Assembly (NCBI GenBank): GCA_963575645.1
Contig: OY754470.1
Location: forward strand, 25,526,501-25,590,500
DNA from: Xanthostigma xanthostigma
Lineage: Eukaryota > Arthropoda > Insecta > Raphidioptera > Raphidiidae
Direction of reading: 5' to 3'
Length of the DNA: 64,000 nucleotides
Part shown: one piece after another, positions 1-64,000 of the stretch
Numbering within the stretch: position 1 is the first letter of the stretch
How the letters are laid out: each line of letters opens with the position of its first letter
Notes under the pieces: model-generated
What the model saw: the letters and a program-made list of their open reading frames with translations, nothing else
Told to the model about the DNA's origin: nothing
The model's database searches: none
Program-made: the position numbers and the translations under genes

Positions 1-1052
1 TAAAAAATAGTTATCTCAAAATTCTTACGTAATGGGGTTAGAAAACTTGTACTATTATGCGTCAAATAATAAATTTAACAGTATTAACTCAGTATTAAGA
101 TAAGATAAGATTTATTTGTCATGACAGAGTAAAATACATATTATTACATGATTGAACACGATGTTCCTTTAACCTACCACAATAAATTTTATTTGTATTG
201 ATATACAATTAAGTCTTTGTATTTCTTTTTACTTAGCTTGGTAATCTGGGAAAACTGAAAAAGAAAAAACCCAGACGATGCTTAGACAGTGTTAGTTAAG
301 AATATCTTTTATCCTCTTGTGTTTACTTCGATATGGCAAGTTATCGACACTGTAGTTCCCGATGTCGCTAACTTAAGTATTTTGGATATTGATAACAGAG
401 TAGTTTATTGATGCGACGCGAAACTTTAAAAGACTAACAAAGATGGACTTTAAAACTATACGTGTTTGTTTTTGTTGTTGAATACAATATAGCCGACTAA
501 AAATAATAATAAAAAAAACATTCTTTCAACACTCGGATAATCCATGCTATACTATGATCATAGGACATCTCCGCATGTAATCAACGAAAAAGCTTTATAT
601 TTTTTCTACGAAAATGACATGCAACTGATGAAGAAAGACATACAGGTTTACTTAAACAAAGCTTGTCTGGTTTCTCTGTCTACAACACATCGCTATGGAT
701 GGAGAGCTTTTAGACGATTATTTTTAATCGTTTGTCCACTGACTAACAGCTACATGCAAAACATAGACTGATAAACGTACGACGTAGGTATATATGTTCA
801 TAAAAAATGTGTTTCACATTACACGTTCTGCATATTTTATTACGTATTTATTTATGTAGATTGCACTGAAAAATTGTAAGTAGCATATCGATAAATAATT
901 GAAGACATGAGTCACAAAAAAGTTTTGAGTAAATTGCAATAGATTGTTTTGATTTGAAACTTTTCAGTTTAATATTTGCCGTTAATATTTGACTTTTATT
1001 AAATAGACCTACAATAATCATTACCTGTTTTCTATTTTATTTTTTTTTTTAG
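1..1052. other. AT-rich non-coding stretch, possibly intronic
   Basis: I see no supportable gene here. A 75-codon frame at 544-771 matches nothing I know and has no splice or start context. Blocks at about 15-100 and 377-405 are repeated as one block at 8868-8985, so roughly 275 bases between them look like an insertion in this copy. The last part is a pyrimidine-rich tract leading to the splice acceptor at 1051-1052. Confidence 0.5.
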
Positions 1053-1115
1053 AAAAAAGAAAAGTACAAAAAGAAATATGTGTGCTTCGACTACAAGGCC
1101 ACGCAGAAAAACATG
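1053..1115 (+). CDS. Candidate 63-nt host exon, unknown protein
   Basis: A long T-rich tract ends in AG at 1051-1052 and a consensus donor (GTAAGT) follows at 1116. The 63 bases between are exactly 21 codons and open in the phase-0 frame. The peptide is Lys-rich at its start, then has a Tyr/Cys/Phe-Asp-Tyr-Lys stretch, and ends in Met. Codons such as GAC, TAC, AAG, GCC and ACG stand out from the AT-rich flanks, which suggests selection on coding. I do not recognise the protein. Phe-Asp-Tyr-Lys could recall the start of an SH3 domain, but that is only a guess. No neighbouring exon is certain. The exon could also be alternatively spliced, since skipping it keeps the frame. A chance arrangement is not excluded. 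Confidence 0.45.
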
Positions 1116-1472
1116 GTAAGTAATTATATTATGTAAGATTATGTTTATATTTTTGTTGTTAGGTCTGTAATTGTTAAATAATGAAATAGTTTATTTATTT
1201 TTTCATAGTTGTTTAAAATTCATTATTTCTTTATATTTTAATTTGTATAAGAGTAAAAAAAAATAATTTACATGTACATAGCACTTTTATTCACTAAACT
1301 TCAAATTAAAATATAATCTCTATCAACTGGTAATTTTTTAAAATGTCTTATTTTACAAGGCTAAGATGATCCCTGTGAATAATTTATTTAGAATGCTTAA
1401 AATAATTAATGGTGAAAAGATAACAAGGTAATCAAGATGGCAACTGATGAACAGCTGATTTTTATTTTTTAG

Positions 1473-1526
1473 GTTAGATTACAAATAAGCCATGAAATTG
1501 AAGTACGCATGAAATGGCAAGAAAAA
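1473..1526 (+). CDS. Possible 54-nt exon, weak
   Basis: A T-rich tract with AG at 1471-1472 precedes 18 open codons, and GTAAAT follows at 1527 as a sub-optimal donor. The frame is phase 0 at both ends, so it could splice directly onto the 1053-1115 exon. The predicted peptide is charged and contains His-Glu, Met-Lys-Trp and Gln-Glu-Lys. The preceding base is A rather than G, which weakens the donor, and so short an open frame is expected by chance. I list it only because of its phase and its position 357 bases after a better candidate. Confidence 0.22.
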
Positions 1527-3734
1527 GTAAATAAGTTCAATTATCTTAAAATATGTAAACTGAAATAGGCAAAAAACTACTAGTATTTAAATCTTATGAC
1601 AGAGTAACGACTACATGTGAGTCAGTTCTTTTCACCAAAATTAAAATAGTTCTACCTTAAAAAAAAGTACAATTATAACGTTCATTCAAGCAGTTTTTTA
1701 TGTTCAAACTTAAATAATAATTTAAATGAAAAAACGCTATTCATATTTAAAACCAAAAATAAAATAAAATTTTTGTCTTTTATGATATCCATTTATAAAA
1801 ATCATATAAACAGACACTATGCAAAATATATAAAATAAATGTAAAATCTAACAAATAAAATAAGATAAATTATAATTCATTATGCTATACCTAGAGCGAA
1901 ATGGGAATACGAAATAAAAATGATGTTTTCATAAAATTAAAATCTTTTATGAATGCTAAATTTTATTAAGCAGATTAAGAATATAGGAGCAGCTGAGCAC
2001 GTTACAGATTCGTTCATTTGAATGGAAATGAATTTCGTTATTAATATCTGCCGAATACAATGTACAGATTCAGCGGATTCGCTCGCCTTGATGTCGCTCA
2101 GGGATGCAGTCGACGCTACATTTTTTGTTCTATTTGTTACAAAACTGTCTATTATACGTGAGTGCGAGTAAGACGCCACGGGTAGGTTGAATTGTGAGAA
2201 AAAGCGTCTCGCTGTCTGAGTCTTGCGAGAGTCTTAAATTTGAAGGTATTAAATGCCTCAAAGACCTTTTTTGCAAACAAAATTTCGCAAAGTTAAAAAT
2301 TCACGATTGGCTAGACTCCATTACTCTTCAATCAGATCTTCCATTTTGTATTCAGATATTGCTAAAGAAGTGTTACACAATTTTTCACGGTACCTCAAAT
2401 ACATACCCAAAAATATTTGATAGCTCTCCCACTTATCGTCAATTGAGCGACAAGGCCCATTCCACCTTTAAAAATGTAGAAAGCGGTTGACCTGTAGGTC
2501 AACCCTAAGCCTTCCCGCTTTGTGTTAAATATTTTTCAATAAATTGATACTATTTTGTTTATAATACATTATAGAAGGTTAAAAAAATAGTTAAGAATCT
2601 CTGAGTCATAAGAAAAAAAATTGTTATAGCTCATCCAGTTCCAAAATTTGGAACTTTTTTGTGAAAATATTAAGCTTTATTAAAATATTAGATAATAAAC
2701 ATGAAATTCCGGTAAAAACATATTTTCAAGCCGTATGTTGTAAACGAAGCTTTATATGAAAAACCCGTCAGTGTCAAAAAATGTCATCAATAAAATGTTT
2801 TGATTTTGGTAACATGTAAATTTTCCGTTTTTTCTTTATAGCCAAGTTAAGGAATGAAATATAGATTACCATCAAAATTTATATGGACTAAAGACTTTAA
2901 CGGTTGGTCAGACAGGTAACTCAAAATGTTTTGACATTAATAAAAAGAAACTTTTTTGTTAAAAAATTGCGACTGATGTGTGTGTTAAATACGTTACAAT
3001 AAATTGATGCTACTGTGAGATTATGCAACAAAAAATCCGAAAAACGGTTAATCCTGCGGGGCAACCCTGAAAATTGCAAGCTCTATGACTGACCGAATTC
3101 TATATTTTCGTAGTTACAAAAAAAATGGTTAAAAATAATAGTATCGTTAAATCTACTCATATAATTATATCAAACGTAGTATTTATTTTCGAAATAAATG
3201 TCACCATTGGTCAGAACTACATCACTGTTTATAAAAAGATAGGTCTGACAATGACTGAATATTCTGCCTTAACTTGACGATATGCTTCGTACAGTAGCAA
3301 TAAAAATATTGTGAAGGATTTAAAAAAGTCATTGCTGTGTTAATTCAAGCGTAAAGCAGATTTACCAAATTGTTTGCGCCACCTTTGTTTAACTTCTATT
3401 CTACCATGGTACAAAGATGTGCCAGGAGCATTGACAAAATCTTTGAAGAAAACTTAACGGGAAAAGAGATTATGAAAATTCACAATATTCGAGATGTTCT
3501 TTGGAAGTTTTCAAATAGGGATTTTACATTGTAAAATCAGGCACATTGTTTCGTTTTTCACCTGCTTTTTCAAATATATAACTGGAAGAGAAGCGGAAGG
3601 AAAATCACGAGGTACTTTCTTGGTTTGGTTCCCTGATACCCATTTTTAGTGCACACAAATAACACTTATTAAACGTTGTCTTTTGATTTCAGAATGAATT
3701 AAGTAAGGGTAATTTGGGACTAGTAGGAATTCAC
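1527..3734. other. No recognised gene; one unexplained 98-codon frame
   Basis: Mostly AT-rich sequence. A + strand frame at 2194-2490 stays open for 98 codons from a GTG, with Ser, Leu, Cys and Lys spread evenly, but I see no motif, splice site or relative. A short block around 2484-2515 is loosely similar to one around 3040-3075 (both carry a 'caaccct' core), suggesting an old degenerate repeat. Nothing else is supportable. Confidence 0.4.
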
Positions 3735-4015
3735 ATTTTTTTAAAATACTTTTTTACTACTCCAACTCCACAAGTGGTTAATAGTATTACCTAATTTAGG
3801 TGAAAATTCATTTTTCAAAATTTTACAATGTTTTTTCGTTAAAGTTCCCCCGAAACCAAAAAACATATTTTTGGAAAAAGTCTGCGCGTCTGTGAACACG
3901 ATAGAGGTCAAACGAATAGGCGGATAAAAAACAAATTTTGGGAGGATGTTTGATATGCAAATACAAAGAGCCCTATTGTTTATGGGGGAAATCGGCGTAC
4001 GCGTATACAAGAGAT
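3735..4015 (-). repeat. Interspersed repeat F, copy 1
   Basis: Reverse-complemented, this stretch aligns over nearly its full length with 46705-46985, including shared blocks such as 'atttgcatatcaaac' and 'attgtaaaattttga'. It produces an 89-codon minus-strand frame with no recognisable domain, which I treat as fortuitous. Class unknown. The phrase 'cagacgcaca' followed by an A/T-rich palindromic segment resembles segments of the element at 59371-60062. Confidence 0.6.
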
Positions 4016-6486
4016 ATAATATATTATAACTTTTTTATATATATATATAATAATGTTATACTTTTTATAACGGTTTATTATTCTATTTATTTTTATAAGA
4101 AGCTCCAATAAAAAAAAATATAAATTAGTTTCAAAAATTAGTGGAAAATAAAAAAATCAATTGTTTTGTTTTGTAGATCTGTCGAAAAGAAATTAGGTAG
4201 CTGACAAGCATGTTAAATTTTACCTGTGAAACCATATTAACTTACAATCCAAAAATATAATATTTAATACTAGCCGTTATACTCACGTCGCGCGTAAACA
4301 TAAATTTTATTTTCTATGTTATATATGTCAAATGTCAGTATTTTTGAAGTTGGAATGTTCCCGTTGCCCAATCGGATGGAATTTTTAATAATAATTTGTA
4401 CTCCAATTGATATTTCTACCAGTTCTAACACTAGAATCTGGGAATTGGGGGCTTGTAATAATGGAAACGCCATATAAACTACGGTATCTTGACAATTATA
4501 TTTTGTGCGTTAGCGCTTACCTAAATGTGCGGCTATACCATGTATTTTTGTACTAATATCCCGAATATAAACAACTCACATAGCCAAGCTCCGTCGCTTC
4601 AACAAAATAAACCAGCTAGAAACTGATTGCATGGACGAACTTCTTTTATTTTTAATTTCACTGTTCCTAAACGAACTGAAAAATGTTACTCAGTAATAAA
4701 AAAGATTTTAAGGTTATTAAGCCTAGGATTAGCGAAAATTTAATCTATTCTCTACAGCTCTTGCATTTTATATGGAAACTGATTTTTATAGGGTTTAAGA
4801 TAATTTACGTTTTGTATAGTTTATAACAATTTTTTGTTTTTTGGTTTTGATATGTAAAAACGATTGCACCATATGCACATAATATTATAATAAATAACTT
4901 TATTGTTTTATCCACTGTACCTACTTTATTTCTTTTGATATACAGCGAAAACTTTCGTTGCCTTCAATTATTTTGCCTTTTCAGGTAGAAGCTGGAAACC
5001 TCGGGAGGGGCGTTGCTTGATGTGTCCACAGTGGATAAGGTTATGTCAACGGTGGACACAGTTGTTGTGTATTATTAAAATGTTTTAAAATGTAATTTTA
5101 AAGAGTATTTTTTAAATACTTGTATAGGACGATACCCTCCCCCCCAACACTTTTACATACGATTTGAACATTTTTGCTCCCATATACTTTTGTACCGCGC
5201 AATCAGCGAAAAAATTAAAGGAAACATTGGTTGCGTCGCCCCCGTCCGGAAAGTTACGCACACCTTTGTTATTTTAGGCAGCACCATATATATATGATTG
5301 CCGATGGACCCTGAAGAAGAACGTCATTTATTTTTTTTGTATAATGCTTGAGAATGGTTCTTGAAATATAGATCAAAACTGAAAAAATTGAGATATTCCA
5401 TATGTGAAAAAATTGAGCTGCTGCAATTTTATGGAATCTCTCAATTATTTGCTCTTTGAATAAATTTGAAAACTTACCAAAATAAACAATTTCACATCAG
5501 TTTTAACTTTCAATTGAAAAACAAAAACGGAACAGTTTGAGAAATTTCTATAGCTCATGCGATGCAAATTAAAATTATTAAATAGGTTATTTCTAGGATA
5601 TTTCAGAAAGCATTAACTTCAAGGCTGGCCTTTTATAATACTGAGAACCTTTTGGATTCGTCAACAAAAGATAGATTGCTTCTTAAAAAATCAGTTATGC
5701 GTGCCGGGAGCAATTGTGTCACCCTTTCGATACCTCCTCCCAAAATCGCAAATTTGTAACCCAAACGACAAAATAAGTAAATACACGAAAACGTCTTGCG
5801 CAGACACGCTGTATATAACCTTATACACGTTAAAGAAAATTTTGAAAAACGTTCTTCGTTCAGCTTCAGGCTTCAACACAAAAAACTTTTTGCTCGTTCA
5901 ACAATTCTAAAGAAACTTGTATTTTTTTTTTAAATTCGTAAAGTTCACATGAAAGAAAAGCGTAGTATATAAAATTAAATGTCGAGTTTTATTTAAAAAA
6001 TCTTTTTAGAGCATCGTTAATCTGTAAAGTGTGAACTGAACTGGAATTGTTAATGTAAAATAATAAAAAATAAAAATTGATAATTTTTTCTTCGAGGTTT
6101 GATTTAATAAAAATTGTCCGGTTATAGAACGAATTCATAATTTCAAGGGCAAATACTTCGCATTATCTCGAATTATCTCTAAATGCGAAAGAGCGAATTA
6201 TCTTGTCGGTCTGCATTTCTAAACTATTGCAACGATGACGACTTTTTTGTACTATAACATTGCTGCAGGCGCGTATACTGTGTTGTTTTTTAGCATTGTT
6301 CTCACACAAAGTTAACTGGAAGCTGGAACAACGCGTTTTTAGTGAATTTTGTCATCTTAAGAACGCTTTCCCTCATTTGAGAATTAAAAAAAAAAAAAAA
6401 AACAGTTATATTTATACATAATTTATCGATTAGAATCAAAATCAGTCAGCGCTGACGAAGAGTCACTTGTTCGTTATCTACGCAGC
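4016..6486. other. No recognised gene
   Basis: AT-rich sequence with short open frames on both strands (for example 4270-4473 and 5691-5910) that overlap and show no motifs. A small inverted repeat GTGTCCAC..GTGGACAC lies at about 5016-5062, and a C-rich run at about 5139. I see no gene, RNA or complete mobile element. Confidence 0.5.
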
Positions 6487-6716
6487 TTCTAGAACAATGT
6501 GGGTCGCGACCTCCTGGGGTCTCGCGGAGGGTCGCGAAGCCTCAGTAAAAAAAAAATAATTTTATTAATAAAATGTTAAATAAAGAACATTTATTGTAGA
6601 CTAACAGAAATTAACAAAATTAATCGTTGTCTGTTTTAGGTACTTATAATTATGTATTTACCGATACCTAGCTATGTAGTTTAACAAAAATGTATGGATT
6701 TGATATTTGTAATATA

Positions 6717-7295
6717 GGGGAGGGAGGGGGAATGGCGCTCACTGGGTAATGGCGATCGCCTCTGTAACTCTGTCAAAAAGGAACGTAGCAACACGTCACG
6801 TCGCGTGAAGCGCGAGGGGAGGGGGCCTCTAATAGACAGCGATGCAAACGGACAGTCAGCTCGCGTCATGCGACCGTGAAGAGCGTTTCTTCGTTTGCGG
6901 CCGCGCTGATCTAATTTTTAATTAGGTGCTGAACAAGTTAAGTTGCTGGGCTCGCTATACTATGAACTCAGTGTGGCAGATTTGCGTAAACTTGTTTATA
7001 AATTTGCTGAGCGCAACAATATCAAAAACAATTTTGATCAAAGCAACAAAACAGTCGGATTGGATTGGGTAGGTACACTTCTTTATGAGACCCTGAGTGG
7101 CATTACCCAAAGTCAGGGGCAATGCCGCTCAAACAAGTTTTTTTTAATAATGTTTTCCTACTACCAGTAGGTGAAAGATATATGATTACTCGATAATTAA
7201 AGACTTTGTTAATATTCTTAATTTTTATTTATAATAAATAATTTAAAAAATACACCATGTTTTCCTTAAGTGAACGCCATTCCCCCGTTCTACCC
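6717..7295. mobile_element. pogo/Tigger-like (Tc1/mariner) derivative nested in the hAT element
   Basis: The ends are imperfect inverted repeats: GGGGAGGGAGGGGGAATGG at left, and GGGTAGAACGGGGGAATGG when the right end is reversed. TA flanks both sides (6715-6716 and 7296-7297), the expected duplication for this superfamily. It retains a fragment of transposase-like coding sequence at 6926-7080 and lacks the DDE catalytic region, so it is a deletion derivative. Confidence 0.6.
6926..7080 (+). pseudogene. Transposase fragment with CENP-B-type helix-turn-helix, pogo/Tigger-like
   Basis: After an AG at 6924-6925 a frame of about 50 codons contains LSVADLRKLVYKFAERNNI followed by NFDQ and a Gly-Leu-Asp-Trp-Val segment. 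This is the characteristic shape of the DNA-binding region of Tigger/Jerky/pogo transposases, where a Leu-Thr/Ser-x-x-Asp-Leu-Arg-Lys-Leu helix is followed by Ala-x-x-Asn-x-Ile and a Gly-x-Asp-Trp turn. In the intact family this region binds the element ends and is followed by a DDE nuclease; neither upstream nor downstream parts remain here. Translation runs on into unrelated sequence and stops at about 7168. It is a relic inside the 6717-7295 element. The AG may be a genuine acceptor of the ancestral gene. Confidence 0.6.
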
Positions 7296-7411
7296 TAATA
7301 AAATAGATACATTACACTTGTTAGGAACAGCGGAGGGTAGGTGGTCCCAAAATATTTCTTCATACTAAGGGGGTCGCGTCATGAAAAAGTTTAAAAAACA
7401 CTGTTTTAGAG

Positions 7412-7865
7412 CATAACTTCATCGCCTGTAAGATATTTCCCATTCTTCAATATAGTTTTTAGTTGGAAAACATTATTGATAAAATTATTTCTTTAATGAT
7501 CGTCTTTATCAAATATTTTAAATGAGGTAGCGCGAAGTTTTGAAAATAATAGGCACCTATAATATATGTCTATCGTGTTATTTACAAAAGAATTGACAGT
7601 AGGTATAGTTCATACAAAGTACTGTGCAGAGTGCATACATCATTATTAAAAATATATCTCGTTTTTTTTTCGTTTTATAAACCATTGGTTTGCAACGTTC
7701 GAATCGCGAAAGGTTCTCCTGAGGTCAGCAATTGACGAAAATATTATGTAAAAAAATGGGTACATATAAATATGCCTATTAATTCATAAGAGTGAATAAA
7801 CTAACAAAAATCATATGTTCACTATCGGGACTTGAACCAGAATTGCCAATATGTGTGATTGTGTA
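7412..7865. other. No gene; weak tRNA-like trace
   Basis: AT-rich. At 7826-7890, read on the minus strand, a B-box-like GGTTCAAGTCCC is preceded by an A-box-like stretch, as in a tRNA-derived SINE head, but no cloverleaf can be drawn. Nothing else recognised. Confidence 0.3.
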
Positions 7866-7869
7866 TACG

Positions 7870-8760
7870 CTAGCACACGAGGCCGATTTCGTCGCTACAT
7901 TCCTTGCTAGCTTATAATATTAGACTAGCTGCTCCTCGCGGCTCCACCCGCGATTGTGATGAAACACGGTAGCGACAAAAGCAGTGGAGCCCCGAAATAG
8001 CCCGCATGACAGGCAGCCTTTGTGATATTAAGTCGTTGGAGGGGGAAGCGGTGAGTGGAAGTTTCGAGTTTGTTGGAAAGTAAATTTGTCTTATATAATG
8101 TAGTATTGTAACTGTAACAATGTGAAATCCAATTATTATTGACATCAATTTTTTTTCAATTCGAATGTATTTTGACGAACTAAAGTTTTTGATAGCCTAT
8201 AAGTTATAACATTATCTGCAGTGAAAGCCCCGTCAAAATCGGTCCACTCGTTTAGGAGATTAGCCTGAACAAACAGACAAACAGATAGACAAAAACTTTA
8301 AAAAACGTTTTTTTGTACCATTACTTTCATATGCATTTAGTAAAAAGCTGTTATTTTGACATTACAGAGATTTTAATTTTATTTATCTGTATGTATAGAT
8401 GTATAGATATTGTGTCCATCGTGATTATTATTCCTTGCTAGGTTTCAAGCCTGCTGTGGCGCTAGATTTCGTGACGGATTTTAGGTGTTCACTTCACACG
8501 ATGCGTGTTTTAAAACTGCCTTTGTAGATGGATTTGGTGCGCGCGCTGTGACAGTTTGGGTGTTCACAAAAGTGAACGTTTATTGTCTCTGAACGCCATG
8601 TTTGTTTGTGTGAATTTGCCTATGTCGCTCACGTGACAACATACTGCTTTCTGATTGGTTCTTCCTGAAAACTAACAGATAAAAAAGCACGCAAAAAAGC
8701 CCCGGTTTTAATTTTGTAACCACGCACGCGAGCCCGCGTTTTCCATCCTTGTTAACTTAA
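7870..8760. repeat. Repeat family D, copy 1, interrupted
   Basis: The segments 7870-7910 and 8442-8760 match the D repeat seen at 50823-51235 and 58755-58975, including 'gcacacgagg', 'ttccttgctag', 'cacgtgacaa' and 'ctgattggttc'. They are split by the 7911-8429 insertion. The termini of this copy are degraded. Other copies suggest a terminal inverted repeat AAAGGCCGTTGCACACGAGG, so D is probably a DNA-transposon MITE. Confidence 0.5.
7911..8429. mobile_element. Insertion with 12-bp target duplication inside repeat D
   Basis: The 12-mer ATTCCTTGCTAG occurs exactly at 7899-7910 and 8430-8441, while the uninterrupted D copy at 50823 has it once, so 519 bases were inserted with duplication. Inside, 'ctag' at 7923 is followed by a GC-rich hairpin (cgcgg..ccgcg), like a Helitron 3' end read on the minus strand. 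The right part contains 'acaaacagacaaacagatagaca' split by other bases and a 'gtatagat' tail. Helitrons do not duplicate their targets, so either a retroelement carried it or a Helitron lies within a larger insertion. Confidence 0.5.
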
Positions 8761-10480
8761 ATCTTAGTTGTCCCTTAATGTACAAATGTACTGTAGGTAC
8801 ACTTGTTACACAGAAATGTGAATGAATGAAAAATTTAGGTTCCATTTTTTTAACAACTGAATATAAAAAATTCTTACGAAATGGGGTTAGAAAACTTGGG
8901 AGAAATTGATACTATTACGCGTCAAATAATAATACAACAGTATTAACTTAGATATTTTAAATATTGATAACAGAGTAATTTTAACATTATATATTAAAAC
9001 AAATCCAGTCATACTCTAGAAAAAATTGTCGAGAACCTCTGTCTTGTATCATGCACACCGCTTTAATCCTTTTGCACGAGAATAAGGGAAAAAAATCATT
9101 TCAACGTCAAAGAACATTTTCCACGACAAAATAAAACTATAAGTGAAAAAATAAAATCTACTGCAGCTCTCAAATTATATGTATGTAAGAGCCGAGAATT
9201 TCGTCGTCTTCTTTCACGAAAATCTGCCGCAGTTCGCGACGGCGACGTCTCGTCATATCGTTGACCCGCGATCTCTTGACCTCAGAGCAAGACTCATTAC
9301 TCTAGCTCATTAAAATATAAACTTTACAGAAGTACATATATATTTTACACCGCAGATGTGAATGTCGAGTGCATTATCCGTGGATCGTAATTATAATACT
9401 TCTTTGGGAAAATAAGATTTTTGAGGAAATATAAATTCTCTCAGACAAAATATAAAAATAATAATAAACATTTATTGTAGAAATTATTTTATAAAAAAAT
9501 CTACAAAAGGGATGAATTTAGTCTAAAAGACTGGTTTTCAGGTCATATGCATGTATTTTTTTTATTTTTTTACTAGATTATTTAGTCAACCATAATACAG
9601 AAAAAAATTGATAATCATTTAAAAATGTAATATTATCATAAGAAAAAAAATATTAAATTTCACATTCAAAAATAGACAGTTTAAACAATCGGCCATGTTG
9701 GCGGGCTTATGTGACGTCATGATATATGATGCATGTCAACCTTGATGTCAATTTGTTAATGTTCTAAATGAAGTTTATTGGTCGTTTTCTCTGACATACT
9801 GACATAATCTTACTGTGAGACGACACAGTCGCCATGGAAACTGTTATTGATATATACTCTAACGTCACGCTGCGTTTTGAAAATTCGAAAATAGCGCGTA
9901 TTTTCTACATTTCTTTTTTATTATTTGTATTTTTTTTAGTGATTAGATTAATAAAATAACCATTACGATATGATCAGGAACTAAAATATATTTCGAACAA
10001 AGGAGTCTCATGCATATGACCTATTCTGCCCATGTCTAAGCTGGCAAATACATTAAGAAACGCGAAAACGATCACAGTTGTATTGAATACTGAAAACAAA
10101 TTTTTTGAACTAATTTAGATGAATTCTTACCTTGTGGGTTTGAGATATTATACAGAATTTCTGAAAAACATTTTGATTGAATAATGTCATTGAGAAGTTT
10201 TGGTCCGAAATAAGAAAATGACTTTTGAAATTGCGATGAGTTGTGTTGAGGGATGTCAAATAATAAATAACGGGTGTTATAGGGATTTTGAACAGTTTGT
10301 AGCTTATTTAAGAGATATTGTATAGATTTGATTCAGTGGGCACGGGCATATTTACGTGCCTTTTTTAACTTACAAGCTATAGGTGCTGCCTGTTTTTTCT
10401 CAAAAAATCGTTGAAAAACCTTATCTCCTGAATTAAAAGATATATGCTTTTTTGAATCATCTTATTTTTAAAGTTAGGTA
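8761..10480. other. No gene; one segment repeated from the window start
   Basis: 8868-8985 is a diverged direct repeat of 15-100 plus 377-405. The rest is AT-rich, with a more GC-rich patch at about 9180-9300 that shows no motif. No supportable gene. Confidence 0.45.
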
Positions 10481-10484
10481 CGGT

Positions 10485-10690
10485 TTGATTTTTGACGTGA
10501 TAGCGTCTTATAAATTGATGAAACACCAGCTGCACGCACGAAAAAGTGTAACGTTCCGAAAAGTGTAACGTTCCGATTGATGAAACACCAGCTGCACGCA
10601 CGAAAACGTGTAACGTTCCGCCTGACCATGTGCGTGCAAGCGAGAGCGCAGTAATGTATTATTAAATATGATATTGGAGCGGAATATTTT
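10485..10690. repeat. Repeat family E, copy 1, with internal 62-bp tandem duplication
   Basis: Aligns in reverse with about 47815-47978, sharing 'gaaacaccagctgc', 'gtgtaacgttcc' and 'ttattaaatatgatatt'. Within it, a unit starting 'attgatgaaacacc' at 10514 recurs at 10576, a period of 62 bases. In the other copy the ends read ACGTGATAACGT and ACGTTATCACGT, so E is probably a small inverted-repeat element. Confidence 0.55.
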
Positions 10691-10706
10691 GAAAAATATA
10701 TAATAC

Positions 10707-10866
10707 TATAGCGGTCCGTCCCAGTTTCATCCAGGTGCAAAAGAACGGTGGTAACATGATTACGTACGTTCATCTTAGTTTACCGAGATGAATATTGTGT
10801 CAAAATTTGACGATGAGCGAACTTACCGTTCAAAAGTTTTTGTCGGACAAATTTTGAGTTTTATAT
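10707..10866 (-). mobile_element. Helitron-like 3'-end fragment, type B
   Basis: Resembles 58417-58595: 'gcggtccgtccc', a degenerate GC hairpin, then 'aaaagaacg', 'cgttcatctt' and 'accgttcaaaagtttttgtc'. Read on the minus strand it ends with the hairpin-plus-CTAG arrangement shared by the copies at 18321 and 20345, here mutated. It lies immediately left of the gypsy insertion. Confidence 0.45.
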
Positions 10867-10870
10867 GTAT
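10867..10870. repeat. 4-bp target duplication GTAT, left
   Basis: GTAT immediately before the 5' LTR is repeated at 18312-18315 after the 3' LTR. Four to six bases is normal for Ty3/gypsy integration. Confidence 0.75.
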
Positions 10871-11962
10871 TGTAACGGTTTACAATTGGTGGCCCCCGAA
10901 AAAAAATAGATCGAGCCTATGATATACAAAAAAGTCAAAATCTTGCTTTTAATACCGTTACAGTGTATGATGGACGAGCGCCTGACGACAGAGCAGATCA
11001 GGTTTGAAAACGTAATACGCGGAATGAAATGAGTGCGACTGAGAAGGCCAGTCGACTGTGATGCGTGCAAGTGAGCTCGTCGTTGTTAGATTCTGTCGCG
11101 ATCTGGTCTGGAGGGCGGACAGAATCGGTTGGCGATACAGCTAGGAGAGGACGGCGAGCCGTGACAGCGGCCACATGTATGCGAGATACGCGATTTTTTT
11201 GAGATGAGAAAATGATGTTTTGTGGATGATTGTGTTGGAATGGAACGTTTTTGGTTGGATTTTTAATATTTTGGCGCTTGTTTTGGAGTGTTGAATTTTG
11301 GATAGGTCGTTTTTGGATTGACGATTTGTCTATTTTGGATTTGAGATTGGATTTTTTTTGGTTGTCGGATTTTGCTGGAGTTTGGATTCGCTGTTTGTTG
11401 TTTTTTTGACTTCTTGGCTCTTTTTAAAAAAAAAAATCGTAATAATTATTAAAAAGACCTCACGGTGCTGCCAGTGGCGGGCCTGTCTTTTGGCGTGGTT
11501 GACACCGCTGATTTTAATGTGTTACCTGTGTGTTCTAGAAATTGAATTGTCAGTCTTGTAGTTGGATTAAGTTATGGGGTATTTTCTTAGATGATTCAAT
11601 TTTGTGTTTTGTCTGAAATTTGGTTTTATGGTTAATTGGTTGGAAAGGATTTCTAGAATCTTTTTCTCGCACACAATCTTGGACCGTTTGTGTTGCCTCG
11701 TATGGTCTTTTTGTCCTGGCGCCCTTTTCTGACATCAGTCGGTACGACACATACGATATTAAATATTCTTGAGATTGAAAATAGATTCCTTGTTTTTTAT
11801 ATAAAATATTTTGAAAATACTAAAAAACGGTTTTGATTGTGTTTGTCTTTATTTGTCGAGTGGTAGGTGGTAGGATTTTATTTCAGGCATTTGCCTGTGT
11901 CAATTTTGAGTGTTTTTTTATTAGTTGAAATTTTTTAAGCCCTTTTAAGCACGTTTGCCCAA

Positions 11963-11999
<37 letters not shown>

Positions 12000-12053
12000 G
12001 GAACCCACGACCTTTGCGCCGCTGAGCTTAGCTAGCCTGGACTTTTCGTCATA
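10871..12053 (+). repeat. 5' LTR, 1183 bp
   Basis: Begins TGTAACGG and ends GTCATA, inferred from comparison with 17130-18311 and the GTAT duplication. TGTAACGGT at the start recurs inverted as ACCGTTACA about 90 bases in. The middle (about 11210-11420) is strongly G+T rich on this strand. Near the 3' end an AATAAA is followed by a run of 34 A. The 3' LTR has 33 A, and I found no other difference. Confidence 0.93.
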
Positions 12054-12058
12054 CAATT

Positions 12059-12076
12059 TGGCGCCCAACGTGGGGC
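12059..12076 (+). promoter_or_regulatory. Primer-binding site, tRNA-Lys type
   Basis: TGGCGCCCAACGTGGGGC lies five bases after the LTR. It is complementary to the 3' end of tRNA-Lys with anticodon CUU including CCA, the primer class also used by several retroviruses. This marks the minus-strand DNA start. Confidence 0.92.
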
Positions 12077-12449
12077 CCTCATTTTGAAATTTTTGGAGAG
12101 TGCAATAAAGCATTATTGCAATTTTTTTGAAAAAAAAATTGCGAAACCTTTTGTTGAATTTTTTTGTTATTTGTTGGGTATTGTTGTTATTGTTGAATAT
12201 TTATTTATTTATTGTTGTTTTTCTGGAATATTTTCATGGTGTTGAGTTTTAGGGTTTTGTTGATTTTGGGAAACTCTAAGTTGGTTGTTGTTTTAGTTGA
12301 GAAAAAATTGTTTTCTTCACTTTCCAAACGGAGCTTGATTATTGGCCCTCCTTGGTTTGGTTGTATTTTATCCTTGGTTTTTTGGTGTGTTTTGTGCTTT
12401 GATTACTTTTGTATTTGATTAGCTAATAAGCGAGTGGTATAATACTACT
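12077..12449 (+). other. Gypsy leader between primer site and gag
   Basis: T-rich untranslated leader. A 68-codon open frame at 12212-12418 is very hydrophobic because of T-rich codons and is not supported as a gene. Packaging or dimerisation signals would be expected here, but I cannot identify any. Confidence 0.6.
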
Positions 12450-13736
12450 ATGGATCTGTCGTACGATATAGACGTGGATTGTCTTACTATAAATGAAATC
12501 AATTATGAATTATTGATTCGAGGATTTTCTGGTGGCAGTGATGACCTGAAGAGACGGAAGTGCCTGCGGAGATTGTTGGCTGCCGATCTAAATCGTCCAG
12601 GAGTATCTTATACTTGTAACACATTTGACCGAGATGTTGACGGTGCGGAAATAGATGTTTGTATCACATCGATTAGTACACTAATAGATTCCTTGTCGGA
12701 AGCTGCAGATGCCACATTCTTAGAAATAAGAAGTCGGCTAAACCATATTAAAGGTCGTCTACTACGAATAAATAATGCTGATCCGGATGTTGTGGCCTTT
12801 AAAAACGATAGACTGATCTCAGCTATCTCCTTGGAAGACGATCTGGTGACAAAAATGGCGGATGCTTCATCAGCTGAGGGCAGTCGGTTTGCGGTCGAGC
12901 CTGAGCGACTTGTTGCTACTTTAACCGGTAACAACCGTTCCATGATGGATCCTGTGGCTGACATGACCGAGGCTGGAACTCCAGCAATGCACTATAGTAC
13001 GCCGTACCGACAACAAAAAATAATTCCGATTTTTAAATGGGGAGTGTCGTTTGACGGTCAACAGCCCTTATTCGATTTTTTAGAACGAGTAGAGGAATTG
13101 AGAGCTGGTCGTCATGCTTCGAAGGACGACTTGTTTCATGCTGCAGTTGAACTGTTCACTGGTGATGCTCTTCTGTGGTATCGGTCCGTGAAGGATAATT
13201 TTTGCGATTGGGACTCATTGGTTGACGCTTTGAAGTTGGATTTTTTGCCACCGGATTATGAGCATGATCTTCTACTTGAAATCTATGCTCGGAAACAGAA
13301 GCCTCAAGAGAAGGTTGTAAATTTTATCTCTAATATTTCGAATTTAATATCGCGGCTTCGGGTTCCTCCTTGTGAAGAAGAGAAGGTAAAGATAGTTATT
13401 AGAAACATCTTGCCTGCTTACCGTGTGCATTTAGTTCGTAATCAGCTTAAAACTGTATCTGGAGTAAGAGATTTCTTAAGAGACTTGGAACCAAATATAA
13501 TTATTGAAGATGAGTCAGGTCATTGCACAAAAAAGGTGGCGTCATTAAATCCGGCTATTACAAAGCCGCTACCGGACGTGTCTGCGCTGAGATGTTGGAA
13601 TTGTCAAGAGGTTGGACACTTACGCTCTGAATGTAAAAAACCTCGATCTCGATTTTGTTTCGGTTGTGGAAAGCCGGGTTGTGTTCAGCGATCTTGTCCA
13701 AGATGTCAGGGAAACGACGAAGGAGGAAGCGCATAG
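12450..13736 (+). CDS. gag: Gag polyprotein of the gypsy element
   Basis: 428 codons from ATG. The N-terminal 150 residues are Leu-rich and charged. About 200-345 is a retrotransposon-gag capsid-like region, with a Leu-Trp-Tyr motif near residue 246 and repeated aromatic/Leu spacing. Two zinc knuckles follow: 382-395 is a canonical C-x2-C-x4-H-x4-C, while 403-416 has Cys where His is expected (C-x2-C-x4-C-x4-C), with another Cys pair just after. Gag assembles the particle and binds element RNA in the cytoplasm. The stop at 13734-13736 lies downstream of a slippery heptamer that moves part of the ribosomes into pol. No internal stop or frameshift is present. The all-Cys second knuckle may still bind zinc; that is inference. 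Confidence 0.92.
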   Translation: MDLSYDIDVDCLTINEINYELLIRGFSGGSDDLKRRKCLRRLLAADLNRPGVSYTCNTFDRDVDGAEIDVCITSISTLIDSLSEAADATFLEIRSRLNHIKGRLLRINNADPDVVAFKNDRLISAISLEDDLVTKMADASSAEGSRFAVEPERLVATLTGNNRSMMDPVADMTEAGTPAMHYSTPYRQQKIIPIFKWGVSFDGQQPLFDFLERVEELRAGRHASKDDLFHAAVELFTGDALLWYRSVKDNFCDWDSLVDALKLDFLPPDYEHDLLLEIYARKQKPQEKVVNFISNISNLISRLRVPPCEEEKVKIVIRNILPAYRVHLVRNQLKTVSGVRDFLRDLEPNIIIEDESGHCTKKVASLNPAITKPLPDVSALRCWNCQEVGHLRSECKKPRSRFCFGCGKPGCVQRSCPRCQGNDEGGSA

Positions 13737-16700
13737 GCCACCGCTTTCCTTCTTTAAAACAGGCCTACACGCTGGATCGTGACTCACCATCGTGGAAATC
13801 GTGGTTGAAAACGGTTTCTAATTTTTGCGCTAAGCCCGTGTTTCCTGCTAATCTTAATCCTCTAATTGTGACTAAGCCTCGTGATAATCGCCCTTATATA
13901 ACGGTTGATATTTTCGGTAATAAGTTAGTTGCCTTGCTAGACTCGGGTGCTAGTGACTCGGTGTTGGGTAAAAATGGCCTACGGTTTATCAAAGCCTTCG
14001 GATTGGAAATAAATAAATGTGAGGATAAGTCAATTCGTACAGCGGATGGGGTTGCTCAAAGTATCATTGGTTATGTGTTACTGCCTGTTTCCGTTGGATC
14101 CTTAGTTCGGTTGGTAAGAGTGCTGGTTGTGCCCTCTCTATGCCACAGTTTGATTTTTGGCAGCGATTTCTGTCGAATTTTTAATCTGGTAATTGATTTT
14201 GGTGCAAATACTTATCTGGTTGGTGATCGAAATATTTGTGTCCTAGAAAAATCATCTGCTACACTTGCGGAGTCAGACGATTTGGTAGGAGTCATTACTA
14301 GTCATGTAGACCTAAGTGACACTCAACGTCAACAATTATCGGATGTCATTCAGCGATTCGACGAGTTATCCTGGGTTAATGGAACCAAGCTGGGAAGAAC
14401 TGATAAAATTACGCATTGCATAGATACGAGTGACGCACGTCCTATCAAACAGAGACAGTACCAATTATCCCCTTATATGCTATCTCATTTATACAATGAA
14501 TTGGACGAAATGTTGAAGTTGGGGGTCATACAACGATCATCGAGTCCGTGGTCTTCGCCGGTCCTGCTTGTCAAGAAAGCCCAAGGTGCCTACAGACTAT
14601 GCTTCGATGGACGAAAGTTAAATTCTGTTACCAAGAAAGACGCCTACCCTCTCCCGAGAGTAGATCACATTTTGAGCAAATTAGCAGGTGCCCGTTATCT
14701 GTCGAGCATTGATCTTAAGAGCGCTTTTTGGCAAATTCCGCTTGACGCCAATTCACGAGAGAAGACGGCTTTCAGTGTGCCAGGCAAAGGGTTATATGAA
14801 TTTGTTGTCATGCCCTTTGGTTTAAATAATGCTCCGCAGACTCAGCAGCGCCTTATGGATAGGGTACTGGGACCTGAATTGGACCCCTATGTGTTCGTGT
14901 ACTTGGACGACATAATCGTTGCTACTCCGTCATTTGAAAAGCATGTGGAAGTTTTAATGGAGGTTTACAGAAGATTATCGGCTGCTAAGCTGACTATTAA
15001 TGCTGATAAATGCAGGTTTTGTTTTCCCTCGTTGAAGTACCTTGGTTTTGTAGTGGATGAACATGGTTTACGAACAAACCCGGAAAAGATTGCAGCAATG
15101 GTCAACTATCCTCGACCAGAAAACACCACTCAAGTTAAGCGATTTATAGGCATTTGTTCTTGGTATCGCCGCTTTATACCAAATTTCTCAACTTTAACGG
15201 CACCAATTACCTCATTGATCAAGGGTCGTAAAAAGGGTCACCGTATTGCCTGGAATACAGAAGCCGAGAATGCATTTATTGACATCAAGCAGGCACTGGT
15301 TTCTGCGCCGATACTTGCCAGCCCGAACTTCCAAAGAACTTTTACGGTTCAATGTGATGCGTCAAATGTTGGTCTCGGATGTGTCCTCACGCAGAAAAAT
15401 GATGATGATATTGAAGTCCCGATTGCTTATGCTAGCCGTACTCTGTCGTCGTCGGAAAGAAACTTTACTGTTACGGAGAAGGAATGTTTGGCTGTGCTGT
15501 TTGCCATTGAAAAGTTTCGTCCGTATATTGAAGGTGTTAAGTTCCGTATAATCACTGATCATCATTCCCTACTGTGGCTTCACAATCTCAAGGACCCTGT
15601 TGGACGTTTAGCTAGGTGGGCTGTGAAGATGCAGCAATACGATTTTGAATTAGAGCATCGAAAAGGTTCCTTGAATGTTGTTCCGGATGCGTTGTCGCGA
15701 GCCCCTCTTGAGATGTGCCTTATTCAACTTAATGACGAATGCATTGCAGGTGATCGTTGGTACCAAAATATGCTTAGAATACTTGAAGCTCATCGGGCTG
15801 CTTTTCCGAACTGGGATATTGTGGATGGTCACCTATATAAATTCGTCCCATCTGAAGTTGGTCCCCGTAATAATACCGATTGGAAGTTAGTGGTTCCAGC
15901 TCGTCAGCGAAGAAGTGTGATTCGATCCTGTCACGATGACCCTATGGCTGCTCATTTGGGTATTTTTAAAACCACTAATCGAGTTTGTGAGTTGTATTAT
16001 TGGCCGAAGATGCGTCGAGAAATTAAACGCTATGTGCAACAATGCAGGGTCTGTGCTGCGCAGAAAATGGCTTCCACTGCTCGTCCCGGGTTTATGGGCC
16101 GACAAAAACGCGTGTCTCATCCATGGCAGTTGATTGCCGCCGATATTATTGGCCCTTTGCCTAAATCGGGGAATGGTTCCTCGTACTTACTGGTAGTAAC
16201 GGATTGGTTCACAAAATTCACCTTGTTAAAACCATTACGTCAAGCTAATGGTGTTGCTATCGCGAAGTTTTTGGAAGAAAATGTTTTTCTCCTATTTGGT
16301 GTGCCACAGATTCTTATGTGTGATAATGGCACCGAATTCATTAACAAGCGAATGAAGGAACTTGTCCAGGAATACGGAGTACAGCTTTGGCCTAATGCAA
16401 GATATCACGCTCAGGTGAATTATGTGGAACGCTACAATCGGACGATTGGCGCTGCTGTCAGATCATTTTTGGAGGACTTGGACCATAGACACTGGGATAA
16501 ACAAGTACAGAAAATAGCTTTTGGTTTGAGAACTGCTGTGAGTGAAGCAACTGGTTTCTCGCCGACATTTTTAAACTTTGGTCGGTTCGTTCCCTCTTCT
16601 GGAAATTATTACAGTCGTTTAAAAAACGTGGATGAGATGGATTTGGATGCTGTTCGGGAATTTCATGTCAAGGAAATGGAAGAAATGCCGGAACTGTACA

Positions 16701-17008
16701 AGGAGGTACAACGAAAATTGACAGCGGCCTATGAGAGGAATGCTGCGATGTATAATCGAGGAAAACGAGATGCTGACGTATACCATGTTGGCGAAAAGGT
16801 GTGGAAGCGTCACCATGTGATGTCAAGTGGTGCAAAACATGTGGCAGCAAAGCTAGCCCCTAAGTACACTCTCGCTACAGTTAAAAATGTTGTTTCACCT
16901 TTAGTTTACGAACTAGCCGATGAAAATGGTGTCAGCCTTGGTCGCTGGCATGTTAAGGACTTGAAACCCTACCAGGCAGCCTCTACAAGCGACTCCGAGT
17001 CCGAATGA
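13655..17008 (+). CDS. pol: Pol polyprotein: protease, RT, RNase H, integrase
   Basis: Expressed by -1 frameshift from gag at 13709-13715; the frame opens at 13637 and its first ATG is 13655. Numbering from that ATG: aspartic protease with LLDSGAS (Asp96); reverse transcriptase with YLDD at 416-419; RNase H with QCDAS (Asp568) and a later DHHSLLWL; integrase zinc finger with His760, His768 and a C-x2-C pair; integrase core with Asp830, Asp890 and Glu925; and a C-terminal module ending in GRWHVKDLKPY. The spacing Asp890-Glu925 leaves 34 residues, with HAQVNYVER in place of the common HPQxNGxVER, probably a lineage trait. Uninterrupted over 1117 codons. It copies element RNA to DNA and integrates it. 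No envelope gene follows. Confidence 0.95.
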   Translation: MFRLWKAGLCSAILSKMSGKRRRRKRIGHRFPSLKQAYTLDRDSPSWKSWLKTVSNFCAKPVFPANLNPLIVTKPRDNRPYITVDIFGNKLVALLDSGASDSVLGKNGLRFIKAFGLEINKCEDKSIRTADGVAQSIIGYVLLPVSVGSLVRLVRVLVVPSLCHSLIFGSDFCRIFNLVIDFGANTYLVGDRNICVLEKSSATLAESDDLVGVITSHVDLSDTQRQQLSDVIQRFDELSWVNGTKLGRTDKITHCIDTSDARPIKQRQYQLSPYMLSHLYNELDEMLKLGVIQRSSSPWSSPVLLVKKAQGAYRLCFDGRKLNSVTKKDAYPLPRVDHILSKLAGARYLSSIDLKSAFWQIPLDANSREKTAFSVPGKGLYEFVVMPFGLNNAPQTQQRLMDRVLGPELDPYVFVYLDDIIVATPSFEKHVEVLMEVYRRLSAAKLTINADKCRFCFPSLKYLGFVVDEHGLRTNPEKIAAMVNYPRPENTTQVKRFIGICSWYRRFIPNFSTLTAPITSLIKGRKKGHRIAWNTEAENAFIDIKQALVSAPILASPNFQRTFTVQCDASNVGLGCVLTQKNDDDIEVPIAYASRTLSSSERNFTVTEKECLAVLFAIEKFRPYIEGVKFRIITDHHSLLWLHNLKDPVGRLARWAVKMQQYDFELEHRKGSLNVVPDALSRAPLEMCLIQLNDECIAGDRWYQNMLRILEAHRAAFPNWDIVDGHLYKFVPSEVGPRNNTDWKLVVPARQRRSVIRSCHDDPMAAHLGIFKTTNRVCELYYWPKMRREIKRYVQQCRVCAAQKMASTARPGFMGRQKRVSHPWQLIAADIIGPLPKSGNGSSYLLVVTDWFTKFTLLKPLRQANGVAIAKFLEENVFLLFGVPQILMCDNGTEFINKRMKELVQEYGVQLWPNARYHAQVNYVERYNRTIGAAVRSFLEDLDHRHWDKQVQKIAFGLRTAVSEATGFSPTFLNFGRFVPSSGNYYSRLKNVDEMDLDAVREFHVKEMEEMPELYKEVQRKLTAAYERNAAMYNRGKRDADVYHVGEKVWKRHHVMSSGAKHVAAKLAPKYTLATVKNVVSPLVYELADENGVSLGRWHVKDLKPYQAASTSDSESE
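13709..13752 (+). promoter_or_regulatory. -1 ribosomal frameshift signal: slippery site plus stem-loop
   Basis: GGGAAAC at 13709-13715 lies in the gag frame as G-GGA-AAC, the canonical X-XXY-YYZ pattern used by several retroviruses. Slippage by -1 joins gag to the pol frame, which is closed upstream by a TAA at 13634-13636. Three bases later a stem can form: gaagga (13719-13724) with tccttc (13747-13752), and aagcg (13727-13731) with cgctt (13742-13746), with a two-base bulge and a 10-base loop. The spacer is shorter than the usual 5-9 bases, so the lowest pairs may be open in the ribosome. Confidence 0.8.
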
Positions 17009-17129
17009 TAAAGCGCATTGAAGTTCTTCGTCCTCTGTAGGAATTGTCAATATTATGGAGTCGTCTTCCCCGTAGTGCCTTCTCAAAAATGCTCAGGTTT
17101 TCGCATTTTTTATCCAGGGAGAGGGGGAG
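17009..17129 (+). promoter_or_regulatory. Short 3' untranslated segment and polypurine tract
   Basis: About 105 bases after the pol stop lead to the purine run AGGGAGAGGGGGAG at 17116-17129, directly abutting the 3' LTR. This is the plus-strand DNA primer. No envelope or accessory frame fits between pol and the LTR. Confidence 0.88.
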
Positions 17130-18221
17130 TGTAACGGTTTACAATTGGTGGCCCCCGAAAAAAAATAGATCGAGCCTATGATATACAAAAAAGTCAAAAT
17201 CTTGCTTTTAATACCGTTACAGTGTATGATGGACGAGCGCCTGACGACAGAGCAGATCAGGTTTGAAAACGTAATACGCGGAATGAAATGAGTGCGACTG
17301 AGAAGGCCAGTCGACTGTGATGCGTGCAAGTGAGCTCGTCGTTGTTAGATTCTGTCGCGATCTGGTCTGGAGGGCGGACAGAATCGGTTGGCGATACAGC
17401 TAGGAGAGGACGGCGAGCCGTGACAGCGGCCACATGTATGCGAGATACGCGATTTTTTTGAGATGAGAAAATGATGTTTTGTGGATGATTGTGTTGGAAT
17501 GGAACGTTTTTGGTTGGATTTTTAATATTTTGGCGCTTGTTTTGGAGTGTTGAATTTTGGATAGGTCGTTTTTGGATTGACGATTTGTCTATTTTGGATT
17601 TGAGATTGGATTTTTTTTGGTTGTCGGATTTTGCTGGAGTTTGGATTCGCTGTTTGTTGTTTTTTTGACTTCTTGGCTCTTTTTAAAAAAAAAAATCGTA
17701 ATAATTATTAAAAAGACCTCACGGTGCTGCCAGTGGCGGGCCTGTCTTTTGGCGTGGTTGACACCGCTGATTTTAATGTGTTACCTGTGTGTTCTAGAAA
17801 TTGAATTGTCAGTCTTGTAGTTGGATTAAGTTATGGGGTATTTTCTTAGATGATTCAATTTTGTGTTTTGTCTGAAATTTGGTTTTATGGTTAATTGGTT
17901 GGAAAGGATTTCTAGAATCTTTTTCTCGCACACAATCTTGGACCGTTTGTGTTGCCTCGTATGGTCTTTTTGTCCTGGCGCCCTTTTCTGACATCAGTCG
18001 GTACGACACATACGATATTAAATATTCTTGAGATTGAAAATAGATTCCTTGTTTTTTATATAAAATATTTTGAAAATACTAAAAAACGGTTTTGATTGTG
18101 TTTGTCTTTATTTGTCGAGTGGTAGGTGGTAGGATTTTATTTCAGGCATTTGCCTGTGTCAATTTTGAGTGTTTTTTTATTAGTTGAAATTTTTTAAGCC
18201 CTTTTAAGCACGTTTGCCCAA

Positions 18222-18257
<36 letters not shown>

Positions 18258-18311
18258 GGAACCCACGACCTTTGCGCCGCTGAGCTTAGCTAGCCTGGAC
18301 TTTTCGTCATA
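17130..18311 (+). repeat. 3' LTR, 1182 bp
   Basis: Base-for-base repeat of 10871-12053 except for one fewer A in the A run. Short open frames here are identical to those of the 5' LTR and are not genes. GTAT follows at 18312-18315, completing the target duplication. Confidence 0.93.
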
Positions 18312-18320
18312 GTATATATA

Positions 18321-18706
18321 CTAGCAGTCTGTCCCGGTTTCACCCGGGTACGATAGATATAATTCTGCAAAATGTATTTCGTTTGCGGCGCGGTATCTGA
18401 GCAAATTCTACCCGATTTGCTTCTGAACTAATAGCTTTGAGCGAATTCTATCAGATGTCGCTGAATGTTACTAAAACAGTTTTTTTGTTTGCTTCTGAAC
18501 TAATATATTTGAATAAATTTTATCAGATGTCGTTACATGTTATACTAAAACAGTTTTTTTTCACAAAACACCGTAATTTTGTACTAAATATTTACTAAAA
18601 ACTATCGTATAGCGTAAGTTGGACCAAACAAGACATATTTACAAAATTTCATTAAAATCGGTTTAATAGTTTCGGAGATTAGCGCGGTCAAAATTGTGAC
18701 ACGAGA
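18321..18706 (-). mobile_element. Small Helitron-like element, family A, copy 1
   Basis: Read on the minus strand it begins TCTCGTGTCACAATTTT and ends with the hairpin cccgg..ccgggac followed 8-10 bases later by CTAG. It is flanked by A before and T after, as expected for Helitron insertion between A and T without duplication. 386 bp, no coding capacity. Family members at 20005 and 20345 share both ends. Confidence 0.6.
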
Positions 18707-18716
18707 TTTTTATATA

Positions 18717-19447
18717 CAGGGTGAGGCACATAAAGTGTTACAGAGCAATAGCACTCAAACTATTGATCATATCCAAAAATGTTTCAGACAAAAGTTTTAG
18801 TGTTCAAGAAGGCCATCATACTAGACCACCCTATTTTTTTATCGGTGGAGGCGCTGAAGCTACGTCAAGGTCAACTTCACTTTTTTTACGAAACCATGTA
18901 TTTTTTTTTTCGATGACATTATTAGTGATTTTAAGACGAATTCAGCAACCTACAACACAAGGTCATTCTAATCACGCAAAATCGTAGTCGAAAAATCTAA
19001 ACATATCGGAATATTCACTTTTAAAGGATCCACTAACCTTTGCTTGGGTCTACCTACGGAAGATGCTCCAAATGATGACATTTGTGGTGTAGTTTCGGTA
19101 CATACGTGACTATTTTAAATATTCTGAATATTGAACAGAATATTCAAAAAATAAAAATTTTGAATTTTTTTTAAATAAATAAAAATAAAATAATTTGAAT
19201 GACCTTGTGTTGTAGATTGCTGAATTCGTCTTAAAATTGCTAATAATGTCATCGAAAAAAAATACATGGTTTCGTTTAAAAAAGTGAATTTGACCTTGAC
19301 GTAGCTTCAGCGCCTCCACCGATAAAAAAATAGGGTGGTCCAGTATGACGACCTTCTCGAACACTAAAACTTTTGTCTGAAACATTTTTGGATATGATCA
19401 ATAGTTTGAGTGCTATTGCTCTGTAACACTTTTTGTGCCTCACCCTG
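18717..19447. mobile_element. Foldback element with about 250-bp inverted repeats, TA-flanked
   Basis: Starts CAGGGTGAGGCACATAAAG and ends with its complement. The arms run about 18717-18970 and 19198-19447 with scattered mismatches, around a unique centre of about 225 bases. TA lies on both sides, as in Tc1/mariner-type insertions. The long frames on both strands are mirror images of the arms and are not genes. The CAGGGTG terminus is shared in part with the element at 45829-46294. Confidence 0.75.
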
Positions 19448-20004
19448 TATACATATATATAGATAGATAACATTCTTTAATCAATATCAATAATTGGAGA
19501 GATTTTGTCGATTTTTTTAATAGAAAAATGATAGCTTAAAACTCGCTGAAGTTCAAGATATTGAAAACTTCCTCAATTAAAAAAAAAACTTTGAGGGTCC
19601 ATGGCTTTTATACTAACTGACACAGAAATTGCTTCTTGGAATCAATGTGCAGCGTGCTCTTTTTTACAAAAAATACATTTTAAAAAATCGCCCTAATTTT
19701 CGATATTCCGAAATGTTATAAGAAGAGTGTCATATTGATGACTAGCTATGCGGAACCTACCTATATTCGGTAATGGTATAATCTAAAGCAACAGTATATT
19801 AAAAAGGGTAGCCTGTTGCACTCAGTTGCACTGACAATCCCCAAATTACACTCAACGCAAACTTTTATTGACGCCAACACTCCAAACTGTTTTCCAACTT
19901 CTAAATCTTGTGATTAGGAAGTTTAAGTAGTTCTTCCTATACCTCACGTGTGTTGACATTGCGTACACAACACTGAACTGAACGAATCCAAAATGATAAA
20001 ATCA
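19448..20004. other. No recognised feature
   Basis: AT-rich spacer starting with a short AT/GATA repeat. No gene, RNA or repeat recognised. Confidence 0.5.
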
Positions 20005-20322
20005 TTAGCGGGTCCGTCCCGGTTTCACTCGGGTGCGAAAGATATAATTCAACACAGTATTTCGTTTGCGGCCCGGCATTTGAACTAATAGCTTTGAGCG
20101 AATTCTAACAGATGTTGTTACTTTGTACTAAAACAGTGTTTTCTGTTTGCTTCTGAACTAATAGCTTTGAGTAAATTCTGTCAGATGTCGTTATATGTTA
20201 CTAAAACAGTTTTTTTGAGAAAACACCGTTATTTTGTACAAAATATTTAATAAAAACTATCCTATAGCGTAAAGTGCACGAAGCAAGACACATTCATAAA
20301 ATTTCATTAAAATCGGTTCAGT
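20005..20322 (-). mobile_element. Helitron-like element, family A, copy 2 (truncated)
   Basis: Matches copy 1 from the hairpin end ('gtcccggtttcac', terminal CTAG mutated to CTAA on the minus strand) up to 'aaaatcggttcagtgg', then stops. The TCTCGTG start is missing. It lies 22 bases from copy 3 across a TA repeat. Confidence 0.55.
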
Positions 20323-20344
20323 GGTCTCATTTCATATATATATA

Positions 20345-20717
20345 CTAGCGGTTCGTCCCGGTTTCACCCGGGGGTGATAGATATAATTGTGCAAAATGTA
20401 ATTCGTTTGCGACCCGCCGTCTGAACTAACAGTTTTGAGCACATTCTACCAGATTTGCTTCTGAACTAATTCTAACAGATGTCGCTGCTTGGTACTAAAC
20501 AGTATTTTTTGTTTGCTTCTGAACTAATAGCTTTGAGTAAATTCTATCAGATGTCGTAACAGTTTTTTTTTTGACAAAACATCGTAATTTTGTACAAAAT
20601 ATTTAATAAAAACTATCCTATAGCGTAAGTTGCACCACGCAAGACACATTTACAAAATTTCATTAAAATCTGTTCAGTGGTTTCAGAGATTAGCGCGGCC
20701 AAAATTGTGACACGAGA
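20345..20717 (-). mobile_element. Helitron-like element, family A, copy 3
   Basis: Complete by the same criteria as copy 1: CTAG and a ccgg hairpin at one end, TCTCGTGTCACAATTTTGG at the other, A and T flanks. 373 bp, non-coding. Confidence 0.6.
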
Positions 20718-21300
20718 ATTTTATATTATATATTAACATCAAATTTGGTGGACGATTATCAAAACCACACTAAAAATAAAATTCTAAAATTCTTTTGAGC
20801 ACGCTTTCCAAATATGTTTCTTTCCCACGCATTGATAATAATAGTTCGTCCTGGCATTGGATCAATGAAATATTGAGATTTTGCAAATTATTCATCATTA
20901 AATGATATTCTTTATTTTCATGTAGTGGACACGAAGGAAGTTACCAAATTTTGTTTGTGACAAGTATAGTTCTGCACTAGTCAACTATAATATACTGACG
21001 TTATAGATATAAGGTGTGTAATATAGGTTACCAAGACGCAATAAAAGTTTTGAGAATGCATTAAAAAAGTTCGGATCAGTTAAGCCGTGAAATGCCTGTG
21101 GATTTTCTTATATATCTTTCAGTTTTCTATAGAAAAATATTTTTAATCATAGTAACAAACTACATTTTCAATCCAACTGTTCATACATGTTCACGATTTG
21201 TAAAAATTTGTAGTGCTTTTTTCCAAAATATTTACACATTTTGAGGTGGTAAAAATATGCAACTTATTTTTACATTCTTGAGTGACAGTGCTGATAATAT
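20718..21300. other. No recognised feature
   Basis: AT-rich, without gene, RNA or repeat that I can support. Confidence 0.5.
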
Positions 21301-21595
21301 AAATGGGGACCGTGCGCGAAACATAGAGGCAGCACTACTGCCGAAGTTGGCGCTCTCTAGTATCTAATTAATGAAGTAAATGGGATTATTTTATAATAGT
21401 AAACAATGAAAATTATTTGAAAAAAAGAAAAAAAATAAGAAATGCGCATTTCAGCCTGTAATTAATACTCGTGTACATGGACAGAATAATTCAAAAGGCG
21501 AAAAATTATATAATTCTGGCCGTGTATATGATGCAGAACGTATTTAAATGGGCAACTTGTAACCGCAAAGTTGTACCACAAACAACTGTGTCTTA

Positions 21596-21659
21596 GGCCT
21601 AGCTCACATGAAGAGCGTTCAACGCGCGTTGGCCAAACGCTTTTCGTGTGAGCTAGGCC
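21596..21659. mobile_element. 64-bp micro-MITE, PIF/Harbinger-like
   Basis: A nearly perfect palindrome: GGCCTAGCTCACATGAAGAG at left is mirrored at right with few changes. Exact TTA duplications at 21593-21595 and 21660-21662 match the TTA/TAA preference of PIF/Harbinger. It is among the shortest movable units I would expect: both ends and almost nothing between. Confidence 0.65.
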
Positions 21660-21662
21660 TTA

Positions 21663-22189
21663 AGGTGGCACTTCACATGGCTATTTGTGTTCGCTATTGG
21701 GTGTTTGTTGTATTTGGCAAAATATATGGCGTTCAAGACAAACATGCAAATAGAGGCAAATACGACCATCCACACATGGCAGTCAAATAGCAAACACACA
21801 CACATTTGGCAGCAGAACGCAAGGTTCAAAATTCCAGGAATTTTAGCACTGTTTCATTGTCCCAATTCATTTTCAATACTTAGTAATTGTTCCAGTTCTC
21901 GCTCACAGCACAGACACAAAAATACTGCACGTCCGTACAGGTTCAGGGCGCGTGCGCTTCTGAATATAGCCATTGTGTGGACGGTTTATTTGCTGTATTT
22001 GCCTATTTGACTCCTTTGATGTGCCTCGAAAAACCGACAAGCGCACGGTAACGCGTATTTGGTATTGACCTTATTTGTCAAATAGGCAAATAAGGCCAAC
22101 ACTTTGTCAAATAGACCCTCCACACTTGGTAATTGTTTTCCAAATATGCCAAATACACAAATACAAATAGCCATGTGAAGTGCCGGCAT
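21663..22189. mobile_element. MITE of about 525 bp, Harbinger-like, abutting the micro-MITE
   Basis: GGCACTTCACATGGCTATTT near the left end is mirrored near the right end. TTA precedes and TAA follows. The interior is rich in repeated 'caaatag' and 'atttgcc' words in both orientations. ORFs here are by-products of the repeats. Confidence 0.6.
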
Positions 22190-22431
22190 AAAGTGAATAA
22201 TGTAAAAATTATGTTATCTATAAATAATTTCTTCTTTATAATATAATATTTTGTATAATATTAGTAATTTACTTATATTTTCGATAACTGAAGAGCAACC
22301 TGTCACTAATTGACATATAAATGCAATTTTTTTATCCAATAATATATCATTATATTTTGAATAAATGCTTCCATGAAGTTAACATTTTTACCACCAGATG
22401 GCGTGAAAGTCACGAAGCTCGGTCCCCATAA

Positions 22432-22895
22432 GAGTTATTATTAGGTGATATTCAATAAGAAATTGATATCTATCTTAATAAGTCCCGCTAAACTGAACTT
22501 ATACAGTTTGCAACTAAAAAAATACAAATTAATGTGAAAAAGTTGAACAATATCGTAACAAAATGTAAATCAAAAGGAATGAAAGTCGTAAATTACTGTT
22601 TTGTGAATAATCGTCGCTATACTATATAAACACGTATAAAATATGCCTGTGTGTACGTACGTACTTATTTACCATAAATAAAGTTATACGGTGACATCGC
22701 CCTATCGAACGTTTTATATATACGAAGAACCGTAAAAAATAAAACAACTCCAAGACGACAGCAATAAATAAAAACAGTCTACTTGCATTTGGTATACATA
22801 TTTACCAATTGAACGTTTCATGTGCGCTTTGTTTTCTTATTCTTTACCAAATGTACACAAACAAAAATGATGGCCACCTATCGTGGATGGGTGAA
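22432..22895. other. No recognised feature
   Basis: AT-rich. Short open frames only, without motifs. Confidence 0.5.
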
Positions 22896-22901
22896 CTATA
22901 G

Positions 22902-23103
22902 CTCTGTTCCCACCTCTCTGCGAACGGTACTATTATCGTCACAGTCTTGCGTAGTAGCTAAAACGAAAATGTTTGTATTGCTTGCGTCGACTTTGCACTG
23001 TTTTGTAGCTTTAAAGTACCGTTCTAATCTCGGTTGGAACACGTTTTAGTAACTGCGCAAGACTGTGACGATAATATTACCGTCCGCAGAGGTTGGAACA
23101 GAG
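22902..23103. mobile_element. MITE family C, copy 1
   Basis: About 60-bp inverted repeats: CTCTGTTCC and 'atcgtcacagtcttgcg' at left are mirrored at right. A second copy is at 50697-50818. No exact flanking duplication was found. The 75-codon frame across it is not a gene. Confidence 0.6.
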
Positions 23104-23364
23104 TTTATACAACATATACGCGCCACGAATCTAAAATAACTACTACTTTAAAGCAGGAAAGCGACAAGTGACAAAGGCTACGAACGATCACGGCCAATCA
23201 CCGACGAGCGCACGTTCCTTGCAGGTAGCTGGAAGGTGGTGGGAGTCTCAACGGCTCTAAAATGTACCTTTGCGACGCTGTTTGTGACTAACTTCCGAAT
23301 ATTTTAGATCCGCGGTGCGTATTATCCTCTTGCAAAATTTTTTTCCCGCCGATAGAACTCTAAA

Positions 23365-24476
23365 GGCCCCCATACACCTCGTTCTTTTCTGGCAGTTTTA
23401 ACCGCCGGGTAAAACTGTACGGTTAAACACGAACAACGGCCATCCCCATACACCTCGTTCTTTTATGGCAGTTTTAACCGCTCGGGTAAAACTGTTCGGT
23501 TAATTAAACACGAACAACGACCATATCCACACAGAGGCGTTGTTTCGTTCAGTTTTTCTGAAGTCGTGGCATCATTAATACGATCTGCTTTGATGGATCC
23601 TACGACAACGTTAGCAGTTGCAGCCGCAGTGGCTATAAAATTAAAATTTTCAAAAAGAAAACGTTCAAAATGGACTAAAGAATGGTTACTTAAACGCAGG
23701 CAATTTTCACACGTAAATCTTCTAAATGAATTACGACTAGAACCAGGAGATTGCTTTAATTTTCGATACAATTGTATGAATTGAACGAGCTGAAACTTGA
23801 ACCTGGGGATTGGTTCAATTACCTGAGAATGGACGAACATACTTATTTTGAGTTATTATTAACCGTTAGAATGCTATGCGGCGCAAAAGCGCTGCGATCG
23901 TTTGTATCGGCGCAGCGCAAAAGCGCTGCGAGTATTAGTTTCAGTGTGTTGAGAGCTATTTTTTTTAGATTTTTTATTTTCTAAAAGAAATAAAATACAA
24001 TAATATTGATATTATTTTATGTTTAATAAACATTAATAAACAATATAATGCAAAAATAATTAATAAAATTGATTGATATTTGTCTAAATTAGAGTGTTTT
24101 ATTTGACACCATTATTTTTTCCTCTAAATTAATCAATATGTTTATAGCAATTTTCATTTATTTTTGTCAAAATTGCTTAGCACTAAAACGGTTAAAATAT
24201 AAATCAATACTCAAACTAATTACAATCATTTAATTAATATGACTTATTTGCTGTACGTCGCACCACTGAATAAACACGTCGATTCTTATCGGAAAGCGCC
24301 ACACATTACGATTTAAAACGACAACCAGCAAACACGTCGTGTTTAAAATCAAGCTTCGGCAGATAAAAAAACTGCCGTGTTTCATCGACAGTTTTTGCCC
24401 ATACACTTCGGTTTTGACCGACGTGTTTTATCGTGACGATGAAAACTGCCAAAAAAGAACGAGGTGTATGGGGGCC
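23365..24476. mobile_element. PIF/Harbinger-like element, copy 1, with transposase 5' remnant
   Basis: Ends are inverted repeats GGCCCCCATACACCTCGTTC at left and the complement at right. A unit of about 80 bp is tandemly duplicated at the left end (from 23365 and from about 23444). The interior holds the N-terminal part of a Harbinger transposase (23593-23905), then AT-rich non-coding sequence. Copy 2 at 29881-30598 is the same element lacking the coding part. Confidence 0.7.
23593..23905 (+). pseudogene. N-terminal fragment of a Harbinger-type transposase
   Basis: From ATG a frame reads about 60 residues: an Ala-rich start, a Lys/Arg cluster, then WTKEWLLKRR and NELRLEPGD. The order Trp-x-x-x-x-x-Leu-x-x-Arg, a Leu-x-x-Glu-Leu segment, then Phe-x-x-Phe/Tyr-Leu-Arg-Met is the shape of HARBI1-like transposase N-termini. 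A duplication of about 60 bases has broken the frame: NELRLEPGD recurs as NELKLEPGD in the next frame, where it continues WFNYLRMDEHTYFELLL. No catalytic DDE region remains, so it cannot act as a transposase. It lies just after the left end of its element, where such genes begin. Confident for family, less so for exact boundaries. Confidence 0.6.
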
Positions 24477-24867
24477 ATAAGTTTCACCAAATTTGACTGT
24501 AATTCATTAAATGTTTAAGTTTGAAGTTTATTGAGGTTGCAAAATACCGTTAGATTTAAATCGCTAATAACTACGAGACTGATATTGCGTTGAAAATGGT
24601 TGAACCCACAAAGGACAGATCGTGTCTGTACGAGTTCGTCACGCAGAATTTGTTTTGTCTGTGACGTCATCGCATGAGTGTCGGCGCATGCGCGTGAAAC
24701 TCATCAATGAACCTTGCGTAAAGTTTTAAATTAATGTAGCGCGGAAACGCGTTTAGCTATAAGAGGTTGATTCGGGTGTCGTTGTGAAGAGCTCGCGGGA
24801 CACTACTAGGTCATAAAGTGAGACAGTTAAAATAGTCGCCGAAATTTTAGGTGAAAATCGGTTACTA
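24477..24867. other. No gene; locally CpG-containing
   Basis: A less AT-rich stretch around 24600-24800 with 'gacgtcatcgcatgag' and 'gcgcatgcgcgtg'. It could be a promoter remnant of a mobile element, but no TATA box or initiator with sensible spacing is convincing. Confidence 0.35.
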
Positions 24868-24938
24868 AATAATTAAATATTGGAAGATTAAAGGATGAAA
24901 CCTGCTGGCATAGGATCAATGAACTAAGCAAATACTGA

Positions 24939-26843
24939 AATTTTTTTTATTGCATTTTATTGTCTGACGTTTCGGCAAACTTTATGCCATCTTCGGAGAA
25001 GATGTTGTAAGAACTAAATAAAGTTCTTACTAGAAATAAATAAAACACAAGCTTGAACTTTAAAGATTCGTAATTGATGTTTTCTCAAGAGTCGTTAGTG
25101 ATCAATTAAATTTTTTCCAAATAATAACAACCTTCAATTTTCCAGCGTAGCTAAGGAAAAAATAATTTTGACAAAATAACAAAAAAGAGAAAGAGAATTA
25201 TTGTAACAAAGCTTGCTACATTAACACCCCCCCTACGCGTGGGAAAAATTGATATGGAATGAAAATTTTCCAAGCCAACTGCAAAAACCCACGCGCAGGA
25301 AACAAATAGAGATATATCGCATTATATTAAAAAAATCAAAATAGTGTACAAGTTAATAAAAAAATACACTAAAAAAAATTAATTGTCAATATTTGCAACT
25401 TTTAAACGATCACAAGAAACACTATCTTGACGACCATTAATGTCTAAAATAAAGTATTTATCACTTTTCGAAATAACACGAAAAGGTCCACTATATGATG
25501 GTTTTAAACTTGAAAAAGCGTTAATGTTTCGCACAAACACAAAATCTGCATTAATTAATGGATTTGTAAAGTTAGGAACATTTTTATCACAATAGAACTT
25601 CTTTAAACTTGTTTTTAAACGGTTAATGAAATCATTATTTGTAGAATTCAAAAGATTCCGTTCAAAAAATTCCGCAGGAAGTCTAAGAGAAGATCCGTAT
25701 AACATCTCAGCCGGACTAACGTTAACTTCTTTCTTTATGGAAGAACGAATAGACAACAAAGTCCATGGTAAAACATCAATCCAGTTTTGATGATCAGAAC
25801 ATTTCAAAGATTCTTTTAAACGTCTATGAAATCGTTCTACTAAACCATTAGCTTGAGGATGATATGCTGTTGTCATTATATGTTCAGTATCAATTTCTTC
25901 AAGAAAATGTTTCCACATAATTGACTGAAATTGCAGTCCTCGATCAGTAGTAATTTTTCCTGGACAACTAAAACGGGAAATCCAGTCAGAAATAAAAACT
26001 TTAATTATAGTTTCAGTTTGTATGTCTTTTAATGGTAAAGCTTCTGGCCAACGTGAAAAGCGATCAACAATGGTCAGAAGATACTTGAATCCATTACATA
26101 AAGGTAGAGACACAATATCCAAATGTATATGATCAAATCTGTTATCAAGTTCCTTAATAGGAAAAATTGGCAATTTCACATGCCTAGTTATCTTATTTTG
26201 TTGGCAATTTAAACAATGCCGTGTCCATTCTCTTACCTCTTTATTCATACCTGGCCAAAAAAATCTGCTAACCAATTGGTTTTGCGTCGCACGAATACCA
26301 GGATGACCTAGGTTATGAACAGAATCAAAAACACTTCGTCGAAAATTATCTGGTATATAAGGTCGAGGTTTCTTTGTTGAAAACTCACACCAAATCATTT
26401 TTCCATTACTTAATTGAAATTGTTTAAAATTGAATCTTGGTTTTGATATCAATTTTAAAAGTTCTTGATTGTTATTTTGTGCAGAAGAAATCTCATTGAA
26501 GTTTATTGAAATGCCATCTGGGCAATAAACTTGATTAATATGTTTAGAAATATTATTTATTCTTGAAAGTACATCAGCAGGGATGTTTTCTTTGCCTTTA
26601 ATATGACAAACATCAGATGTAAATTGTTGTATAAATAAGAGCTGTCTAAGTTCTCTTGGTAAATAATTGTCTGACTTAGATTTCAACGCCAAAGTAATTG
26701 GGCGATGATCAGTAAAAACTGTGAAATGACGACCTTCAATATAATGTCTGAACTTCAATTTTCCAGCGTAGCTAAGGAAAAAATAATTTTGACAAAATAA
26801 CAAAAAAGAGAAAGAGAATTAATGTAACAAAGCTTGCTACAAT
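24939..26843 (-). mobile_element. Deleted Ty3/gypsy element (different family from 10871-18311)
   Basis: On the minus strand: a partial 5' LTR (26843-26755, starting TGTAGCAAGC), a direct join into RNase H, then integrase, a G-rich polypurine tract near 25226-25235, and a 3' LTR from 25220 to about 24939. The first 88 bases of the two LTRs differ at one position. Primer site, gag, protease, RT and most of the 5' LTR are gone. The 3' LTR contains a CCGAAGA..GAAACG hammerhead-like core. Confidence 0.75.
25379..26803 (-). CDS. pol: Truncated gypsy Pol: RNase H end plus integrase
   Basis: 474 codons without a stop. The first 15 or so residues are translated from LTR sequence and are not genuine. 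From RHYIEGRHFTVFTDHRP it is the C-terminal half of RNase H. Then come the integrase zinc finger (HNLGHPGIRATQ with a C-x2-C pair), and the integrase core with HLDIV, TTDRG and YHPQANGLVERFHRRL carrying the Asp, Asp, Glu triad. A C-terminal SGPFRV segment (GPY/F module) follows. In a complete element this protein inserts the cDNA. Here protease and RT are missing because a deletion fused the 5' LTR to RNase H near 26752. The long frame without stops means the deletion is young, or that it has been by chance undisturbed. Expression is unlikely. Confidence 0.85.
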   Translation of the reverse strand: MLFCQNYFFLSYAGKLKFRHYIEGRHFTVFTDHRPITLALKSKSDNYLPRELRQLLFIQQFTSDVCHIKGKENIPADVLSRINNISKHINQVYCPDGISINFNEISSAQNNNQELLKLISKPRFNFKQFQLSNGKMIWCEFSTKKPRPYIPDNFRRSVFDSVHNLGHPGIRATQNQLVSRFFWPGMNKEVREWTRHCLNCQQNKITRHVKLPIFPIKELDNRFDHIHLDIVSLPLCNGFKYLLTIVDRFSRWPEALPLKDIQTETIIKVFISDWISRFSCPGKITTDRGLQFQSIMWKHFLEEIDTEHIMTTAYHPQANGLVERFHRRLKESLKCSDHQNWIDVLPWTLLSIRSSIKKEVNVSPAEMLYGSSLRLPAEFFERNLLNSTNNDFINRLKTSLKKFYCDKNVPNFTNPLINADFVFVRNINAFSSLKPSYSGPFRVISKSDKYFILDINGRQDSVSCDRLKVANIDN

Positions 26844-26907
26844 GTATTTGCTTAGTTCATTGATCCTATGCCACCAGGTTTCATCCTTTAATCTTCCAAT
26901 ATTTAAA

Positions 26908-27756
26908 CAGGATTATCATCACTCATTATTAGAGTTATTTTTCACAAAAATATGTCGCCTCATATAGAAAACGCAAAGTCAGTGAAAAGATCGCATCTAA
27001 AGGAATGCAATAAGCTTAAAAAGTCCAGTGCCGAGCGAAAGCGAGAGCTATAGCAGCGTTGAGAAGGAAACGAAAAATCCAAATGTCTACGTGTCATGTG
27101 CAGACGTCATTGGATTTGAAGGCGATACCAAACACTTGTTACGAGTTAATTCCGACGTTTTGACGAAAAATCTACGGCGCGGACCCTAATTTCGCCTTTA
27201 AGTTGTTTTTGTGTGCACATGATTATATTTTAATTTATGGGAATTTTGTTGTACGTGCAGAGAATTAGCGTTAGAGAAGCAAGGTTTAGCACATCCTTGC
27301 AGTAAGACAGGTATTATCAAGAACAGTTTCCTCTAGCCGGGCAGAATTGTAGCTGCTAGACTCCTACTTGCTACCGGAGTATGTTTTGGATAACGCGGCC
27401 CTCGCGATGAATATATCAAAAAGAAGAATTCCCCGACGACATTTTCAGAAACGTGTGTTTGCCATATTGCTACATACCCAGGAGTTTTGTGACATTCCTA
27501 TTTCATTTTATTTCACATACTCTGCAACTATTGCTTCTGTTTCTGAATAACAAACGAACATTTTCATATTATAGTTTTCTACTGTATCGTTCTTGCATTT
27601 TAATTTTACCCATAAGGGAATTAATTTATGCTCGGATACACTCTGTATGAAGTTTTCAGCTTCGATCTAAATAAAAATCGCGTATTCCCATATCAAAACT
27701 AAACGAATGAGGTGAGATTCGAACCCACGACAGCCTGATTATTATAACGATTAAAA
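26908..27756. other. No supportable gene
   Basis: A short broken frame near 26952-27050 is Lys/Arg/Ser rich and interrupted by stops; it may be a transposon relic, but I cannot place it. A minus-strand B-box-like GGGTTCGAATCTC lies near 27718-27730, without a cloverleaf. Confidence 0.4.
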
Positions 27757-27937
27757 TAAAAAATAAAGAATAGTTCTTCTTACCACACAGTTTTATTAGC
27801 GGATGTACATTTCGGGAGCTATGCTCTCATCTTCAGCAAACACTAAACTTAGTGTTTGCTGAAGATGAGAGGATAGCTCCCGAAATGTTCATCCGCTAAT
27901 AAAACTGTTGTGGTAAGAAGTAACCATTCTTTATTTT
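27757..27937. repeat. Palindrome with hammerhead-like core
   Basis: Two arms of about 90 bases meet at 'cactaaacttagtg' (about 27841-27854) with few mismatches. Each arm contains CTGAAGAT, a self-complementary GC segment, and CCGAAATG, the order of conserved boxes in hammerhead ribozymes. It is probably a pair of inverted terminal repeats from a Penelope-like or similar retroelement. Confidence 0.5.
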
Positions 27938-28011
27938 TTTATTTTTGTTTCATCCGCTAATAAAACTGTTGTGGTAAGAAGTAACCATTCTTTATTTTTT
28001 TATTTTTGTTT
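27890..28011. repeat. Exact 61-bp tandem duplication
   Basis: Unit starting 'catccgctaataaaactg' at 27890-27950 is repeated without visible change at 27951-28011. The first unit overlaps the right arm of the palindrome. Confidence 0.85.
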
Positions 28012-28753
28012 CAACAACAGTGCTCTTAATATTTGTATTATAACGATAATTCGCGAATTTTTTGACATTCGAATTCGCAAAATTCATGCGAATGTTAATA
28101 TCACAAAAAAATCATACTTTTTTGAAATGTAAAAATAATATTAAGAAATAAAAAATATTAATTTCGTAGCATTTTAACTAGAAAAAAAATTTTTTTTACT
28201 TCTTTTTTCTAAAATAACTTTAGTTTTTTCGCTAAGATAACCTTACAATTATATATTTTATCAGTCTTTACGTACTGACATAATAAAGCTTCAGATTTAG
28301 TATTGATAATCAACCTAGTATTCAGAACCACTTCAATTGTACGTGCGACTTGAGCGGCCAATCAGTTGTCAAATTTTAACCTTGGACAAATGACGCCAGA
28401 TTTGAAAACTTAATATTCGCATTCGTATACGCGAATATCGGTGTGATGTCTAAAAATTGACATTCAATACATTACAAATATATATAGGTATATATTGTGT
28501 AATATTAAAAAAAATATAAATAGTTACATACCACATTACGCGTGCTTTTAGATTAGTGATATCAAATGCTTACCTGAAACAAATAAATATAAATTAGTAT
28601 TGTAATAAAAATTGTATAAACTATCATAAAAATACATGATAAAAATTATGTTCATTTTATTACTAAAATCTTTATTAGAATACCATAGTAAGGTTATAAG
28701 TCTTTAAAGATTTCTTGGTCAACCTCAGATCTTACAAATGTTTGAGGCTTTAT
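28012..28753. other. No recognised feature
   Basis: Very AT-rich with runs of A and T. No gene, RNA or repeat recognised. Confidence 0.5.
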
Positions 28754-29334
28754 CAGAGCCGTTTTTAACCTATTGGAGGGCCTGGGCACATTAAGATAAT
28801 GGGTGCCCCTATGACATTGACAGAGTACTATTTTGTAAGAATAGACAAAAGGAGTAGCAATGTTCTAGATTTATTCTTATTTCTTTACCGTCACATAGAT
28901 AATATAGGTAATACAATTTCACAAAAGTAACTCTTTTAGCATTCACAGGTTAATGCTTAAAAATCCATATTGATTATAGATTTGAGATGAGCAAAATCAC
29001 TTCTTCAAAATCTATGTTTTCGAGCATATCACATTCTATGAACATCAGCGACAAACTGGTTAATCTCTTGAAGCATTGTATATTTGTATATTTAAATTTA
29101 CCTAAACATGCTGAAATCGGAAAACTTGATTTTCGGGCGAGAGTAGAGTAGCTTCGCGCATGCAAAAGCTAATAAGCAATTAGGTATTGTAGTCAATCAC
29201 TATCGTTTGATTTTTCGAAATACCTGTTTTTCGGTAATAAATATCGATTATCGTTTGGTGATCTGGCGGGAACTAGGGTGCCCCTATCAATCGCGAGGTC
29301 CTGGGCACGTTCCCAGTGGGAAAAAGGGGCCTGA
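28754..29334. mobile_element. Probable degraded hAT element
   Basis: Starts CAGAGCCG and contains 'gggcctgggcac' and 'ggtgcccctat'. The right end repeats 'ggtgcccctat' and 'gtcctgggcac'. These GC-rich terminal words around an AT-rich body are common in hAT elements. Flanks gctttat and gttttat could be a degraded duplication. No transposase frame. Confidence 0.4.
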
Positions 29335-29336
29335 GT

Positions 29337-29536
29337 TTTATGTATGCAGCTAATTATAAATTTTTACACAATATACCTATACATCGTTTGAGTAAACTGC
29401 GAACTCAAATTCTAATACAAATCTTTGATTAACTTCTGAATACAACTCTTCAAATAAATAAAATTATCGACCGATTTATAATTTTATTATTTTTTGTCAA
29501 TATATAGTCTGAAAAAAATTGATTGATAATTATCAA
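29337..29536. repeat. Half copy of the 'ttatcgacc' palindromic repeat
   Basis: Contains 'tctttgattaac' and 'ttcaaataaataaaattatc', as at 56680-56863 and 60081-60297, followed by AT-rich sequence. Only one arm is recognisable. Confidence 0.45.
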
Positions 29537-29676
29537 TTTCATTATGCGTTGCCTACGTATGCATAAGGACGCAAAAATACCATAAATAAAATTATAATTT
29601 TATTTATTGAAATTCTAATAATTATAAGTGTCTTATTTTTGCGTCCTTATGCGTACGTAGGCAACGCATAATGAAA
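29537..29676. mobile_element. 140-bp MITE with 43-bp inverted repeats
   Basis: TTTCATTATGCGTTGCCTAC at left continues to 'ggacgcaaaaata' and is mirrored at 29634-29676 almost perfectly. The centre is AT-rich and itself partly palindromic. No coding capacity and no clear duplication. Confidence 0.65.
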
Positions 29677-29880
29677 TGATAGCTCGACAGCGTTAAGATC
29701 CTGTTTTCGTTTTAGGGCTTTTTGATCAATTAGATAGCGACCTAATTTCTTCGATTCATTTCGTTTCGTTTCCGTTCTTATTTTGTTGTTATCGGTTCTT
29801 TCGACTTGGGATTTCCTACTTCTTCTTCTGTACACAGGACGCACATATAATATATCTGCAACCACTTGTAACACTCTAAA

Positions 29881-30598
29881 GGCCCCCATACACCTCGTTC
29901 TTTTTTGGCAGTTTTAACCGCCGGGTAAAACTGTACGGTTAAACACGAACAACGGCCATCCCCATACACCTCGTTCTTTTATGGCAGTTTTAACCGCACG
30001 GGTAAAACTGTACGGTTAATTTAAACACGAACAACGGCCATATCCACACAGAGGCGTAGTTTCGTTCAGTTTTTCTGAAGTCGTGGCATCATTAATATGA
30101 TCTGCTTTGATGGAAAATACAATAATATTGATATTATTTTATGTTTAATAAACATTAATAAACAATATAATGCAAAAATAATTAATAAAATTGATTGATA
30201 TTTGTCTAAATTAGAGTGTTTTATTTGACACCATTATTTTTTCCTCTAAATTAATCAATATGTTTATAGAAATTTTCATTTATTTTTGTCAAAATTGCTT
30301 AGCACTAAAACGGTTAAAATATAAATCAATACTCAAACTAATTACAATCATTTAATTAATATGACTTATTTGCTGTACGTCGCACCACTGAATAAACACG
30401 TCGATTCTTATCGGAAAGCGCCACACATTACGATTTAAAACGACAACCAGCAAACACGTCGTGTTTAAAATCAAGATTCGGCAGATAAAAAAACTGCCGT
30501 GTTTCATCGACAGTTTTTGCCCATACACTTCGGTTTTGACCGACGTGTTTTATCGTGACGATGAAAACTGCCAAAAAAAAACGAGGTGTATGGGGGCC
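29881..30598. mobile_element. PIF/Harbinger-like MITE, copy 2 (coding part deleted)
   Basis: Same ends, same left tandem duplication and same right 470 bases as 23365-24476, but sequence corresponding to roughly 23597-23990 is missing. The junction is near 'ttgatggaaaatac' at about 30110. This shows a MITE arising by internal deletion of a transposase-bearing relative. Confidence 0.75.
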
Positions 30599-31552
30599 TT
30601 CACACAAGTCACAGGAGTATTTTTCTCTTAGGTACACATTTCTGTACAGTGTAAGTCCGGCTTTATGTTTCCCGAAACCAAGATTCCTTAACCATGACTA
30701 TGATGTCATTTTTACGAGCTTCTATGTTGTTAAAATTTAACCGTGTTTTTTTTTTTCAATTTTATGATAGCTTAATTAAATGAACTATATTTTTGAGGTT
30801 ATTCATAAGAATTCAGTTGTTTTATTGGTCAACATTTCAGAACTCAATTGGATTTTTCCTCGCAGTCTTAATATTTATAAATTTAAAATTATTTTGAAAT
30901 AAATACGGTTCATTATTTTAATGCAACGCCTGGTGACATCGACTGATGTTTGAAAATTGTAGAAATGAGAAGTGATATTTTTGTAACTAATGTAGGTATA
31001 TGAAGAGAAAACTAAATTCTTTAAAGCAGAGTTCTACTGTACAAGATACGTAATATATAATATACAGATTGTTCCGCGCCTCGAGTGTCAACTTAAGGTT
31101 GTATTCTTTCCGTAATTTCAAGTCGAAAATACTTTATACACATATTATATCCAAAACTTATAAAAAAAATATTGGACCTCCTACAAAAAAGACTACTAAA
31201 AACTGCAAAATAAGAAAGTTTTGTGGTCGGCGCCAATTTAACGAACTTTAGTGGTCTTTTTTAAAAGAGTTTGAGTTTTCTTTTTTTTTACTTTTTCATC
31301 GTTTTGTAAAACGTATTTTGCACGTTATTCACTTTTAATACTAAAAAAAGTGCTGAACCGATTTATAAAAAAATTATGTGCAATTACCCTGAAGGTATTC
31401 TCTATTAAATAGATATAATATCATCAAAATCGGTTTAAAAATGATGGAGGTATAAGGTAACATATTGAAAAAATCCCTTTTTATAATCAGTTACAAACGG
31501 CTTAACTGATTTAGAAAAAATATATATACCAGTCAGTAAATGTTCTTAACAA
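30599..31552. other. No recognised feature
   Basis: AT-rich. Short frames such as 31069-31251 are Lys-rich and without motif. No supportable gene. Confidence 0.5.
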
Positions 31553-31560
31553 AATTTCTC

Positions 31561-32011
31561 GGTAAATATTTAGAATTGGGGCTCCAGACAAATATCGCTC
31601 AAAAAAATTTTTTAATGATTGAAATAGTTTCTAGTACCTTTAAATAGAATATTTAAGAGGGGGGAAGTCATATTTAGCATACCCCTTTACTGTTCACCCC
31701 AGAATTACAATTCGCATACCCGTTTATCGTTCACCCCGGAATTGTTTTTTAAAAACTCCACATTTGCCCCTTCCCGTTTCACTGCGAGACAATTCGCATA
31801 CCCCTTTATCGTTCACCCCAGAATTACAATTCGCATACCCGTTTATCGTTCACCCCAGAATTACAATTCGCATACCCGTACAAAAATCGCTCAAAAAAAT
31901 ATGACTTCCCCCCTCTTAAATATTCTATTCAAAGGTACTAGAAACTATTTCAATCATTAAAAAATTTTTTTGAGCGATATTTGTCTGGAGCCCCAATTCT
32001 AAATATTTACC
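31561..32011. mobile_element. hAT-like MITE with internal minisatellite
   Basis: Inverted repeats of about 120 bases start GGTAAATATTTAGAATTGGG. Exact 8-bp duplications AATTTCTC lie at 31553-31560 and 32012-32019, as in hAT (or P) insertions. The centre (about 31676-31880) is a tandem array of 'cgcatacccgtttatcg' plus 'ttcaccccagaattacaatt'-type units of about 37 bases, around five copies, with one unit disrupted by an insertion. Confidence 0.8.
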
Positions 32012-32019
32012 AATTTCTC

Positions 32020-33770
32020 TAATTGGTACCCCTTAGAAAAATTATGGCTAAATAAACAAAAAAATATTATATTAAGTGGGATAAAAATAAATAAAAATTA
32101 TTAATTGGTACTACTAGATCCAGAAACGTTCGAAATCAAAATTATCAATTGCCATTGTAATGTCTTTAATATATTAAACATCCTTTGATAATATTAAAAT
32201 TCAACCTTAAATTTGATTTTTTTATATGCTTATTTATACATCTCTCTGCATTATTTGGGTCTCTCTCTATCAATATATTATTATTTTTAATGGTGAATTA
32301 AAAATCCCAAGGACACTTTCACTGGTATTAAAATTAGAATTTTTGGCTACACGACTCTTTACATTGAACTGGCTAGATTCCTAGTTTAGCCACATTTGAA
32401 TGAAACCATCAAAGGCCAACGACGACTGGCTGTATGAATAATTAACTTTAAATCAATGAAAACATACCTATATATTTTTAAAATCTTTATAAAAATACAC
32501 ATAATCACTTTAGTGGTTGAACACTACAAAAAACAACAAAATAGTCACTCCTTATAATCACATCTTCTACTAAAACTAAACACAATTTCTATTCAGGATT
32601 TTTGTCTAAATTAATTACTCAAGCACAAGATTGTTAATGATGAAAAATATTATGAATAAATGGACTGTAAATTGAGCTCGTAATAATTAACACAATGAAA
32701 TCTATATCGTTACTACTGTGCCAATATTCAATTTGTACAATCTTGTTTCGTGATTACATAATGTTCCTAAAAGAATTATACTAGTACAGCTTATTCAATA
32801 TAAGATAAAGCAGGGCTCACAAATAGTGGCTTCACTTTGTCACAAAAATCAATAAGACAGAAATTTAGCAAAATTATACACGTGACGAATTGATAACCTC
32901 TCTTCTTTGAGGTCGGTTAAGAATAGAATAACAAATGTAGGTATATCACGTTGTTTGGGCTAGAAGGCAAACCTTTTTTTGTTATTTGTTAAAAAATAAT
33001 CTGCTATTACACTATAGTTTACAGTGTTGCCGGGAAAATTTTTGCTGTTGCTGACTACATAATATGGTATACTAAGTTCAAACACATACTTAGAATTTTT
33101 TTTCAGATCTGGTTTTTGAGTTTTAAATACCTAAATTCAAAACAGAAAAAAACAATATGTATTTACTAAGAAAACATTTATTAAAAAATTAAGTTAAGCA
33201 TTTAGTTCTAAAAAACTTCGTTGTAAAGCTCTCCTCTTATGCGTAGACTTTGGAAAATGGCGTATCATGGACCAGCAATAGTCAGACATCATGTTTAGGT
33301 ATATCCCAAAATCCCTGAAAATAATGTCATAAGGAAACTGTATCAACCATAAAGTTCGCGGAAACAGACAAAAATGTAAATTTTGTAAACTAGTGTTATA
33401 TATTTAATATCGCCAATAATTCGGTTAATATTGATTTTTGGACATTATGTGTATAAAATACTTGCGTCTTGAAATTGTCTAAAAAAAGAATACACCTTGA
33501 AGCTCTGTCACTCGAGTCGCGGGACACTCTGTATATGCATTTATACGAGGGTACAGTTTTGTTTTTCAATTTGTTGACTGTCGTCCTATATTTTGATGTA
33601 GGTATTTTATTACTCCAAGTCCAATGCAGCCATGCCACCAGGCAGCCTACACGCGCGTACGTTCATGTTGAATCGGGGCCCAAAACATTGCACCTGTATT
33701 TTATGTCACAGGGCACTCAACAGCTCAGTTTCTTTGTTGTTCTTCCAAGTTTCAGGTAAAGATGAACAGT
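32020..33770. other. No recognised gene
   Basis: Long AT-rich stretch with short overlapping frames (for example 33396-33638 and 33469-33759) but no domain, splice pair or repeat that I can support. Confidence 0.5.
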
Positions 33771-33911
33771 ATATATGTTACGGTAAATGTAAATTCTTGG
33801 GAAATGTACACATTTACCGTAAAATATGCCGGAGAATGTGTACATTTGCCGCAATATCTACATTTAATGTACACATTCTCCGGCACATTTTACGGTAAAT
33901 GTGTACATTTC
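33771..33911. repeat. Truncated foldback unit, copy 1
   Basis: Direct repeat of 33951-34091, offset 180 bases, with very few differences. It contains 'ttacggtaaatgtaaa', 'gccggagaatgtg' and the inverted forms. Its right arm ends early at a piece of THAP-element terminal repeat. Confidence 0.75.
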
Positions 33912-34156
33912 AAAAATACTTCCCTAGCGTATATATTCATGATTAAATATATATGTTACGGTAAATGTAAACTCTTGGGAAATGTACACATTTACCGTAA
34001 AATATGCCGGAGAATGTGTGCATTTGCCGCAATATCTACATTTAATGTACACATTCTCCGGCACATTTTACGGTAAATGTGTACATTTCCCAAGAGTTTA
34101 CATTTACCGTAACATATATATTTAATCATGAATATATACGCTAGGGAAGTATTTTT
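33912..34156. repeat. 245-bp near-perfect palindrome
   Basis: Arms 33912-34024 and 34044-34156 (113 bases each) are complementary with about two mismatches around a 19-base loop. The outer part of each arm ('aaaaatacttccctagcg') is a THAP-element terminus and the inner part is the foldback unit. Overlapping frames up to 104 codons arise from this repetition and are not genes. Confidence 0.85.
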
Positions 34157-34697
34157 GACACGCGACTTTTGCGCCCTCTCGTGTTTTTTTTTTTTAATTC
34201 TGGTTCAATCAAAACCTTAGTGCCATAATATGTTATACGTGTATTTTAATATAAGGATTAATTGTTGAACAAAATGGGAAAAAAATTATCAAATCGGAAG
34301 TGCTATGTTGTTGATTGTAAAAATGCACCAACTAAAAGTCCAGAATTACAAGTCCACCGTTTTCCTGGATTTTCTTATAAATGAGAGAGAAAAAAATGGA
34401 TTGCATCAGTACATCGTCAAGGGAAATTAAATTTTATTTTACGTCTGTAATCATTATTAAATACATGAAAAATATCATAATTGTTATTTTGTTACAAAAA
34501 TAAGATTTAAAATATCTTGAAATAAAAAATGTTTTTCATTTATGTAGTTTTTTTACTGACATTGTGCGTAAATATTTTGTTACAGTTAAGAATAAAGCTG
34601 GTTTCCATGTGTTTGTTAGTTTTGAGTGAATCAGATTTTAAAAAATCAAACACGAGATGGCGCAAAGATCGCGTGTCATAGATACTTTCCTAGCGTA
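34139..34697 (+). mobile_element. Non-autonomous THAP-transposon derivative, copy 1
   Basis: Left end ACGCTAGGGAAGTATTTTTG, then 'gacttttgcgccctctcgtg'; the right end is the mirror image, finishing 'gatactttcctagcgta'. It is 559 bp long and keeps the first THAP exon of a lost transposase. Closely similar to 61448-61993. The ends resemble those beside the intact THAP-DDE gene (40016-40130). Confidence 0.7.
34274..34428 (+). pseudogene. THAP-domain exon relic in copy 1
   Basis: ATG followed by GKKLSNRKC, then VVDC four residues on, giving the first Cys pair of a C2CH THAP zinc finger. HRFPGFS and a KKWIASV segment follow, as expected for THAP (His-Arg-Phe-Pro and Lys-x-Trp). A TGA lies between the latter two, so it is not translatable as one protein. 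THAP domains bind the transposon ends in this class. No catalytic part follows before the right terminus, which shows this element is a deletion derivative. Similar relics are at 35690-35811 (minus) and 61588 (plus), each damaged differently. Confidence 0.6.
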
Positions 34698-34794
34698 CGT
34701 ATCTTTGACATGCGATCTTTGCGCCATCTCCTGTTTGATTCAATAAAATCTGGTTTACTCAAAACTTACAAACCCATGGAAACCAGCGTTATTC

Positions 34795-35520
34795 ATAATG
34801 AGCCTTTTTCCTGAGAATAGTGCAGCGAAAGTGTCACGAGAGGCAGCACTAGTAGTAGGGACAAACATAAAATATTTACATGCCAACCAATGTTATTTAC
34901 GTGATATTATTTTATTATTTAAAAATATAAATCTGAAATAAAAAAAATTTTGAACTGATAAACTTATCACTGAGAGTCATCATTTACATATGTTATCGAA
35001 ATTATTTTTAAAACTAATTAAATGAATAAAAAATGAATAGTAAATTTTTGACAGTTTATTACCATTGATTAGAATGAGATATAACCTCAATCTTTTATTA
35101 AATTATATTCATTTATTATATTTAATTAAATTTATTTTATTACCATATATTTTTTATTCATATTTCATTTGGAAATAAATCTGAAATTCATAATTATTTT
35201 CAATTTCTCTTATTACAGTTTGAATTTATCGCTAATATTTTACTAGAGTCTGCATACTAACCTGTCTATTAATTCATTTTTTTCCAGATACTTTTAAATT
35301 ACGACACGCAAGCCAACGTTTTAATGTTACTACATTGTTATCTTTTACAGTTGCAAATTTTAGTTTTGCTCCAGGAACATCATCTTCTGTTAAAAACATT
35401 TTTTTTCAAGTACACTTTAATGTGTGTTTATATGGGGATTTGACAGTGTTTGTCCCTACCGAACTACTAGCGCTACTAGTGAGTGATTTTTCGTACTTCA
35501 TGAAAAAGGCTCATTATAAA
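34795..35520. mobile_element. Nested element with ATAATGAGCCTTTTTC inverted repeats
   Basis: ATAATGAGCCTTTTTC at left is mirrored by GAAAAAGGCTCATTAT at right. Just inside, a 'gtagtagggacaaaca'-type block is also mirrored ('tgtttgtccctaccgaact'). The surrounding THAP derivative is continuous when this segment is removed. The interior is AT-rich, with no transposase frame. Confidence 0.6.
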
Positions 35521-35689
35521 AAATATTTACGCAAAATATCAGTAAAAAAACTACATAAATGATATACATTTTTAATTTCTAAATTCTTTAAATCTTATTT
35601 TTGTTAACAAAATAACAACTATGATATTTTTCATGTATTTAATAATGATTACAGACATAAAATAAAATTTAATTACCCTTGACGACGTA

Positions 35690-35811
35690 CTGCCGCAGTC
35701 CATTTTTTCCTCTCTAATTCATAAGAAAATTCAGAAAAACGGTGGAATTGTAATTGGTGTATCTTTACAATCAACAACACAGCACTTCCGATTTGATAAC
35801 TTTTTACCCAT
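35690..35811 (-). pseudogene. THAP-domain exon relic in copy 2
   Basis: On the minus strand ATG starts a frame reading GKKLSNRKCCVVDC and then a Pro-Pro-Phe-Phe segment ended by TGA, where copy 1 has the His-Arg-Phe-Pro motif. It keeps the first zinc-binding Cys pair only. About 11 codons present in copy 1 are deleted here. Nonfunctional. Confidence 0.55.
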
Positions 35812-35826
35812 TTTATTCAACAATAG

Positions 35827-36163
35827 GCTTGTTTCCACTATGAATAAATTTGACGAATTTTAGTTTCTAACGATTAATAATGATATGAAGATAACAAAAA
35901 TATAAATTATTTATTATTAAAAATAAAGATTATTATAAATTTTACAAAATAAATTCAGCAAAATTACGAACTAAGTCATGTGACAGTGAACGCCAATCAG
36001 AAAGCGTGACGTCACTACGTGGCGGACTCTATTTTTGTTGTTGAAATACCGTACATAGAACAGGTTTATTGAATACATAATACATTTATCGTTTTTATTA
36101 GTTTTTGTGAAGTTGATATAATTCTCTTTAATCACTTTTTAAAAGACAATATTATAATTCGCG
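35827..36163. other. Upstream region of the SWIM/YqaJ-like partner gene
   Basis: AT-rich, with 'gtgacgtcactacgtggcgg' near 36006. Probably the left part of the element carrying the THAP-DDE gene, though I cannot find its left terminal repeat here. Confidence 0.35.
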
Positions 36164-37209
36164 ATGAAATCAGGTTGCAGCAAAGCAAACAGTAGTAATT
36201 TACCCAAAATTGACGCTGTTATGATTGGAACATTTTTTGTGTCAAACAGTGACTTCTGTTCATCAGAATTTCGAAATGTTAAAGCATCAATGTAAGTATA
36301 AATAAGTGTAAAATATGTATTATAAGCTGGATTAGTATTTTTTTAGTTACGTAGTTAATAACAGTTTATTTTAACACAAGCATTGTAATGTAATAATATT
36401 GATACTGGTTTTGAGGTTAGATTTGCGGAATATGCATACATAACACTTACTAATGACAGCTAAACTTTTCAGGTCCTCATGAGCTTCATATGGAGATGAC
36501 GCCATAAATTATGTGCAGCTTAAGCGTGACGGCAAATTGTGTACAGTGAAATTTAAGATATGTCCAGAACACAAAATTCATGCAAAATTATATGAAAGCC
36601 AATTAGTGGTTGACGAAGAAAATGATGTTATTATCTCCGTTCAGTGTCATGACTGTGTTGCTTCACAGGGTGGTTGTTAGAACGCAATAGCTTTTCTTAT
36701 GTGGGTACATCCCGGTAGTAGTTTAAAATATATGGCAGCAAAAGAGTTGTCCAGTGGTAGTCCTATATTGACAGCGAATTCACCTGTTTTATTGAAGTTT
36801 TTAGAAGAGAGGAAAAAGAGAAAAAAGTGAGCTTTTAAAATATCAGTCCACATACTGTTACAGTGAAACACATGCTGTCTCAATGCATTTTATATTTAAT
36901 TCTAAAAAGAAGTGTTGATGAATTTTTGAAAAATGTTCAAATAATGTCCTTTAAATGCAAAGACATATCAAAATTATATAAAAAAATGGGGAACCTACAA
37001 AAAATGTGATGCCCAAATGCAACTTCAAATATTTTTATCTGGGAAGAAAAACTGTTTTTTGTGTAGCTGACCCAAATTATGTACAAAATAAAAAAGTAGA
37101 AATATTGAATGTGCCATTTAAGCATGAATATGTCCCAAATATGATTGATGAGAAATTATTAAACTTTTGGAAAAATAATGTATTATGTATATCCAATATT
37201 ATATCATAG
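36164..37209 (+). pseudogene. Decayed SWIM/YqaJ-type partner gene of a THAP-DDE transposon
   Basis: Exon 1 (36164-36291) encodes a peptide with LPKIDAVMIGTFF and a VKAS end, followed by GTAAGT. Exon 2 starts after AG at 36472 and continues in phase: SYGDDAINYVQLKRDGKLC, CPEHKI, VVDEEND and a Cys-rich CHDC..GGC motif, then NAIAFLMWV. This is the SWIM-like region of proteins that accompany ISL2EU/IS4EU-type transposons and end in a YqaJ exonuclease. Two in-frame stops (TGA 36480, TAG 36678) interrupt it. The nuclease core is missing, yet the C-terminal end survives at 37006-37209 (FCVADPNY, KKVEILNVPF, FWKNNV). It runs tail-to-tail with the transposase gene. Its role in the family is presumed to be DNA processing. 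The family name is from memory of motifs. Confidence 0.65.
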
Positions 37210-37260
37210 TGTTCAACTGTAATAATTTTAAATAAATAAACAATCATAGCTGAAGTTGTT

Positions 37261-39781
37261 TTATTTGATTAGAGAATCTTGCAAATTAACTAAAGCACAT
37301 ACTATTGTTACTATGTCATCAAGTATTTTTACATAGTTCAAATTAATACATGTATGTGGTTTTAACATATAAAATTCACGTAAGCGCCGAATAACTCTCT
37401 CTATGTGTATTCTTAAGCTTGCTATCTGTTTAGTTAACTTAGCTTCTTGTTTACTCATTTTCACTCCTGTTGCGACACTTGGAGGTCGTACTAGCGTAAC
37501 ACCTGACTTTCGCAGATACTGTTCTACATGTTTGAATCCTCTATCCGCCATAACACACATACCGCTTTTTAATGTCTGTACAAAATCACAGGATTCAACT
37601 AAACAGGTGTCAGTTATTCTTCCTCCAAATCCTGGAGAAATATAATTCACCAATCCACTTGGAGTAGAGGATATCAGATACTTTATTGTGTTGGATTTCT
37701 TATACTCTGACCATGTCAGAGCTTGATGGACTGCCTTAGATGGCTTTTGGACCTCAATTTCTAGACAGTCGATAATACAACTGACATTATGATAATTATG
37801 CCTGAATGACATAGGTAAAGTCCTTTTAATCATTTCTCTGTCTAGTGTTACAATAAAAGGACGCATAACACTGGCTATTAAAGGTATATTTTTCTGAAAT
37901 ATCTTGCTTATATACGATGGAGAGATTCCATAATCGTCTGCCAGTTGATTAAATTTATTATCCAATCTTATTTTATTCAAACAGAGCAATAAATGATGCT
38001 TGGGAATCTTTATTTCATCTACTATTAAGTCAATCAAGTAATAACAACTGTTTGGAACACCGATGTACAATCGAGGCTTCTTCTCTATTTTATTAATTGT
38101 ATTCACTAAACTCTTTGTTGCTTCTATTTTTCTGTCTTCTTCAATTAATTCACTACAGTCAGAAGATGATTTCATTTCTAACGACTTTACTGATGGTGAG
38201 TGGATGCTGGTGGCTGCAGATGGTATGTATAAAGAAATATCACTGTCGGAGTGCCCATCTTCAGTAATTATTTTTCTTGTAACTTTGCTTTGGCCGGATA
38301 CAAAAGGTCTTGACTTTAGAAGGGTAGCTTTGCATGGAGATGTGGAACAAGATATTAATGTTGGTTTCAAGGGTGATAATGCCTGGTTTATGGTTTTGAT
38401 TGTGGTCTGGACAGCTTTACTTCTAAATTTATGTGTTATAAATGCTTGAATGGATTTGTCTGCTGTCTGCTTACATAGAATTTCTTGCACATTTTCTCTA
38501 ACTGTATCGAAACCTGAAAAATAAACGGTATGAAATAGCTTAAAAATTGTAATAACTAGTTGTCATTTAAAACCTGAAACTATTTGTGTTCTTTGGTGCA
38601 TACTAAAGCTGTAACAGTAACGAGAAATTGTGTACCCGTATGCATTCGCTAGTAAAATAATCAGTATCCGTTACTTTCGTATCGTTACGTTCCTCGGTAG
38701 TTTTCATACGACATACAAATGACCGATTTATGCAACCAAATAAGCAATTATGTAATTGTAACAGTGTATTTAAGTAAGATATTTTAAAAACGCATCAGTC
38801 TGTATCTCCAAGCCTATAAAAGTAGTTCTCATTTTTCTAATTAATAAATATAATTTACTAAAATAAATTATCACTTGAATTATTCCAAGAACCTTTACAA
38901 CACGTTAGGTTAACCGTTCGATGCATTGTATTCGTTCGTATAACCACATCAAACGGATCGAATTGACATCGATATGACAAATGCGAGTAGCGAAATGAAT
39001 TTGTGAGTAACGTTTCGTTACTTCAAGTCAGACGATGTACCCGTTACTCGGTAGCGAGTACATACGGTTTGCTACAGCTCTAGTGCATACCTAAATTTGT
39101 ATCGGAAGTGACTTCAAGAGAAGAACTTTGTGCACAGTTTTCTTCTGATTCATTCAAACACTCTGCGATTACCATCATCTTTTGTTTTTTGCGAAAATAT
39201 GGTCGTTCTGTGCTGCTGCACGTCCGTTTTCTTCTGTCCTCTTGACATTCAAATTTACTTGGTGTACAACCGGGTTTTAAGCGAATTCGAGAGACTTTTC
39301 CCTTGATATGATACTCCATGTAATTAACCATATCATTTGGCAGCTATAACAAGAAAAATTAAGAGTGTTTATCACAGTAAATTTAACCCGACAATAATAT
39401 ATTAAGTACACATCGATCAAATATAGTTAAGATCTTGTCCAAGGTCTTGTTCAAAATCTAACCTATAAACTGTCAACGCATCACGTCATAAACGTTTCAA
39501 GTCAGATATTATTTTATTTTCATCAGTATTTTATAATTAAAACACAGTTTATGGAAAATTACCTTAGACTGAAAACAAATACTTACATCAAAATGATCTT
39601 CACAAAAATACATCCTTGAATCCGTAGATAAACTACAAGCATCATTCCTTCTTGCAAGTGTTAGCCACTTTTTCCGTATTTGTTTATTGTTCGGAACGTA
39701 TATAAATAATTTGTTTGGTGTTTTAATAGTTGTGCTGTTGCACTGGGGCACTATACAGTATTTGTAATAAGACACATTCAT
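37261..39781 (-). CDS. THAP-DDE transposase, three exons, apparently intact
   Basis: Minus strand: exon 1 39781-39587 (ATG, donor GTAAGT), exon 2 39343-39091 (acceptor AG, donor GTATGC), exon 3 38513-37261. Lengths 195, 253 and 1253 join in phase to 566 codons plus a stop. Exon 1 is a THAP zinc finger: YCIVPQC at the start, KKW in the middle and CEDHFD at the splice, which then reads LPNDM in exon 2 as in THAP proteins. Exon 3 holds a DDE_Tnp_4-type nuclease with IIDCLEIEVQ (Asp), GFGGRITD, VMADRGF (Asp) and RIHIERVIRRLREFY (Glu). This fits ISL2EU/IS4EU-type transposons. It would bind and cut element ends in the nucleus. All catalytic positions are present and no stop occurs. Introns contain nothing else notable. 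Confidence 0.82.
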
Positions 39782-40015
39782 TTTTAATTAAGCACAACAC
39801 TACTGCCGATTTGACACACAAATCAAACGGGGTGACGTCATTCAAGGCGCCATGACAGTCTGTAGCGTTTTCGAGATAAATTCAAATTTGATTTTGAAAA
39901 CGCAAAATACATCATGTAAATGTTTGATTTTTTGAAAAATATATATTTTTTGGGGTAAAATAGATAATAAGGAAGAGTATTAAGCACTTTTTCAAAAATT
40001 GTCAAGTAGCCTAAT

Positions 40016-40130
40016 CACGTATAACATATGACACTAAGGTTTTGGCTGAACCAGAATTAAAAAAAAAAAAAAACACACACACAAGAGTGCGCAAATGTCG
40101 CTTGTCAAAAGATACTTTCCTAGTATATAC
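40016..40130. repeat. Right terminal inverted repeat of the THAP-DDE element
   Basis: Reverse-complemented this reads GTATATACTAGGAAAGTATC, then 'gcgacatttgcgcactcttg', an A/T run and 'aattctggttcagccaaaac'. It matches the left end of the derivative at 34139 and the copy at 61448. It lies about 235 bases beyond the transposase start codon, where a terminus is expected. The matching left end is probably that at 34139, or it has been lost in nested insertions. Confidence 0.65.
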
Positions 40131-40886
40131 TCATTCCAATTTGGCAACTTAATTGGTAACGGCATTTTGAAATTTGATGTAAATAATGTTCGAAAACTCT
40201 CAATCGTTAAAAATTAATTTGTACATGTTCTCTTAAATAAGAAACCTTACATAGTAGAATGAATTAATTAATGAACTATTAGATATTGACTGTCCGCAAG
40301 AATTACGTGATTTACTTAAAAGCATCGTTCAAAAATTTCCCTACAAATATATCAGCTGTTTTTACGAATGTCAAAATGTAGCGTAACCATCACGACGATT
40401 TGTCTGGTAGAAGATTAATGATGACAGATGCGGTAGAAATCGATTCACTCAGTAGGACTGTGTCCTTCGTTGCTGTCATTCGAGAAATTATCATCTCCTA
40501 CTCTACCACAATTGATAGAGTAATTCAATAATCATTGACGGGTGCGACACTACAATAAGATTCGTCATTTGAAAGATGGAGATCAGAAGTGGGATACGGT
40601 TGTATGGGCTGGTGTTGAAATTTTATAAAACAACACTTTACATAGGACATTTAGCATCGGGATAAAATGAACGAACCAGAATGTACCATGACAAAAACTC
40701 ATCCAATGTAGATATGAGAGAGAAATGAAGAGCAAAATTCGTGTAGTTAAAAGTTATCAAAACAACCCTAAGCAAATTAGTACTAATATAGTCATAGCTC
40801 CTTCTGATCCATTCGTTTGGTCCTAATGCTTTTTCAAAAACCTTACAGTCCAAGAGTTATTAAACATTTTTGGGTAGGTATTTGAG
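40131..40886. other. No recognised gene
   Basis: AT-rich. A 71-codon minus-strand frame at 40638-40853 has no recognisable domain. Possibly an older, unrecognisable part of the LINE that follows. Confidence 0.45.
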
Positions 40887-41168
40887 CTTTGGAAGCGTGC
40901 ATGTCTTGAACAAATCTGTGTAACTATAAAACGTAGGAAATGGAATTGGATAGGACACACGCTACGAAAGACAGATGACGACATAGCGAAGAGAGCCTTG
41001 GATTGGGACCCACAGGGATACCGAAAAAAGGGAAGACCAAAAACATCGTGGAGAAGAACTGTTCGTGAAGAAGTTATGGAACAAGGAACTACCTGACTTC
41101 AAGTCAAAAATATGGCAAAAGATAGGACTAGATTTAACATTTTCGTAGAGGCCCTACGCTCCACTTAG
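40887..41168 (+). pseudogene. C-terminal end of an RTE-type LINE polyprotein
   Basis: 93 codons read KRRKWNWIGHTLRK, DDDIAKRALDWDPQG, GRPKTSWRR, then a stretch ending FVEALRST before TAG. This is the conserved C-terminal tail after the reverse transcriptase in RTE-like non-LTR retrotransposons. One in-frame TGA (41094) stands where Trp is usual. Sequence after the stop becomes a short 'ttatt' tail near 41185-41195, a normal RTE 3' end. It is a 5'-truncated, dead insertion. No endonuclease or RT motifs are upstream. No target duplication found. Confidence 0.7.
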
Positions 41169-41433
41169 ACGTTAAAGGAATTTATTATTATTTGAGACAA
41201 CGTGAAAATGTGTGCAACACTTCATTTGTAACGTCTGAATACAAAAATCGAAGACCTGACAGAAGGGTAGTAGGGCCTAGCCCCAGGCCTTGAAAGTTTA
41301 CAAAATTTTATTTCCAAAAAAAGTCCTTGAGGCATTTGAAATTATTATCGTACGAAATTTCATAAAGTTTAAAACTGACGGCTTGGCTAGGCCCCAATAC
41401 CTTTCAGCTAGGTCTTCGAATTTGTGTTGAGAC

Positions 41434-41898
41434 TAGTGATGTGCCGGATATCCGTGTCCTTATCCGCGGATATCCGAGGGAGAAGAAAGATCCGTATCCG
41501 CATCCGTTAGTTTTTGGCGGATCTTTTACGGATCTTTTACCTTATTAATTTTCAATCCATAGATGAAATTTTATATATATAGGTGATTAGGTAATAATGA
41601 AAAACTGTTAAATTTCATTCAGATTATTTTTTATTTTTTAAAATCGTATTTGGCACCTTTATATTGCATACATTTATCGTAGTGAGTACATAACTCAAAG
41701 GTACTCAAAGGTAATAAAAAACTATCTTTATAATGAGATATTGCACATCGATCTTTGGAAACAGACAATCTGTTATGAGAGTTAACTCTTAAAGAGGTCA
41801 ATAACTTTTTCCCATAACATATAGAAACTTAAAACCAAATATCCGTATTCAGATCCGTATCCGCGGATATACATTTTTAACGATCCGGCACATCACTA
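41434..41898. mobile_element. hAT MITE, family TAGTGATGTGCC, copy 1
   Basis: Ends TAGTGATGTGCCGGATATCC and its mirror. Flanking 8-mers gttgagac (41426-41433) and tttgagac (41899-41906) differ by one base. Subterminal 'ggatatccg' and 'atccgtatccg' words are repeated, as transposase binding sites often are. 465 bp, non-coding. Copy 2 is at 47456-48182. Confidence 0.8.
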
Positions 41899-41906
41899 TT
41901 TGAGAC

Positions 41907-42681
41907 ATTACAAAAGAAATTTAGCTCTCCTACTATTTGTTTACAAACCTACATAATTTATGTCTATTTGAGGAGAATAAATGAATATCTACCATTTATA
42001 AATAATTAGCAATCCAATTAATATTGGCACATAATTGGAAAAATATACACGAATCTTTTAAAGTATTGCAATGTATTAAAAAATAAATGGAAAACTGAAA
42101 CATTTTATCTAAGCAAAAAATAAATTACGTACGTACAAATAAACGAAGATAATTACCAATTTCCAATAGTAAAAAGAATTTCATTCAAACCACTTAAAAG
42201 AAAATGCGACAAATTACTTCTCCCTCGTTTCAAATAAAAATATATATAAATTTAATTACAGTGAACGCCACTGTAAAAAAAGGTGGCAAATACGAAGAAT
42301 AGCTTATATTCTCGCTTTGAGTTTCCGTCTTGTCTGTTCCCTTATTGTAAAGGCAAGTTCACAATATCTTAATGTTCCGTTAAATTTTAAACGATCACAG
42401 TTTACTTACTATTCTGAAATTTTACTATTTATTTTTGAATCAAACTGAAAGCTATGTGAGATTAAAAACATGATACCGACTACTGTATTTGATTTTACGA
42501 GCTATTTGTTATAATAATTTGTTAAAGCTGTTTCTTCGATGTTTTTGATGTGAAACTATATTTGGATGGGAGTAAAAACGTGCAATGCTGTGACACGGTT
42601 CATGATACGCGTTACGTTTAATTTAGTTCCTAGATAATATAAATAAGAATGATACATACCTAATGTAGTAATAATAATATA
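41907..42681. other. No recognised feature
   Basis: AT-rich with no supportable gene or repeat. Confidence 0.5.
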
Positions 42682-42772
42682 TTACAGAGTAACTACTGTT
42701 TGCTACAATTGTTAAGAAACACCCATTGTTACAACGCTATCAACATAGAAAAATTAGTTTAATTTACAAACA

Positions 42773-42848
42773 ATGTCATCGTCGGGATACGAACCCCGAA
42801 TCTTTCCACTATCACGGCGGACTGAGTTACATTACACCACAGTGACAC
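42773..42848 (-). other. tRNA-like sequence, left arm
   Basis: Mirror image of 43242-43317 with few changes; the seven-base anticodon-like loop reads CGTGATA. See the right-arm entry for the fold. Confidence 0.45.
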
Positions 42849-43241
42849 AACTATCATTCTAATATTTATAGCATTGGTAACTGATTTTTTCACGTCATGC
42901 GAGAGCCAATTATATTAGTTAACGCTAGATGTGAACCATCACAGTAGTGAGAGCTATGAGTGAATCAAAGGTGAAATTGTTTCCTTATATTAAATACGAA
43001 CCCAATCGTTTCAATCCAAAAGAAACATGAAGTTTCCACATTAACGGCCTGACGATATAAAAAAGACGTCTGTGACTTGGGTTCGTATTTAATATAAAGA
43101 AACAATTTCACCTTTGATTCACTCATAGCTCTCACTACTGTGATGGTTCACATCTAGCGTTAACTAATATAATTGGCTCTCGCATGACGTGAAAAAATCA
43201 GTTACCAATGCTATAAATATTAGAATGATAGTTTGATAGTT

Positions 43242-43317
43242 GTGTCACTGTGGTGTAATGTAACTCAGTCCGCCGCGATAGTGGAAAGATTCGGGGTTCG
43301 TATCCCGACGGTGACAT
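43242..43317 (+). other. tRNA-like sequence, right arm
   Basis: 76 bases. A seven-base acceptor-like stem (gtgtcac with gtgacat, one G-T pair), a five-base stem tccgc/gtgga with a seven-base loop CGCGATA, and a T-arm-like tcggg/cccga with GTTCGTAT. A-box-like TGGTGTAATG and a B-box-like GGTTCGTATCC are present. It departs from a true tRNA: no U at position 33, a weak D arm, an eight-base T loop and two extra bases before the 3' acceptor strand. It is probably tRNA-derived, as in SINE heads, and could still recruit RNA polymerase III. Confidence 0.5.
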
Positions 43318-43406
43318 TGTAAATTAAACTAATTTTTCTGTATGTTGATAGCGTTGTAACAATGGGTGTTTCTTAACAATTGTAGCAAACAGTAGTTACT
43401 CTGTAA

Positions 43407-44082
43407 AATATAAATAAGGTTGGGAATCGCTGATCTAGACGGTGTTAAAAATGTTCTACACTTTAAATCGGTTTCAAAATAATATTGTCCAAAATTAAAG
43501 ATACCGACAGTAAATGTTGTTATCTTCTGCGGTGTAAAGTCGTTGTAACCGAAGACTTAGGATAGAGAATGAAGAACACTATGATGGTAAGAACGAGAGA
43601 CTACGGCGTATCTCTTGCTTTGCCTACGAGACGAGAAGTCCCTCGCGATGGAAGAGATAAGACGCGTTCCTCCCGGACATTCCCTGTTATGTTTATGACT
43701 GAGTACCTCTGTCCCTATGTCCCTGTCTACACACATACATACCTACAAAAGAAGGGTATATTCACTCAGGCAACCATAGTTCTTAATACAATTAAATAAT
43801 TAAACAAATGCCCCAGTCTTTTAATGCACTTCTCGTCGTCAACTTTCTTTGTTCGCTTCTAAAATAAATGCAAATTACGGAACAAATTAAAAGTACTATA
43901 ATAACTGTAAAAGAAGAATACGTTGCCTATGCGTAAGTACTAATTGGGTACAAAAGTAACCAAACACAAATTTCTTGATAATTTTTTAATTTGAGAAATA
44001 AGAAGCCGTTGGGTGTATTAGGACACAGCAAATGCGGCCCTTGAGGGAAACACGACCAGCAGTATGATAAATATATAGAATA
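43407..44082. other. No recognised gene
   Basis: Includes a 76-codon frame at 43569-43799 without motifs. No supportable feature. Confidence 0.45.
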
Positions 44083-44921
44083 TCTATATAAATAAAAATG
44101 TATCGTTCTAGACCACGACAACAACAACAATGGAAAGCAGGTAAAAACCCGACCTTCTTGGAATTGCCTCGAGAATGCAATGCATGTACCGAAAGGTTGA
44201 GATGCTTCTAGAACATTCGACAGGTGAGGGACGAAGCTATAAAATGCGAGCGGAGTGGTTGGCAAGTCAGTCAGTTGTCCGTGTTGTTCATGTGTTGATA
44301 CAAGTGCTCTGGCGTTGCGACATAAATTATTCAGTTATACTGTGAAGATAAATAAACTTTGATGTGTGTAAACCATTGAGTGCAATTATATAAATCAGGT
44401 TTTACATTAATAACTTTTTGTAAATAATCGTGTGAATATAGTTAATAGACAAGTGTGAATAAGTATACTATATAAACTTTGTTGTGTTTGTGTGTTGTAA
44501 ATATTTTGTGTACATAATTTAGTGACTCTATAGTAAGTAAGTAAGTAAGTTTATTTGGTCATTAATTTAGATACATAGTATCTATATGACATATTCTCTG
44601 TTACTTAGTCTTTTATTATTATTTGGAACTGTCGTTATTTTGTTTCTGTTAACGTTATTATTACTGTTAAGTTAAAGAAGTAAACTTTCGTTTGTGTGTT
44701 TAACTGTTTTGTTAAACGTGTATTATTGTAAATAAATAATTTCCACCACGCATTAGAACAGTTTTGTTACAGTATTAATGCCTCGTTTGTAAAAATCGCA
44801 AATACTAAATATTTTACCGCAACAGTACCGCCATCTGTTGAATTACAGCGTCATCTGTTGGACATTAAAGCAACACGCAAACCAGACTGAGCCACAGCAA
44901 CGCGTGACCGGGTACAGCTAG
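44083..44921 (+). mobile_element. Non-autonomous Helitron carrying a heat-shock-type promoter
   Basis: Starts TCTATATAAATAAAAATG and ends GGGTACAGCTAG. It is flanked by A (44082) and T (44922), the Helitron insertion rule, and has no target duplication. The 3' end fits the CTRR rule; the hairpin just before it is weak. No Rep/helicase is encoded. The left third holds a heat-shock element, TATA box and initiator (44155-44276). 'gtaagtaagtaag' at 44535 is a short tetranucleotide repeat. Confidence 0.55.
44155..44276 (+). promoter_or_regulatory. Heat-shock-type core promoter inside the Helitron
   Basis: A perfect three-unit heat-shock element, TTCTAGAACATTC at 44206-44218 (TTC-nn-GAA-nn-TTC), with a looser TTC/GAA cluster at 44155-44175. 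TATAAAA lies at 44238-44244, and TCAGT initiators start at 44267 and 44271, about 30 bases after the TATA box. Order and spacing match insect Hsp70-type promoters, which bind the heat-shock factor trimer. The downstream A/T-rich sequence could be a former 5' leader. No Hsp coding sequence follows. Confidence 0.6.
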
Positions 44922-45600
44922 TATTGGATATTATGAATAAATATTCATAATAATAATAACACAAAATTGTAAACATTTTAACCAGTTCAAAATGTGAATT
45001 TATTTTTATCAATATTATGTAATTGATTGATAAGATCAGAGATCAAACCAGCGCGGCGATCTTCTCCGTACTATAAAGACCATTGACCATTACTCTATGG
45101 AGCTCACGACCGTTAGAAATTTCAGAAAGTATTTCTGGGTTTCATATTTTATTTGAAAAAATAAACTGAATTTCAAGTTTGCCAAGGTATTTTTCATTTA
45201 AATAAATTTAAAGTTACATAAAAAGCTATACGTGGTTCCATGGAAAGATATAACAATAATCGTTTAGCTTGACCTATAGCGCTTGAAAAACTGGTGATAA
45301 TAACGTTTAATACTATAATAAAACAATATCAAAGATCTGTGGACGATACGTGTTGAAAAATAAAAAAACAATGCGACCGGCGACGTAATATAAAATTTAA
45401 TGAAGGAAAACTCATATCTAGAAACGATTTTGTTAAATTGCGTTTTAATATCATAGATTCTTAACGTGTATCTATTTGATATTTTAGCAACGCAGCTTAC
45501 AACGTTTGGTGAATTCTTGCAATTTATTTTATTTATTGTAGGTTATGGACGCTTGTCAACCAACGTCTAACAACATCAAATTTAATTAAACGACATCACA
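44922..45600. other. No recognised feature
   Basis: AT-rich spacer without a gene or repeat that I can support. Confidence 0.5.
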
Positions 45601-45601
45601 A

Positions 45602-45672
45602 AATATCTATGAATGCATCCACGACAGTGGGATTCAAAGGTCAGCACGCTAACCGTTACACCACTTTGTCCT
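45602..45672 (-). other. tRNA-derived fragment (SINE head or tRNA pseudogene)
   Basis: On the minus strand an A-box TGGTGTAACGGTTAGCGTG is followed closely by a B-box-like TTTGAATCCCACTG. The spacing is shorter than in a true tRNA, so part of the anticodon and variable region is missing. No tail or duplication identified. Confidence 0.45.
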
Positions 45673-45828
45673 TCAATTTACTATTATAAAAAAAAATTCC
45701 TGCCAATTGGGCGACGGGAACATTCCAACCCCATAAATATTGACATATAAAAAAATCTGATCTTGTGACGCGGGTAATGGCTGGTTTTAAATACGATATT
45801 TACTATTTCGTTGGCATGTTTCCCTATA

Positions 45829-46294
45829 CAGAGTGAGTTTTAAGTTGTTGCTTTTTTTTACAGCGTGTAAAAATCAAATAGACGAGCAAATATTTCAAAT
45901 AGTTTTTTAATCAAAACTCAAAAATAAGAGAGAAACAGCCTTTCGAAGTTTAAATAAATTTTATTAAATTTTCTTTAATTTTGAGGTCGGTCCTGAGGTT
46001 ATATTATGTCACTATGGAAATAAGTTGTTATTATCAAGTATGTGTATTGTTCTGTTTTTCAACTTCGAACAATATCTGTGAATACTTGATAATAATAACA
46101 TATTTCCATAGTGACATAATATAACCCCAGGACCGACCTCAAAATTAAAGAAAATTTAATAAAATTTATTTAAACTTCGAAAGGCTGTTTCTCTTTTATT
46201 TTTGAGTTTTGATAAAAAAACTATTTGAAATATTTGCTCGTCTATTTGATTTTTACACGCTGTAAAAAAAAGCATCAACTTAAAACTCACCCTG
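45829..46294. mobile_element. Foldback element, TA-flanked, about 210-bp arms
   Basis: Starts CAGAGTGAGTTTTAAGTTG and ends with its near-complement. Arms of about 210 bases are almost identical around a short loop (about 46040-46080). TA on both sides. The terminus CAGRGTGAG is shared with 18717-19447, suggesting related mobilising enzymes. Frames inside mirror each other and are not genes. Confidence 0.75.
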
Positions 46295-46704
46295 TATATA
46301 TTCCACGTCGTGTTATATATTTTTTTTTTACAAGAAAAACAAAATGCTATTTGGCATCTGTGGCCATTATCGCTACAAAAGTGACACATTGTATAAAAAA
46401 TACAAATTGGTTATAGGTAAGTATGATAGTATAGAATGGGTAGGTATATTACAGCAGGTATTTATATTTTGTTATATATATTTGTTATTTTCAAGTAATT
46501 TATTATTTTTAAGACGTTTTCTAATTTAAAATTAATCAAAGCGTGTTTAGCTAATTTCTTTCTGACAGATCTACAAAACGAAAGAACAGGTAGGTACTTC
46601 CGAAACTATAAAATGTAGAAAAAAATGTATTAACACTTTCTTGTAAAAATAAATAAATGAATACACCGTTATGAAACCTATACCATTATTATTATATCAT
46701 GTCT
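46295..46704. other. No recognised feature
   Basis: AT-rich. Short frames only. Confidence 0.45.
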
Positions 46705-46985
46705 TTTGCGCATGTGCCGATTTTCCCCAAAAACTATAGGGTTCTTCATATTTGCATATCAAACGTCCTCTCAACATTTGATTTCAATCCGTTCATCTGT
46801 TCGACCTGATTCGTGTTTATAGACAAACAGACGCACATACTTTTTTCCAAAAGTATGTTTTTTGGGTTCGAGTGACCTCAAAACGAAAAAAATATTGTAA
46901 AATTTTGACCTAAATTAGAACTATTCCCCACTTATGGTGTTGGCATTGTAAAAGGATCTGAGTTACTCTCAAGTTGCGCCTAAAA
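46705..46985 (+). repeat. Interspersed repeat F, copy 2
   Basis: Counterpart of 3735-4015 in opposite orientation. See that entry. Confidence 0.6.
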
Positions 46986-47455
46986 AGTTTTACTTCAAAC
47001 ATTTCATTCATGCCTTTAATATCCTTAAGGAGTGCTTATTAAATAACATATAATAATAGTTACGTCTATATCGTTTTGACAGAACTGCTAAACGGGATAT
47101 AAAGCATTGCTGATAACTCGTTAAACAGTGTGGTAAGCTGTACAACAAAACCGACGATATAATTAGATACAACAATAAAACCGTCGTAGAGTCCGTTAGA
47201 GCGTACTGCGCAGATAGCCTCTGGCCTGTTTTAATAATGAAATTGCCAACAGAGTGGATTATATGTACACGGAAGACGCGTACGTAGGCCGTAGTCCACA
47301 AGAGAAGAGAATGTCTATATAATCGGCGTCTATGCCGCAAAACTGCTTGATTACTAATATTGTGATCGAGAAATGCACACACCAACGTAAGCGAGAAGAG
47401 AATGTCTGAATACCCGACACCTCCACCACTATACAAGTTTTACACACATACAAAC

Positions 47456-48182
47456 TAGTGATACGTATCTGAATACGGATATTTGGGTTCAAGTTCCGCG
47501 GATACGGATACGGATCTTAACTTTCTTAGAGTACGCGGCGGTAAATATTGCACATTGACCTTTGGCAAGAGACGATCTGTTATGGGAAAAAGTTATTGAC
47601 CTCTTTAAGAGTTAAATTCTTATAACAGATTGTCTCTTTACAAAGATCGATGTGCAATATCTCATTATAAAGATAGTTGAATTAGTACCTTTGAGTTATG
47701 TACTATTGGTATGGTACTCACTACGATAAATGTTTGCAATATAGGTAAAGGTGCCAAATACGATTTTAAAAAGAAAAAAAAATGGTTGTCTGTAAAGTCG
47801 GTTTACGGACGATAGTTTTACGTGATAACGTATTCCGCTCGAATATCATATTTAATAATCACGCACAGGGTCAGGCGGAACGTTAGGAACGTTACACTTT
47901 TTCGTGCATGCAGCCGGTGTTTCATCTTTTTATATTGACGTGATTCATCAATTTATAAAACGTTATCACGTCAAAAATAAAAAATAATCTGAAAGGAATT
48001 TAATAGTTTTTCATTATTACCTAATCACCTATACCTATATATAAAATGTCATCTATGAATTGAAAATTAATAAGGTAAAAGATTCGTAAAAGATCCGCCA
48101 AAAACTAACGGATACGGATACGGATCTTTTTTTCTCCCTCGGATATCCGCGGATACGGATACAGATATACGGCACATCACTA
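47456..48182. mobile_element. hAT MITE, family TAGTGATGTGCC, copy 2, with nested repeat E
   Basis: Same termini and body as 41434-41898 in reverse orientation. Exact 8-bp duplications ATACAAAC at 47448-47455 and 48183-48190. About 200 bases at 47773-47975 are absent from copy 1; they are repeat E, with ACGTGATAACGT/ACGTTATCACGT near the ends. Confidence 0.88.
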
Positions 48183-48190
48183 ATACAAAC

Positions 48191-49090
48191 ACACACGCTC
48201 AAACATATTACACAATAGGCACGATGACAGTATAAAAGAATCAAAGAAGAAATAGTTTTAGAGGAAAGTATATATGTTGAAAGGATCCTAAAAAATTATC
48301 CAGTGTTAATATAAACATACAAATAAAAGTATTAAATACTGCAATCGGCCATTTTAACTGAAACAACGAATGACGTCACTCCTAAATCAAAGAAAATATA
48401 AACACTTGAAAAGTAAATAATCATAGTGTCGTTTGAATTTTTGTTGCGATCGTCCACTTCTGCATCATTTAATTAATTGATTTGTTGCTTATTCGTGGTT
48501 TTGTGATATTTTGTAACACTTATATCATAGGTTATTTTTGAGGTTAGTTAACTCGCAGCTAAAGAAAGCCATTCTGTCATTTTTTTTACTAAGTACCTAC
48601 TTTAAAGAAAATATTTAATATAAATCATATTCATTAAGTAAATTTACACACCTATCTGCGAAATACCTCTGCACCACAGCTCTACACCCATAAATACAAC
48701 ATTTAATGACAGTTGTGTCTTAGGCGTGACATCACAAGCGGACGACATGACATTTACGACCGTTGTCGCGCTTGATTCAAAATAAAAAGATAAAAATGCA
48801 ATAATTTCCGTTAAAATCTAATTTTTTGCTAAAATAGTGTTTTTTTTTCGGAAATAGTAGACGTGTACCTACATTATAGAACGCGGGGATTTCGAAATCT
48901 GTCATCCATACTCCTCATGAAAATAATTATATGTAAGTAAATATCCACTCTAGCACTGGCTGTTCAAAGTAGGTGGATTAATTTCAGAAGTTAAAACTGA
49001 AATACATTTATTATTATTATTCTGATGTATAAGCGTGAAAATAAGTTGTACATATCCGCAGGGACTCCATCACAAAATTGTTCCATATTA
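48191..49090. other. No recognised gene
   Basis: AT-rich. Contains 'aatgacgtcactcc' at about 48370, but no promoter architecture or frame that I can support. Confidence 0.45.
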
Positions 49091-49555
49091 TTTATTATCG
49101 ACAATTTACATATTCAAGAATTTCAGATTACCCGACATCTCCACCATAATATAAGTTTTACCTACCTACTTGTGATTCTGATAAATAAGCACTATATATC
49201 TGGTGTTTGCGTCACAAAACTTAATTGTGTTCCAGAAACATACGGATTAACATAAAAATGTCAATACTCGACACCTGCGCTTCCACCAGGATGCAGTTTG
49301 TGATTCTTAAATACCCGACTCTTCCACCGCAAAACCATTGTACACATTTATTATACGAACGCAAAGATATCTGAAGATTAGACGCCTCTGCGATGCTATT
49401 GATTGATTAATTGCAATTTAGACATATAATCTGTGACAAATAGTTTTAATTATAAGTAGTTTAGACGTGAATTTCAAGTATATGTGCATTCACAAACGTG
49501 AGAAGATAACGTCTCAACCCGACACTTCCACCATGATACTTGTAATCTAAGTAAT

Positions 49556-50372
49556 TAATTATTGTACCCATTTTTTTATTAATAAAATACAGTTTCATGT
49601 ATTTACTTATTGTGAAGTGCTAATTGTTCATCGAATTTTTCAGTGCAACGCGACGCCCAAAATATGTAAAGTGATTATTTTTGTTAACAACGAAATAATT
49701 CTTATGTTTAATTTGGTTGATTGATAAAACAATGAATATACGTGCCATTACAAAAAAGGCATGTGCTGAAACTTCTTATGTATGATTAATATAATTTTAC
49801 ATTTACGATTCAATTTATTTTTTATTTTTGATAGTCGATAACAAAATATCGTTCATATTGCGTTTCTATGGCTTCGTCGTCACTAATTTGTTTTGTCTGT
49901 ATTTTTTTTTCATTCATTTTACCTCCCAATCGGTAACATCTCGCATAAGAAGTTTAACTTCAAATAGCGAGACTAGTTCTGGGAGTTAACGATGCTAACA
50001 AACTACTACAAAGTAAATAGCACTACTTCAATTTATTTTAGTTACTGGGAAGGTTAAAGATAACATTTATATTCATTAAGCAACAGACAAGGCGACACGC
50101 TTTATTTCTTAACATAACCTTTTTTTCACAAATAGATGACAGCAGAATCGTCTCACAATCGGTAAACATTTTTTATAGAATTTAAAATAGTCACACGAGC
50201 CGTAGTACCATTACGCACGAGACATATGGTATTTTTTTGTACGTACCTCCTAGGAAATAGCTGATTTTCACTTCATTTTCAAAATTTTTGACAGTTCACT
50301 TTTGAGCAAAGTTCACTTCTAATAGTTGATTACAAATAACAGACGGGCTACGATTATTTTACCGCATTGAAT
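49556..50372. other. No recognised feature
   Basis: AT-rich with no gene or repeat recognised. Confidence 0.5.
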
Positions 50373-50414
50373 ATATTTTCTAATTGCTAATAATTATTAG
50401 CAATTAGAAAATAT
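50373..50414. repeat. Perfect 42-bp palindrome
   Basis: The left half, ATATTTTCTAATTGCTAATA (20 of its 21 bases), is exactly mirrored with no loop. All A/T rich. Could extrude as a cruciform. No element boundary is evident. Confidence 0.85.
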
Positions 50415-50696
50415 CATTATAATGTGCAAACAAAATGACACTTTGGGTGTATTCGAAAGGTGTGCTAGCATCGCTAAAATAGTCACATTATTGTTTTGTA
50501 ATTAATTAAAGGTGTGTGAACGTTGATAACATTACGCGAGATAATCGCCTTAGTTGATAATTAGATAGCACACAGCGAGTAGATGTAATCCTTTCTAAAA
50601 GGACGAGAGCAGTCCTTCATTAATGCAGTCCGCCATTGTTCCTATAGCCTTAAAGATATTGAAGATAATTTGCCATGGTACAAAAGCTCTATTCCA

Positions 50697-50818
50697 ACCT
50701 CACTGCAAACGGTAATATTGTCGTCACAATCTTGCGCAGTAGCTAGAACGAAACTGTTTGTATCGGTTTTTGAGCTACTGCGCAAAACTGTGACGTTAAA
50801 ATTACAGGGAGTTTAAAG
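50697..50818. mobile_element. MITE family C, copy 2
   Basis: Matches 22902-23103 ('ctattccaacctc', 'cttgcgcagtagct') but is shorter in the centre and more diverged at the right end. Confidence 0.55.
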
Positions 50819-50822
50819 CTAT

Positions 50823-51235
50823 AAAGGCCGTTGCACACGAGGCTGGATTTGCCACTAGATTCCTTGCTAGATTTGACTAGTTTTCTTAATTGCTTTTATG
50901 TGCTCGGTTCACACGAGACGTCTTTTCAAACTTGTTTTGTGGATAGATCTGGTGCGCGTGCAGTGAGAGTTCAAATAAAAACGCAGAGAAAAACGTGTCT
51001 GTTGTCTGACTCAAAGCAGAATGACGCCGTGTTGGCTTGTGGGCGTTTGTTCATGTCGCCCACGTGACAAGATACTGTTTCCTGATTGGTTCCTGCTCAG
51101 AGCAAGCAGAGGACCTAGCGAAAAAATAGCACCTGTTCTAATTTTAAAATCTATCGCATGAGATGGCAGGCGAGCCCGAAGTGACGTCATTTTCAGCCTT
51201 GTACTCGGCCTGCCGGCCAAGCAATGTTTCCAGCG
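50823..51235 (+). repeat. Repeat family D, copy 2
   Basis: Begins AAAGGCCGTTGCACACGAGG and contains the D markers 'ttccttgctag', 'cccacgtgacaa' and 'ctgattggttcc'. The right end is degraded; the expected mirror terminus is seen in copy 3 at 58955-58975. Frames across it are not supported as genes. Confidence 0.55.
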
Positions 51236-51371
51236 CTTTAAAAGGAACATATGCTCACGTTCAGGTCTATCTCTCTCTAGTGTTTTGTTTCTGGGTGACG
51301 TCAGCACCCAGAGACAAACATTTTTCGCAATGCTTCAATGTATCTATATTATTAGTACCGAGAGCAGCGTG
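51236..51371. other. Short spacer, nothing recognised
   Basis: No feature supportable between repeat D and the hAT element. Confidence 0.4.
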
Positions 51372-51379
51372 TTCATTAT

Positions 51380-51988
51380 AGTGATGTGTCAACATGACTC
51401 TATATTGGGAGCTAGCTCCGTGCGCTTCGCTCACTAAAGAGAGTCGCTCAAAGGGAGTCGTTCAAAGAAGCGACACTAGACAGTACGCACTACTGCAGAG
51501 GTGTGAACTGTCATCATGCCATGCTCAGGAGTCACGAAGCATTGCACAGCACAATACACACTCAGCTCTGAGCTCATTTTAATATGATTCTGATCTTATA
51601 TTATTCGCATTTCGTATAAACAATAAAGTATAATAAAAGCTTAACAATAATAATGTTTATTTTTTCAATATTTATATCTTTGTCAACGACGTCAATGTGA
51701 ATGGTTTAAGTCACTGTTTAGCTTAGTACTATTACACTTACAGTGTTTCATTCAACATTAAATGACTCAGCAAAGATAACTCCGTACGTGCAAAATTCAC
51801 TAGTGCCTCTGTGGCCTGTGCTGTGTGAGCTCTGTAAATGTGTGAATGCAACAGTACAGAACAGCTCAGCACAGCACAGAGTAATGGCGCTCGGAGTGAG
51901 TCATTCACAAAAAAAAAGAGCGATTCGCTCCGCTCCGAGAAAGGAGTCGTTCATTATGAACGACTCGCTCAGGAGCGACACATCACTA
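51380..51988. mobile_element. hAT MITE with TAGTGATGTGTC ends
   Basis: Ends TAGTGATGTGTC and GACACATCACTA, with exact 8-bp duplications GTTCATTA at 51372-51379 and 51989-51996. Termini differ by one base from the 41434/47456 family, so the same transposase may move both. Subterminal 'gagtcgttca' and 'gcgactc' words are repeated. Frames across it (for example 51743-51997) are not supported as genes. Confidence 0.88.
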
Positions 51989-51996
51989 GTTCATTA

Positions 51997-52565
51997 GTAC
52001 CGTATTGTATGATTAACCGATTTAAACCGACAAGAATCAACGAAACGTACGTTAACACAACGTGTTTATATACTTGACCTTCCTCTATAATCGTTACTTT
52101 AATGCTCTGTTATCTCTTTAAATAGTTTTTATTACAATTGAGAGCATATACACAACTTGTTAGTTACGTTATCCGGAAGTTAAAGCGTTCAGACGTGAAG
52201 CGGTCAGCAATTAATTATAGTGTAGACAAAAGAACATAGGTCAATTTATAACGATAAGGTGATCATTAAAACATGACTTGCAGTTTAGTTTTAGCTCTCT
52301 AATGAGTTTTAAACACCGGTCATAGCCTCCTGTAATCAACTTGTTTTCTTAACGTTTAACTAGAAAACTTGTTCACCGGCACGACTCATCTTTACAATAT
52401 ACCGAATGTAGGTTTTCCACAAAGTGCATCACGAACTTAAAAGAACGTTATACTTGACTTCAATTAGTTTTTTGACGAACAGTGGCGGTTCCTCTATAAG
52501 CCCTGCAGAGCTGCAGAACGACCAAAATCTTAGGCACTTCATAATTTTAGAATGAAGTATATTTT
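51997..52565. other. No recognised feature
   Basis: AT-rich. A stretch starting 'cagtggcggttcctc' at 52481 looks like a hAT-style terminus, without a partner. Confidence 0.4.
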
Positions 52566-52566
52566 T

Positions 52567-52730
52567 CAATAAATAAAATTATCGACCAATTTTTCAGTCA
52601 AATATATTAACAAAAAAAATAATAATTAATACAATGACGTTTCGGTCCGTATTTCGAGCTTCTTCAGAACTGATCAAAAAAATATAAAAATAAATATAAT
52701 TGACGTTAATCAAAGATTTGAATGAAGTAT
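52567..52730. repeat. 'ttatcgacc' repeat with hammerhead-like core, copy 1
   Basis: Begins TTCAATAAATAAAATTATCG. On the minus strand the centre reads CTGAAGA, a variable segment, GGACC and GAAACGTC. The right arm is reduced to 'gttaatcaaagat'. Related copies: 56680-56875 and 60081-60297. Confidence 0.55.
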
Positions 52731-54113
52731 ATTTCCCAAATTTAACCAATATATTTTAATGTTAGGAAATAGTGTAATAAGTAGTTACACAATCAACGTT
52801 AAAGAAGTCACGAGTAGACCATAAAACTCGTGTGTTCTGTGTGGCAGATTTTCTTGCGTTCAGGTGCTGTTCTACGTTCTGAAGCAGCACATGAAACGTC
52901 ATCTTCAGATACAAATAAAAAAAATAAAATAAAAGTTCTCCACAGAAGTGTCATTATAGTAAAAAAATGAAACATTTCCGACCACCAAGTGATAAGGTTA
53001 AATCATTCAAAATGAATCATAGTTTCTTATTCCGAGAGGAGTATCTACGAGCAATTACCGGTCGTCCTATATTCCTCGCAAACGGCCGGACTCGAGTGAC
53101 TGTCGAAACTGGCTAACGCTCGTATTTAATATCTTGTCACGTACTTGTATAAAATAGAGAGCCGCTTTGAGGTTACACATTCGATTTGGCAGTCTTGCAA
53201 TGTGTATGGAATATGGATTAACACGATGCAAGTTTGAGACAGCTGATATATAGAAAATGGCGACGTTATAAAAGTGAATACGAAACATAAATAACAATAC
53301 TCTAACGAGCCGTTTGCATTTGGAACTAGTATAGAGTGTTTGCAGTAGTCGTCGTTTGGGGACCAAGGTTCATACGTCACATGCGTGATATCAGGTCGTG
53401 TGTCACATTCTACAGTCTCTGCCGCTATTCCCGTCTTATTCAATATCAACACGGCTCCAATTTGCCCAAAACAAATAATATATTTATATATACAGTTGTA
53501 TTGTTTGCTTCTTTTTATGTGTTCGTTATTCCCATAAGTGATTTGAATGAAGTTTTGTCATTGCTCAACCTTATCTCTGGACAGTGAACTCAATGTCATG
53601 CAGCCAATCAAGATGAGGCGGCTATGAAAAATATACAGTGCCTCAAAAATACTATAGTCACAAAATGGTGATTCTACAACGCTTCAAAAGCATCTTTTTT
53701 TAAAGAGAAGAGTGCAAAGATAGTATATTGTGAAACTAGTGCGACAATGCCGCACGAGTTGCACGTACTATTTTTTATTACGAATTAAACTAAATTATAA
53801 TTAAAATTTTATTACGAATTAACAAAGAAATTAGAAGTAATAAAAATTAAAACCAAATCATTAAAAAGTTGAAAATTCAGTTAAAATTGTCAAGAATAAA
53901 AGTCCATAATCGAAAATTTTAACCTCAAATCTGCTTCAAATGACAGTTTGTTTCGTTGACATTAACACCGTTATTATTTTGTTTTTTTCTCTGATTTTGC
54001 GCGCGGCAAACAATAATTTCAGTGCGACAAATAAAGTTTCCGCACGCAAATGAAAATATCTACTTTTCAACCGTAACAGCATGCGTAAAGATACCACTTT
54101 TCCCGCATGAGTA
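52731..54113. other. No recognised gene
   Basis: Overlapping frames on both strands at 53067-53587 shadow each other, with no domain or splice context. No supportable feature. Confidence 0.45.
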
Positions 54114-54236
54114 ATAAAATAGTATATTACACCACAAGGGTCGAAAGTTTGACATTCTTGCACTGCGCACCATGATGCCCGAGACGAGCAGTGCAAGGTA
54201 TCAAACTTTTGGCCAGTGAGGTGTATACTATTTTCT
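54114..54236. repeat. Small inverted-repeat element
   Basis: 'aaatagtatattacaccaca' at left and 'gtgaggtgtatactatttt' at right are imperfect mirrors, as are 'gaaagtttga' and 'tcaaacttt' further in. About 120 bp. Probably a MITE. Confidence 0.45.
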
Positions 54237-54396
54237 TCATACCTCGGTAGTCGGTCGTAAGTACGCTTATTAAATACATTAATTAGTTAATTACTTACTA
54301 ATTACATAAAAACACAGATAAATTCCAAGCAAGCTGCTTTAAGGTTATACGTAAAACACGGATGATAGCAGCTGTCCGCGACTATTAGCTATAATT

Positions 54397-54704
54397 TAAT
54401 AGGGTTGCTATGGAAACGACACCTAAACAACAGTTGATAGGTTACTTTTTCTTTACTGCCGCCCGCACATACGTGCTTCCCACATCAATGCGTGTAATCC
54501 CACCAACGTGTAAATGTTAGACTTTCTGCCTTACAATTGATGCCTAAAATGTAATAGGGATGCTATGGAAACGAGACCCAAACAACAGATGATAGGTTAC
54601 TTTTGCTTTACTTCTGCCCGAATGTACGTACTTCTCACATCAGTGCGTGTAATCCCACCAGCGCGTAAATGTTACACTTTCTGCCTTACAATTGATGCCT
54701 AATG
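54397..54704. repeat. 154-bp tandem duplication
   Basis: 54397-54550 and 54551-54704 are similar throughout, sharing 'gctatggaaacga', 'cgtgtaatcccacca' and 'ctgccttacaattgatgcc', with scattered substitutions. Older than the 61-bp duplication at 27890. No frame. Confidence 0.8.
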
Positions 54705-55531
54705 TATGCAGAAAATAATATTTAAGTCCAATGTAACGGCATTGTTAATGATGCGTATGTATTTATTACCGAGCAATAAAATACACGAACCTGAGCAATT
54801 TGGAAAGCTTTAAACCTTCTAAACGACAAGGTGGAGTGCGGTGTAAATCAGGCTTTGAGAGTTGAATGGGTCCGGATCCTCAAGGTCCTTATAAAGAGCA
54901 CTTGTGCTGATATCCGATATAGCGAGCAAACCAACAATAAACGGTCCGTGTGACGGGCTGAACGCCGGTGAAGATGAGGAGGGGGGACACAGGGAGAACC
55001 GGTTTACAAATAGTCCTTGTTTACAAGCGTTATACTTGTAAGGATGAGATGAATAGATAGCTCCAATCCGACAAGGTTCAATCCTGTTCGCTCCGTACAC
55101 TTTAGCGCCTTCCTTCCTCTCTTCTAACCGCCACTATACACCTTACGTACATCATAATATACAGAATGTTTCACAGCCTATATAAGAATTTATAACCTCA
55201 CTTTTTACCCACGACGGAACGGAGCAGGTATGTGCGTTTAGGATGGGACATTGTTTGAATGACGCCATTTATCTCGAAAACGGTTTGATCAATTCAGATG
55301 CGGTTATCTGTGAAGGGTTTGTAGTTCACTTGCGATGGTTCTTAGTGCCAAAAATCTCTAAAAAGTTTAAAATAAAATAAATAACAAAATTAAAAAAATT
55401 TAAAAAAAAAACACACGACGCATGTAAACGTTGTACCTACCTAACTGAAAAAGTATTAAATAAAATTTTACCCCCGACTAAAAGGAGAAAATTAACCAAA
55501 GAAAATACGTCGGCGGCTGCCATTCGCTGCC
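54705..55531. other. No recognised gene
   Basis: A 93-codon minus-strand frame (54819-55100) is Ser/Pro rich without a domain. No supportable feature. Confidence 0.45.
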
Positions 55532-55545
55532 TTGAATTAAGAATA

Positions 55546-55955
55546 TAATAATAACAATACGTTAAGCATCTGTTTCTCGATTTTATGTCATAACAGACGC
55601 CATTCGCACCATTACTATTTTCCATCTATCACACTTCCCGTTATTTTCTTCTTTTCCACTTAATTAATAGCAATGGGCGAATGAAGGAATTTTAGGACAT
55701 TAGGATAAGGCAGACACATTTTGAGCATAGAAGTTTGACAGGTAATCGACCATGGCCTTGAATAAGGAACCTTATCGATATTTTTCTGGAATTATTGAGG
55801 GAAAACCTCAACAAGATGGCCGGTACAGGAATTACCGTTTCTCGGCGAGAGGCAGCAAAAAAAAAGTCCCATCTACATCTGCCTCCGCCGGGATTCGAAC
55901 CCGGCACCTCCCGAATGCGAGTCTAGTGCTCTCACCTCTACGCCACCCCGCTCGG
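55546..55955 (-). mobile_element. tRNA-derived SINE with 14-bp target duplication
   Basis: TTGAATTAAGAATA flanks it exactly at 55532-55545 and 55956-55969. On the minus strand the 5' head has an A box in GTGGCGTAGAGGTGAGAGC and a B box in GGGTTCGAATCCCGG, then an unrelated body including a short hairpin 'gaggttttccctc', and a 3' end of 'tattgttattatta'. 410 bp, a normal SINE length. The two short frames across it are not genes. It requires a LINE's enzymes to move. Confidence 0.82.
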
Positions 55956-55969
55956 TTGAATTAAGAATA

Positions 55970-56679
55970 AGAAAATATCAATTGAAGACTATACAAGAGG
56001 GGACATGAAAAGTAGATATTTTACAGGGGTGTGAGGAAAAATTAACTTAAATTTTATTTTTCTATATAGCTTTTCTTTCATATGTTTACCGAGATAAAAT
56101 TTACAGAACAAATCTCTTGCGAAGAGCGTGCCGCGACGAAATGGGCACATCGTATTCTGACAGCAGATAGGTTATATAAACACACGCAATGCGCGGGAAT
56201 AAGGTCGTGTTTATTTAGGAACTAAAGTACAAATCATCTCCTGTCAAATCGCATTACTGCCTATACATATAATGAATGCTTTCGTCGTTTAAACCGTTTT
56301 TACAATCCTCACACTGCTTCAGGCTCGTGAACAGAAACAATTCCTCGGAGTAACCTGTCACAGACTGCTGATTAGCGATGCAGGCGAGCAGTACTACCAA
56401 CTGCGGAAAGGTGGAATTGAATGATTACCGCTGTTTGTTTGTTTGTTTCAATCTGTCGAATGGAATACAATCTGTCGTCGTTGTTAAAAGTAATCCTGTA
56501 GCGTCTGTTTTTATGTAAATTTCGCTTGTTTACGTTCTTAATTTTAAAATTATACATACATAATACGCAAATGAACAATATTTATACAGTAGAACGTCAA
56601 TTATTCGACTCTTTCATAACTAAGAATACGATATATTTTCTTCTTTTTTTAAGTAATAATAATAATATTTATATCTTTG
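55970..56679. other. No recognised feature
   Basis: AT-rich. Short frames only. Confidence 0.45.
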
Positions 56680-56875
56680 ATTAACGTCTGATTAGATTTC
56701 TTCAATAAATAAAATTATCGACCAATTTTTCAGACAAATATATTAACAAAAAATAATAATTAATAGATTGACGATTCGGTCCGGATTTGGATCTTCTTCA
56801 GAACTGATCTAAAAAATATAATACAGTTGTCTGAAAAATTGGCCGATAATTTTATTTATTGAATAATAATAATAA
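56680..56875. repeat. 'ttatcgacc' palindromic repeat, copy 2 (complete)
   Basis: 56701-56863 has arms TTCAATAAATAAAATTATCG..cagacaa, mirrored at the right. The centre, on the minus strand, reads CTGAAGAAGATCC, 'aaatcc', GGACCGAATCG. 'tctttgattaacgtctgatt' precedes. Followed by an (AAT)n run. Confidence 0.65.
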
Positions 56876-58080
56876 TAATAATGGAGGAGCCAAATCATCA
56901 CTGTTGGCAAATATAAAATCTATTCCGGCATATCAGCGTAATGCTGAGTTACTAGTCTATCGCATGCAAAAAGTCGTGCTTATCGTGTCGCTCCGTGTAC
57001 TCCGTTCGCACGATCCAAACTCACTGTAATCGCTCATTTCATGGTTTGAGACACGGTTATAGTTGCACCTTGCTCTGCAAGTATCCTTTGTATGACGGTG
57101 ACGAACCTGAAGTTTTGGGTGCTTGTGGATGCAGAATTCTTTACGGAATTTTTCCTTCTCATAATAATAATAATAATAATAATAATAGTTTTATTCCCAA
57201 TAAAAATGACCATGTACTGTACTGATACAATTACAGTAAGGAATTAACCTATCCAACTTGGCAGAGTCAGTGCTAGAATACGTACTACTTCTTTTGGCAC
57301 GGTAGGGTATAAAACTATAAGACATGGGAATATGTGATCACAGTGATTGTTATTATAGTTACGCAAAAATCACAGTGAAAAATCATCGTGAGTTTGTCAC
57401 GTCGATCTCGACCTTCAAACACTCGGTCGGCTACTTGGTTGGAGTGACCGTCGTGATTGCGGTGACACGGAACAACATACGTTACTTTGGAATGTGGTTC
57501 TCTCTCGTCAGATCACAATGATCATTTTAGAGGACTGATCACGCCGTATGCCGCCCGATCGAGCAAACACTCGGTCGGACGTAAGATCGACGTTGGTCTG
57601 CTACCCGGTTAGAGCGACCGTCGAATTTAGCACGTAATAATAGAATGTCTGTTTCCTTAATTAGGTATTCAATTTCTTTCTTTAATTATCTGACGCTAAA
57701 TTATTTTCTTTATCAATTAACCCTATGTTTTAAAAAATTATTATAGATTTTTGATGTATTATTTTAATAAAAATAAATTGGAAAAAAAGTTTTCAGATTA
57801 AAACCTATAAAATGGGAATATACAGGTGATTTATTAGATCTCCGTCAAACTTTAACAGACGGTATTGATTATTGTTAAAATAAAAGTATTAAAATAGCTG
57901 CTTTTAGTTTGTATTCATTTTAATAAAACCTTTTTTTCAGAGTGCTTGAAATCGTCCATTATCTAAAAGAATTTTTTTTATTAAAGTGAACAGTAGTAGT
58001 AGCAGCAAAGCCAATAGTAAAATTATTTAAAGACGGTCGACTCGGCAATTGTTTAATATTATCCGAAAATAACGAAATTT
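56876..58080. other. No gene; trinucleotide repeat and a short repeated phrase
   Basis: (AAT)n at 57162-57188. 'aaacactcggtcgg' occurs at 57417 and 57566, each followed by 'gagtgaccgtcg'- or 'gagcgaccgtcg'-like sequence, suggesting an old duplication. No supportable gene. Confidence 0.45.
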
Positions 58081-58416
58081 CGGAAACAATTCTCATCCTC
58101 AGCTGAATATATACAGGGTGTACTATTGTATTTGACACGTTACACACTACACAGCGATAATATAAACACTGTAAAATTGCATGATTGTTTGAGTTTCAAA
58201 ATATTATCATCAGTGAGCATGCGCGAATGTTGACAAATAGACGTGTGTGACTAAAAAAATGTAGTTTGGTAGCTCGCGAATGGGAGTAGTTGAAAATAAA
58301 TGTCGTGAATGTGGGTGAAATTGTAAACACAATACTACTCACGACTGCATCTCTTATTCTCACTGTATATCTATATGTATACCTAAGTGCTTATAGACTT
58401 AGTATTTTATATTTGA
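58081..58416. other. Possible terminus of a CAGGGTG element
   Basis: TATACAGGGTG at 58113 resembles the terminus of the foldback element at 18717, but no matching opposite end was found. Otherwise nothing recognised. Confidence 0.35.
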
Positions 58417-58600
58417 CTAGCGGTTCCGCCCCATTTCACCCGGGTGCAAAAGAACGAATGGGGGAATAGGTACATGAGTACGCACGTTCATCTTTTTACC
58501 GAGATGAATGTCGTGTCCAAATTTCATGATGATCGGAGTTACCGTTCAAAAGTTTTTGTCGGATGGGCAAATTTTGAGTTACATTTTGCAACATTTTTCA
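58417..58600 (-). mobile_element. Helitron-like 3'-end fragment, type B, copy 2
   Basis: CTAG at 58417-58420 followed (on +) by a degenerate GC hairpin with 'cacccgggtg'. The body matches 10707-10866. The 5' end is missing. Confidence 0.5.
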
Positions 58601-58664
58601 TTAATGCTCCGCTCCTATTGGTCGTAGCGTGATATTATATAGCCTACAAATAAAATAAATAAAT

Positions 58665-58720
58665 CTACAATAAATAAAGTTATCGACCAATTGCCTGAAA
58701 AATTGAACCTCGCCTTTTAG
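58665..58720. repeat. 'ttatcgacc' repeat, single-arm fragment
   Basis: 'caataaataaagttatcgac' plus a degraded neighbour. Only one arm. Confidence 0.45.
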
Positions 58721-58754
58721 TGCACTAATCTGTACTAATAAAGATTATTATTAT

Positions 58755-58975
58755 TATTGTTTGTGGGTGTTTGTTCAAGTGCCCACGTGATACCATATTG
58801 CTTCCTGATTGGTTCTTGCTCATACCTAGCAGCAAATCTCGCTGGGGAAATAGCCCTTGTTCTAATTTTCAAACCCATCTTGTAGCCTGCAGTGACGTCA
58901 TTTCTAGCTTTGTACCCAGCCTACCGACTAGCAGAACTCCTAGCAGCGTTTCTAGCCTCGTGTGCAGCGGCCTTT
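58755..58975 (+). repeat. Repeat family D, copy 3 (right end)
   Basis: Contains 'gtgcccacgtgat', 'ctgattggttcttgctc' and 'agtgacgtcattt', and ends CCTCGTGTGCAGCGGCCTTT, the mirror of the D left end at 50823. The left half is missing. Confidence 0.6.
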
Positions 58976-59019
58976 AGTGTTATTATGCCAAAATTGATTT
59001 CACACCTTGTATGAACGTA

Positions 59020-59050
59020 GGTGTGTGTGTGTGTGTGTGTATGTATGTAA
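59020..59050. repeat. (TG)n microsatellite
   Basis: About eleven TG units, then 'tatgtatgta'. The minus-strand frame with Thr-His repeats is an artefact of it. Confidence 0.85.
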
Positions 59051-59370
59051 GCGCACAGTGGATGCTGGGTATTTGTCTGACAGAAACGAGAATTGAGTGA
59101 ACCCAAACGATTGCAGAATCTCTAACTCGAATCTAACCTAGGAGTAGAAAAAGTAGGAGTACACTTCTGTTACACACAACACGGCATAGAAAAATTATTT
59201 ATGTAAGAATTATTAAGAAGCAGAAATAATAGCTTGTTATCTGTTATCTGAAATTTACCAGAAATGTTCCAAAACTTCTTTGATCCTTCATATTTCTTTC
59301 AATATGTTAGACAGTCGATAGGACAAAAAGAAAATAAAGAAAACTGCAGATCAGCTAGTAGAACTCACGT
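59051..59370. other. No recognised feature
   Basis: No gene or repeat recognised. Confidence 0.45.
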
Positions 59371-60062
59371 ATTAAAGGTTCCGTACCACTAAACAATGTA
59401 ATTTAGTTTTCAATCATCGTGTAGGATGACGCCACTTTCGCTTGACTATGAGGTTATAGTAATAATAATAATAATTATTATTATTTACTCCATATAACAT
59501 CATAGATGAGAGTTTGTCCAGCAAAATACAAAATTTACAGATATAATATAAAAAAAAAATTTAAAAACTTATGTTAAAATATTCCTCGACTGAATACAAT
59601 TTAGAATCGATCAGTATCGATTTTACTTTATCTTTAAAAGTGTTAAGATTTGATATTTTCTTTATATTTTCAGGCAAGTATTTGGCATTAATTTCAACTT
59701 GATACATTTATTCGTTGGAGTCTTGACGGAACCCTAAACATTAGGTGATAATTCCACACAGAATTACAAATTAATAATTTTTTCTTTAGTTGGGCTATAG
59801 GACCTTCCTTCGTGTCAAATTTCTAGATTCTAGGTCAACGAGAAGTACCCTATAGCTTTTGATGAGTAAATCATTATAAATAAAAAACTTTTTTTATCTT
59901 TTTATTGCATTGAGTTAGAAGTTGGAATTGTTTCCAGGATTATGAGGTCGTAGCACATTTATATCTAGCAGTTCCCGAGAAAAAATGGTTTGACGGACAG
60001 ACGCACAAAAAAATAATCCAATAAAGGTTTCGTTTTTTACATTCTGAGGTACGAAACCTTAA
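59371..60062. mobile_element. Possible DNA element with AGGTTCCGTACC ends
   Basis: 'aggttccgtacc' near the left end and 'ggtacgaaacct' at the right are mirrors, each adjoining TTAA (59371-59374 and 60059-60062). That would suit a piggyBac-type insertion, but the ends are short and differ by one base. 'gacggaaccct' and 'gacggacagacgcac' inside are words common in insect repeats. Confidence 0.4.
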
Positions 60063-60080
60063 ATAATTAAAATATTATTC

Positions 60081-60297
60081 TTTAATAAATAAAACTATCG
60101 ACAAATTTTTCAGACAATTAAATTGACAAAATACCTTCTTCAGAATTGAGCTAAAAATTTAAATTTAAAAATTAATTAGTAATTAGTTTATAATAGAATT
60201 CAGTTTGAGGTTTTTTTAAATATCTAAATATTAATGAATTGGTCGATAATTTTATTTATTGAAGAGTACTAATCAGACGTTAATCAAAGATTGGAGT
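60081..60297. repeat. 'ttatcgacc' palindromic repeat, copy 3
   Basis: 'aataaataaaactatcgac' at left is mirrored by 'ggtcgataattttatttatt' at right, followed by 'aatcagacgttaatcaaaga', the mirror of the sequence preceding copy 2. The central core keeps 'cttcttcag' but has lost the GAAAC box. Confidence 0.55.
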
Positions 60298-61082
60298 ATT
60301 TTAATTCTGTTACTTTTATTATATTATTTGCACTTAGCAATACACCTCAATGGCACGCGTGATAAACATATATTTCTGCCAAACTTTTATTATATTTGTA
60401 GAAATTGACAGCGCAACAAGAGAGCTGAAATTCGTTAATTCGGTTTCATGATAAATAACAAATAATGTGACAGCGCCGAGTTCGTATTCTGTCATTTATT
60501 TTTCAAAACACAACAAAAATAGATATAAATAATGAAGTTTACTATTAGATTTGTTACTACAAATTTACAGACAGAATTCCGCATGACGTATTTCAACAAT
60601 GGAAATGTATATGAATGTGACTGCATTTGTTTCACTAACAAGATATGAGGACAAATGCAGCTGCTTTTTATTTCTATCCTCCATGTGATGCGATAACACC
60701 TCTAATATGCGCGCGCGCGCTCGCTTTGTACGGGAAGTGGAACTACGAAGGGTGTAGCAGTGCTAAGGGCACGTGACTAGAATGTTTCACAAGTTACATT
60801 TCCCATGTGGGAAAGGGAATAAGGTCCGTTGTAATAATGCCTACTGTACATGGAGTCAACACGGGACGAGCCACTTGCCATGATATAGAAATGAGTCAGG
60901 GTCGAGTCAATTCTCAATTGAAATAACTGACAATCGAGTCGTTTTGTAGCAACGCACAAAAAATCGACAATCCATCAAACTTGTTGCTCCGGGTATATCT
61001 TTCTTTATTTATCACTCGCTTTTGCCGTGTAATTTTTAACTATTGATCTGTGTCTTCTTAAATTGGACCTGTATTTCTCCAG
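60298..61082. other. No gene; short GC dinucleotide run
   Basis: (GC)n-like run at 60708-60721. No supportable gene. The end contains the pyrimidine-rich tract of the following acceptor. Confidence 0.45.
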
Positions 61083-61175
61083 GTCCGATGTCCGCCAACA
61101 TCAGAAGAAAAGCAAATACCAAGATTATACTTCTCTGATATTGGAAAAGGAAGTCTGATTTCCTTTTCAATGCAG
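61083..61175 (+). CDS. Candidate 93-nt host exon, unknown protein
   Basis: 'tgtatttctccag' ends at 61082 and CAG|GTAATA follows at 61175/61176, both good splice sites. The 93 bases are 31 codons, open only in the phase-0 frame; the other two frames close. The peptide begins VRCPPTSEEKQIPRLYF and ends with a Ser/Phe-rich segment and Met-Gln. Its balanced composition, unlike the Lys/Asn/Ile-rich random frames nearby, supports coding. I do not recognise the protein or domain. Like 1053-1115 it is on the + strand with phase 0 at both ends, so both could belong to one gene with very long introns full of transposons. That link is only inference. The minus-strand frame over it is a shadow. Confidence 0.45.
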
Positions 61176-61447
61176 GTAATATATCATAGCTATTAGACGC
61201 TACGCTTATGCGAACATGGTCTCTACCATAGTCTATCTTCCTCACTCAGGCATCTGAAAAGAAACTACAACGATAAATGGAGAAAGTCCATTATAGTGTA
61301 AGTCAATGGTCACTACCTCTATTGCGTTGGTATAGTCTTTTTCTGCGAGCAATTTCATCCTGTTGATGTTGAATCGTTAACATTCACTATCATCATTGTT
61401 TGATAATGCGGCAAAAGAAGTATGAGTATAACTTCAAAAATATTTTT

Positions 61448-61993
61448 TACGTATACGCTAGAAAAATATCTTTTGACAGGCGACTTTTGTGCCCTCTCGT
61501 GTTTTTTTTTTTTTAAATCCGGTTCAGTCAAAACCTTAGTGTCATATGTTATACGTGCATTTTAATAAGGATTAATTGTCGAATAAAATGGGGAAAAAGC
61601 TATTAAATCGGAAGTGCTGCGTTGTTGATTTACACCAACTAAACATTTAGAATTACAATTCCACCGTTTTCCTGGATTTTCTTATGAATTAAGAGAGGAA
61701 TGGACTGCAGCAGTACTTCGTCAAGGATAATTAAATTTTATTTTACGTAGCTGTAATCATTATTAAATACATGAAAAATATCATAATTGTTATTTTGTTA
61801 ACAAAAATAAGATTTAAAAAATTTAGAAATTAAAAATGCATATCCCTTATGCAGTTTTCTTTCTTACATTTTGTGTAAATATTTTTTTATAATTAAGAAT
61901 AACGCTGGTTTCCATGTGTTTGTAAGTTTTGGGTGAGCCACTTTTGAAAAAATCAAACACGAGATGGTGCGAAGGTCGCATGTCAAAGCGTAT
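61448..61993 (+). mobile_element. Non-autonomous THAP-transposon derivative, copy 3
   Basis: Same layout as 34139-34697: ends ATACGCTAGAAAAATATC and 'gcatgtcaaagcgtat', 'gacttttgtgccctctcgtg', a THAP exon relic at 61588, then the shared non-coding body. More diverged than copy 1. Confidence 0.7.
61588..61731 (+). pseudogene. THAP-domain exon relic in copy 3
   Basis: ATG then GKKLLNRKCCVVD, followed by a deletion that shifts the frame and by stops. Lower-scoring matches to the His-Arg-Phe-Pro region continue in another frame. Retains one zinc-binding Cys position and part of the start. Dead. With the relics at 34274 and 35811 it shows three independent decay paths of one ancestral exon. Confidence 0.55.
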
Positions 61994-63500
61994 ACCAATC
62001 GGGCGGGATTTTATTTTAGTTAAATTTTATCCAAAGAGTTCCTTGTCAAAAAAAAATATAAATATATTTTTTTCTTTTATTTGGCTACAATTTACTATTA
62101 AGAGAACTAAAAATTCAAACTAGAGATTTTGTAACAACAGTTTTGAAAAATGGCTCGTTGCTATAGCCTATAGGCTGTGTGCACGAAGCCTATTAGCGCC
62201 GCTAGTGGGTAATAGAGAATTATTGAACTCAATTTTTATGGAAATCGTGACATGTTTCCAAGGTGATAAGTCAAAAACTTTAGTTGGCCATGATGTGTAA
62301 AAAAAAATGTAATAAGGAAAACTGATGTTAATTTGTTTACACTGACAGCAAAACGTCAAATTAGGGCGCCAATGGTCTTCATTTTACTTAAATCGCCATC
62401 AGCGCAACAGCCCGGAACACAGCAATCATTTCCAGATCGCTTAGTTTTCCTATGTTTTCTTTGTCGTTAAAAAACTGCATAAAATTATAACTATTTTTAC
62501 TTTTAATAAACATTGCTCACTGATATACGGAAAATTTGAGCTTGAAGTTTCCCCTAGTGCTCACCACAAATGTTCGCATCGAAAAATTTGTAACTCCGCC
62601 TCCTTGCATATAGCTCATAAATAATCTGGTAGATCATGAAAAATACAAATGCATTTAATGTCACCAAAAAATTGTTATTTCATAAGCTTTCTAAAGGAGT
62701 ATTTTTGACTCATCCTTGATATAAAAAAAGAAAAATTTGCGAGGAAAATAGACGGTGTGGGTGAACGATTAATATCTGCCCTTAGCAGGAGCGGGACAAA
62801 TAGAAGGGGGTAAATGAAGTGGAATCGAAAGAAATATTACTGAATCTTAAGATAGAACAGTGTTACACTGAATTAAATGAGACTGATGCATAACAATGTT
62901 ACTGGTGGGACTTATTTCCGTATATTAATGGAATTAAACTTACTGTGAATGTATCTTAACAAAATTACTTATTGCGTTTGCTAAGTCAGTTAATTAAATT
63001 AAAATTACAACAAGAAAATTACATTATCTTAAATTTTATAATCAATAAAAATGCTAATAAACTGGGAGTATTTTTAATTAAATTTAAAAAAATAAAGCCG
63101 AATAAAAAAGTTAAAGAAAACAGATCCTTGAAAGAAAGTACTCGGTTTATTTTATTCAAAAGAAATAATAAATTAAAAAACCTTCCAAAGCCTCACTCCC
63201 GACTGAAATTTTCATATGAAATTTTTGCAAAGCTGGCTTGTAATCCCCGTCTCCACAAGTGGATTTAGTTTAAAAATAATGTTATAAAAAGCGTATCAGA
63301 ACGTTATTTAACAAACGCTTGTTTAGGAAATAATTAATTTTCCAAATTACGGTACAAATTATTGGTACTGACAACATATATTAACACATATCGATACAAT
63401 TTAAAACGCTTTGCATGCACAACGCGCCAGGATTAAACATTTGGTCTAGACTACACAGTTACACTTATGACCTCAGTTCTCGAGCGTCTATAACCTACAT
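61994..63500. other. No recognised gene; one open frame of 98 codons
   Basis: 62972-63268 stays open from a TTG, rich in Lys, Asn, Ile and Leu as expected for AT-rich random sequence, without a domain. No splice evidence. Otherwise nothing recognised. Confidence 0.45.
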
Positions 63501-63530
63501 TCTCTCTCTCTCTCTCTCTCTCTCTCTTTC
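63501..63530. repeat. (TC)n microsatellite
   Basis: About fourteen TC units. Sequence after it to the window end shows no gene or repeat that I can support. Confidence 0.9.
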
Positions 63531-64000
63531 GAATACATCGCTTTCACTCATAAGGACGTATATGATAAAATATTGATATTAAAATAAGCCATCTAACCTA
63601 TATTTTTACAGTAACTGTAAACAAGTTAACTCAAAATTGATACACACTACACAGCCTTAAATAAAAATGGACCAAGATTAAAAATATTTTGCAGTCGAAC
63701 AAAGTGAATGTCGAGTTTTTACTGTTTGCACAGACACGTATCAATCAGTACAAAAAATCGTTAATATAATATGCATACAGAAGAGTATATACGGGTAGGA
63801 AAAATCGATGATAATATAGAAAGGTTGAGAAGGGTTAATGATTTTGATAATTGAATAATTCATTCGAAACGATTCCTTTGCATGATGTATGAAAGGTAAA
63901 GAATTTATTATACTTTAAGCGAGGTTTTTCGAGAAAAATAATAAAGACATTTAGCAATCTTTATCTTCTAGATGCTGAGCTGATACGCTTCAGGTCTTAT
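63531..64000. other. No recognised feature
   Basis: AT-rich end of the window, without supportable features. Confidence 0.5.

What the first reader, a model, noticed from the sequence alone, without database searches (positions are those of the whole stretch)
44083..44921. A Helitron that carries a complete heat-shock promoter
Helitron-type ends (TC start, CTAG end, A and T flanks) enclose a perfect three-unit heat-shock element, a TATA box and an initiator at correct spacing, but no heat-shock gene. Each copy of such a Helitron would place a stress-inducible promoter at a new site. Helitrons spreading heat-shock elements have been described in Caenorhabditis; an insect case with the whole core promoter would be a separate capture.
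Basis: partly seen in the sequence, partly recalled or inferred. Interest (0 to 1): 0.75.

Follow-up and report, generated by a model that had tools for sequence, protein, structure and literature searches.

The report
Heat-shock LTR inserted in a Helitron
The heat-shock promoter is not cargo that a Helitron picked up: it belongs to a very common repeat that looks like a solo LTR, which landed inside a small Helitron, and hundreds of copies of that repeat elsewhere in this genome carry the same heat-shock motif next to the same TATA-box context.

Summary
The motifs are real: TC start, CTAG end with A and T flanks, a perfect three-unit HSE, TATA box and initiator. In the window's own 623-Mb genome, 1 of 47 matches (the window itself) reaches the Helitron ends; the other 46 lie within positions 22-699. 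That inner part is a separate, abundant repeat of about 640 bp with TG...CA ends and identical 4-bp flanks in 18 of 27 units, laid out like a solo LTR. The window copy, lacking about 43 bp at its start, sits between two GTAT copies; joining the flanks gives a Helitron 5' end that aligns across the join with five held relatives. HSE plus LTR TATA context occurs 297 times genome-wide, control 0. Apart from the HSE, the LTR shows no convincing similarity to six Hsp70 upstream regions. Best reading: a nested insertion; the disperser of heat-shock motifs is an LTR-like family, comparable to ONSEN of plants. Heat induction is inferred; no full-length parent element was found.

The parts
44083..44103 (+). 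5' end of a small non-autonomous Helitron (starts TC, preceded by A)
   Evidence: with the insert left out, the join aligns (80-86% identity, 2-5 gap positions) with L044, L086, L088, L095, L106
44100..44103 (.). left GTAT, target-site duplication of the inserted LTR-like repeat
   Evidence: relatives have identical 4-bp flanks in 18 of 27 units
44105..44771 (+). LTR-like repeat (solo-LTR layout), lacking about its first 43 bp; 3' end ...GTTTTGTTACA intact
   Evidence: L005 unit positions 44-654 align to 44105-44771; mean identity 92.7% over ungapped columns to 27 relatives
44206..44218 (+). three-unit heat-shock element TTCTAGAACATTC, 63 to 51 nt before the predicted start
   Evidence: a perfect HSE in 22 of 28 aligned units including the window
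44238..44244 (+). TATA box TATAAAA
44267..44272 (+). initiator TCAGTC (predicted start at 44269)
   Evidence: transcription not tested
44351..44356 (+). AATAAA, 82 nt after the predicted start, where an LTR would end its R region
   Evidence: AATAAA 60-150 nt after TATA in 21 of 28 units
44533..44608 (.). about 76 bp of the window copy not matched by L027, with a GTAA tandem run
   Evidence: (L027 place matches query 23-450 and 527-696)
44772..44775 (.). right GTAT, target-site duplication
44776..44921 (+). rest of the Helitron, 3' end CTAG at 44918-44921, followed by T

Best explanation
A short non-autonomous Helitron (167 bp without the insert) was hit by a member of an abundant LTR-like repeat family, which integrated at GTAT, 17 bp inside the Helitron's 5' end, and duplicated those 4 bp. 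The copy later lost about its first 43 bp. Family copies with the intact layout carry one three-unit HSE, TATA box, initiator and a downstream AATAAA, like U3 and R of an LTR. Most likely the parent retroelement used the host's heat-shock factor to switch on its own transcription under stress; the solo LTRs left behind are potential stress-inducible promoters. Shown by sequence: nesting, copy number, motif layout, flanking duplications. Inferred: LTR identity (no full-length parent found), order and cause of the 43-bp loss, HSF binding, heat induction, any effect on neighbouring genes.
For: 1 of 47 matches reaches the Helitron ends; 46 end inside. Units have TG..CA ends and identical 4-bp flanks in 18 of 27 (10,000 shuffles: mean 7.7, maximum 15). 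GTAT lies on both sides of the window copy. The joined flanks align across the join with 5 of 104 held loci. The 3'-terminal 16-mer occurs 2212 times, control 1. HSE plus context occurs 297 times, control 0; the context alone 615 times, control 1. In 40 copies not chosen for the HSE, 8 have a perfect one within 800 nt (200 shuffles: mean 0.24, maximum 2). HSE core columns vary 2.4%, its spacers 11%, the rest of 44130-44269 6.2%.
Against: No full-length element was found: no primer-site string recurs clearly among 93 matches (control 59), and none of the 9 read of 19 purine-tract sites belongs to the family. 32 of 40 sampled copies lack a perfect HSE, and many align only over their 3' part. HSE conservation is modest: the mean over 44105-44531 is 4.7%, the core ranks 15 of 128 slid positions and the spacer-core difference 6 of 128. 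A genome search with 71 joined nt found only the window itself, and four held Helitron loci (L081, L089, L101, L105) match only the first 17-21 nt of the head, not the join. 9 of 27 units lack matching 4-bp flanks.
Confidence: 0.85

Rival explanations
1. One reading: a Helitron captured a host heat-shock promoter and spreads it.
For: Helitron ends are real and enclose HSE, TATA and initiator; one host Hsp70 upstream region (L120) has the same CTTCTAGAACATTCG, 15 of 15 nt.
Against: Only the window among 47 matches has both parts; the promoter repeat has its own ends and flanking duplications; beyond the HSE no convincing similarity to 6 Hsp70 upstream regions.
Confidence: 0.04
2. The 640-bp repeat is not an LTR but a non-autonomous DNA transposon with short TGT...ACA ends and 4-bp duplications (Ginger-like; this label is recalled).
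For: Thousands of 3' ends and no full-length LTR element found; among the first 100 listed of 615 context matches no same-strand pair lies 2-12 kb apart.
Against: TATA, initiator and AATAAA in LTR order and spacing; no long terminal inverted repeat seen by eye in the ends. Among the first 100 listed of 297 HSE matches three same-strand pairs lie 3.7, 4.1 and 11.95 kb apart, not read.
Confidence: 0.15
3. The nesting and LTR are right, but the HSE is inert and the LTR is not heat-inducible (a variant of the best explanation, not exclusive of it).
For: 32 of 40 sampled copies lack a perfect HSE; conservation beyond background is modest; one three-unit site only in the window copy.
Against: A perfect HSE is kept in 22 of 28 aligned units although spacer letters vary between them, and in 297 of 615 context matches.
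Confidence: 0.35

Closest known systems
ONSEN/COPIA78 and other heat-responsive COPIA LTRs of Brassicaceae (PMC3907296, abstract and outline; PMC5059998, passages)
   Same: HSF-type binding site in the LTR
   Different: Plant copia elements with full-length copies shown to be heat-induced; there none of the 16 A. thaliana ONSEN fragments or solo LTRs has a functional site, whereas here apparent solo copies keep a perfect HSE; induction here untested
HSE-bearing Helitrons of Caenorhabditis (PMC6927752, passages)
   Same: Transposons dispersing HSEs in an animal genome
   Different: There the HSEs are in the Helitrons; here the HSE is in a repeat inserted into a Helitron
TCN3 and TCN12 LTR retrotransposons of Cryptococcus with putative HSEs (PMC12810828, passages)
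   Same: Putative HSEs in LTRs
   Different: Fungal; full-length mobile copies known
Insect Helitrons with TC start and CTRR end (PMC6544945, passages)
   Same: TC start, CTRR end, short non-autonomous copies
   Different: No stable 3' hairpin predicted here; family not assigned

Membership tests
Helitron (outer part) | 5' TC and 3' CTRR, inserted between A and T | tested here: met
Helitron (outer part) | Other copies share the same 3' terminus | tested here: met
   58 matches from 40 scored of 871 candidates, many ending at or within a few nt of CTAG
Helitron (outer part) | 16-20 bp palindrome/hairpin near the 3' end | tested here: not met
   Fold of 44870-44921: -4.6 kcal/mol, z 0.32, 116 of 200 shuffles fold as well
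Helitron (outer part) | Rep/helicase protein | not tested
   This copy is too short to code for one; an autonomous partner was not sought
Solo LTR of an LTR retrotransposon (inner part) | TG...CA ends with a short target duplication | tested here: met
   Relatives: 18 of 27 units with identical 4-bp flanks. Window copy: GTAT on both sides, 3' end intact, 5' end deleted
Solo LTR of an LTR retrotransposon (inner part) | U3-R-U5 layout: TATA, start, AATAAA in order | tested here: met
   21 of 28 units have AATAAA 60-150 nt after TATA; the start is predicted only
Solo LTR of an LTR retrotransposon (inner part) | Full-length relatives with two such LTRs, primer site, purine tract and gag-pol | tested here: inconclusive
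   None found; candidate pairs could not be read
Captured host Hsp70 promoter | Homology to a host Hsp70 promoter and leader beyond the HSE | tested here: not met
   6 upstream regions (from 34 Hsp70 matches): best sense match is the 15-nt HSE, E = 0.009; the one lower E-value (7e-4) is a 42-nt antisense match at 76% outside the core promoters. Hsp90 and small Hsp genes not tested
Heat-responsive LTR (ONSEN-like) | Heat-induced, HSF-dependent transcription | not testable with these tools
   No expression data

The most novel reading that the evidence does not exclude
An animal LTR lineage evolved its own HSF-driven promoter and, as solo LTRs, has scattered at least 297 copies with a perfect HSE in the right place before the TATA box through one genome, far more than the host has Hsp70 genes, so that part of the species' heat response may be written by LTRs.
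Probability: 0.3. Interest if true: 0.7.

Novelty: new member of a known kind. Interest (0 to 1): 0.42.

Why it matters
It corrects the carrier: a seemingly complete heat-shock promoter inside Helitron ends is a nested insertion, a warning against reading cargo from ends alone. If intact copies are heat-inducible, this would be an animal parallel to ONSEN with hundreds of dispersed promoter-like copies, testable with one heat-shock RNA-seq or CAGE experiment.

Tried and rejected
Copies of the whole composite: none among those scored besides the window; no second copy of the repeat in the window. IMG/VR and phage collections: no match. Purine tract before the LTR start: 19 sites (control 6), 9 read, none the LTR; six of the nine share one other repeat's context. 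Primer site after the LTR end: 93 matches (control 59), read by eye; no primer-site string recurs clearly, though two flanks are alike (C8:23398779, C10:217112), both after ATAT as at a target site. One match that looked like a tRNA-Trp site (recalled) lies in a stretch without LTR similarity, Ig-like coding by my own reading, not searched; a search for more of it with up to 3 mismatches found only itself. Close same-strand pairs among the first 100 sites, read, have different 4-bp flanks and only partial LTR similarity, so I took them as separate insertions. Joined Helitron flanks searched in the genome: only the window. A comparison count for a neighbouring 13-mer did not complete.

Literature, listings only unless said otherwise: HSE plus Helitron (15 papers), Helitron/Lepidoptera/hsp70, Helitron/heat shock/promoter/insect (25 of 42 listed), the string GGTACAGCTAG (2 unrelated), LTR/HSE/insect (on rice), solo LTR/Lepidoptera/heat shock (none), HSF/LTR (15 of 19 listed), Drosophila/LTR/HSE/copia, heat shock elements/long terminal repeat/Drosophila. 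No title or abstract opening listed describes this case; the library is open-access papers only. PMC12810828 says that heat-shock-induced activation of transposons has been shown in plants and animals (passage); those animal papers were not seen.

Full report
The observation. The window shows A-TC at 44082-44084, CTAG-T at 44918-44922, one perfect three-unit HSE at 44206-44218, TATAAAA at 44238 and TCAGTC at 44267. A perfect HSE of this kind is expected 1.27 times in 64 kb by chance, so the motif alone proves little. The 3' end GGTACAGCTAGT occurs once in the window (mean 0.05 in shuffles).

Copies in the same genome. The 839-nt element searched against its own genome (623 Mb, 28 contigs; 40 of 4866 candidates scored) gave 47 matches. 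Only the window itself reaches the Helitron ends; the other 46 lie within positions 22-699. Reading 29 of these loci shows a unit that starts TGTTGCGYGC or close to it, upstream of where the window's homology begins, and ends ...GTTTTGTTACA. For 26 loci both ends were found (27 units, 615-665 bp; L004, L010 and L025 dropped). The 4-bp flanks are identical in 18 of 27, against a mean of 7.7 and a maximum of 15 in 10,000 shuffles; 24 of 27 left and 27 of 27 right flanks have TA in the middle. The 3'-terminal 16-mer occurs 2212 times genome-wide (control 1). I read 40 of the first 45 listed sites (5 already fetched were left out); 38 of 40 right flanks are NTAN. These are marks of integrase-type insertion, most simply solo LTRs.

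The nesting. In the window, GTAT stands left (44100-44103) and right (44772-44775) of the repeat, whose 3' end is intact and whose first 43 or so bases are missing. Joining 44083-44103 to 44776-44921 gives a 167-nt Helitron whose 5' end aligns across the join with L044, L086, L088, L095 and L106 (80-86% identity, 2-5 gap positions) among 104 held loci compared; four other loci match only the first 17-21 nt. Its 3' tail is shared by a Helitron family (58 matches from 40 scored of 871 candidates), in several members with a roughly 75-nt tail unit repeated in tandem. A genome search with 71 nt of the joined sequence returned only the window, so the empty form is supported by diverged relatives, not by a near-identical copy.

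The promoter belongs to the repeat. Of 28 aligned units (window included), 22 have a perfect HSE, and 21 have AATAAA 60-150 nt after the TATA box. HSE core columns vary 2.4%, its spacers 11%, the rest of 44130-44269 6.2%, and 44105-44531 as a whole 4.7%. Slid along 44130-44257 the core ranks 15 of 128 and the spacer-core difference 6 of 128: suggestive but modest, and these 28 were chosen by similarity. In the 40 sites chosen only by the 3' end, 8 have a perfect HSE within 800 nt (200 shuffles: mean 0.24, maximum 2); many of the rest align only over their 3' part, as other subfamilies or truncated copies would. Genome-wide, a 35-place pattern of HSE plus TATA context occurs 297 times (control 0), and the context alone 615 times (control 1), so at least 48% of context-intact copies keep this HSE. 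The pattern stops at CTAT, so the full TATA box and the initiator were not counted genome-wide.

Origin. The Hsp70 family search listed 34 matches; I read the upstream regions of six long open frames. Three have TTCTCGAACATTC, one of these three also TTCCAGAACGTTC, one other has TTCTAGAACATTC; two have no perfect site. The LTR shares the HSE with them (15 of 15 nt with L120, E = 0.009). The only lower E-value is a 42-nt antisense match at 76% to L118 (7e-4), outside the core promoter of either. TATA surroundings, initiator and leader gave no convincing match. I therefore read the LTR promoter as its own, not as a captured Hsp70 promoter; Hsp90 and small Hsp promoters were not tested.

What remains open. 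No full-length element was found by a purine-tract pattern, a primer-site pattern or the reading of close pairs. A non-autonomous DNA transposon remains possible. Heat induction was not testable. Of the window frames given to Pfam, only transposon-type domains were recognised, so no neighbouring host gene can be named. The species is unknown; that it is a lepidopteran-like insect is my recollection of Helitron ends, not a result.

Comparison. ONSEN (PMC3907296, abstract and outline; PMC5059998, passages) is the closest in mechanism; there, none of the 16 fragments or solo LTRs of A. thaliana ONSEN has a functional element, unlike the motif retention here. Caenorhabditis Helitrons carry HSEs themselves (PMC6927752, passages). 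Cryptococcus TCN3 and TCN12 LTRs carry putative HSEs (PMC12810828, passages). Hence a new member of a known kind, with many dispersed HSE-bearing copies.

Noticed in passing
window 10871-18311: Ty3/gypsy-type retrotransposon with long open gag and pol frames and a pair of identical 300-nt direct repeats, 10871-11170 and 17130-17429; looks young.
   Followed up: partly
window 23357-30413: Second element with direct repeats 92-100% alike about 6.1-6.5 kb apart and an integrase fragment at 25379-26818 on the minus strand.
   Followed up: no
window 37261-39787: DDE_Tnp_4 transposase frame and a nearby THAP-domain frame, both minus strand, as in PIF/Harbinger-like elements (label recalled).
   Followed up: no
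window 45825-46298 and 42672-43416: Large fold-back repeats (arms 217 nt, 97%; nested arms up to 157 nt, 99%) on both sides of the finding.
   Followed up: no
L049, L055, L059, L067, L073: Copies of the LTR-like repeat with a different start (TGTTACA... or similar) or U3; L049, L059 and L073 still carry perfect HSEs with other spacer letters, L055 and L067 do not.
   Followed up: partly
L117 and L118: Two Hsp70 genes on contig C5, about 10.6 Mb apart, have very similar promoters and leaders by eye, suggesting recent duplication or conversion.
   Followed up: no
L034 and L036: Several 3' ends of the LTR-like repeat lie in the same direction about 1.1 kb (L034) or 167 bp (L036) apart.
   Followed up: no
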